Below, one piece after another: positions 1 to 31,393 of a stretch of 31,393 nucleotides of DNA (its first letter is position 1; each line of letters starts with the position of its first letter). A model generated the notes under the pieces. It was not told where the DNA came from, did not search any database, and worked only from the letters and a program-made list of their open reading frames with translations. Location: positions 1 through 31,393 of IMG/VR virus record IMGVR_UViG_3300042507_003904. The stretch is one strand, 5' to 3'. This stretch comes from a virus. Position numbers and translations under genes: made by a program.

Positions 1-686
1 TCTGCCGCAGCCGGAACCCAACCTTCCACAATGCGCCAGATTTCCTTGGCGTATTTGCGAATCTCAAGTTGCGCATGGGGATCCATCCGCAGCTTCAGGA
101 AATGCAGCAGGTTCCGCAGGTCGCACTTCCAGACCCATTGGGTGTAGTAGTTCAGGGTGATATTCATGCGGGCCAGTTCCCGCGCGAGGGCCTCCTCATT
201 GAGAAGACTTTCATAATTGAACCGAGCGATGCGTGAGAAGCTTTCGATCTTGTCCGCTGCCCTGCCTGCCTGTTCCGGCGTCAAGGCTTCACCACGGCCT
301 TGCTTGTTGTTGGTGGATTGCTGCGCCATATCCTGTGCGCTCGGAGTGTAGAACTCCTTGCACATCACGCTGTAACGGGCGCTCTCCTCATTCACGTTCG
401 CCGTGCGGTGGCGTATCCACTGCCGCGCCACGAACAGTGGCAGCTTGATATGCAACTTGATCTCGCACATCTCCAGCGGACTGGAATGCTGATGCTCGAC
501 CAGATACCGGATCAAGTTGGTGTCGTCATTCACGGTGCGTGTGCCGTCGCCGTAGGATACACGGGCTGCATCGGCAATAGAGCGATCTACCCCCATGTAG
601 TCGCGCACGATGATAAACCCGTGATCGAGCACCGGGATCTTCACGCCAATCATGCTGTCGAGAAATTCACTGTGTGGTCTGGTCAT
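1..686 (-). CDS. thyX: Flavin-dependent thymidylate synthase ThyX (3' end cut by window edge)
   Basis: ThyX makes dTMP from dUMP using methylenetetrahydrofolate and FADH2, and is a common phage nucleotide-supply enzyme. Translation from the ATG at 686 runs open to the window edge, about 228 residues. It carries the ThyX signature RHRTANVNEESARYS at residues 92-106, fitting RHR-x7-S; the serine usually found after RHRxA is an asparagine here. Before it lies the conserved helix SSPLEMCEIKLHIKLPLF, and further on NYYTQWVWKCDLRNLLHFLKLR, which matches the family's flavin/substrate-binding C-terminal part. The ATG overlaps the TGA of the upstream 61-residue gene (ATGA), so translation is probably coupled. 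The C-terminus lies outside the window, but the family is typically 220-300 residues, so little is missing. Identification is firm. Confidence 0.95.
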   Translation of the reverse strand, partial: MTRPHSEFLDSMIGVKIPVLDHGFIIVRDYMGVDRSIADAARVSYGDGTRTVNDDTNLIRYLVEHQHSSPLEMCEIKLHIKLPLFVARQWIRHRTANVNEESARYSVMCKEFYTPSAQDMAQQSTNNKQGRGEALTPEQAGRAADKIESFSRIARFNYESLLNEEALARELARMNITLNYYTQWVWKCDLRNLLHFLKLRMDPHAQLEIRKYAKEIWRIVEGWVPAAA

Positions 687-868
687 TCGTCTTCCCCTTG
701 TAAAATTCTGATTGCCTGTTCAATGCGCACATATCGAACGGCTGCTGAAATAGCCACGTCTGCATTGTGTTCATAAGCCCGGCGCATCATTTCGCGCAGC
801 CCTTTGTTTTCATCCTCCAGCCGTTTGATCTTGCGTCGCAAGGTTGACACTGTTTCTTCTTTCGTCAT
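683..868 (-). CDS. Small charged coiled-coil protein, 61 aa, unknown function
   Basis: The product is 61 residues, starting MTKEETVSTLRRKIKRLEDE. Residues 5-35 have leucine/charged heptad character and probably form a short coiled coil; no catalytic motif is visible. The ATG at 868 is chosen over upstream starts because GGAAGAAACGAA precedes it. Its first 59 bases overlap, in another frame, the 3' end of the zinc-finger gene upstream, and its TGA overlaps the thyX start, placing it in the same leftward operon. I do not recognise the family. Confidence 0.6.
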   Translation of the reverse strand: MTKEETVSTLRRKIKRLEDENKGLREMMRRAYEHNADVAISAAVRYVRIEQAIRILQGEDE

Positions 869-1229
869 TTCGTTTCTTCCAATAATATTTTGCAGTGCTT
901 GTTTTTGTTCGTTCACGCAGCTTGATAACGCGATCCTCCATAGCATCCCGGTTGCGCCAATAATCCACAATCTGATGCGCCTTGATCAGCACATATTCGC
1001 GGCCACGGGCCTTGTCTGGCGTGTCGTACAGTTTGATATGGTACTTTGCCTCGGCCAGCTGCGTTTTAGTATAAAGCGGTGGCTCCATCAAGGCGCGGCG
1101 GGCCATTGCGTCAGATGCCTTTCGGATGTCCCTGTGGCGTATTTCCGAGCACCTATGGCTGCACGTCAGACGATTGTGTTTTGTAAACGGAAACGATGTC
1201 CCGCATACAATGCAGTCCTTTTGATTCAT
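810..1229 (-). CDS. Small zinc-finger protein, 139 aa
   Basis: The N-terminus holds a C2C2 knuckle: C6-x2-C9 and C23-x3-C27, in the arrangement CxVCGxxF...CSxxC common in small phage DNA- or RNA-associated proteins. The rest is basic and probably helical (KTQLAEAKYHIKLYDTPDKA, then many Lys/Arg) without a recognised catalytic motif, so nucleic-acid binding is an inference. The ATG at 1229 is preceded by a strong GGAGGAATAGG and lies one base after the TAG of the MazG-like gene. An in-frame upstream extension exists but would run through the MazG gene and lacks a ribosome site. The C-terminus overlaps the next gene by about 59 bases, so its last ~20 residues are the least certain part. Confidence 0.65.
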   Translation of the reverse strand: MNQKDCIVCGTSFPFTKHNRLTCSHRCSEIRHRDIRKASDAMARRALMEPPLYTKTQLAEAKYHIKLYDTPDKARGREYVLIKAHQIVDYWRNRDAMEDRVIKLRERTKTSTAKYYWKKRNDERRNSVNLATQDQTAGG

Positions 1230-1230
1230 C

Positions 1231-1524
1231 CTATTCCTCCCGGATAAACACGCCGTCCACCATACGGCCTTTTCTGTGTTGGATCTCCAGATACGCCCGA
1301 TCAATACACGCTTCCAGCGTCGTCTGGCTTTGAGCGGCAAGGATGGTCAGCACCACGGCGCAATCCCCAATAGCATCCACCACATCAGCAGGGCGCTGCT
1401 TGTTAATAGCGGTGGCCAGCTCCCCGACTTCTTCAATCAGTTTGCACAATTGCGCTTGCCGGGTGGAACCATTGATGATGTTCCGGTCGTGTGCCCATTT
1501 TTCGATTCGTGCGATGTCTCTCAT
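1231..1524 (-). CDS. MazG-like nucleotide pyrophosphohydrolase, 97 aa
   Basis: All-alpha NTP pyrophosphohydrolases of the MazG/dUTPase-like group hydrolyse nucleoside triphosphates to monophosphates and PPi. The signature is present: E31-E32-x2-E35 in LIEEVGELATAI, and D50-x3-D54 in DVVDAIGDCAVVLTILA, the metal-binding carboxylates on two helices. At 97 residues it is a single-domain phage-type member rather than the two-domain bacterial MazG. The ATG at 1524 follows GGGAGAGCGTACA and overlaps the upstream stop (ATGA); a TTG start 15 bases upstream is less likely. With thyX in the same operon it suggests nucleotide-pool control. In other phages MazG is also proposed to affect (p)ppGpp, but nothing here decides the substrate. 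Confidence 0.85.
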   Translation of the reverse strand: MRDIARIEKWAHDRNIINGSTRQAQLCKLIEEVGELATAINKQRPADVVDAIGDCAVVLTILAAQSQTTLEACIDRAYLEIQHRKGRMVDGVFIREE

Positions 1525-1718
1525 TGTACGCTCTCCCAAAGCATAACCAGCACGGCGCTGTTATCTGGCCGGATGGTGGTGGTGAAGTGGATCAATCGGA
1601 CGTTTGCCGTTTCCGGTTTTTCAAACGTGGTCGGAATCTGATCAAAATGTTTAAATTCCTGCACCGTGACGTATTGTTTGACACGAGCAGGCATAGGAAT
1701 GTTAGCACTCCATGTCAT
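1521..1718 (-). CDS. Hypothetical protein, 65 aa
   Basis: The product is a 65-residue soluble protein (MTWSANIPMPARVKQYVTVQ...), probably beta-rich, with no membrane segment or motif I recognise. It overlaps both neighbours by ATGA, at 1715-1718 upstream and 1521-1524 downstream, so it is a translationally coupled member of the leftward operon. That tight packing is the main evidence that it is a real gene. Confidence 0.65.
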   Translation of the reverse strand: MTWSANIPMPARVKQYVTVQEFKHFDQIPTTFEKPETANVRLIHFTTTIRPDNSAVLVMLWESVQ

Positions 1719-1966
1719 CGCTCAATCTCCTGTAACAGATGCGCATAACCGCACAAATCAACCAGATTGTCCCGCTTGTGCTGAAACGATTCACGGGTCA
1801 GCTTGACTGCCATCAGAACCTTGCAGCAGTCCTGCGGGCTTAGGTCTTTCCCGGTTAGAACCGTGGCAATCGTGGCAATCTTGGCAAACGATTCACGGGC
1901 GTGGCCGTAATCCTGCTGGCGAGCGCCTGAAACGATCTCGGCGGCTTCTTCGAGGATGCTTTGCAT
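1715..1966 (-). CDS. DUF6378-like phage protein, 83 aa
   Basis: The sequence MQSILEEAAEIVSGARQQDY, followed by GHARESFAKIA, the LSPQDCCKVLMAVKLTRE stretch and DNLVDLCGYAHLLQ, has the layout of the short helical phage family I know as DUF6378 (ARQ.DYG...N...A, then M..KL.R, then D...D..GY). Its acidic helices recall MazG-type pyrophosphohydrolases, and such proteins often sit beside nucleotide-metabolism genes, as here (MazG-like and thyX downstream). The function has not been established to my knowledge. The ATG at 1966 overlaps the upstream TAA by one base. Confidence 0.75.
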   Translation of the reverse strand: MQSILEEAAEIVSGARQQDYGHARESFAKIATIATVLTGKDLSPQDCCKVLMAVKLTRESFQHKRDNLVDLCGYAHLLQEIER

Positions 1967-2355
1967 TAATCAATCCTCCAAACAATTACGCCGTGGCTGT
2001 TGCGGCGGGTTGAAAACACCGATCCCGGCACATGGCTATAACGCAAATGTGCCAACAGGCGCTTGATCACATTGGTTTTGTCATCCTCGACGGCCAGAAT
2101 CTGAATCCCGTCATACACCCGCAGCATGGACAACGGAGCGTGTAACTTGCTTACATCACCGTCAAAATCCACCGTGCGCACAATACTATGATGCACCACA
2201 TCGCCAGACTGATTGGCAATGCTATCGTGATTGCTTTCAGCATGGATCTTCTCCCTGTAAAAAGTTGCGGCCAGTTTGGCCTGTTCCAGTTTTTCGTGAA
2301 GCTGCCGGTTGATCACCTGCATAGCCTCAAGCTTGCGCATGATTTCTTCGTTCAT
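1966..2355 (-). CDS. Hypothetical protein with N-terminal coiled coil, 129 aa
   Basis: Residues 1-40 (MNEEIMRKLEAMQVINRQLH...) form a predicted amphipathic, probably coiled-coil helix. The remainder is mixed alpha/beta with no motif I can name. The ATG at 2355 has a good AGAGG site upstream. It sits mid-operon, one base overlapping the DUF6378-like gene. I do not recognise the family. Confidence 0.7.
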   Translation of the reverse strand: MNEEIMRKLEAMQVINRQLHEKLEQAKLAATFYREKIHAESNHDSIANQSGDVVHHSIVRTVDFDGDVSKLHAPLSMLRVYDGIQILAVEDDKTNVIKRLLAHLRYSHVPGSVFSTRRNSHGVIVWRID

Positions 2356-2366
2356 TTTTTACCTCT

Positions 2367-2795
2367 TTATGACTTTCTCGGCGGTAGTTCAATTTCTCGA
2401 GTTGCCAGTTTATCTCTCACAGCTTCATTGCGCCTGTTTTTAGCTTTCGTTTGCGGCAAAACATTTTTTGGCTTTTTCCAATTCGACATCGCCCAAGACT
2501 CCATAATGTCACCATAATTTGTACCTGGGCGTATAAAAGGACACACTAAATTGTTTAAATCTGGCGACATACACTCAATCTGATAATCACCAGAAAAAGA
2601 TAAAAGCGGGTGCGTTTTTTCTAGGTCTTCTATCTGAAGAAATCCCGCACCCAGCTTTAAATAAATGCCCGTGCCAGTTGGGCCATTACCAATAAGTAAG
2701 GCGTGATGCATAGGCCGAGGCTTTTTGTGATTTGGCACATCGTCGCCTGTGTTTGGCATTAGATCAATGTGCAATTGAAATAACCGTTGTGTCAT
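2367..2795 (-). CDS. Hypothetical protein, 142 aa
   Basis: The 142-residue product begins MTQRLFQLHIDLMPNTGDD and ends in a Lys/Arg-rich tail (WKKPKNVLPQTKAKNRRNE...). The centre (HHALLIGNGPTGTGIYLKLG) is hydrophobic and glycine-rich but not a Walker motif. The ATG at 2795 is preceded by AGAGGTGATC and overlaps the upstream TGA (ATGA). A longer in-frame version from 2876 would lie inside the upstream gene and is rejected. Function unknown. Confidence 0.7.
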   Translation of the reverse strand: MTQRLFQLHIDLMPNTGDDVPNHKKPRPMHHALLIGNGPTGTGIYLKLGAGFLQIEDLEKTHPLLSFSGDYQIECMSPDLNNLVCPFIRPGTNYGDIMESWAMSNWKKPKNVLPQTKAKNRRNEAVRDKLATREIELPPRKS

Positions 2796-3172
2796 GGTTT
2801 GATCACCTCTGAGAATTGCGGAAATGGGATGCCGTTGCGTTCGATGATTTTCACAGCGGAAAATTTGCGCAGCCATTCGGACATAAAATCCTTACTAATC
2901 ATGACCGCATATTTATCCGGCATTGAAAAGCCACGCAAAACGTCATCTACCTGCGGCAAAAACCGCTTCGCAGCATTCGGCCCGGATTCGGTGACGGTGA
3001 TGCGCCAAACTCTAGCGTCAGGCAGAAAAAGCTGCACCCATCCCATATCATTTTGTATAACATATTCAGAATTGTTTGGATTGCTGTCCATTTCAAACCC
3101 AAGCTTATGCGCAGCAGCAGCAGCCCATATCTCATTCATAACGAGTTGCGTTCCCGGCTTGTACATTGTCAT
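2792..3172 (-). CDS. Hypothetical protein, 126 aa
   Basis: The 126-residue soluble protein has mixed composition (MTMYKPGTQLVMNEIWAAAA..., then WVQLFLPDARVWRITVTESG). No membrane helix or catalytic motif is visible. The ATG at 3172 is used because GGGAGAAGGGAA lies just upstream and the start overlaps the TGA of the preceding membrane-protein gene. The in-frame ATG two codons later cannot be excluded. It is an operon member of unknown function. Confidence 0.7.
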   Translation of the reverse strand: MTMYKPGTQLVMNEIWAAAAAHKLGFEMDSNPNNSEYVIQNDMGWVQLFLPDARVWRITVTESGPNAAKRFLPQVDDVLRGFSMPDKYAVMISKDFMSEWLRKFSAVKIIERNGIPFPQFSEVIKP

Positions 3173-3348
3173 TTCCCTTCTCCCGGTATTTCACATTGTT
3201 CCAGCGGGATGCTGTGCGTCATGCAGAAGCGCAGCAGGTCTGTTTTGTTCTGTAGGATTTGTGATGTACTTGTTCCAGCAACCACAGCCAAAACAAACGC
3301 ACACGCAAAGCCAACGAACATCCCGATTGCCAATTCATCCCGTATCAT
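3169..3348 (-). CDS. Small single-pass membrane protein, 59 aa
   Basis: The product begins MIRDELAIGMFVGFACAFVL and continues AVVAG, giving one hydrophobic helix at residues 7-25, followed by a polar tail containing two cysteines (C42 and C52). The ATG at 3348 overlaps the preceding TGA (ATGA) and follows GGGGGGTGGGGA. The longer frame from 3510 is rejected because it lies within the upstream gene. Size and layout are typical of small phage inner-membrane proteins. A lysis or superinfection role is possible, but no motif supports either. Confidence 0.65.
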   Translation of the reverse strand: MIRDELAIGMFVGFACAFVLAVVAGTSTSQILQNKTDLLRFCMTHSIPLEQCEIPGEGK

Positions 3349-3653
3349 TCCCCACCCCCCAGCAGCGGCGGGCTGGCGTTGAGCATGGTGCGAAACGAGA
3401 TCGTGTCTCCAACTGAAGAATCCATAATTGGCGGAATACGTGTGTTCAGCCTGGCATTGCGTCCCGCGTATGCCATCTCTCGTGTCGGCTTTGCCACCGT
3501 CGCCACACACCCGGTGTTGTCTTGTACGGACATGATCTCATGCAGTTTTTTCGCCACCTGCCCATGATCCGGGTCGTTCACGTCCAGACAATCCAGCAAT
3601 TCCAAAGCGAATTGCCGATCAAGAATCAGTTTGTTGTCGAGCTTGTTCAGCAT
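3345..3653 (-). CDS. Hypothetical protein, 102 aa
   Basis: The N-terminal half is helical and acidic (MLNKLDNKLILDRQFALELL, then DVNDPDHGQVAKKLHEIM). The C-terminal half is polar and probably extended, ending in LLGGGE. The ATG at 3653 is preceded by AGGAG at about ten bases. It overlaps the 77-residue gene upstream by 35 bases and the membrane-protein gene downstream by ATGA. Unknown function. Confidence 0.65.
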   Translation of the reverse strand: MLNKLDNKLILDRQFALELLDCLDVNDPDHGQVAKKLHEIMSVQDNTGCVATVAKPTREMAYAGRNARLNTRIPPIMDSSVGDTISFRTMLNASPPLLGGGE

Positions 3654-3852
3654 TTTTCATTTCTCCTTTTTTTCGTTTTTTCCAAAGCCGTTGAATCAAT
3701 CCAGTGGATGCAAATTCCCACCGTTTGCGATCAGGGTCAAAAAACAAAAACCCCGTGTGGCAAGCTGATTTTTTGCACACTGTGTACCCATGCCAGCAGG
3801 CAAACAGTTTTGCCGCAGTATGATATTCCCGGAGGATTTTTTTATTGCCCAT
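3619..3852 (-). CDS. Small basic protein, 77 aa
   Basis: The 77-residue product (MGNKKILREYHTAAKLFACW...) is strongly basic, with a LWKKRKKGEMK segment, and has three cysteines (C19, C26 and C31). GGTGGG lies before the ATG at 3852, which overlaps the TGA of the previous gene. The middle (GFLFFDPDRKRWEFA) reads like a small beta hairpin. No family recognised. Confidence 0.6.
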   Translation of the reverse strand: MGNKKILREYHTAAKLFACWHGYTVCKKSACHTGFLFFDPDRKRWEFASTGLIQRLWKKRKKGEMKNAEQARQQTDS

Positions 3853-4184
3853 CACCCACCCACCTTTCCGCACTTGGCTAACGTTGTTGTTATCCGTTTT
3901 TCCAGATGACCAATTGTCTCTTTCAGATGTTTTACAGTCAGCCAAATGTCTTCTAATTCATGCTGTGCCTTATCCCGCTGCTCTAGCAACTGTCTGTTCT
4001 CCTGCTTGAGCCGAAAAACGTCCGGGTGGTTAGCGGCAGCGTATTCAATGGCGTTACAAAACCATGCAGCCATTGCACTCACGTCATCAAACCCAGATTT
4101 TGCACAAAATTCTTCTGCCCATGCGTGGCCGTCACTACCTATGCGCTTAATCATGGCATCGTATGGCTCAATGAATTTAGTCAT
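3852..4184 (-). CDS. Hypothetical coiled-coil protein, 110 aa, with LAKCGK tail
   Basis: It starts MTKFIEPYDAMIKRIGSDGH at 4184 with AGGAGAAAACCA upstream. Residues ~55-100 (RLKQENRQLLEQRDKAQHEL... LKETIGHLEKRI) form a long coiled coil. The C-terminus TTLAKCGKVGG closely resembles the C-terminus of the next gene upstream (NTLAKCGKEKTND), which may reflect a small duplication or a shared C-terminal module. It overlaps that gene by eight bases. Function unknown. Confidence 0.7.
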   Translation of the reverse strand: MTKFIEPYDAMIKRIGSDGHAWAEEFCAKSGFDDVSAMAAWFCNAIEYAAANHPDVFRLKQENRQLLEQRDKAQHELEDIWLTVKHLKETIGHLEKRITTTLAKCGKVGG

Positions 4185-4779
4185 TGGTTTTCTCCTTTCC
4201 ACACTTGGCGAGGGTGTTGATCGTACGCGCAACCAAGCAATCTTCTTCCAAAAAGTGCTCCTGACAATATCCGTGATGATCGTGGCGGCAGTTCTCGCCC
4301 GTCACGGCTACGAACTCCCTCAACAGCCCTATCAACTCATCCCGCTGTTCCTTCAGATGCACGATAACGTCTGCCGCCTCCTCTGCTATCGTTTCCGCGA
4401 CATGCTCGCCCACGCAAACACCATCCGCGTCAGTGGCGCTAGGAAAATTTTTTTGGTCGTCCTTATACCAAGGGTAGTTTCCAAGCGCTTTCCCCAACAC
4501 TTGTTTGATTTCATGCTGAGTTTTGGAGTAGTCTTGTTGCAAGCGATTCAGCCGATCCAACAACTGGCGCGGGGTCAGGCCGGTCTCGTGGAATACGGTT
4601 CCGGCTTCGGCCATTAAAGCTGCATCAACCTCACGGATGAAACCGGTTACATTAAACCCTGTTCCGTTATCCAAAACACATTGAGCGCCCTCAATCGTTC
4701 TGTAATTTTCATCAATTTCTCCAGTGTAAACTGGGTATTGCTTCCAAGGCCCCGGCGTCGGTTTTGCTGTGTTAATCAT
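4177..4779 (-). CDS. TPGPW-type phage accessory protein, 200 aa
   Basis: The N-terminus has TPGPW at residues 8-12, then REVDAALMAEAG. This matches the arrangement (TPGPW ... A.A.L.A.A..L) that opens many small accessory proteins of proteobacterial phages; their function is unknown. The middle is helical (TPRQLLDRLNRLQQDYSKTQ). The C-terminal part contains CRHDHHGYCQEHFLEEDC, a Cys/His-rich stretch that could bind metal, followed by a LAKCGK tail. The ATG at 4779 follows GGGACAAAACA. It is the second gene of the leftward operon. Confidence 0.75.
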   Translation of the reverse strand: MINTAKPTPGPWKQYPVYTGEIDENYRTIEGAQCVLDNGTGFNVTGFIREVDAALMAEAGTVFHETGLTPRQLLDRLNRLQQDYSKTQHEIKQVLGKALGNYPWYKDDQKNFPSATDADGVCVGEHVAETIAEEAADVIVHLKEQRDELIGLLREFVAVTGENCRHDHHGYCQEHFLEEDCLVARTINTLAKCGKEKTND

Positions 4780-4798
4780 TGTTTTGTCCCTTCGCTTC

Positions 4799-4960
4799 TC
4801 AAATCAGTTCGCGCCCTGTTTCAGTCACACGCTCCACATACCGCTCGCAATACGTCGGCACTGGATCGCCAGAAACAGCCGCATTTCCAAGGTATGACAC
4901 GCCCCACCCAATGGCTGCGGGCAGAACGATAATCAACAATCCTGCGTCGTAGGTTTTCAT
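4799..4960 (-). CDS. Small single-pass membrane protein, 53 aa
   Basis: The sequence starts MKTYDAGLLIIVLPAAIGWG and continues VSYLGNAAVSG, giving one hydrophobic segment at residues ~6-27, followed by a polar periplasmic or cytoplasmic tail. The ATG at 4960 has GGGAGACTGAA upstream. An upstream in-frame extension lacks a ribosome site and runs into the terminator region. It appears to be the first gene of the leftward 1-4960 operon. Unknown function. Confidence 0.6.
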   Translation of the reverse strand: MKTYDAGLLIIVLPAAIGWGVSYLGNAAVSGDPVPTYCERYVERVTETGRELI

Positions 4961-5023
4961 TTCAGTCTCCCGTATTTTGTTTCTTGTCGTGACATTTGCA
5001 CGATTTTTTTCGCTTGTAAACAT

Positions 5024-5056
5024 AAAAAAAGAGCGGCAACATAAAAATGTCGCCGC
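5024..5056 (-). terminator. Rho-independent terminator (leftward), left border of the 5174-6045 island
   Basis: GCGGC (5033-5037) pairs with GCCGC (5052-5056), and inside it ACAT pairs with ATGT around a short A-rich loop. On the minus strand the stem is followed by seven T residues (5024-5030 as A on the plus strand). It would stop leftward transcripts coming from the right. The downstream operon (4960 to 1) then needs its own promoter between here and 4960, and I see no convincing -10 there. Attenuation of that operon is an alternative. Confidence 0.65.
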
Positions 5057-5173
5057 CCAAGTTCGCCTCACGTCGGGAAAATGACAAAACCGGAAAGAGG
5101 CAGGGAGAACGATAACCATATCTTAACTTCTTGTGTGCTACAAGGGGACATCAACAACCAAAGGGAGATACCC

Positions 5174-5668
5174 ATGTTTATTTTTGCGAATCCTGAAATG
5201 CTACCAGAACAGCGCCTGTGGGCATCGCTGATTGATCAACTGATGCGAGATGCGTTCAAACTCAAACGCAACAAGCACAACTCTGATTTCAATTCCATTC
5301 AGCACGTTATTGATCAGGCTCACTCATGGTTCAGCATCCATAGCAAAGATTTTGTGATGGTTTGCGACATGGCCGGATATGATCCCAGCTTTGTGATGCG
5401 CGAATACCAAAAGGAGAAAAAGCGCACAGGGCGGGGCAACTGGCGTGACATCAAGACCGTTCGCAAGCACCTGCAACAAATCGGCGTTGCGACCATGCTT
5501 GCCTTGACTGTCTCGGCCTGTGCCACACAAAAGCCAGCGCCGCTACGGAGTGACGTAATGATTCCGGATGTTAAAGCCTGCATCGCGGAATATGACGAGA
5601 CGGGCTTTATCGGAACACGGGCAGAGTACCTTGCTGGATGCTATCGTTTTGCTACGGTGAGGTTTTAA
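5174..5668 (+). CDS. Phage protein with internal lipoprotein-type signal (possible fusion), 164 aa
   Basis: Residues 1-80 (EQRLWASLIDQLMRDAF ... SWFSIHSKDFVMVCDMAGYD, then PSFVMREY) resemble a short protein seen in many alphaproteobacterial phages (LW..vl.qAl.Da ... WL.s.DF..VC.lAG.DP); its role is unknown. After a basic stretch comes IGVATMLALTVSAC, a hydrophobic core ending in a good lipobox (VSAC, C116), then a 48-residue tail. A type II signal in mid-protein is odd: either two genes have fused in frame, or a lipoprotein starts internally at M75 (5396), which has only a weak ribosome site. The ATG at 5174 is supported by GGGAGA. The stop overlaps the next start (TAATG). The gene runs opposite to both flanking operons. 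Confidence 0.7.
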   Translation: MFIFANPEMLPEQRLWASLIDQLMRDAFKLKRNKHNSDFNSIQHVIDQAHSWFSIHSKDFVMVCDMAGYDPSFVMREYQKEKKRTGRGNWRDIKTVRKHLQQIGVATMLALTVSACATQKPAPLRSDVMIPDVKACIAEYDETGFIGTRAEYLAGCYRFATVRF

Positions 5669-6045
5669 TGAGCGAGGAAACCAAAAAACCAGTCCGCCAG
5701 CCTAAGCTGTTCAGATTGGTTTACCGTGGCATCGGCAATGCGCTTGCAGCGTATGCCCTGTTTACTGGCGCTTGCCTTGTTGGGCATCACATCGTCGAGG
5801 TGCATCACAAGCCGCTGATTGCCAAAATCACGCTGTATGGCGTGGCACTCACAGGCGACAGAAACGATCTGGTGAATGCCGCCCGGCTGCAAGACCTGTC
5901 TGACGAGGAATTTTCCATGTTTCTTGTTCGGCTGGGTTATGAAGACAGCATGATTGAGGAAATGCTGGTGCGCCGCTCGATGTCGGAGGAACAATGGCGC
6001 GAAACCAAAGCAATGGAGAAGGAGATTAAAAACGGCAAGTGGTAA
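5668..6045 (+). CDS. Membrane-anchored hypothetical protein, 125 aa
   Basis: The start is the ATG at 5668 (MSEETKKPVRQPKLFRLVYR), with GAGG upstream and a one-base overlap with the previous stop. A hydrophobic helix at residues ~26-50 (IGNALAAYALFTGACLVGHH) suggests an N-in, C-out single-pass protein. The C-terminal 70 residues are acidic and helical (DLSDEEFSMFLVRLGYEDSM...). It forms a two-gene transcription unit with the lipobox gene and is followed at once by a terminator. A two-component envelope function (lysis, exclusion) is conceivable, but no spanin or holin signature is convincing. Confidence 0.7.
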   Translation: MSEETKKPVRQPKLFRLVYRGIGNALAAYALFTGACLVGHHIVEVHHKPLIAKITLYGVALTGDRNDLVNAARLQDLSDEEFSMFLVRLGYEDSMIEEMLVRRSMSEEQWRETKAMEKEIKNGKW

Positions 6046-6047
6046 CA

Positions 6048-6083
6048 AAAAACCCCCGAGGGCATGAATCCCCGGGGGTTTTT
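6048..6083. terminator. Bidirectional rho-independent terminator between convergent genes
   Basis: An AAAAAACCCCCG left arm and a CGGGGGTTTTT right arm surround an AG-rich loop, with A-tract on one side and T-tract on the other. It therefore works on both strands: for the rightward island ending at 6045 and for the leftward replication operon ending at 6107. Confidence 0.9.
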
Positions 6084-6106
6084 CTATCTACTGTGGACGC
6101 ATAGTC

Positions 6107-6454
6107 TCACAGACTATCCCAATATTCAAGCACCTGATTTCGCGCATCCTCAAACCCGTGCCCGACAATGACGTTATGACGACACTCGTTTTCAAGATAA
6201 GCGAGCATATCCTTCTGCGCAGGTGACAGCTTGCCGCCCTTCGCCCGTTTCATTTCAATCCATAAATTCCAACCCGGCACAAACAAATCAGGAACACCGG
6301 GCAAAGAACCGCTTGCTTTTAATGTTTTTGCGGTTTTCCAGTGTCGAACCCCCCCATTTGGGGTAGAAAAAATCCGCACCTCTGGCCACGTCGCCCGGAA
6401 CCATGCGACAAAGGCGGCCTGTTCCTGATCCTCGGTGGGGATGATGGTCGTCAT
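6107..6454 (-). CDS. VRR-NUC (PD-(D/E)XK) nuclease, 115 aa
   Basis: VRR-NUC proteins are small PD-(D/E)XK structure-specific nucleases, often encoded by phages beside helicases and recombination genes. Visible motifs are a conserved N-terminal glutamate region (TEDQEQAAFVAWF), TPNGG (31-35), GVPDLFVP with the catalytic PD at 55-56, and WIEMKRAKGGKLSPAQ with E67-x-K69. Length is standard for the stand-alone phage form. The ATG at 6454 has AAGGGGGAT upstream; a longer form from 6487 would overlap the preceding gene. It is the last gene before the bidirectional terminator and probably resolves branched replication or recombination intermediates. Confidence 0.92.
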   Translation of the reverse strand: MTTIIPTEDQEQAAFVAWFRATWPEVRIFSTPNGGVRHWKTAKTLKASGSLPGVPDLFVPGWNLWIEMKRAKGGKLSPAQKDMLAYLENECRHNVIVGHGFEDARNQVLEYWDSL

Positions 6455-6455
6455 A

Positions 6456-6728
6456 TCAATCCCCCTTCGGCGTGCCGATTGCGGCATGGTTCCATTCTAA
6501 GAGTCTTTTGGCCCGTTCCAGCGTATCCTTGGCCTCCGTGTGCGAACAGGACGCCCGCAGGATGGAAACAATAGCCTCGGATAAAAACTTTTCTTTCATC
6601 TCTGATGGCAAATCCTCGGCCAGAAACCGTGTCGCTTCCCGCGCGAACAGGATCGCATCGTCTGCATGCACGATGCCCTCGATGTCGGCACTATCGATGC
6701 TTTTGCGGGTGATTTTCATGTAGCCCAT
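6456..6728 (-). CDS. Hypothetical helical protein, 90 aa
   Basis: The product is acidic and almost entirely helical (ADDAILFAREATRFLAEDLP ... ERAKRLLEWNHAA), with no motif I recognise. The ATG at 6728 follows AAGGGACATAAA; an in-frame ATG three codons later is possible. It lies one base from the VRR-NUC start, so it is probably co-translated with it. Its place in the replication arm suggests a partner role, but that is only context. Confidence 0.65.
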   Translation of the reverse strand: MGYMKITRKSIDSADIEGIVHADDAILFAREATRFLAEDLPSEMKEKFLSEAIVSILRASCSHTEAKDTLERAKRLLEWNHAAIGTPKGD

Positions 6729-6771
6729 TTTATGTCCCTTTTAGTCCGTTTAAATGTCTCATTATGTCCGT

Positions 6772-7026
6772 TTAAAACGGGATCCCGTCCCACATTGAGC
6801 AGCCACGCTGCCAAACATCATCCGGGATCTGAATCATCTCGCGCTTTTCACACTTTCCTTTGCGTTCATACATGCAGTCATAGCACGACTTTTCGCCCTT
6901 GATGCCCTGCAAATGGTCAGCCCACGCTTTGACCGTCCATGTGCCAATGTCAGGGTAAAAGTTCAAAATTTCCGCAGTCACTTTTTTCCAATTGTCCACG
7001 TCCCACTGCGTTGGCTTTTTGTCCAT
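6772..7026 (-). CDS. Small cysteine-rich protein, possible zinc binder, 84 aa
   Basis: The pattern is SCYDCMYERKGKC followed by a GC near the end: C47, C50, C58 and C75 could coordinate zinc (C-x2-C-x7-C-x16-C). The N-terminal half (DNWKKVTAEILNFYPDIGTW) is tryptophan-rich and helical. The ATG at 7026 lies inside the helicase gene, overlapping its last 77 bases in another frame. The same layout (Cys pair, basic loop, final GC and Trp) occurs in short phage proteins of unknown function. Confidence 0.7.
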   Translation of the reverse strand: MDKKPTQWDVDNWKKVTAEILNFYPDIGTWTVKAWADHLQGIKGEKSCYDCMYERKGKCEKREMIQIPDDVWQRGCSMWDGIPF

Positions 7027-8602
7027 AGATATACTCCCTTTTGTGATCCAATACGTTCCAATAGCCTGTTGAATTGCGTTTTACGGTGATCTTTGCCGGG
7101 GGTTTCGGTTTCGTATCGTGAAACCATTTTAGCACATCATCCACAGATTTATAAATCTGGTGCTTGAACAGCGTCGCAAACTCGAGATATTGCCGCCGGG
7201 CATATCCTTCATGCTCCGGGCACAGCCACTGCCTGAATTGCGCCAAGCCGCAAAAGTATGTGATCTGCACCGTGTCAGGCTTGCCGCCCTTGCCTTTGTG
7301 ACGCTCCCAAAACCAATGTGACACGTCCCGGATGTCATCCTCGATACCTTCCAGCACCGCCGCTTCTGATGCCTTGGTTTCATGGGTGGCCATGATTGCT
7401 GGAAACCTGTAGTGACAGGCCGGGCATTGCAGTACGCCAGCGTGTACCTTTTCTTCACATTTCGGGCAGGTCTTTACTGGCGCTCCTTGAACCTCTGCTG
7501 TGCCGTCTGCTTTTTTGCGCACTTTGATATGCTCAACAGGGCCAAAGCGTTCTATGTTGCCTCCAAAGTCCAGCAAGAGCGTATTCTGCTTCCCTGCCGC
7601 TTTTCGTGTGCCGCGCCCCACGATCTGCACATACAGGCCGGGTGATTTTGTGGCACGCAAAAGCCCGATGCAATCCACATTGGGTGCATCAAACCCGGTG
7701 GTCAGCACGTTGACGTTGACCAGAAAGCGCAACCGCCGCTGCCTGAAATCCTCGATCAAGCGCGCCCGTGTTTCCTTTGGCGTGCTGCCATCCACCATTG
7801 CCGCACCGTCGAGGCATTCAGTGATAAACTCGGCGTGTTCAACATTCGCGGCAAAGATCAGGATGCTGCGGCGGTCGTGCGCCTTTTGAAGCAAGTCTTC
7901 CAGCGCTTTTAACGTCAGAGCCGGGCTGAATCGCGCCGCCATTTCTGCCTGATTGAAATCCCCGTTCTGCGTCGTCACGCCAGTGAGGTCAGCCTGCACA
8001 AGGGATGCCTTGGATGTCACGGGCGAAAGATAGCCTTCCCGGATGCCGTCACCCATGCCGAACTTGTGAATAGTGTGCGAGAACAGGGAATCCTTGCTGG
8101 AAATCAGGCATCCGCCCTTGAGCCGGTACGGTGTAGCGGTCAGCCCAAGCAAGCGCATTTTAGGGTTCTGTTGCCAGAGGTCGGACAGAAATTTGCGGTA
8201 CATGCTACCGGCGTTCGGTGACAACAAATGGCACTCGTCTATGATAGCAACATCGGGCGGGGGAAACACCTGCGCGGCCTTGTTGTGGATGCTCTGGATG
8301 CCTGCCACCAATGGAGTAGCATTGATGTCACGGCGCTTCAGGCTTGCGCTGTAAAGCCCCACGGGGATGTCAGGTAACATAGCCTGCAACTTAGCGTGGT
8401 TTTGAATCAGCAATTCAGCAACGTGACTTAATACAAGCACACGCCGCCCCCAGTTGTGCATATCCGCCGCAACCTTGGCAATGATGACGGATTTACCCAA
8501 GCCCGTTGCGTGTTCTATCAGCCCGTGGCCGGTCATTTTGTCCCGGATGGTCTGATAAAACGCATCAACGGCTTCTTGCTGGTATGGCCGCAAGATTAGC
8601 AT
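6950..8602 (-). CDS. SF2 DEAD/DEAH-type helicase with C-terminal zinc ribbon, 550 aa
   Basis: A superfamily 2 ATP-dependent helicase. N-terminal Q-like region LRPYQQEAVD (4-13), Walker A ATGLGKS (32-38), Walker B DECH (122-125), motif III TATP (155-158), motif V region VLTTGFDAPNVD (299-310), and motif VI QIVGRGTR (326-333). After the RecA-like domains comes a zinc ribbon CPKC...CPAC (379-396), then a ~150-residue tail with several Trp/Tyr. This architecture is common in phage replication arms and is used for DNA unwinding in replication or recombination. The ATG at 8602 has AGGAGTAAACC. The 3' end overlaps the next gene by 77 bases. A 28-bp repeat with a hairpin sits just upstream of its ribosome site. 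Confidence 0.95.
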   Translation of the reverse strand: MLILRPYQQEAVDAFYQTIRDKMTGHGLIEHATGLGKSVIIAKVAADMHNWGRRVLVLSHVAELLIQNHAKLQAMLPDIPVGLYSASLKRRDINATPLVAGIQSIHNKAAQVFPPPDVAIIDECHLLSPNAGSMYRKFLSDLWQQNPKMRLLGLTATPYRLKGGCLISSKDSLFSHTIHKFGMGDGIREGYLSPVTSKASLVQADLTGVTTQNGDFNQAEMAARFSPALTLKALEDLLQKAHDRRSILIFAANVEHAEFITECLDGAAMVDGSTPKETRARLIEDFRQRRLRFLVNVNVLTTGFDAPNVDCIGLLRATKSPGLYVQIVGRGTRKAAGKQNTLLLDFGGNIERFGPVEHIKVRKKADGTAEVQGAPVKTCPKCEEKVHAGVLQCPACHYRFPAIMATHETKASEAAVLEGIEDDIRDVSHWFWERHKGKGGKPDTVQITYFCGLAQFRQWLCPEHEGYARRQYLEFATLFKHQIYKSVDDVLKWFHDTKPKPPAKITVKRNSTGYWNVLDHKREYIYGQKANAVGRGQLEKSDCGNFELLP

Positions 8603-8618
8603 GGTTTACTCCTAAAAT

Positions 8619-8646
8619 TGTTGCCGGGATGCGCTCCCGGCGGGCG
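8619..8646 (-). repeat. 28-bp direct repeat with hairpin, copy 1
   Basis: This copy is identical to 9039-9066. It contains the perfect 7-bp inverted repeat GCCGGGA/TCCCGGC (8623-8629 and 8635-8641) around TGCGC. It lies three bases after the stop of the pentapeptide gene and just before the helicase ribosome site. There is no T-tract, so it is not a classical terminator; mRNA processing, 3'-end stability or recombination are possible roles. Confidence 0.85.
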
Positions 8647-8648
8647 GT

Positions 8649-9020
8649 TTAGAGTTTTGCGTTATTCAAATACGCACCGCTCAGATTAGCACCGCTCAGC
8701 GTAACACTGGTCAGATCAGCGTTGACCAGTAGAGCGCCGCGCAGATCGGCACTGGTCAGATTAGCGCCGCTCAGATTAGCACCGCGCAGATTGACCCCGC
8801 TCAAATCAGCGCCATTCAAATCGGAACCGCTCAGATCAGCGCCATTCAGATCGGCACCGCGCAAATTGGCTCCGGTCAGATCAGCGCCGCTCAGATTAAC
8901 GCCGCGCAGATCTGCATGGCGCAGATTGGCAGTGGTCAGATCGGCACGTTTCCCTTCAGCGTTCTCTTGCAGCCACAGTTTATGCAATCGCAGAATTTCA
9001 GTCAGTTGATCAAATGTCAT
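8649..9020 (-). CDS. Pentapeptide-repeat protein, 123 aa
   Basis: Residues 26-120 are 19 uninterrupted A(D/N)LxG-type pentapeptides, enough for nearly five coils of a right-handed quadrilateral beta-helix. The N-terminus [20 protein letters not shown] is the short helical cap seen on many phage members. Some relatives (Qnr, MfpA, McbG) mimic DNA and bind gyrase, but most phage members have no proven function; net charge here is modest, so DNA mimicry is only a possibility. The ATG at 9020 has AGGAGACAAAAC. The gene is bracketed by the identical 28-bp repeats at 8619 and 9039, as if it were a movable cassette in the replication operon. Confidence 0.92.
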
Positions 9021-9038
9021 TGTTTTGTCTCCTTGTTG

Positions 9039-9066
9039 TGTTGCCGGGATGCGCTCCCGGCGGGCG
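9039..9066 (-). repeat. 28-bp direct repeat with hairpin, copy 2
   Basis: Second exact copy of the 8619-8646 element. The hairpin arms are 9043-9049 and 9055-9061. It lies six bases after the final stop of the interrupted gene at 9073-9297 and just upstream of the pentapeptide gene's ribosome site. Both copies therefore occupy the same place, between a stop codon and the next Shine-Dalgarno sequence. Confidence 0.85.
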
Positions 9067-9072
9067 TATATT

Positions 9073-9297
9073 TTACTTAATTCTCCAAATTCTTATTCCG
9101 TTTTCGTTTATTCTTGAAATAAAATCCATTTTAATTTTTTTACGAATATAATGAAGGCTTCTTTACATACACAGCGCTTCTTTTTTTGAACATTCTACAA
9201 AAAAAGAATCGTCAATATCCATTTTTGCAAATGGATATTTGTCGATTTTTTGGATTTTACTTGGAATTGGAATTCCTTTTTCAATTTTGTATTGCAT
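9073..9297 (-). pseudogene. Small phage gene interrupted by an in-frame TAA (44 aa + 29 aa)
   Basis: From the ATG at 9297 (AAGGA upstream) the frame reads MQYKIEKGIPIPSKIQKIDK, then YPFAKMDIDDSFFVE. This is the opening of a common 70-75-residue phage protein (KIEKGIPIP ... KYPF.EM.vGDSFFV). At codon 45 there is a TAA (9163-9165). The same frame then continues without further stops to a TAA at 9073-9075, ending [15 protein letters not shown], which matches the usual C-terminus of that family (tR...gGiRvWRi). A single CAA-to-TAA change would explain it. It is either a recent nonsense allele, a readthrough gene or an assembly error. The segment is much more AT-rich than its neighbours. Family function unknown. 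Confidence 0.75.
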
Positions 9298-9317
9298 TGT
9301 TTTTTCCTTTTTGTGTG

Positions 9318-9827
9318 TCATTCCCAGTTAAACGGATCAGCCGCCTTTTGTGCGGGTGCTGCCTGAGCCGGGGCAGGCGTAAACGATGCACGATACTCCA
9401 TCGCCGATTCAAACTCGTTCGATTCGTATCCGTTGCGCTCCCGAACCTTCACGCCCAGCAGGAACTTCTTACCCTTAATCTCTGACAGCTTGCCCATCTT
9501 AGCAATGCCAAGCGCCTTGTAAATGCGGCCAACCTGCCCTTGTGCAATCTGTGCCCAAGTGTAAGGTTTTCCGGTTTTCTGGCTCACCTGTTCGCGCTTG
9601 TCGGCCAGACTGAAACCAATATCAATCAGACGGCCTTGTTCCGGCCCTTCCAGAATCTCAAAAAAGATATGGGTGACGGGCGGGTATTTCGTACCGTCCT
9701 TGCCTGTGATCTGTTTCAGGTCGCAGTCAACAATGTGGACGGCATACACGCCAGCCGGAACCACCGGGACGCGGGTATCAGTCACAACGTCGGCAACGTC
9801 GATGCCGCCAAAATCCAAGTCAAACAT
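9318..9827 (-). CDS. DUF669-type single-stranded DNA-binding protein, 169 aa
   Basis: DUF669 proteins are phage OB-fold ssDNA-binding proteins usually encoded next to a Sak4/AAA_24 ATPase, exactly as here. Visible features are PAGVYAVHIVDCDLKQITG (24-42), THIFFEILEGPEQGRLIDIG, then TWAQIAQGQVGRIYKALGI. A low-complexity Ala/Pro linker leads to an acidic, aromatic C-terminus (DPFNWE) like the tails that bind partner proteins in SSBs. The ATG at 9827 has AAGGAAAC upstream and lies three bases after the ATPase stop. It probably coats ssDNA during replication and annealing. Confidence 0.88.
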   Translation of the reverse strand: MFDLDFGGIDVADVVTDTRVPVVPAGVYAVHIVDCDLKQITGKDGTKYPPVTHIFFEILEGPEQGRLIDIGFSLADKREQVSQKTGKPYTWAQIAQGQVGRIYKALGIAKMGKLSEIKGKKFLLGVKVRERNGYESNEFESAMEYRASFTPAPAQAAPAQKAADPFNWE

Positions 9828-9830
9828 GGG

Positions 9831-10604
9831 TTAGTTTCCTTCACTTTTGCCATTATAGGCGTTGATAAAATCCTGCCAATTCAACGGCAGGCGATCCGGC
9901 AAAGCCGTGCGGCTGCCAACAACAGCAACCCGGCTGCCGCCAGAAATCAAAACGCGCTCGCCCTGAACCTTTTGACCTGTGGCAAGCGTACGCGTCTCAA
10001 GCCGGGCAAACAGCAACATATCTGCCCACTCCCGAATCACGGCCTCCGCTTTTTCGTGCAACTTCATCACGAAACGATCATAGCCTTCTGCATCCGGCTC
10101 CTCGATGCGTTTGCACACGCTGTGCGCCAACAGAATCACCGTCATGCCCTTGGCCGCCCGCAGCCGATCAAGGCGCAGGCAGATGTCACGAAACACGTTT
10201 GCAGCGGCGATATAGCCTTGTCCGTAGCTGGTTCGCTCGTTCTTCTTGTCCGTGATGCTGGTAGCACCGTACTTGGCGCAAATGTCCTCATGCACCATGC
10301 GCTCTAGCCAGTCCACCGTGTCAATGCAAACCGCCTTGTAAGGATGATCCTGTTTCGCAAGTGCCGTCAACACTTCCACAAACGAATGCTCACCCTCACG
10401 CTGTGCCGCAAACGATGTCACTTGTGCGCCGTTGTATCGGTCGCCCAATTCGCGGCGCAAATAATCGTGGCCGTCTTCGGTATCAATGAAAAACACATCC
10501 GGGCATTGTGCCGCAAACGTGCTTTTGCCAACCTTCGGCTCGCCATACAGCACAATGCGCGGCGGCTTGGGCGGCTTGGTCTGGCGTTTTGTCAGGTCAA
10601 TCAT
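9831..10604 (-). CDS. Sak4-like RecA-type ATPase (AAA_24), 257 aa
   Basis: Phage Sak4-like proteins are RecA-core ATPases that promote single-strand annealing together with an SSB. Walker A GEPKVGKST is at residues 21-29. Walker B (AVCIDTVDW, D95) and the downstream VILLAHSVCKRIEEP (sensor-like, LAHS) match the family, and the C-terminal VVGSRTALPDRLPLNWQDF is typical. It sits between two DUF669-like genes. The ATG at 10604 has AGGAG. Together with the neighbouring helicase and VRR-NUC it makes a complete recombination set. Family identification is firm; the annealing activity is inferred from characterised relatives. Confidence 0.9.
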   Translation of the reverse strand: MIDLTKRQTKPPKPPRIVLYGEPKVGKSTFAAQCPDVFFIDTEDGHDYLRRELGDRYNGAQVTSFAAQREGEHSFVEVLTALAKQDHPYKAVCIDTVDWLERMVHEDICAKYGATSITDKKNERTSYGQGYIAAANVFRDICLRLDRLRAAKGMTVILLAHSVCKRIEEPDAEGYDRFVMKLHEKAEAVIREWADMLLFARLETRTLATGQKVQGERVLISGGSRVAVVGSRTALPDRLPLNWQDFINAYNGKSEGN

Positions 10605-10619
10605 TTTTTAATCTCCTGT

Positions 10620-10973
10620 TTAGATTTTCGCTTTGCGCAAATAATATTCAGATACAGACTCCGCAGCAGAAAAAAGGTTTTTTCCGTTTTGCTCTTTGAC
10701 GGTCAGAAAAAAATTCTTATTTAGCAATTGTGTTGCGCTTTGAATGATTTCCTGCCCGACAGCCCGAAAAATCGCACAAACATAAGCACGGAATTCGTCT
10801 CTATCCTTTCCAGTCAAGTTAAAATCCAAGGTGATTATTTCGCCTGTCCTTTCGCCCTTCTGAATCTTGAAAAACATTTTGGTAATCCAGTACCCATCCA
10901 GTTTGACATCATCACGATGCACAAACGAAACCTGATATGAGCCGCATGGAACGGGTTTTGATTCGTAAGTCAT
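10620..10973 (-). CDS. Second, diverged DUF669-like protein, 117 aa
   Basis: PVPCGSYQVSFVHRDDVKLD, then WITKMFFKIQKGERTGEIITLDFNLTG, follow the order seen in DUF669 (P.G.Y.v.iv...lk ... f.F.I..G...G..i...fnl). It lacks the Ala/Pro linker and acidic tail of the 9318-9827 protein. It is the first gene of the leftward replication operon, with GGGGGATC before the ATG at 10973. It could be a second ssDNA-binding protein or a modulator of the first. The call rests on pattern similarity only. Confidence 0.6.
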   Translation of the reverse strand: MTYESKPVPCGSYQVSFVHRDDVKLDGYWITKMFFKIQKGERTGEIITLDFNLTGKDRDEFRAYVCAIFRAVGQEIIQSATQLLNKNFFLTVKEQNGKNLFSAAESVSEYYLRKAKI

Positions 10974-10999
10974 TTTTGATCCCCCTTTTGTTTTGTTGT

Positions 11000-11035
11000 G
11001 TTGACAGTTAACTGGAAAAGTGACAACCTGTCAAC
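11000..11035 (-). promoter_or_regulatory. Leftward promoter overlapping an inverted-repeat operator
   Basis: GTTGACAG (11000-11007) and CTGTCAAC (11028-11035) are perfect inverted repeats 20 bases apart. On the minus strand TTGACA (11029-11034) is a consensus -35 with a 17-base gap to TTAACT (11006-11011), a weak -10. The palindrome therefore covers both promoter elements of the replication operon. The adjacent divergent HTH gene at 11066 is the natural candidate for its regulator. Promoter use is inferred. Confidence 0.55.
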
Positions 11036-11065
11036 GTCAAAAGCAACGATAAAGGCAAAAAAAAT

Positions 11066-11242
11066 ATGCGCACCCTTAAGGAAATCCGGGCGGAACTGTC
11101 AGACCGTCGCCTGAATGTGGTCGCCAAAGCCACTGGTCTGCACAGGGAAACCATTTACCGCATTATGCGTGATGAAAACTATGTGCCGAACATCAGCACC
11201 GCCAAGGCGCTGGATAACTATCTGAACACAAAAAAGGCATAA
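11066..11242 (+). CDS. Small HTH DNA-binding protein (Cro/excisionase size), 58 aa
   Basis: A 58-residue frame, MRTLKEIRAELSDRRLNVVA, then KATGLHRETIYRIMRDENYV. The second stretch is a helix-turn-helix (VAKATGLHRETIYRIM, residues 19-34; A-x3-G turn, T-I-Y recognition helix), followed by PNISTAKALDNYL, the usual last helix of Cro-like repressors. The ATG at 11066 has only a weak AAGG. It ends two bases before the primase ATG, so the two are probably one transcript. It lies beside an inverted repeat that overlaps the divergent promoter, which suggests it regulates the early switch or represses replication genes. Confidence 0.8.
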   Translation: MRTLKEIRAELSDRRLNVVAKATGLHRETIYRIMRDENYVPNISTAKALDNYLNTKKA

Positions 11243-11244
11243 CC

Positions 11245-13386
11245 ATGACTGTTTTTGCAAATTATGGCCGACGGCTCTGGGAGAGCGGCCTGTCGGTTAT
11301 CCCGTTGCGTTCGGGTGAAAAGATCCCGGCTGTCAGGGGGTGGCAAATCTACTGCCAGCGGCCAGCGGCAGAATCCGAGATTGACGAATGGGAGGGCGTT
11401 TACGGATCGGGCGGCATAGGCCTTTGCACCGGGCCAGCGTCCGGCATTGTGGCGCTCGATTTTGACGAAGATGTGGACGGCCTCCACGCCAAGATTAAAG
11501 CCAAGTTGCCGCCGTCGCCTGTGAGAAAGCGCGGCGCACGCGGCGAGACGTGGTTTTATAAAATCCGGGATGAACGCAACCGGAAATGGTCAAAAGATGG
11601 CAAGTGCGTTCTGGAATTACTCTCCATTGGGCGGCACACCGTCCTGCCGCCGTCGATCCATCCCGACACGCGCCAGCCATACACCTGGCTCACGCAAGAC
11701 ACCCTCGGCGATGTTGAGTTGCCGCTACTACCTGTGGATTTTGTCAAGGCGGTAGATGATCTCCTTGGCGTTACCCGCTTGATGCCACCAGTTAGATCAG
11801 ACTTACCACCGCCCGATGTGGAGGAAGTGCGCCGGGCGCTGGATCATATCAGCTGCGAGCCGTATCAAGACTGGGTGGATTGCGGCATGGCGCTGCATCA
11901 TGCGTTTGGCGATGCCGGGTTCCAGCTGTGGGATAACTGGTCAAGCCGGGGCAGCACATACAAGCCCGACGAAATGCCGCGCAAGTGGGCCAGCTTTGGC
12001 CGTTACAAGGGCCGGCCGATTGATATCGGAACCCTGTTTCATCATGCCATCGGGCAGGGGTGGTTGCCAACGCCGCCGGATGATGATGAGTTTGACGCCA
12101 GCGCCTTTATGGCGTCGGTCGAGGAACACGTTAGGGCCAAGCAATCCGGGCTGCCTGTGTGCATGTTGCGCGCCCCCGGCTATGTGGGGATGCTCAGGGA
12201 CTGGATTGAATCCACCAGCCGCCGGGAAACGCCGCTTCTATCTATGGCTGCTGCCATTGCCGGGGCCGGGGCCGTGTATGCTCATAAGATCCGCACTGAA
12301 ACGGATCTTAGAACCAACATGTACACCCTCGGCATTGCCGCATCAGGTACAGGCAAAGACCACGGGCGGCGGTGTCTGGATAGCCTCCTGAACGCCTGCG
12401 GTACAGAAGCGGCGGCCATGATGACGGGGAGTTTTTTCAGCGAGTCCGGGATCGTTATGGCGCTCCACAAAAGGCAGGGCCGGGCGCTGTCGATTATGGA
12501 CGAGATGGGAAAGGAGCTGGAAAAACTCACCCACCGCAATGCCACGGTGCAGTCCGAGGTTTTGACCACGCTCACCAAGCTGGCAACATCGGCCACAACG
12601 GCTTACCGGGGCCGAGAATATGCGGACGAAAAGATCGAGACAAAAGTGATTCAGGATCCATGCCTGTCGGTTTACGGGATGTCCGAGCCTGAGAGCTTTT
12701 TCGCGGCGCTGAAGAGCCGTGACGCATCGTCGGGATTCCTGCCCCGCTGGTTGTTGTTCCAATGCCCTGACGGCCTTCCCAAGCGGAAACAGGGCGGGTC
12801 TGTCGAGCAACCGCCTGCTGCGCTCCTGTCCATGACAAACCATATCCTGTCGGGCGGATTGAATCAGCCGACGCGGGACGATCCGTTTGCGGGGTTGCGG
12901 CCAGCCATTATCCCCATGACTGACGGCGCCCGCCGGATGTGGGAAGCGCTGGTGCTGGATATGGATGAACGGTGCGACACGGCGATCATTCACAAGACGG
13001 GCCTCCATGTCGTTTATGGCCGGGTTGCGGAACACGCAGCCAAGCTGGCGCTTCTGGCGCATGAATACGGCCAGATCAGTGAGGAGGCGATGGAATGGGG
13101 CCGGGATGTGGCGCTGTACTGTGCTGATGCCCTCGCCAAGGGTTTGGCGGAAAACGTCTCGGATACCGAGTGGGGGGGGTTTTTGAAGAAGCTTCTGGGA
13201 TACGTTCGCGAATCGGGCACGATCACGCACACGGCGCTTTTAAAAAAGTTCAATTCTGCCCGGCAGCGGGATTTTAAGGAGGCAATTATCCAGCTGATTG
13301 ATTCAGGAGAGCTTGACTACGACGAAAAAAAGGGTACAACTGGAAAAACCGTTAGATATTATAGAGTTAGATGCAGAGATAGTTAG
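11245..13386 (+). CDS. Primase-polymerase / PriCT / DUF3987-type helicase fusion, 713 aa
   Basis: Multi-domain replication initiator. Residues 1-175 form an archaeo-eukaryotic prim-pol domain: GKIPAVRGW-like start (EKIPAVRGWQ), catalytic DFD at 72-74 in GIVALDFDED, and conserved GRHTVLPPSIHP (129-140). Residues ~193-275 match PriCT-2 (VRRALDHISCEPYQDWVDCG ... W..W). From ~305 a DUF3987-like helicase/ATPase domain begins, with a P-loop ASGTGKD at 366-372 (Asp in place of Ser/Thr after the lysine). The last ~80 residues look like a winged-helix DNA-binding end (LLKKFNSARQRDFKEAIIQL). The gene lies directly upstream of the iteron-rich segment, its likely origin target. No separate phage DNA polymerase is seen, so the prim-pol domain or the host enzyme must do synthesis. 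Confidence 0.9.
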   Translation: MTVFANYGRRLWESGLSVIPLRSGEKIPAVRGWQIYCQRPAAESEIDEWEGVYGSGGIGLCTGPASGIVALDFDEDVDGLHAKIKAKLPPSPVRKRGARGETWFYKIRDERNRKWSKDGKCVLELLSIGRHTVLPPSIHPDTRQPYTWLTQDTLGDVELPLLPVDFVKAVDDLLGVTRLMPPVRSDLPPPDVEEVRRALDHISCEPYQDWVDCGMALHHAFGDAGFQLWDNWSSRGSTYKPDEMPRKWASFGRYKGRPIDIGTLFHHAIGQGWLPTPPDDDEFDASAFMASVEEHVRAKQSGLPVCMLRAPGYVGMLRDWIESTSRRETPLLSMAAAIAGAGAVYAHKIRTETDLRTNMYTLGIAASGTGKDHGRRCLDSLLNACGTEAAAMMTGSFFSESGIVMALHKRQGRALSIMDEMGKELEKLTHRNATVQSEVLTTLTKLATSATTAYRGREYADEKIETKVIQDPCLSVYGMSEPESFFAALKSRDASSGFLPRWLLFQCPDGLPKRKQGGSVEQPPAALLSMTNHILSGGLNQPTRDDPFAGLRPAIIPMTDGARRMWEALVLDMDERCDTAIIHKTGLHVVYGRVAEHAAKLALLAHEYGQISEEAMEWGRDVALYCADALAKGLAENVSDTEWGGFLKKLLGYVRESGTITHTALLKKFNSARQRDFKEAIIQLIDSGELDYDEKKGTTGKTVRYYRVRCRDS

Positions 13387-13388
13387 CA

Positions 13389-13655
13389 AGTTCGCAGATA
13401 GTTCGCGGATTCTTGCGAACTATCATCGCTTTGATATTTAACGGAAAAATCGGTTAGTTCGCAGTTCGCGCCACCCCCCCTTCCCCTCCGAAAGGAAAAA
13501 ATGGGAAGGGGGGGTATTGCTATGCGCGAACTAACCCTTTTTTATATATTATTTTTTTATTTTTTTTTATTTATTATCATATAGATAGAGTAGAAAACGG
13601 GGTGGGTGAGATAGTTCGCGGATTTCGCGCGAACTATCGCGAACTCGTCGAACTA
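13389..13655. other. Putative iteron-type replication origin (gene-free 13387-13709)
   Basis: Nine copies of the heptamer AGTTCGC lie in 257 bases: direct at 13389, 13400, 13456, 13463 and 13613; inverted at 13415, 13526, 13629 and 13639. A tenth, degenerate copy is at 13649. Two nearly identical palindromes, GATAGTTCGC/GCGAACTATC at 13397-13424 and 13610-13638, bracket the segment. Between them are a large cruciform (13452-13536) and an almost pure A+T run (about 13536-13592) that could be the unwinding element. There is no coding frame. Position after the primase/helicase gene and between convergent transcripts fits an origin. An alternative is a packaging or partition site. Confidence 0.65.
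13452..13536. repeat. Symmetric nested inverted repeat (cruciform)
   Basis: The outer arms are GGTTAGTTCGC (13452-13462) and its exact complement (13526-13536). The inner arms are ACCCCCCCTTCCC (13473-13485) and its exact complement (13503-13515). The outer and inner arms are separated by exactly ten bases on each side. The inner arms are a pure C/T strand opposite G/A, so slipped or triplex structure is also possible. The outer arms contain the origin heptamer. Confidence 0.85.
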
Positions 13656-13664
13656 TGCGGCCAT

Positions 13665-13690
13665 AAAAAACCCCGGCACAATGGCCGGGG
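13665..13690 (-). terminator. Rho-independent terminator of the leftward 15983-13710 genes
   Basis: CCCCGGC (13671-13677) pairs with GCCGGGG (13684-13690) around a six-base loop. On the minus strand it is followed by six T residues (13665-13670). It lies just after the stop at 13710 and keeps leftward transcription out of the origin-like segment. On the plus strand only TGTT follows, so it is weaker for rightward transcripts. Confidence 0.85.
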
Positions 13691-13709
13691 TGTTCTGGGG
13701 GTGGTGTTG

Positions 13710-13931
13710 CTATTTCCGTTTCCTCCCCGTCTCACGGGCCAGCCAGTCCAGCGTCTGATTGAGCCGGGTTTCCAGACGCTCGGCGGACATCTGGATCTGA
13801 AGCAAGTCGTCCTTGTGCAGAAGATCTACTTGATCAGGCAAAGCGTACATCCAGATTGCCATTCCCTCCAGATTGTTTAGCAGGCTGTTGCGGGTAAACT
13901 CACGGGATTGTTCAATTGCATTGTCATTCAT
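13710..13931 (-). CDS. Hypothetical helical protein, 73 aa
   Basis: The product is a helical protein (MNDNAIEQSREFTRNSLLNN ... LLQIQMSAERLETRLNQTLD), ending in a basic ARETGRKRK tail. No family recognised. The ATG at 13931 has GAGG at about 12 bases, slightly long spacing. It is the last gene before the terminator at 13665-13690. Confidence 0.6.
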   Translation of the reverse strand: MNDNAIEQSREFTRNSLLNNLEGMAIWMYALPDQVDLLHKDDLLQIQMSAERLETRLNQTLDWLARETGRKRK

Positions 13932-14007
13932 GGTTCAAAATGCCTCTATTTCGCGTTGCGGTGGGTTTCTAGTAGGGTTTGTGGGTGTTCCTGCATGGGG
14001 TATAGCT

Positions 14008-14028
14008 GAAAGCGCCAAAAACGCTTTC
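14008..14028 (-). other. Intergenic hairpin without T-tract
   Basis: GAAAGCG (14008-14014) is the exact complement of CGCTTTC (14022-14028), touching the TAG stop of the HTH gene. There is no run of T afterwards, so termination is doubtful. It is one of several hairpins following stop codons in this leftward block. The rest of 13932-14007 shows nothing I can name. Confidence 0.6.
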
Positions 14029-14237
14029 TAGGCCGTTTTTTCCAGCTTGTCGGTCTGGTTGGTCAGGATCAGGAACAGATGCCACGCTGCGCGGGGCATT
14101 CCGGTGCGTCCGGTTTCCCAGACGCTCCACTGCACAACATGGCAGGCGTGTACCATCTCGGCGGCCTGTTTTTGTGTCAAACCTGCGGTTTTACGGGCTT
14201 CGCGGATTTGATCTGGGGTGGGTTTCTGAATTCGCAT
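14028..14237 (-). CDS. HTH (XRE-like) regulator, 69 aa
   Basis: MRIQKPTPDQIREARKTAGL followed by TQKQAAEMVH is the first half of an XRE-type helix-turn-helix (TPxQIrxARkxAGLTQxqAA, residues 7-26). A recognition region VQWSVWETGRTGMPRAAWHLF follows, matching the small family with (W..WE.G...M....WelFl). Such proteins accompany many phages and plasmids and are thought to be transcriptional regulators. The ATG at 14237 (GAGAAAACCACC upstream) is preferred over an upstream frame running into the next gene. Its target could be the A-tract promoters at 15542 or 16028; that is inference only. Confidence 0.85.
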   Translation of the reverse strand: MRIQKPTPDQIREARKTAGLTQKQAAEMVHACHVVQWSVWETGRTGMPRAAWHLFLILTNQTDKLEKTA

Positions 14238-14284
14238 GGTGGTTTTCTCGGTTGGTGATTGATTCAGGGGAAGAAGGGGCGGGC

Positions 14285-14578
14285 CTAATCGGCCCACCGT
14301 CGCAACTTGTCATCCGGGTCGGCCTCGACCGTCATCGCCCAGGCCATGCCTTCCGGGTCGGAGGTATCGAATTTGACGCGGATTTCCGGATAGCTGCCCA
14401 GCTCATGACTCTGCCAATGCACGTCAACACTGCAACGGCTGTTAGGGACTGGATACGCCTGTTGGATCTGATGCGCAAAGCGCCGGGCTTCGGCTGCGAG
14501 CGTAAATTTATCATCCCGGCCAACCTGAGCGCCGGATTCCTCCCAAGGGCAGGGGTCAAGCTCAAAATAATCTCGCAT
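14285..14578 (-). CDS. Conserved phage protein of unknown function, 97 aa
   Basis: The sequence begins MRDYFELDPCPWEESGAQVG, followed by RDD, helical basic residues, then SVDVHWQSHELGSYPEIRVK. I recognise the layout (YFELdP.P..E.cAQVG ... hd.G.Y.e..v.yd) from small accessory proteins of proteobacterial phages whose role is unknown. The ATG at 14578 follows GGGAGACCACC. The TAG stop sits in a small GGGCC/GGCCC hairpin (14281-14295). Confidence 0.75.
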   Translation of the reverse strand: MRDYFELDPCPWEESGAQVGRDDKFTLAAEARRFAHQIQQAYPVPNSRCSVDVHWQSHELGSYPEIRVKFDTSDPEGMAWAMTVEADPDDKLRRWAD

Positions 14579-14607
14579 GGTGGTGGTCTCCCTTTTTTGG
14601 TGATTGA

Positions 14608-14757
14608 TTAACGGCACACCGCAGCGGTTGCGGCGGTATTGTTGCAGTCGCGCTCGCTGTCAAACTGGCGGGCAAGTCCTGCATCCAGCAGGGCGGCGCA
14701 AATGGCAACCCATGCGATGGCGGTTAAAGTCAGGCAGGTGGCGGATCGTTTGGACAT
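14608..14757 (-). CDS. Small membrane protein, 49 aa
   Basis: A 49-residue frame MSKRSATCLTLTAIAWVAIC, then AALLDAGLARQFDSERDCNN, starts at 14757 with AGGATGTAAACC upstream. A positively charged N-terminus precedes a hydrophobic helix (residues ~8-25), giving a single-pass or signal-anchored product, with cysteines at 38 and 48 in the exported tail. It fits between its neighbours with spacing typical of this operon. Function unknown. Confidence 0.6.
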   Translation of the reverse strand: MSKRSATCLTLTAIAWVAICAALLDAGLARQFDSERDCNNTAATAAVCR

Positions 14758-14767
14758 GGTTTACATC

Positions 14768-15079
14768 CTATTGATTTTTGATGGATTTTGAGAATTTTTT
14801 CAGGGATTGTATTTTTTTACGACACTCGCTCAGGCAAACCCCGGCAAAACATTGCTCTCTGATTGTTTGTTTGTAATATTCATTATCAAACAAACGTTTG
14901 AAAATTTTGAAGTTTAATGTTTTCATGTGCGCTTCACTCGACTTGCAATGTTTATCAAAAAACAAACCCAATGCGATCAACTCGTTTTTGTCGTTTGTCG
15001 TTTTGATGAAATCAAACGTCATTGGATGAAAAACAAAACCGCTGTCGATCAGTTCTTGCGCGGTATAATGTTTTTTCAT
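14768..15079 (-). CDS. Hypothetical Lys/Phe-rich protein, 103 aa
   Basis: The product (MKKHYTAQELIDSGFVFHPM ... REQCFAGVCLSECRKKIQSL) is lysine- and phenylalanine-rich and probably helical. Three cysteines lie in a CFAGVCLSEC cluster that could bind a metal or form a disulfide. Base composition is clearly more AT-rich than in neighbouring genes, suggesting recent acquisition. A strong AGGAG precedes the ATG at 15079. No family recognised. Confidence 0.7.
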   Translation of the reverse strand: MKKHYTAQELIDSGFVFHPMTFDFIKTTNDKNELIALGLFFDKHCKSSEAHMKTLNFKIFKRLFDNEYYKQTIREQCFAGVCLSECRKKIQSLKKFSKSIKNQ

Positions 15080-15102
15080 GGTGGTTTACTCCTGTGATAT
15101 TT

Positions 15103-15124
15103 GGGGCGGCGTGATTGCCGCCCC
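15103..15124 (-). other. Intergenic hairpin upstream of a ribosome site
   Basis: GGGGCGGC (15103-15110) pairs exactly with GCCGCCCC (15117-15124) around a six-base loop. On the minus strand it is followed by AAATATCAC and then the AGGAG of the 15079 gene, so it is not a classical terminator. It could mark an mRNA 3' end or shield the next ribosome site. Confidence 0.65.
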
Positions 15125-15152
15125 GGTTGGGTTAGTTGGCCTCAGCAACGCG

Positions 15153-15377
15153 CTAACGGATGCGATTGGCTGCCTCGGTCAAATCGTCCGCAAATCGCAG
15201 CAGATTCTCGTCAAAAATTTTAATGTCGGCGGCGTCGGCGATATATGCCAGCCCGGCGCATTCGGTCGCAAAAAATGAGGCAATCATGCCAGCGCTATAC
15301 GCCCTGACTATTTTGTTACAGCCTTTCAGCCGGGCGGAAAAAATTTCAGCAAATTCGCAAGTTATTTTGTGGGACAT
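15153..15377 (-). CDS. Hypothetical protein, 74 aa
   Basis: The product (MSHKITCEFAEIFSARLKGC ... AYSAGMIASFFATECAGLAY) is helical. Its moderately hydrophobic centre (residues 26-46) might associate with membrane but is rich in small residues and not a clear transmembrane helix. AAGGAG precedes the ATG at 15377. Unknown function. Confidence 0.65.
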   Translation of the reverse strand: MSHKITCEFAEIFSARLKGCNKIVRAYSAGMIASFFATECAGLAYIADAADIKIFDENLLRFADDLTEAANRIR

Positions 15378-15425
15378 GGGAAAATCTCCTTTTTTGAGGT
15401 GAAGGGAAGGCGCTAAGCCCTCCGG

Positions 15426-15509
15426 TTATTCTTGGCTGGTGTAGTAGTAAAATTCTGCTTCCAAAACTTCGAGCCATGCCAGATCTTCGGGGATAAGATC
15501 GTTGGTCAT
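15426..15509 (-). CDS. Very small ORF, 27 aa
   Basis: MTNDLIPEDLAWLEVLEAEF followed by YYYTSQE, with GGAGAACCTACC before the ATG at 15509. It is the first start codon downstream of the 15542-15570 promoter and lies in line with the other leftward genes. It is acidic and probably one helix, either a microprotein or a leader peptide. A longer overlapping minus-strand frame in this stretch has a composition that looks non-coding. Confidence 0.45.
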   Translation of the reverse strand: MTNDLIPEDLAWLEVLEAEFYYYTSQE

Positions 15510-15541
15510 TGGTAGGTTCTCCGTTGTTTGTTGTTATGATT

Positions 15542-15570
15542 TTTATAATATGGATTCCGTAACTCGTCAA
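15542..15570 (-). promoter_or_regulatory. Leftward promoter 1 with A-tract UP element
   Basis: On the minus strand TTGACG (15565-15570), a 17-base spacer and TATAAA (15542-15547) make a good sigma-70-type promoter. Upstream of the -35, at about 15571-15604, are phased A-tracts like an UP element. The core AACGTTTxACGxGTTACGGA is shared with the 16028-16056 promoter. It would drive the small genes 15509 to 13710. Confidence 0.65.
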
Positions 15571-15612
15571 ACGTTTTTTTTTTCGTTTTTGCGCATTTTT
15601 TTTAGGCAAGAA

Positions 15613-15632
15613 AAAGGGGGCTTGCGCCCTTT
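15613..15632 (-). terminator. Weak leftward terminator
   Basis: AAAGGG (15613-15618) pairs with CCCTTT (15627-15632) around an eight-base loop, directly after the TGA of the 15636-15983 gene. On the minus strand TTCTT follows. It would separate that gene's transcript from the next promoter at 15542-15570. Confidence 0.45.
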
Positions 15633-15635
15633 CTG

Positions 15636-15983
15636 TCACTCGTCCCCGTATCCGTCGCGGAATCTTGGCTCGATCAATGTTTGCTCTAATGCGCCCAGAA
15701 TTGCCTTCCCGATGTGCAACGCTGCCGTGTTGCGGTCGCTAATGGTGCGATCCTGATACCCTGCGACGCTGTCCCACTCACGCGCCGCTAGATGCACATG
15801 CAGCCGCTGAATATCCCAGCCACTTGGCGGCTCGTCGGAATAACTGGCGTGCTTGATCATGTCGGCTTCGTACTGGATGCCCTGTACGCGCTTAGCGAAC
15901 GCCTCCAGGAATTTTTCGGTGTCGATGATCTCCAGCAGATCCTCCAGCGTGTGGCTGATATGGCGGGTTTTGCGCTCGGTCAT
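15636..15983 (-). CDS. Hypothetical protein, 115 aa
   Basis: The product (MTERKTRHISHTLEDLLEII ... LHVHLAAREWDSVAGYQDRT) is mostly helical and slightly acidic; no membrane helix or catalytic motif is recognised. GGGAGACAATCAAA precedes the ATG at 15983. It appears to form a one-gene unit between the promoter at 16028-16056 and the terminator at 15613-15632, transcribed away from the late operon. It is therefore expressed from its own strong promoter, possibly early. Confidence 0.7.
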   Translation of the reverse strand: MTERKTRHISHTLEDLLEIIDTEKFLEAFAKRVQGIQYEADMIKHASYSDEPPSGWDIQRLHVHLAAREWDSVAGYQDRTISDRNTAALHIGKAILGALEQTLIEPRFRDGYGDE

Positions 15984-16027
15984 TTTGATTGTCTCCCGTG
16001 GGGCTTGATTGCCCTCTCGTGAGAATA

Positions 16028-16056
16028 GGTATATTATAAATTCCGTAACCCGTAAA
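16028..16056 (-). promoter_or_regulatory. Leftward promoter 2, related to promoter 1
   Basis: On the minus strand TTTACG (16051-16056), 17 bases, TATACC (16028-16033). A TATAAT-like hexamer lies slightly upstream. A-tracts precede the -35, including two copies of ACGxGTTTTTTTxTGTGC on the plus strand at about 16057-16090. It shares GTTACGGAAT with promoter 1. It drives 15983-15636, divergently from the terminase gene. Confidence 0.6.
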
Positions 16057-16144
16057 ACGTTTTTTTTTGTGCAAACGCGTTTTTTTGTGCCTCTTGCGCA
16101 TCGCCTCGGAAATTGTTAAATTGTAATGAAAATCAGGAGGAATT

Positions 16145-16543
16145 ATGCCAGCAGGCAGGCCAACAAAATACGATCCCGCAATGGTGGATAAAGTTGTGCC
16201 TTTTCTTTCGCAGGGCTACAGCCTGATGGGATTGGCGGGGCATTTGGGTATTGCTTTGGACACGCTCTATCGCTGGCAAAAGGACTATCCTGAATTTTCG
16301 GAAGCCATAAAGGCAGGTCAAACGGCCTCGGGCTTGTGGTGGGAAGAGCTTGCTCGCCGCAACGCGGCAACAGGCGAAGGTAACGCAACGCTTTGTGTCT
16401 TTGGCCTTAAAAACCGCGCCCGCACGGAATGGGCAGATGTTCGCCAGCTTGATCACACGTCCAGCGACCGATCTATGTCGCCGCAAGCCGCCTCGGATGC
16501 CGTTCTTGAGGCTGTGGCGCTTGGCAAGACGCCCGATGCATGA
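16145..16543 (+). CDS. terS: Terminase small subunit, 132 aa
   Basis: TerS recognises the packaging site and loads the large subunit. The N-terminus (GRPTKYDPAMVDKVVPFLSQ, then GYSLMGLAGHLGIALDTLYRW) is the typical helix-turn-helix of phage TerS. WQKDYPEFSEAIKAGQT and the following helices form the oligomerisation region. An optimal AGGAGG precedes the ATG at 16145. The stop overlaps the TerL start (ATGA). It opens the rightward late operon; a weak promoter-like TTGCGC...TTAAAT at about 16097-16124 may serve it. Confidence 0.92.
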   Translation: MPAGRPTKYDPAMVDKVVPFLSQGYSLMGLAGHLGIALDTLYRWQKDYPEFSEAIKAGQTASGLWWEELARRNAATGEGNATLCVFGLKNRARTEWADVRQLDHTSSDRSMSPQAASDAVLEAVALGKTPDA

Positions 16544-17997
16544 CACCCCAAGAAGCCGCCGTTGAGCTGCTGACACGGCGCAGGGCGCGGCGTAGCTATC
16601 TCGACTATCTCGGCATTGCCTCGACTGAGGGCCAACCTGCTGCACATCATCGCCTGATGATTGAGCGCCTGCAGGCCGTTGCTGATGGGCAGTGTAAGCG
16701 CTTGATGCTGTTCCTGCCGCCCGGTTCGGCAAAGAGCTATTATGGCAACGTGATGTTTGCCGCATGGTGGATGGGGCGCAATCCAAGGGGCCAACTGTTA
16801 ACAGCCAGCTATGGGCAGGAAGTGGCGGACAAATGGGGCCGCCGTGTCAAAAGCGTGATCCGTACCCCTGAACACCAGCGGGTTTTTGGCGGGCATGAAA
16901 TCAGCAGATCCAGCGATGCCGCTGGCCGCTGGGCCACGACAACGGGCGGCGAGTATTATGCCGTTGGCGCTGGTGGTGCTATCACGTCGTACCGCGCCGA
17001 TATTGCCATTATTGATGATCCGATCAAGGGCCGCGAAGAGGCGGACAGCGCCACAATCAAAGCGAAGCTGCGCGAATGGTACAAGAGCGACTTTTGGACT
17101 CGTCTCAAACCTAACGCGCCCGTGGTGCTCATTATGACACGCTGGGCCGATGATGACCTTGCCGGGTGGCTGCTGGATGAAGCGCAAGCGGGTGGTGAAC
17201 AGTGGGATGTGGTGTCTGTGCCGATGGAGGCCGGGCCGAATGATCCACTCGGACGTGCGCCCGGCGAGCGCCTCTGGGCGGATTGGTTCACGGAAGACAT
17301 GGTGCGTGAGGCCAAACGTGACCGCCGTCGCTGGTCGGCCCTGTACCAACAGACGCCTGCGCCGGATGAGGGGATTCAGTTCCGTGGCAATTGGTTCCCA
17401 CGGTTCCGTCTCGGCGATGAGCCGAAAGAGCTACGCTATTATATGGCCAGTGATTTTGCCGTCACCCCTGACGCTGGCGACTACACAGAGCACGGCGTTT
17501 TTGGCCTCGATCCACAAGGCCGCTGGTGGCTGGTGGACTGGTGGAGCGGCCATACGACGCCAGACATCTGGATAGACCGCGCCTGTGACCTGATAGCCCG
17601 CTGGCGTCCCATGCTTTGGGCGGCTGAGGCGGGCGTTATCCGCCGCGCCGTTGAGCCGTTCCTCATGCGCCGGATGCAGGAACGCCGGACGTACTGCAAA
17701 ATAGAGTGGGTTCCGTCGATTAGTGACAAGCCCACACGGGCTAGGTCGTTTGAGGCCCGCGCCGCAATGCAGATGGTTAACTTGCCGCGTACAGAATGGG
17801 CAGACAGGCTGCTTGATCAATTGTTGCGCTTTCCAGCAGGTAAGCATGACGACGCTGTTGACGTGTGTAGTTTAATGGCGCTGGCGCTTGACAGTATGCC
17901 AGCCGCGCCTTATCCTGCGGAAGAAATAAAACCGCGCCGTGTCATGCGTTGGGACAAAGAGCCTGACGATGATTTAGACAGTTGGAGGACGCTATAG
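16540..17997 (+). CDS. terL: Terminase large subunit, 485 aa
   Basis: The packaging motor and headful/cos nuclease. ATPase domain: P-loop LPPGSAKSYY (59-68; the variant without the usual RxxGKT, common in one TerL branch), then WWMGRNPRGQLLTASYGQEV, and Walker B with acidic pair AIIDDP (156-161). Then comes VLIMTRWADDDLAGW, the coupling motif. Nuclease domain: first Asp in YYMASDFAVTPDAGDYTEHG, later D/E residues in AAEAGVI, and the C-terminal KHDDAVDVCSLMA. Length is normal. The ATG at 16540 overlaps terS, and the next gene starts directly after the stop. Confidence 0.96.
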   Translation: MTPQEAAVELLTRRRARRSYLDYLGIASTEGQPAAHHRLMIERLQAVADGQCKRLMLFLPPGSAKSYYGNVMFAAWWMGRNPRGQLLTASYGQEVADKWGRRVKSVIRTPEHQRVFGGHEISRSSDAAGRWATTTGGEYYAVGAGGAITSYRADIAIIDDPIKGREEADSATIKAKLREWYKSDFWTRLKPNAPVVLIMTRWADDDLAGWLLDEAQAGGEQWDVVSVPMEAGPNDPLGRAPGERLWADWFTEDMVREAKRDRRRWSALYQQTPAPDEGIQFRGNWFPRFRLGDEPKELRYYMASDFAVTPDAGDYTEHGVFGLDPQGRWWLVDWWSGHTTPDIWIDRACDLIARWRPMLWAAEAGVIRRAVEPFLMRRMQERRTYCKIEWVPSISDKPTRARSFEARAAMQMVNLPRTEWADRLLDQLLRFPAGKHDDAVDVCSLMALALDSMPAAPYPAEEIKPRRVMRWDKEPDDDLDSWRTL

Positions 17998-18309
17998 ATG
18001 CCTATTACTGCAAATCATTTGCGCACGGCGATGACGGTTTCGTTTACTGGCGCAACGACCTCTGACGAAATGCCAGTGCCGCGCGGTTATTTCTTTGTGA
18101 AGATCAAAGGCGGTTCTGGCACTGTCGTGCTTGATCGTTATGACGTAGCGCAAGCTGAATGGGACATTGCAGACACTTTCACCGCTGACACCGCCAAAAA
18201 TTTTTATGAGGCTGTCGGCAACACGGCGTACCGCCTCCGCTGCACCACATACACAAGCGGCACCATTAAAGGCACGATTGCCGCTCCTGCCGTGCAGGTG
18301 CCCGTTTGA
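17998..18309 (+). CDS. Hypothetical virion-region protein, 103 aa
   Basis: The product is short and beta-rich (VSFTGATTSDEMPVPRGYFF, VKIKGGSGTVVLDRYDVAQA), ending in repetitive Thr/Val/Ala strands. No signal or membrane segment is seen. It sits between terL and the portal gene with zero spacing on one side and a TGATG overlap on the other, so it is co-expressed with them. It could be a small head-decoration or portal-associated protein; nothing in the sequence proves it. Confidence 0.75.
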   Translation: MPITANHLRTAMTVSFTGATTSDEMPVPRGYFFVKIKGGSGTVVLDRYDVAQAEWDIADTFTADTAKNFYEAVGNTAYRLRCTTYTSGTIKGTIAAPAVQVPV

Positions 18310-20138
18310 TGAAGCAGGATGATCTCGACAAGCTGCTGAAATGGTACGATGATGCCGATGAAGCGTCATTGGATGCCCGCAAAAACTCGGAGCGGGATCG
18401 GGATTATTATGACGGGTATCAATGGACGGATGACGAAATCGAGACGATGACAAAGCGCGGGCAACCGCCTATCGTCGTCAACCGCATTCGCCGCAAGATT
18501 AACTATGTGCTGGGCTATGAACAGCGCCTGCGCACTGACCCGCGCGCAATGCCGCGAACGCCCAAGCATGAAGAAGCCGCCAAAGCTGCAACGGATGCTC
18601 TCAGGTATATTGTCGAGACGAACCGCTTTGACCGCCTGAAATCATCCGTGTTTGCCAACATGGTTGTTGAGGGTTTTGGTGGTTGCGAGATCAGCCTGAA
18701 GCAGGGCCGTGACGGGATCGACATCATTCTCAAGCATGTTCATTGGGATCGGCTGTTTTACGACCCGCACAGCCGGGAGCGTGATTTTAGTGACGCTCGG
18801 TATGTTGGCACGGTGACATGGATCGACGAGGCGCTTCTGCGGGCGCAATTCCCGAACAAGAAGAACGTCATTGATTTTACTGGTCTTGGCAACAAAAGCC
18901 TTGGTGAGACCTACGACGACAAGCCGCGCCGCTGGTGGACGACGGAACGCCGCGACCGGATGAAGGTCGTTGCGATTTTCTACCGTGACCCCGGCAAAGG
19001 CTGGATGCACGCAATCTTTACCGATGGCGGGTTTCTGAAAGACCCTGAGCCGATTCCGTATCAGGATGAGGACGGCGCCAATTGGTGTCCGCTCATTATG
19101 CAATCCGCTTATGTGGATCGCGACAACATGCGCTACGGAGAAGTGCGTGAGCTGATCGGGTTGCAGGACGAGATCAACAAGCGGCGCTCGAAGGCGCTGC
19201 ATTTGATGACGATGCGGCAGGTGGTGATGGAGGAAGGCGCGGTTCGAGATGTAAACGCCGCCCGCAAACAGCTGAGCCGCGCTGATGGTGTAATTGAGGT
19301 TGCACCTGGGTTGCGCTTTGAGATTTTGCCCACTGGCGATATGGCGCAGGGCCAGTTTGAATTACTTGCTGAGGCCAAAAACGAGATTGATCTGTCGGGC
19401 GCAAACGCTGCCTTGATGGGTAAGGATCAGTTGGGTTTGAGCGGCAAGGCCATTCAGGCGCAGCAACAGGGCGGCGCAACGGAATTGCAACCTTTGATGG
19501 ATGCATTGCGCGACTGGCATTTGACCGTGTTGCGCCGTTGCTGGCAGTTGGTGCGCCAGTATTGGACAGAAGAACGCTGGGTTCGCGTTACCGATGACGA
19601 AAACAACCTGCGCTTTGTGGGTCTGAATCGTCCTGTGACCGCTGGCGAGATGTTGCAACAGCGATTCCAGCAATTGCCGCCGGAAGAGCAACAGGCGCGG
19701 GCGCAAGAGCTGCAAATGGCAATGCAAGACCCGCGTGCGCAAGAGGTTGTGGACACCGAGAACGATGTCGCTGAGCTGGATGTAGATATCTACATTGAGG
19801 AACAACCAGACATTATCAGCTTGCAATCGGAACAGTTCGAGCAGCTGGCACAAATGGCAGGCGCTGGCGTGCCGATCCCGCCGGATGTGCTGATTGAGGC
19901 GTCCAGCCTGCGCAATAAAAAGCAGCTTCTTGACATGATGCGTCAAGGGCAGGGCGCTCCTGATCCACGGGCGGAAGCGGAAGCCCGCCAACTGGAATCC
20001 GAAACAATCAAAAACGAATCACAGGCACAGCTTAACCTTGCCAAGGCAGGCCAGACCCAAGTGGGCAGCCGTCTTGATGTGGCACAAGCGATGATGCCGC
20101 AACAGACACTCCCGCAAGGAGTTACCGCCGCCGGGTAA
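18309..20138 (+). CDS. Portal protein (P22-like), 609 aa
   Basis: The dodecameric head vertex through which DNA is packaged and ejected. Features of the P22-type portal family are an N-terminal RDYYDGYQWTDDEIETMTKR, GQPPIVVNRIRRKINYVLGYE (the family's strongly conserved N.i...i....G), HWDRLFYDPHSRERDFSDAR, and a QDEINKRRSKALHLMT segment followed by SGANAALMGKDQLGLSGKAI. The C-terminal ~120 residues are Gln/Glu-rich and helical, like the barrel helix. The ATG at 18309 is preferred over a TTG codon one position upstream. Length is a little shorter than P22 gp1. Confidence 0.93.
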   Translation: MKQDDLDKLLKWYDDADEASLDARKNSERDRDYYDGYQWTDDEIETMTKRGQPPIVVNRIRRKINYVLGYEQRLRTDPRAMPRTPKHEEAAKAATDALRYIVETNRFDRLKSSVFANMVVEGFGGCEISLKQGRDGIDIILKHVHWDRLFYDPHSRERDFSDARYVGTVTWIDEALLRAQFPNKKNVIDFTGLGNKSLGETYDDKPRRWWTTERRDRMKVVAIFYRDPGKGWMHAIFTDGGFLKDPEPIPYQDEDGANWCPLIMQSAYVDRDNMRYGEVRELIGLQDEINKRRSKALHLMTMRQVVMEEGAVRDVNAARKQLSRADGVIEVAPGLRFEILPTGDMAQGQFELLAEAKNEIDLSGANAALMGKDQLGLSGKAIQAQQQGGATELQPLMDALRDWHLTVLRRCWQLVRQYWTEERWVRVTDDENNLRFVGLNRPVTAGEMLQQRFQQLPPEEQQARAQELQMAMQDPRAQEVVDTENDVAELDVDIYIEEQPDIISLQSEQFEQLAQMAGAGVPIPPDVLIEASSLRNKKQLLDMMRQGQGAPDPRAEAEARQLESETIKNESQAQLNLAKAGQTQVGSRLDVAQAMMPQQTLPQGVTAAG

Positions 20139-20185
20139 TCGGGCGATCTGGCCGCCGCAGCACGGGCGATAAAGGATAAACGACC

Positions 20186-20920
20186 ATGAGCAACGGACTT
20201 GAAAACCTTTACGAAGCACTGACCGGGACAGAAGTTGAGGCTGAAAAGCCGGGAACGGAAGAACAGGAACAGCCGGAAGTAAAGGATGAGGGCGTTAAAG
20301 AAGATGCCGCGCCGCCTGCGGAATCACAAGCACCAACTGCAAAAGATGAGCGTTTCATCCCGATCAATGCACTTTTGGACGAGCGCGAAAAACGTCAACG
20401 TCTTGAGGCCGAACTGGCGCAGCTGAAGGCGCAAGCCCAACCTGCGAAAGAGGACACCACCGAGGATGATCTTTTCAGCAATCCAGCTGAAGTTCTGAAA
20501 CGGGTGCAAATGGAAGCGTATGCGGCAGCTCGCCGGGATATGATTAACATGTCCGAGGCGATTCTGTTTGAGACGAAACCGGATGCACAAGAAAAGATCG
20601 ACGCTTTTAAAGAGGCGATTCAACAGAATCCGTCGCTTTACCAGCAGATGATTCACAGTCCGAATCCAGCCGGATTTGCCTATCAGGAAGGCGCAAAGTT
20701 TCTGAGCGTGAAAGCTATACCAACAGATATGGCGAAGTACGAACAGGAACTGCGGGCCAAGATTGAGGCAGAATTGGCAGTCAAGTACGGCCAAAAAGGC
20801 GGGAAACTTCCTTCGTCCATCCCGACAACACTTTCCGATGTTCCAAACGTCAAGCCGGATACTGATGAAGCTTCGGATGCGTTGGACATTGGAGCAATCC
20901 TTAAAGCCGCCAGACGATAG
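20186..20920 (+). CDS. Scaffolding protein, 244 aa
   Basis: The position between portal and coat and the composition identify it: an acidic, Pro/Glu-rich N-terminus (EQEQPEVKDEGVKEDAAPPA), a coiled coil at residues ~65-95 (DEREKRQRLEAELAQLKAQA), a helical middle, and a short C-terminal ILKAARR, the kind of basic helix that binds coat protein. AAAGGA precedes the ATG at 20186. It would guide procapsid assembly and then leave. No protease domain is seen. Confidence 0.85.
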   Translation: MSNGLENLYEALTGTEVEAEKPGTEEQEQPEVKDEGVKEDAAPPAESQAPTAKDERFIPINALLDEREKRQRLEAELAQLKAQAQPAKEDTTEDDLFSNPAEVLKRVQMEAYAAARRDMINMSEAILFETKPDAQEKIDAFKEAIQQNPSLYQQMIHSPNPAGFAYQEGAKFLSVKAIPTDMAKYEQELRAKIEAELAVKYGQKGGKLPSSIPTTLSDVPNVKPDTDEASDALDIGAILKAARR

Positions 20921-20928
20921 GAGTCATT

Positions 20929-22014
20929 ATGGCAGAATCTAGGGCCGCGACGGGCCTGACCGTCCAACGCTGGGACAGTAATTTCTTTACCCAGTATTTG
21001 CAGGAAAACCGTTTCAAGTCCTACATGGGGACTGACACGAACAGCATCATCCAGCTAAACAACGATCTGCGCAATGCCAAGGGCAAAACTGTTACGTTTG
21101 CTCTCGCCAACAAGCTGATTGGGGCTGGTGTTACCGGTTCGGCTACGCTTGAGGGTGCAGAGGAAGACCTGCGCACTCGTTCGTTTACGGTAAACGTGAA
21201 CAAGCGGCGTCATGCGGTGATCGTGCCGGAAATCGAGGAACAGTACAGCGCAATCAGCCTGCGCGATGCTGGCCGCGAAGTCCTGATGGACTGGATGATG
21301 GAAAACGTGCGGGATCGGATCATTGCCGCTCTCGGCTCCATCGACGGCGTTGCTTATGCTTCTGCCACGGCTGCACAACGCAACACATGGCTCACCAACA
21401 ACAGTGACCGTGTATTGTATGGTAACGCCAAAGGGAACAGCTCCTCGCTGGTTCATGCCACGGCGCTTGCCAACGTTGACAACACCAACGACAAGCTGAC
21501 GACCGCCAGCATTGACCTGATGAAGCGGATGGCTCTTGAGGCATCGCCCAAAATTCGCCCGATTCGTGTTGGCAATGACACCCGTTCGTTCGTGCTGTTC
21601 TGCGGCACGCGCACGTTCCGGGATCTGAAGCGGGATACGACCCTGATGCAGGCACAGCGTGACGCTCTGCCGCGCAGCAAGGATAACCCGCTGTTCCGTG
21701 GTGGTGACCTTCTGTGGGATAACGTTGTGATTCACGAGATCGACGACATCCCGGTTTATACGGGTGTTGGTGCGGGCAGTATCGACGTTTCGCCTGTGTA
21801 TTTCTGCGGTGCGCAAGCTCTGGCGTATGCCATCAGCAAACCGACCTACACGATCACGGACGACCGCGATTATGAGGACAAGAAGGGCGTTTCCGTCAAC
21901 ATCATTGATGGTGTTGAGAAAATGCGTTTCGGCACTTCGTCCACCACCGATACTGGCAACACAAAAGACAATGGTCTGCTGACCGGGTTCTTTGCCGCTG
22001 TCGCTGACGCTTAA
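20929..22014 (+). CDS. Major capsid protein, N4-gp56 family, 361 aa
   Basis: The main coat subunit. The N-terminal VQRWDSNFFTQYLQENRFKS, then GTDTNSIIQ and LNNDLRNAKGKTVTFALANK, and RRHAVIVPEIEEQYSAISLR are typical of the N4 gp56-type HK97-fold capsid family. Further on, VLFCGTRTFRDLKRDTTLMQ and DIPVYTGVGAGS also fit. Length (361) is near the family norm. Strong AGGAGTCATT precedes the ATG at 20929. Scaffold upstream and decoration-like genes downstream support it. High expression is expected. Confidence 0.93.
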   Translation: MAESRAATGLTVQRWDSNFFTQYLQENRFKSYMGTDTNSIIQLNNDLRNAKGKTVTFALANKLIGAGVTGSATLEGAEEDLRTRSFTVNVNKRRHAVIVPEIEEQYSAISLRDAGREVLMDWMMENVRDRIIAALGSIDGVAYASATAAQRNTWLTNNSDRVLYGNAKGNSSSLVHATALANVDNTNDKLTTASIDLMKRMALEASPKIRPIRVGNDTRSFVLFCGTRTFRDLKRDTTLMQAQRDALPRSKDNPLFRGGDLLWDNVVIHEIDDIPVYTGVGAGSIDVSPVYFCGAQALAYAISKPTYTITDDRDYEDKKGVSVNIIDGVEKMRFGTSSTTDTGNTKDNGLLTGFFAAVADA

Positions 22015-22027
22015 GGAGTATTGAATT

Positions 22028-22501
22028 ATGCCTACTTTTACAGCAGCACAAGCCGTTTCCACCTTTCCTGTTTATGAAAGCGTGGGGCGCGGGCTGAAGC
22101 ATACCGCATTCGGTGTGATTCAGCTGACAAGTAACGTTGCTCCGGCTGATATTCTGCAATTCTGCTGGATTCCGGCAAATGCAACCGTCATCGGTGGCCG
22201 TTTCCGTGGAACTGATCTTGACACCAATGCCACTGCCACGCTCGATATTGATATCGGCTGGGCGGCAAATGGTGTTGAGGTTGCCGATACGGATGGTTTT
22301 GGTAACTTTGGCGTTATCAATGGTTCGGCTGTGACCAACTATTTGCCCGAAGGTGGCTTTGCGCTTCCGCTGGCGGGTGTTCTGGCAACCGGGCCTGTCA
22401 CCTTCACCAACAAAACCCTTATCACTGGCGTTGTAAACGCGGCAGCAGCCACGTTTGCCGCTGGCACGATCTGGGTTGAAGTTGATTATGTGGTGGCGTA
22501 A
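22028..22501 (+). CDS. Capsid-adjacent beta-rich protein, 157 aa (possible decoration protein)
   Basis: The product is almost entirely beta-strand-forming: LKHTAFGVIQLTSNVAPADI, LQFCWIPANATVIGGRFRGT, DLDTNATATLDIDIGWAANG, and a hydrophobic TIWVEVDYVV end. This layout is common in phage proteins directly after the coat gene and suggests a jelly-roll or beta-sandwich decoration or cement protein. No sequence signature proves it. AAGGAG lies upstream of the ATG at 22028. The stop overlaps the next start (TAATG). Confidence 0.8.
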   Translation: MPTFTAAQAVSTFPVYESVGRGLKHTAFGVIQLTSNVAPADILQFCWIPANATVIGGRFRGTDLDTNATATLDIDIGWAANGVEVADTDGFGNFGVINGSAVTNYLPEGGFALPLAGVLATGPVTFTNKTLITGVVNAAAATFAAGTIWVEVDYVVA

Positions 22502-22767
22502 TGCCGTCATTCCTGTATCGGGGTGAATATCCCGAAAAGGGATTTGTTGATGTGTATGGCGTGGCGTTTCATCCTGAGACGCCCGCCAACATCACAGACC
22601 CTTTTGCTGTCGCCAAGCTGCGCGGCAACCGTTTCTTTGTTGAGGTAGATCATGGCAACGCTGACGAAAGCGGACATACGCAACCGGGTGTTGCAGAGAA
22701 TGCGGGTTCTGGGGCAGGGGCAGACAGCCAGCGCCGAAGAGGCCGCCCACGTCGATCAACACATTGA
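22501..22767 (+). CDS. Small protein with basic GRP tail, 88 aa
   Basis: Residues 1-50 (MPSFLYRGEYPEKGFVDVYG, VAFHPETPANITDPFAVAKL, RGNRFFVEVD) resemble the short beta-rich proteins found between coat and head-completion genes, where a FxxG(V)xF...D...a.KL.gN.~F pattern is frequent. The tail ends QRRRGRPRRSTH, an AT-hook-like GRP motif that could contact DNA. The last 116 bases overlap the next gene in another frame, so the tail is encoded inside it. The ATG at 22501 overlaps the previous stop. Confidence 0.7.
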   Translation: MPSFLYRGEYPEKGFVDVYGVAFHPETPANITDPFAVAKLRGNRFFVEVDHGNADESGHTQPGVAENAGSGAGADSQRRRGRPRRSTH

Positions 22768-23005
22768 ATTGTTGCATAGCGAGCTTGCCGCCCGTGGTCT
22801 GGCTCAAATCGGCACGCTGACATGGACTGTAGATGCGATTCCGGATATTGTGGCAGAGGCTTATACAGCTATGGCGGCGTTCCGTGCGTCACCATTGTTC
22901 GGGCGGCAAACCACTTATGATGAATACACCTTTGGCGAACACCTGTTGCGCCGTGTGGCAAAAGCGCCAGTGGATGAAGACCCGATAAAGGCAACGTATT
23001 ACTAA
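22652..23005 (+). CDS. Head-completion protein, P22 gp4-like, 117 aa
   Basis: A helical protein with MATLTKADIRNRVLQRMRVL, AAHVDQHIELLHSELAARGL, DIVAEAYTAMAAFRASPLFG and GEHLLRRVAKAP. Helical adaptors that bind below the portal in P22-like phages (gp4 type) have this pattern, and the next gene is the gp10 homologue, the same order as in P22. It is shorter than P22 gp4, so the call is partly from context. GAGG precedes the ATG at 22652. It overlaps the 88-residue gene by 116 bases. Confidence 0.75.
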   Translation: MATLTKADIRNRVLQRMRVLGQGQTASAEEAAHVDQHIELLHSELAARGLAQIGTLTWTVDAIPDIVAEAYTAMAAFRASPLFGRQTTYDEYTFGEHLLRRVAKAPVDEDPIKATYY

Positions 23006-24408
23006 TGGTAAACATACCTCTTCCATCAGCGTACGGTAAAGGCGAATCACTGCGCTTTGATGCATCACGGCTGGTGAATTTTGAGGCTATTCCGGCGTCT
23101 GGTCAAACAGCAAGAAGTGCGTTTTATCTCACTGCCTCGCCGGGACTGAAACGATTCAGCACCCTTGGTACTGGGCTTTACACGACACGCGGTCTGATGC
23201 AGATGGGCGGCGTGCTGTATGCGGTAAATGGCACAAGCCTTTATCGTGTGGATCAATTTGGTGTCGAAACATCCCTTGGGACGGTGGCTGGTTCTTTACC
23301 CGTCACAATGGCAAAGATTGGGCGCGAACTGGTAATTTGCGCTGATACTTTAAGTTATGTATGGAACGCACAAACCAGCACATTTAGCACTATTACAGAC
23401 CCTGATTTTTATGTTGCTGATGCTGTGACGGGCCAGAATCAACGAGTGATTTTTAACCGCCGGGGAACGGGGCAGTTTTTTTGGTCTGATACTTTAGCGG
23501 CAACAGTTTATGACGGTTTGAATCTACAAACAGCAGAAGCAAACGATGATAACCTTGTTGCGCCGTTTGCCGCTTACGATGATTTGTGGTTGTTTGGGCA
23601 GGAAACCATCGAGGTTGCCCGCGAAGCGGTTGACGGATTCTACGACCGCATTCCCGGCGCAGTTCTGGATGTGGGGCTGGCGAGTAAGTTGGCCGTTACC
23701 CGTTTGGGAAATGCCGTTTATTGGCTGGGCCATGATGGTGTAGTGTACGGCGCCGCAGGATACTCGCCGCAACCTATCAGCACGTTTGCTATTTCAGATG
23801 AGATTGCAAGCCTGAGCAGAATCACAGATGCTATAATGTGGGGCTATTCCACCAATGGGCACAAATATATTGTTCTGACGTTTCCATTTGCACAACGCAC
23901 GTTTGTTTATGATGTTGGCGTGGGATCGTGGCATGAACGGTCAAGCTATGGCGTGGGGCAATGGCGGGGACTGAATTACGCCTATTGCTACGGTAAGCAT
24001 ATCGTTGGGGCGCTGAATGAGGGCGGACTGTATGAGATTCGCCGGGATGTGTATGACGAAGACGGCACCGAAATTCGCCGCATCATTGATATGGGATTCA
24101 TTGCCGACGGCGTGAACAGCTTCACCATTGATCGGGTTGAATTGGTGCTTGATACTGGTTTGGGTGGAACGGCTACAGGGACAGACACAGACCCTATTGT
24201 TAGCCTTTCATGGAGCAATGACGGCGGACGCACATTCAGCACACCGTTGCAGGCGTCTGCGGGGTTATTGGGTAACTATCAGCAAAAAGTAGTTTGGCGG
24301 CGTTTGGGGCAATTTCACATGGATGCCATGTTGCGGGTTGAAGTATCGAGCAAAACCCCCTGGCGCATTGTGGCGGCTGATGCTATTCTTGAAGGGCGCG
24401 GTGTATGA
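23005..24408 (+). CDS. Packaged-DNA stabilisation protein, P22 gp10-like, 467 aa
   Basis: Hexameric tail-hub protein that closes the head after packaging. MVNIPLPSAYGKGESLRFDA, SRLVNFEAIPASGQTARSAF, YLTASPGLKRF and GLYTTRGLMQMGGVLYAVNG are the standard opening of gp10-type proteins. A beta-propeller-like middle follows (VAPFAAYDDLWLFGQETIEV, WLGHDGVVYGAAGYSPQPIS). The ending, a jelly-roll-like WRIVAADAILEGRG, is also typical. The length is close to P22 gp10. Start and stop overlap both neighbours (TAATG, ATGA). Confidence 0.93.
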   Translation: MVNIPLPSAYGKGESLRFDASRLVNFEAIPASGQTARSAFYLTASPGLKRFSTLGTGLYTTRGLMQMGGVLYAVNGTSLYRVDQFGVETSLGTVAGSLPVTMAKIGRELVICADTLSYVWNAQTSTFSTITDPDFYVADAVTGQNQRVIFNRRGTGQFFWSDTLAATVYDGLNLQTAEANDDNLVAPFAAYDDLWLFGQETIEVAREAVDGFYDRIPGAVLDVGLASKLAVTRLGNAVYWLGHDGVVYGAAGYSPQPISTFAISDEIASLSRITDAIMWGYSTNGHKYIVLTFPFAQRTFVYDVGVGSWHERSSYGVGQWRGLNYAYCYGKHIVGALNEGGLYEIRRDVYDEDGTEIRRIIDMGFIADGVNSFTIDRVELVLDTGLGGTATGTDTDPIVSLSWSNDGGRTFSTPLQASAGLLGNYQQKVVWRRLGQFHMDAMLRVEVSSKTPWRIVAADAILEGRGV

Positions 24409-24944
24409 TCCCCCGTGAATTGCATAACCTAACGCAAGACCGCAGCCTGATTGATCGCCTGTGGTATAAGTTCTTTGCGGATTTTTGGGCACGGTTTGAT
24501 CGGCGTGAGCAACGGCCTGTTGTCGGGCAGATGTACATGCACAACAATGCTACCGCCACGGTGATTACCGACACCACCACGTTTGTAAAGATTGCAGGCA
24601 CTACGGTTGCAGGAAGCCATAATAATCAATACAATCACACCAATGGACGGCTGACAAATGCAGCAACGTATCGGCGTAGATTCAAGGTTTCAGTTACTGG
24701 TACGATGATTGCCCATCAGCATGATTACATTGAATTTGGTGTGTATGATAGTGCAATTGGGGCAGTGCAGGTTGATTCAAGGATGAAAATGTATATCCAC
24801 CACGGCACAGACCCGATTCTTTTTAGCACCGATGCAATCGTGAATCATGGGATTGGGGATTACATCGAAGTGCATTTGCGTGATACAACATCAATCCAGA
24901 ATGTGACAGTTGAACGGTTAAACGTAGTGGTGACGGAGATATAG
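24405..24944 (+). CDS. Hypothetical tail-associated protein with jelly-roll-like C-terminus, 179 aa
   Basis: A short helical N-terminus (SLIDRLWYKFFADFWARFDR, residues 14-33) is followed by ~130 residues of beta strands (YMHNNATATVITDTTTFVKI, RRRFKVSVTGTMIAHQHDYI, DYIEVHLRDTTSIQNVTVER). The C-terminal part looks like a TNF/BclA-type jelly roll, as used at the tips of tail needles and receptor-binding proteins. In P22 the gene after gp10 encodes the tail needle gp26, so a needle or plug function is possible. The long coiled coil of gp26 is missing. Function uncertain. Confidence 0.75.
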   Translation: MIPRELHNLTQDRSLIDRLWYKFFADFWARFDRREQRPVVGQMYMHNNATATVITDTTTFVKIAGTTVAGSHNNQYNHTNGRLTNAATYRRRFKVSVTGTMIAHQHDYIEFGVYDSAIGAVQVDSRMKMYIHHGTDPILFSTDAIVNHGIGDYIEVHLRDTTSIQNVTVERLNVVVTEI

Positions 24945-24945
24945 C

Positions 24946-26322
24946 ATGCCGAAATGGGGCGATTTTTTCAAAAATCCAGTCAAAGCTGTTGCCAAAACAG
25001 TTTCTAATGTCGTTAAGGATCCCCTTGGCGAAATTAAAAACGCAGTTAGCACGGGTGGCGTTCCACTTGCTCTAGCTGGATCACTTTTGATTCCCGGCGT
25101 TGGATCGGCCATTACGGGTGGGTTAAGCTCAGCATTGGGAAGTGTTGGGTCTGCCTTAGGCCTTGGTGGTACGGCAGCAGGCGCGGCGGGTGGCATCGGT
25201 GGCCTCGGAGGCTTAGGTGGTTCTCTGTTATCTCCCGCTTTGGCGGCTGGAAGTGCAAGCGCGGTTACGCCCGGTTTTTTAAGTACGCTTCTTGCAAGCC
25301 CTTCCTTGGCAACAGGTGCGCTTTCCCTTGGTAGCGGCGCGCTCGGCAATGTACTAACTGGACTTGCTGGAACAACGGCATTGAGTGGAAGCCCCACAAC
25401 CGGATTGCTTGGCGGGCTTTTGGGCGGCGGCGGAACAGGAGCAGGGCAACAAAGCGCACTCGGTAGCATTGGGCAACTTTTGGGTTTAGGTGGTGGAACA
25501 GCTGGCGGCGGCCTTGGCGGGTTACTTGGCGGCCTATCCGCACAAGACCTTCTGATCGGTGGCGGATCACTGGCATCATCCATCTACGGCGCTAACGTGG
25601 CAGAGAAGGCCGCACAATCGCAACGTGAGGCCATTGATAACGCCATTGCATCGTTGCGCCAAGGACAAGAGCAAGCCCGTGGCGATATCGGCACGGGCGC
25701 TCAGGAAGCCGCTGGATTCTTGGGGCAGCAGCCCGCAGAGATTCAAGCCGCACAACAAGCCGCAGCCGGGTATCTTGATCCCTTTTATCAAGCTGGCACA
25801 GCGGGCCTTGGCCAGCTTCAACAGCTTGCTATGGGGCAGGGTGTGCCTGAATTCCTTGCTGCGAATCCGGCGTACCAGTTCCGCCAGCAAGAGGCACAGA
25901 AGGCGCTTGAACGTTCTGCGGCGGCTCGTGGCGGCCTGTTGTCGGGGCAATTTGCCAAGGCGCTGCAAGAGCGCTCGCAGGGCCTTGCAAGCGAAGAATT
26001 TGGCAATGCTTTCAACCGCCTTTCCGGTGTTGTCGGCATGGGCCAGCAAGTTGGGCAGCAGCTTTCCAGCTTGCGTGAACGCACAGGCGAACGGATGCTG
26101 ACTAATATTGGAGCGCAGGCCGGATTGCGGCAACAGGCAGGCACGCAACGTGCCGGGATCGGCCAGCAATTTGCGGGCAGCTTGGCAGACCTGATGCGTT
26201 CCCGTGGTGATGCTGTGGCCACTGGACAAATCGGGCAGGCCAACGCATACAATCAAGGGCTGGCAAACCTGACGCAATACGTCACAGCGCCCAAATATCG
26301 CTTTGCAGGGGTAGGTGCATAA
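24946..26322 (+). CDS. DNA-transfer/ejection protein, P22 gp7-like, 458 aa
   Basis: N-terminal FKNPVKAVAKTV, then a long Gly/Ala/Leu-rich hydrophobic region (residues ~40-215) that could insert into membrane. A Gln-rich helical half follows, containing YLDPFYQAGTAGLGQLQQLA, NPAYQFRQQEAQKALERSAA and ARGGLLSGQFAKALQERSQG. The last motif is a hallmark of phage DNA-transfer proteins of the gp7/gp14 type. Such proteins leave the virion first and help form a channel through the host envelope. The place in the operon (after gp10) fits. The stop overlaps the next start. Confidence 0.85.
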   Translation: MPKWGDFFKNPVKAVAKTVSNVVKDPLGEIKNAVSTGGVPLALAGSLLIPGVGSAITGGLSSALGSVGSALGLGGTAAGAAGGIGGLGGLGGSLLSPALAAGSASAVTPGFLSTLLASPSLATGALSLGSGALGNVLTGLAGTTALSGSPTTGLLGGLLGGGGTGAGQQSALGSIGQLLGLGGGTAGGGLGGLLGGLSAQDLLIGGGSLASSIYGANVAEKAAQSQREAIDNAIASLRQGQEQARGDIGTGAQEAAGFLGQQPAEIQAAQQAAAGYLDPFYQAGTAGLGQLQQLAMGQGVPEFLAANPAYQFRQQEAQKALERSAAARGGLLSGQFAKALQERSQGLASEEFGNAFNRLSGVVGMGQQVGQQLSSLRERTGERMLTNIGAQAGLRQQAGTQRAGIGQQFAGSLADLMRSRGDAVATGQIGQANAYNQGLANLTQYVTAPKYRFAGVGA

Positions 26323-27575
26323 TGGCCGTTCCACAGTTACAGCTTGCGAATCTTGGCGAGATTTACGCGCAGAATCAGGCAAAACAAGCCGCAATGGATA
26401 CCATGCAGCTTGAACAAGCGGCTGCGGTTGAAAAAATGCGGCAGGATCAACTTGCCCGTCAAAAACAGGCGCAACTTTTGGAGATGGCTAAGACCGTAGA
26501 TATTTCAACGCCTGAAGGTGCAAAGCAGGCGTTTCAGTCTGGGTTGCTTGATCTTGGGGCTTATCAGGATGTGCAGAAAGCGGCTTCTGATATGGCGCTT
26601 GCCAAGCAGCGGACAGAAACGGCTCGCATTCAAGGGCAGACTTCGCAAGGAAGGCTTGAGGTAGAACAACGAAAAGCAGAAATTTATGAGCGCAAGGCTT
26701 ATGCTGATATGCGCAATCAAGCGGCGCAACTTGGTATTAGTGCCCAAAACGCAGAAACTGCACGTCTTCAAGCAATTCGTGAATATGGTAATGATCGTAC
26801 AGAATTGTTGGGGCGAACGGCTTTTAACTTAATGCAACAACCCGCTGCACAGCGGCCAGCTTATTATCAGGCATTTCGGCAACAAGCCATTCAATCGGGA
26901 CAGTTTGATCCAGAAGACTTGCCAGAACAGTACGATGAAGCAACTGTTGCGGGAACGGCTTTATGGGCAAAACCACAAGGTAAAGGTGGAACCGTCACTC
27001 TTCCAGATGGAACAGTGATTGAATCGGGAGGATTTTCAAACGAACAAAAGCTACGTAAAGAATTTTTAGATCAATCGAAAAATTTCATTGATGTTCGAGA
27101 CAGTTATTCAAGACTTCAGGCTGTTGCTGCTGATCCTTCTCCCGCTGGTGACATCAGTATCATTTTCTCCTACATGAAAATGCTTGATCCGGCATCTGTG
27201 GTGCGAGAGGGAGAACAAGCAACGGCGCAAAATGCGGCTGGGATTTCTGATCAAATCAGGAATTTATACAACAAAGTTATCACTGGGGAGCGTTTATCAC
27301 CTAACCAAAGGGCAGACTTTGTTAGGCAAGGCCAGAAATTGTATGAGCAGGCTTTAGGCCAAGTACAAAAAAACGCTAAAATGTACGAGGACATTGCGCA
27401 AAAGAGCGGATTAAATCCTGCGCTTGCAGTTCCTGATATAGGTATTGCTGCACAACCCGCCCCCGCTGGCGGTGGTCAGGGTGGTGTTCCAACGCTTTCA
27501 CCAGCAGAGGCATCGCAATTGCCATCTGGATCAAAATTTTATGGCTCTGATGGCGTATTGAGGATCAAACAATGA
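26322..27575 (+). CDS. Ejection protein, P22 gp20-like by position, 417 aa
   Basis: The N-terminal half is Gln/Ala-rich coiled coil (QAKQAAMDTMQLEQAAAVEK ... AKQRTETARIQGQTSQGRLE). The C-terminal half has FLDQSKNFIDVRDSYSRLQA, then GDISIIFSYMKMLDPASVVR and EGEQATAQNAAG, a domain I recognise from many phage internal virion proteins. It ends in LPSGSKFYGSDGVLRIK. Position between the gp7-like and the 1200-residue protein matches P22 gp20. It probably is ejected with DNA; no enzymatic motif is seen. Confidence 0.8.
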   Translation: MAVPQLQLANLGEIYAQNQAKQAAMDTMQLEQAAAVEKMRQDQLARQKQAQLLEMAKTVDISTPEGAKQAFQSGLLDLGAYQDVQKAASDMALAKQRTETARIQGQTSQGRLEVEQRKAEIYERKAYADMRNQAAQLGISAQNAETARLQAIREYGNDRTELLGRTAFNLMQQPAAQRPAYYQAFRQQAIQSGQFDPEDLPEQYDEATVAGTALWAKPQGKGGTVTLPDGTVIESGGFSNEQKLRKEFLDQSKNFIDVRDSYSRLQAVAADPSPAGDISIIFSYMKMLDPASVVREGEQATAQNAAGISDQIRNLYNKVITGERLSPNQRADFVRQGQKLYEQALGQVQKNAKMYEDIAQKSGLNPALAVPDIGIAAQPAPAGGGQGGVPTLSPAEASQLPSGSKFYGSDGVLRIKQ

Positions 27576-30500
27576 AAACACAAATTGACCCTTACGCCGC
27601 TTTTTCCACTATTGCTATAAACGATTCAAGTGATGATCCGTACGCTGCTTTCTCCACCCCCGCAGCGCAGGAAGCGAACCCGCCGGGAACGATGGTGGGG
27701 CGGGCGTTGACAAAAGCCGTTACGCAGCCGTTTGCAGGTTCAGTAGAATCTTTGTCGCAAGCTGGGCAAGGGTTAGTCGATATCGTTCAAGGGCTTGGCC
27801 GTGGGGGCCTCCAGTTGGCAAACAGGGCCACACAACTGGGCGCGGAAGGATTGCAGGCCATTGGCGTGCCTGTTCCGCAAGAGTTCATGCAGGCTGTTGA
27901 ACAAAATATTGAAAGCACAAAGGCCACACCCGAAACGTCAACATTGAACTATCTCGCCGCTGGCATCCCTGAACTTGCGCTGATCGGTTCTGGTGTCGGC
28001 ATTGCAACCCAAGTGGCGCGGGCGGCTGGGCTTGGTGCAAAAGCGGCAAAAGCAACTGGTATGTTTGGTGGCGGGGCGGCAACTGGCGCTGTCACAGGTG
28101 CGTTGCAGCCTGTAGAGGCAGGACAAACAACAGCGGGCAATATACAGACAGGAGCGGCCATCGGGGCGGTGGCTGGGCCTGTCATATCTGGTCTGTTTAA
28201 ACTTGGCGCTGGTGGCGTCGATATGGCGCGACGGGTGTTTAAAGGATTAGATGCAAAGACTGCCGCTGATTTGGCAGATTACCTTACGCCTGAGCAAATA
28301 GAAATTTTGCGCACTTCTGATGAAGCAGTGCCGGGTGTGCAATTGACGACAGCCGAAACTTTGGAAAGGGCTGGTGCGCCAAGTGTTGGATTGAGGCAAG
28401 AACAAGACGTTTTGCAATTATTGCCTGAAAACATTCGTGCAGAACAGCAACGGCTTCAAGCATCACAGCAGGCACTTGGGCAGTTTAAACAGCAACAGGC
28501 GCAAGCATTGGCTTTGGGGGCAAGAGGGCAAGCCGCAGAGCAAGTCATTGAAAGAGGTGCGCAAGATATCAATATGGCAGAGGGCTTGCTTCGCCAGTTT
28601 GATGAGGATCAGGCCACACGCTTTCAGATGCAAAAAGCTCAGTTTGCGGCAGAAGCACAACGAGCCAATATCGAAGGAGCGGAAAGAAACTTGCGGTTTA
28701 ATGATATACTGCAAGCATCTCAAAACAAAATTAACAGTTTGCAGGATCAAGTAAGGGCACTGGATGAAAACCAGATCCTGACCGATCAACAAAAGAATGT
28801 GCGGCGGATTGATCTGCTGAAGCAGATTGATAGCGAACAGAAGCTACTGGATTCCAGAATTGTCACAGCAAATGACGTACTGGAAAATATGAAGCGTATT
28901 GATCCAGCGCAAGCCGGGGAAGCCGCGCGTCTGCAATTGAATGAAGCTTTTTCAGAATCAATGAATGATATGAAAAGGCTGGCGGACGATCTGGGAATCA
29001 ATGATGATCTGGATAATGTTTTAAGTGGCACAGACATTAAAGCATCTGTGGATGCGGCGTTTACGGCCAGAAACCTGAAAAACATTCAAGACCTTTCGCC
29101 GTTTCAAACGGTTGTGTCTGTCGTCAATGAGTTTGCTGGGAAACCAAACGTTACCTTTAATAATTATCAATCACTTGTTCGTTTGATAAAACAAGACATT
29201 GAAGATTTGCGAAAAAAAGGAAAAACAGAGCAATCAGGATTGCTGCGTGAAGTCCTGACAAAACTGGAAGACACTTTTCAGTCAAAGATGGATCAAGCAG
29301 CATTTGGTAAAGAAGCGTTAAATTTTAATATTCCGGGCGGGCAAGCAAAATTAATAACTCCGCAATTTTTAAAAGAAATTAGAAAAAATAAAGAAGTCGC
29401 TCAACCAAAAAATAAACCTGAAAGCTTAACAAATTGGATTATTAAACAAGGCGGCATTAATAATGAAAATCCTAGTTTTCGTGGGGAACTTAATTATGTT
29501 TTGGGTGGCGTTAAAAGCAGACCCGGCCTTACAAACAACAAACGTGGATTGGCTTTAGATACACTGTCGCGTCGAGCGCAAGAAGCTGGCTTTTTTCCCG
29601 GTAGAGATTTGGATCTTGATCCAGTACAGCCTGATGATCTCATGGAAGCCCTTCGCCGTGATTTATCTGGTGATAGAGTTTATAATCCTAACGATCCAAG
29701 GGCAAAAGAATGGAAAAACTATTTAGTTCAAGAAAATCAATTTAAAGAATTGCAATCTTTTTTGTCTAGCAACGGCATTGATCTTGCAAAAGATACGGAT
29801 TCTCAAATTATTGCCAAAATGCGTGCTGTTGATGCGGAAATCAATCCGCAAATGGCTGCGCAAATTGCACAAAAAACATCTCAGGAAATTTCAGAAAAAC
29901 AGAAAAATTTTAAAATCTTTCAAGATCAATACCGCAAAAACATTGTAGAACCGTTTTACAATGAAACGGTTAAACCTGTTGTTGGTTACGGCAGAAACAT
30001 CAATCAGGAAGATGTTGTTAAACGCTTTTTAAGCTCAAACAACATTACTGAGGCGCGTCGCTTTGCTGCCATCGTGCAACGGAAACCCGAACTTGCCGCA
30101 ATTGGGCGAGATTTTCTTGAGGATTCCCTTGCTCAAGCATCCAGCAAAAACGGTCAGTTTGACCTAAAAGGCTATGACCAATGGTTTAAAAAGTGGAACA
30201 GCGTTCTTAATGCTTTGCCTGAAGAGGTAAAAGCATCCATTGGCGCAATTGATAACAGACTTGCGCCATTGATTGCTGATATGGCCGCCACAGGAAAAAG
30301 TGTTGATTCACTAAAAACCGCTTTGGGGACTGACATTACTCGCGCGGAAGACATGATTGCGAAGCTTGATGACAGGCTGCAAAAGCTTGATACGCAAGGC
30401 CGCATTACTGATGAACAGCGCCAAATGGCAGCCACCAACATTAATAAGGCGCGTGATTCCTACACTCGCAAGCGCGATGAAGCACAGAAAAAACTGGCGG

Positions 30501-31174
30501 CCATTGAAACACCAGAGGCGATTCTTGACCGGGTGGCGCAACGAAAAGCCCTTGCAAAGGCCGTAGATGAAAACAATGCCCTGAAACGGGCTATTGTAAA
30601 CACGTCTTCAAGCGGCAGATTGACAGCACCTGAAGTGGCTATATCCAATGCAATCAAAAGCCCTGCTGCTTTTGATCGTCTGTATGCCATTGCCAGAACC
30701 GACCCAAAAGCTGTTGCGGGATTGCGTCGCGCTACATGGGATGCCGTATCAAGTCTACCGCCGAATGAAATTATTGATTTCATGCAAGGAAATGCAAAGT
30801 CATTAAATATGGTGTTTGATCCGGCGCACATTGCGGCATTAAAAACTATCAGTGATTACAACAGGATTCTTGCGGAACGCAAACTCAGGATTTCTGGTGT
30901 TGATGAGGTCAAGAATCACAGTGTTGACCTTGGGCTTGCATCAACCATTAGTGGTGTTTTACGTCGCAAAGGTATACGCAAATTGCTTTCTTACATTGAC
31001 GCAAAACAATCTGAACAATGGCAGAAGGCTTTGTATGACAAAGACTTTGCGGTAAAACTTCTTGAGACATCAAATTCTTTTGAAAAGAAAAATCCTGAGC
31101 AAAAAGAGAAGGCTTTGCGTGAATTAAATCGCATGGCTATTATCTTGACTGTTGGCGAGCAAACAAGGGAATAA
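27572..31174 (+). CDS. Large internal virion / ejection protein, P22 gp16-like by position, 1200 aa
   Basis: A giant helical protein. The octapeptide DPYAAFST occurs twice at the N-terminus (7-14 and 22-29). A Gly/Ala-rich hydrophobic region (residues ~155-225) could be membrane-active. Extended coiled coils (residues ~290-480) follow. Residues ~613-708 (ESLTNWIIKQGGINNENPSF ... RAQEAGFFPG ... DDLMEALRRDLSGD) form a domain I know from large phage polyvalent and ejection proteins (SL..fi...GGi.d ... aqeaGyfpg ... dlldal..e). That domain and its surroundings (nt ~29300-30010) are distinctly AT-rich, suggesting a domain insertion. P22 gp16 is about half this length. No lytic transglycosylase signature is seen. 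It follows the gp20-like gene with an ATGA overlap. Confidence 0.8.
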   Translation: MKTQIDPYAAFSTIAINDSSDDPYAAFSTPAAQEANPPGTMVGRALTKAVTQPFAGSVESLSQAGQGLVDIVQGLGRGGLQLANRATQLGAEGLQAIGVPVPQEFMQAVEQNIESTKATPETSTLNYLAAGIPELALIGSGVGIATQVARAAGLGAKAAKATGMFGGGAATGAVTGALQPVEAGQTTAGNIQTGAAIGAVAGPVISGLFKLGAGGVDMARRVFKGLDAKTAADLADYLTPEQIEILRTSDEAVPGVQLTTAETLERAGAPSVGLRQEQDVLQLLPENIRAEQQRLQASQQALGQFKQQQAQALALGARGQAAEQVIERGAQDINMAEGLLRQFDEDQATRFQMQKAQFAAEAQRANIEGAERNLRFNDILQASQNKINSLQDQVRALDENQILTDQQKNVRRIDLLKQIDSEQKLLDSRIVTANDVLENMKRIDPAQAGEAARLQLNEAFSESMNDMKRLADDLGINDDLDNVLSGTDIKASVDAAFTARNLKNIQDLSPFQTVVSVVNEFAGKPNVTFNNYQSLVRLIKQDIEDLRKKGKTEQSGLLREVLTKLEDTFQSKMDQAAFGKEALNFNIPGGQAKLITPQFLKEIRKNKEVAQPKNKPESLTNWIIKQGGINNENPSFRGELNYVLGGVKSRPGLTNNKRGLALDTLSRRAQEAGFFPGRDLDLDPVQPDDLMEALRRDLSGDRVYNPNDPRAKEWKNYLVQENQFKELQSFLSSNGIDLAKDTDSQIIAKMRAVDAEINPQMAAQIAQKTSQEISEKQKNFKIFQDQYRKNIVEPFYNETVKPVVGYGRNINQEDVVKRFLSSNNITEARRFAAIVQRKPELAAIGRDFLEDSLAQASSKNGQFDLKGYDQWFKKWNSVLNALPEEVKASIGAIDNRLAPLIADMAATGKSVDSLKTALGTDITRAEDMIAKLDDRLQKLDTQGRITDEQRQMAATNINKARDSYTRKRDEAQKKLAAIETPEAILDRVAQRKALAKAVDENNALKRAIVNTSSSGRLTAPEVAISNAIKSPAAFDRLYAIARTDPKAVAGLRRATWDAVSSLPPNEIIDFMQGNAKSLNMVFDPAHIAALKTISDYNRILAERKLRISGVDEVKNHSVDLGLASTISGVLRRKGIRKLLSYIDAKQSEQWQKALYDKDFAVKLLETSNSFEKKNPEQKEKALRELNRMAIILTVGEQTRE

Positions 31175-31177
31175 CCA

Positions 31178-31393
31178 ATGGCAAACACACTCCTTTTCAA
31201 TCCTTTCATTCAGGTTGTGAACGCCAACGGTAAGCCGTATGCGGGTGCGAAGCTGTACACCTACACCACGGGTACAACCACGCCATTAGCAACTTACACC
31301 ACAAGCGCACTGACGACGGCGCACGCCAATCCGGTGATTGCTGATGCGAATGGCCGCTTTCCGATGATTTTCCTAAGCGCGGCTACATACCGC
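31178..31393 (+). CDS. Tail spike/fibre N-terminus (cut by window edge)
   Basis: 72 codons are visible. MANTLLFNPFIQVVNANGKP, YAGAKLYTYTTGTTTPLATY, TTSALTTAHANPVIADANGR match the head-binding-type domain that starts many podovirus spikes (npfqqf.d.nG.Pl.GaklyfY..gTttp...Yt...lt..h.NPvvaDanGrfp). The domain attaches the spike trimer to the tail hub; the receptor-binding or depolymerase part would lie to the right. AAGGGAATAACC precedes the ATG at 31178. Confidence 0.88.
   Translation, partial: MANTLLFNPFIQVVNANGKPYAGAKLYTYTTGTTTPLATYTTSALTTAHANPVIADANGRFPMIFLSAATYR

Follow-up and report, generated by a model that had tools for sequence, protein, structure and literature searches.

In PICI and SaPI elements, the origin immediately follows the 3' end of the initiator gene and consists of an A+T-rich region between two groups of short iterons, whose words vary between elements; origins of this layout are functional and experimentally supported (PMC6092414, PMC7581432). 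They are recognised by the C-terminal domain of Rep. In pRN1, a Prim-Pol initiator (ORF904) that carries an SF3 helicase and a C-terminal winged helix is followed by an origin with a large stem-loop and without iterons, and for phage proteins combining Prim-Pol and winged helix, a stem-loop 3' of the encoding gene has been proposed as the recognition target (PMC4234260). The alpha protein of P4, as summarised in PMC4234260, unites a TOPRIM-type primase, a helicase and a winged helix in one protein, and the winged helix binds the origin repeats. In PLE satellites, RepA_N is N-terminal and the iterons are about 30 bp long; there, matched changes in the initiator DNA-binding domain and the origin permit escape from an origin-cutting nuclease (PMC8263062).

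The sequence analysed here, a virus record from IMG/VR, comprises 31,393 bases and is listed as lacking end repeats; this whole stretch is called the window. Directly 3' of a primase gene, nine copies of AGTTCGC lie on both strands within 257 bases (13389-13645), the first of them starting three bases past the stop codon (13386). Judging from the sequence, this nine-repeat cluster very probably marks the place where DNA copying starts, and origin activity is predicted for it. We consider it highly likely that the phage has its own origin in the segment 13389-13656 and that this origin is read by the product of 11245-13386 through its C-terminal winged helix.

The window shares with PICI and SaPI elements the position of the origin, the two short-iteron sets around an A+T-rich region and the variation of words, and the proposed role of the C-terminal winged helix would add a further likeness. 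Unlike these elements, it has a Prim-Pol/PriCT-2/DUF3987 initiator and a large C/G-rich hairpin between the iteron sets. Furthermore, the carrier encodes terminase, portal and capsid proteins itself, whereas a PICI satellite lacks the full virion set. The Prim-Pol initiator, the C-terminal winged helix, the 3' origin and the large stem-loop are also found in pRN1, but in the window there are nine iterons, whose word changes in parallel with the winged helix, and DUF3987 takes the place of the SF3 helicase. Like P4 alpha, the window's initiator combines primase, a presumed helicase and winged helix in one protein, although its primase is of the archaeo-eukaryotic type. The PLE initiator belongs to an unrelated protein family. 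A literature search, largely without subscription papers, found no description of such phages with this layout.

TerS, TerL, portal and major head protein genes are all encoded in the window. The window's TerL shares 43-48% identity with the TerL proteins of the Pseudanabaena phages Pam1 and Pan3 and of phage CBW1004C-Prop1. The structural module (16145-31174) resembles those of Pam1 and CBW1004C-Prop1 (TerL 43-48%), two phages with other types of annotated replication gene. A coding sequence on the minus strand (8649-9020) contains CCGCTCA six times and GATCTGA five times within 8677-8893, and its product matches PHROG families of unknown function, for example phrog_7713 and phrog_923.

Table 1. 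Features of the putative origin and of the adjoining primase gene in the window
Feature	Position	Strand	Details
Primase gene, 713 aa, proposed initiator	11245..13386	+	Pfam: Prim-Pol (PF09250) 11-157, PriCT-2 196-268, DUF3987 451-623
C-terminal winged helix, residues about 642-708	in 11245..13386	+	AlphaFold2 models, Foldseek
Codons of residues 647-713, winged-helix part	13183..13383	+	Sole gene part diverging in other-word relatives
Left iteron set	13389..13469	.	AGTTCGC at 13389+, 13400+, 13415-, 13456+, 13463+
Left palindrome GATAGTTCGC-8-GCGAACTATC	13397..13424	.	Exact, 10-bp arms
Large hairpin/cruciform	13445..13543	.	Inverted word pair at base, C/G-rich stem inside
AGTTCGC copy closing the hairpin, adjoining the A+T run	13526..13532	-	Word count
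A+T-rich stretch, 87% A+T, 63 bp	13534..13596	.	Proposed strand-opening site
Right iteron set	13610..13656	.	AGTTCGC at 13613+, 13629-, 13639-, one-mismatch copy at 13648-; holds palindrome 13610-13638
Terminator-like hairpin	13670..13691	-	Would stop leftward transcription ahead of the repeats

The preliminary description had proposed a replication origin here from nine heptamers, all of which are present (starts in Table 1), together with three one-mismatch near-copies at 13381, 13622 and 13648. When the whole window was shuffled 60 times with dinucleotides preserved, no more than four copies per 300 bp were found, against nine for AGTTCGC, which rules out a chance origin of the cluster. Over the whole window the word occurs 12 times, with 4.5 expected, and its cluster is the densest 7-mer cluster, in agreement with its earlier ranking as the strongest structure. 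A reading as a coding repeat was rejected because the cluster follows the stop codon of the primase gene. The two bracketing palindromes described are both exact, the right one with 11-bp arms, and the cruciform and A+T run reported between them are likewise present, the former as an imperfect inverted repeat of 41 nt (13445-13485/13503-13543, 78% complementary). The resulting order is five words on the left, the A+T run, and three words on the right, with one word at the edge of the run. Folded as single-stranded DNA, the repeat segment scores far better than shuffles (z = -7.45), and an Rfam scan of the window gave no structured-RNA match.

The position beside the primase gene and between convergent transcription units was also described correctly: the cluster sits between convergent gene ends and not upstream of any gene, and a promoter scan gave no more matches than expected by chance. 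The terminator said to shield the segment is there on the leftward side, but the interval from the plus-strand primase gene to the repeats yielded no terminator-like site, and the shield is therefore one-sided. A GC-skew minimum at the repeats, which would have fitted an origin, did not materialise. The minimum lies some 2.5 kb upstream, at 10932, and the skew does not change at the repeats; GC skew was set aside as uninformative at this site.

The AlphaFold2 model of the C-terminal part of the primase is a winged helix (H-E-H-H-E-E, block pLDDT 76-93), in contrast to the otherwise poor full-length model (mean pLDDT 42.7). In Foldseek searches, this domain aligned with PadR, MarR-type and TFIIE winged helices with a probability of 1.00 and E-values above 0.01. 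Pfam assigned the primase domain to Prim-Pol and not to the TOPRIM type, and in the 713-aa protein it detected DUF3987 but no SF3 family and no RepA_N match. The best PDB sequence match is ORF904, a weak one (E 0.06). The fold model of the DUF3987 region was too poor for structural comparison; we assume a helicase role for this region because of its P-loop-like GIAASGTGK motif and the family context. The winged helices of such primases have been suggested to perhaps recognise origins (PMC5862659), and the present sequence comparison lends concrete support to this suggestion.

The window's own primase family has few relatives in the collections searched. Among viral contigs, a search with the primase retrieved six, five of which extend into the region 3' of the gene, and a last scan for relatives of the C-terminal half returned known contigs only. 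In the genome_contigs, the primase gave one weak, irrelevant match, an Akkermansia locus (L009) that encodes a different protein. Searching viral contigs for the palindrome (ATAGTTCGC-N(0-20)-GCGAACTAT) yielded 16 stretches, which beyond the known relatives were isolated matches only. An A/T-core string yielded 75, and because only the known relatives among them encode a close primase relative, this string alone is not diagnostic.

The expectation that the heptamer would recur in related phages held for L003, L004 and L005 (97-98% identical), in which all nine AGTTCGC words are conserved in register, but not for L006 and L008. These two keep the A/T core, a C/G-rich stem and the terminator, and carry another word on both sides: CGTGTAC in L006 (seven copies) and AGTGTGGC in L008 (eight copies of its GCCACAC core). 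This departure from strict conservation is the most informative result, because the words are replaced as a set. The repeats, their in-register conservation and the change of word to the left and right of a conserved core can all be read directly from these contigs. In the 50-column bin of the A/T core, identity to the window is 90% for L006 and 88% for L008, and the two match each other at 98%; several bins over the iterons drop to 33-60%. L003, in turn, has the same word as the window but a different core (60% identical in this bin); therefore, core and word change independently.

The primase changes along with the word. Over residues 1-646, it is 97.4% identical to the window in L006 and 94.0% in L008 (116 residues available), compared with 57.1% and 57.8% over the last approximately 65 residues, and in the same-word relatives the winged-helix part is 97-100% identical. 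Within the window's family, winged-helix divergence is thus confined to the other-word relatives L006 and L008. The modelled recognition helix reads KRRDFQEA in both of these and RQRDFKEA in the window (within residues 647-713), and the words of L006 and L008 share GTGT where the window has GTTC. This may be a link between residues and bases, seen in three sequences only.

Neighbouring proteins do not follow the word. Sak4 is 98% identical across every contig that holds it. The 73-aa protein (13710-13931) is 93% identical in different-word contigs versus 54-56% in the same-word L014 and L017, and the HTH protein (14028-14297) is 83-91% versus 58-74% identical in the same comparison. TerS is 76% identical in the different-word L060, compared with 66% in L014 and 83% in L003, which have the same word. 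Among the proteins tested, only the primase, in its winged helix, tracks the word. Because no other tested neighbour does so, the winged helix is singled out as the likely reader; that the primase reads the word we infer from this co-variation. The origin proposed in the preliminary description gains support from the in-register conservation, the joint change of word and winged helix, and the PICI/SaPI-like layout.

A different kind of recognition at the same origin is conceivable in which, following proposals for pRN1 and phage BIP-1, the large stem-loop is what the protein binds and the words are secondary. The size and stability of the hairpin would suit this, as would the C/G-rich stem, which is present in all five relatives with a different sequence in L006 and L008, and pRN1 needs the stem-loop 3' of its Prim-Pol gene (PMC4234260). 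However, the copies outside the hairpin (13389-13421 and 13613-13645) are replaced along with those inside, and in step with the winged helix, which goes beyond what recognition of structure only would require, and iterons occur at many distant loci. We therefore regard this alternative as improbable. Both a stem-loop and iterons are present in the window; of the two, the co-variation suggests that the iterons are the address.

Still less probable is that the repeats, instead of forming an origin, serve as operators to which a regulator such as the HTH protein binds, or act in partition or copy control. Some AGTTCGC copies are inverted, a repressor-like HTH gene is close by, and copy-control iterons, for example P4 crr, resemble such repeats. 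Against this stand the HTH protein, which is more similar in different-word than in same-word contigs, the location between convergent gene ends and the chance-level promoter scan. Least of all do we expect the small terminase subunit to recognise the segment as a packaging (pac) site, a very remote prospect. The phage has TerS and TerL and its record is without end repeats, and pac sites can contain repeats, but TerS does not track the word, the segment adjoins the primase gene 2.5 kb away from terS, and similar clusters follow the primase genes of unrelated phages. That the word tracks only the primase winged helix counts against both the repressor and the pac readings.

Iterons 3' of the gene are also found, with different words, in a family of Rhizobium/Sinorhizobium-phage primases and related contigs, which are about 25% identical to the window's primase. 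The words, assigned by eye and aided by counts, include TTGGAATT (L098, L102, L118), CTGTTGCAA (L119, L123), GAGCGTGCA (L120) and TTCATTGCAA (L121), and others besides; in L123, L127 and L129 the exact 7-mer count did not rise above shuffles. L102 and L121 repeat the swap, with a primase core of 92.9% identity, winged helices of 65.7% and different words, next to common backbone blocks such as TCTATCTCTTT and GGAATGAATAATAG. Two pairs are discordant: L102 and L118 have the TTGGAATT core in common with winged helices only 62% identical, and L130 and L131 have TTTATTGCAA in common with 59%. Therefore, winged-helix divergence does not always bring a new word. In L116 and L117, a TTGGAATT-type (AATTCCA) cluster (about 6697-6914) does not adjoin the gene but lies 1.34-1.56 kb 3' of it; because of this distance of 1.34 kb, an insertion of genes seems to have separated initiator and origin.

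The Synechococcus phages Ssp-JY40 and Yong-M3-232 carry nine copies of AACCGAC at +388 to +606. In Klebsiella phage 6991 (L112, about 5010-5320), six GACTTTA (AGACTTTAG) words separated by C-rich runs are located 780-1080 bp 3' of the Prim-Pol gene. In Vibrio phage 1.164 (L111, 1384-1651), ten copies of GAAAAAT flank an A/T run upstream of the Prim-Pol gene, and because of this upstream array this group may have an origin of the same kind 5' of the primase gene. At least six copies in 350 bp, among the 700 bp 3' of the gene, were found at 12 of 40 primase loci versus one of 156 control tiles, counts that are not independent since the loci are related; the one positive tile is the Vibrio phage 1.164 array. 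About half of the 40 loci had no significant 3' cluster at the survey stringency.

In the mechanism that we propose, the C-terminal winged helix of the primase would recognise the AGTTCGC iterons, and the protein would assemble on the left and right sets. Its ATPase region could then open the A+T core and/or extrude the C/G-rich hairpin, the Prim-Pol domain would lay the first primer, and host or phage enzymes would subsequently take over. We infer the direction of replication as well as the steps after binding, the latter by analogy with SaPI Rep (PMC7581432), P4 alpha and the pRN1 model (PMC4234260). Word and winged helix would form a matched cassette, apparently exchanged as a unit among close relatives. 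By analogy with the PLE satellites, escape from an origin-cutting nuclease is one possible cause of the word turnover.

Whether many tailed phages of the Prim-Pol/DUF3987 type carry a PICI-type iteron origin, with word and winged helix exchanged as a paired cassette, is in our judgement an evenly balanced question. If they do, a natural code from winged-helix residues to words of 7-10 bp would become readable from sequence, and the rapid turnover may stem from incompatibility between phages or from origin-targeting enemies. For phages with this common, little-characterised primase type, the origin would be locatable from sequence, and the probable origin-reading domain can be named. The layout was previously described as unique to PICI satellites, and its occurrence in phages with their own structural genes therefore bears on the source of satellite replicons. 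The relatives constitute natural swap pairs, with the same protein, another winged helix and another word, and thus make the specificity between initiator and origin directly testable.
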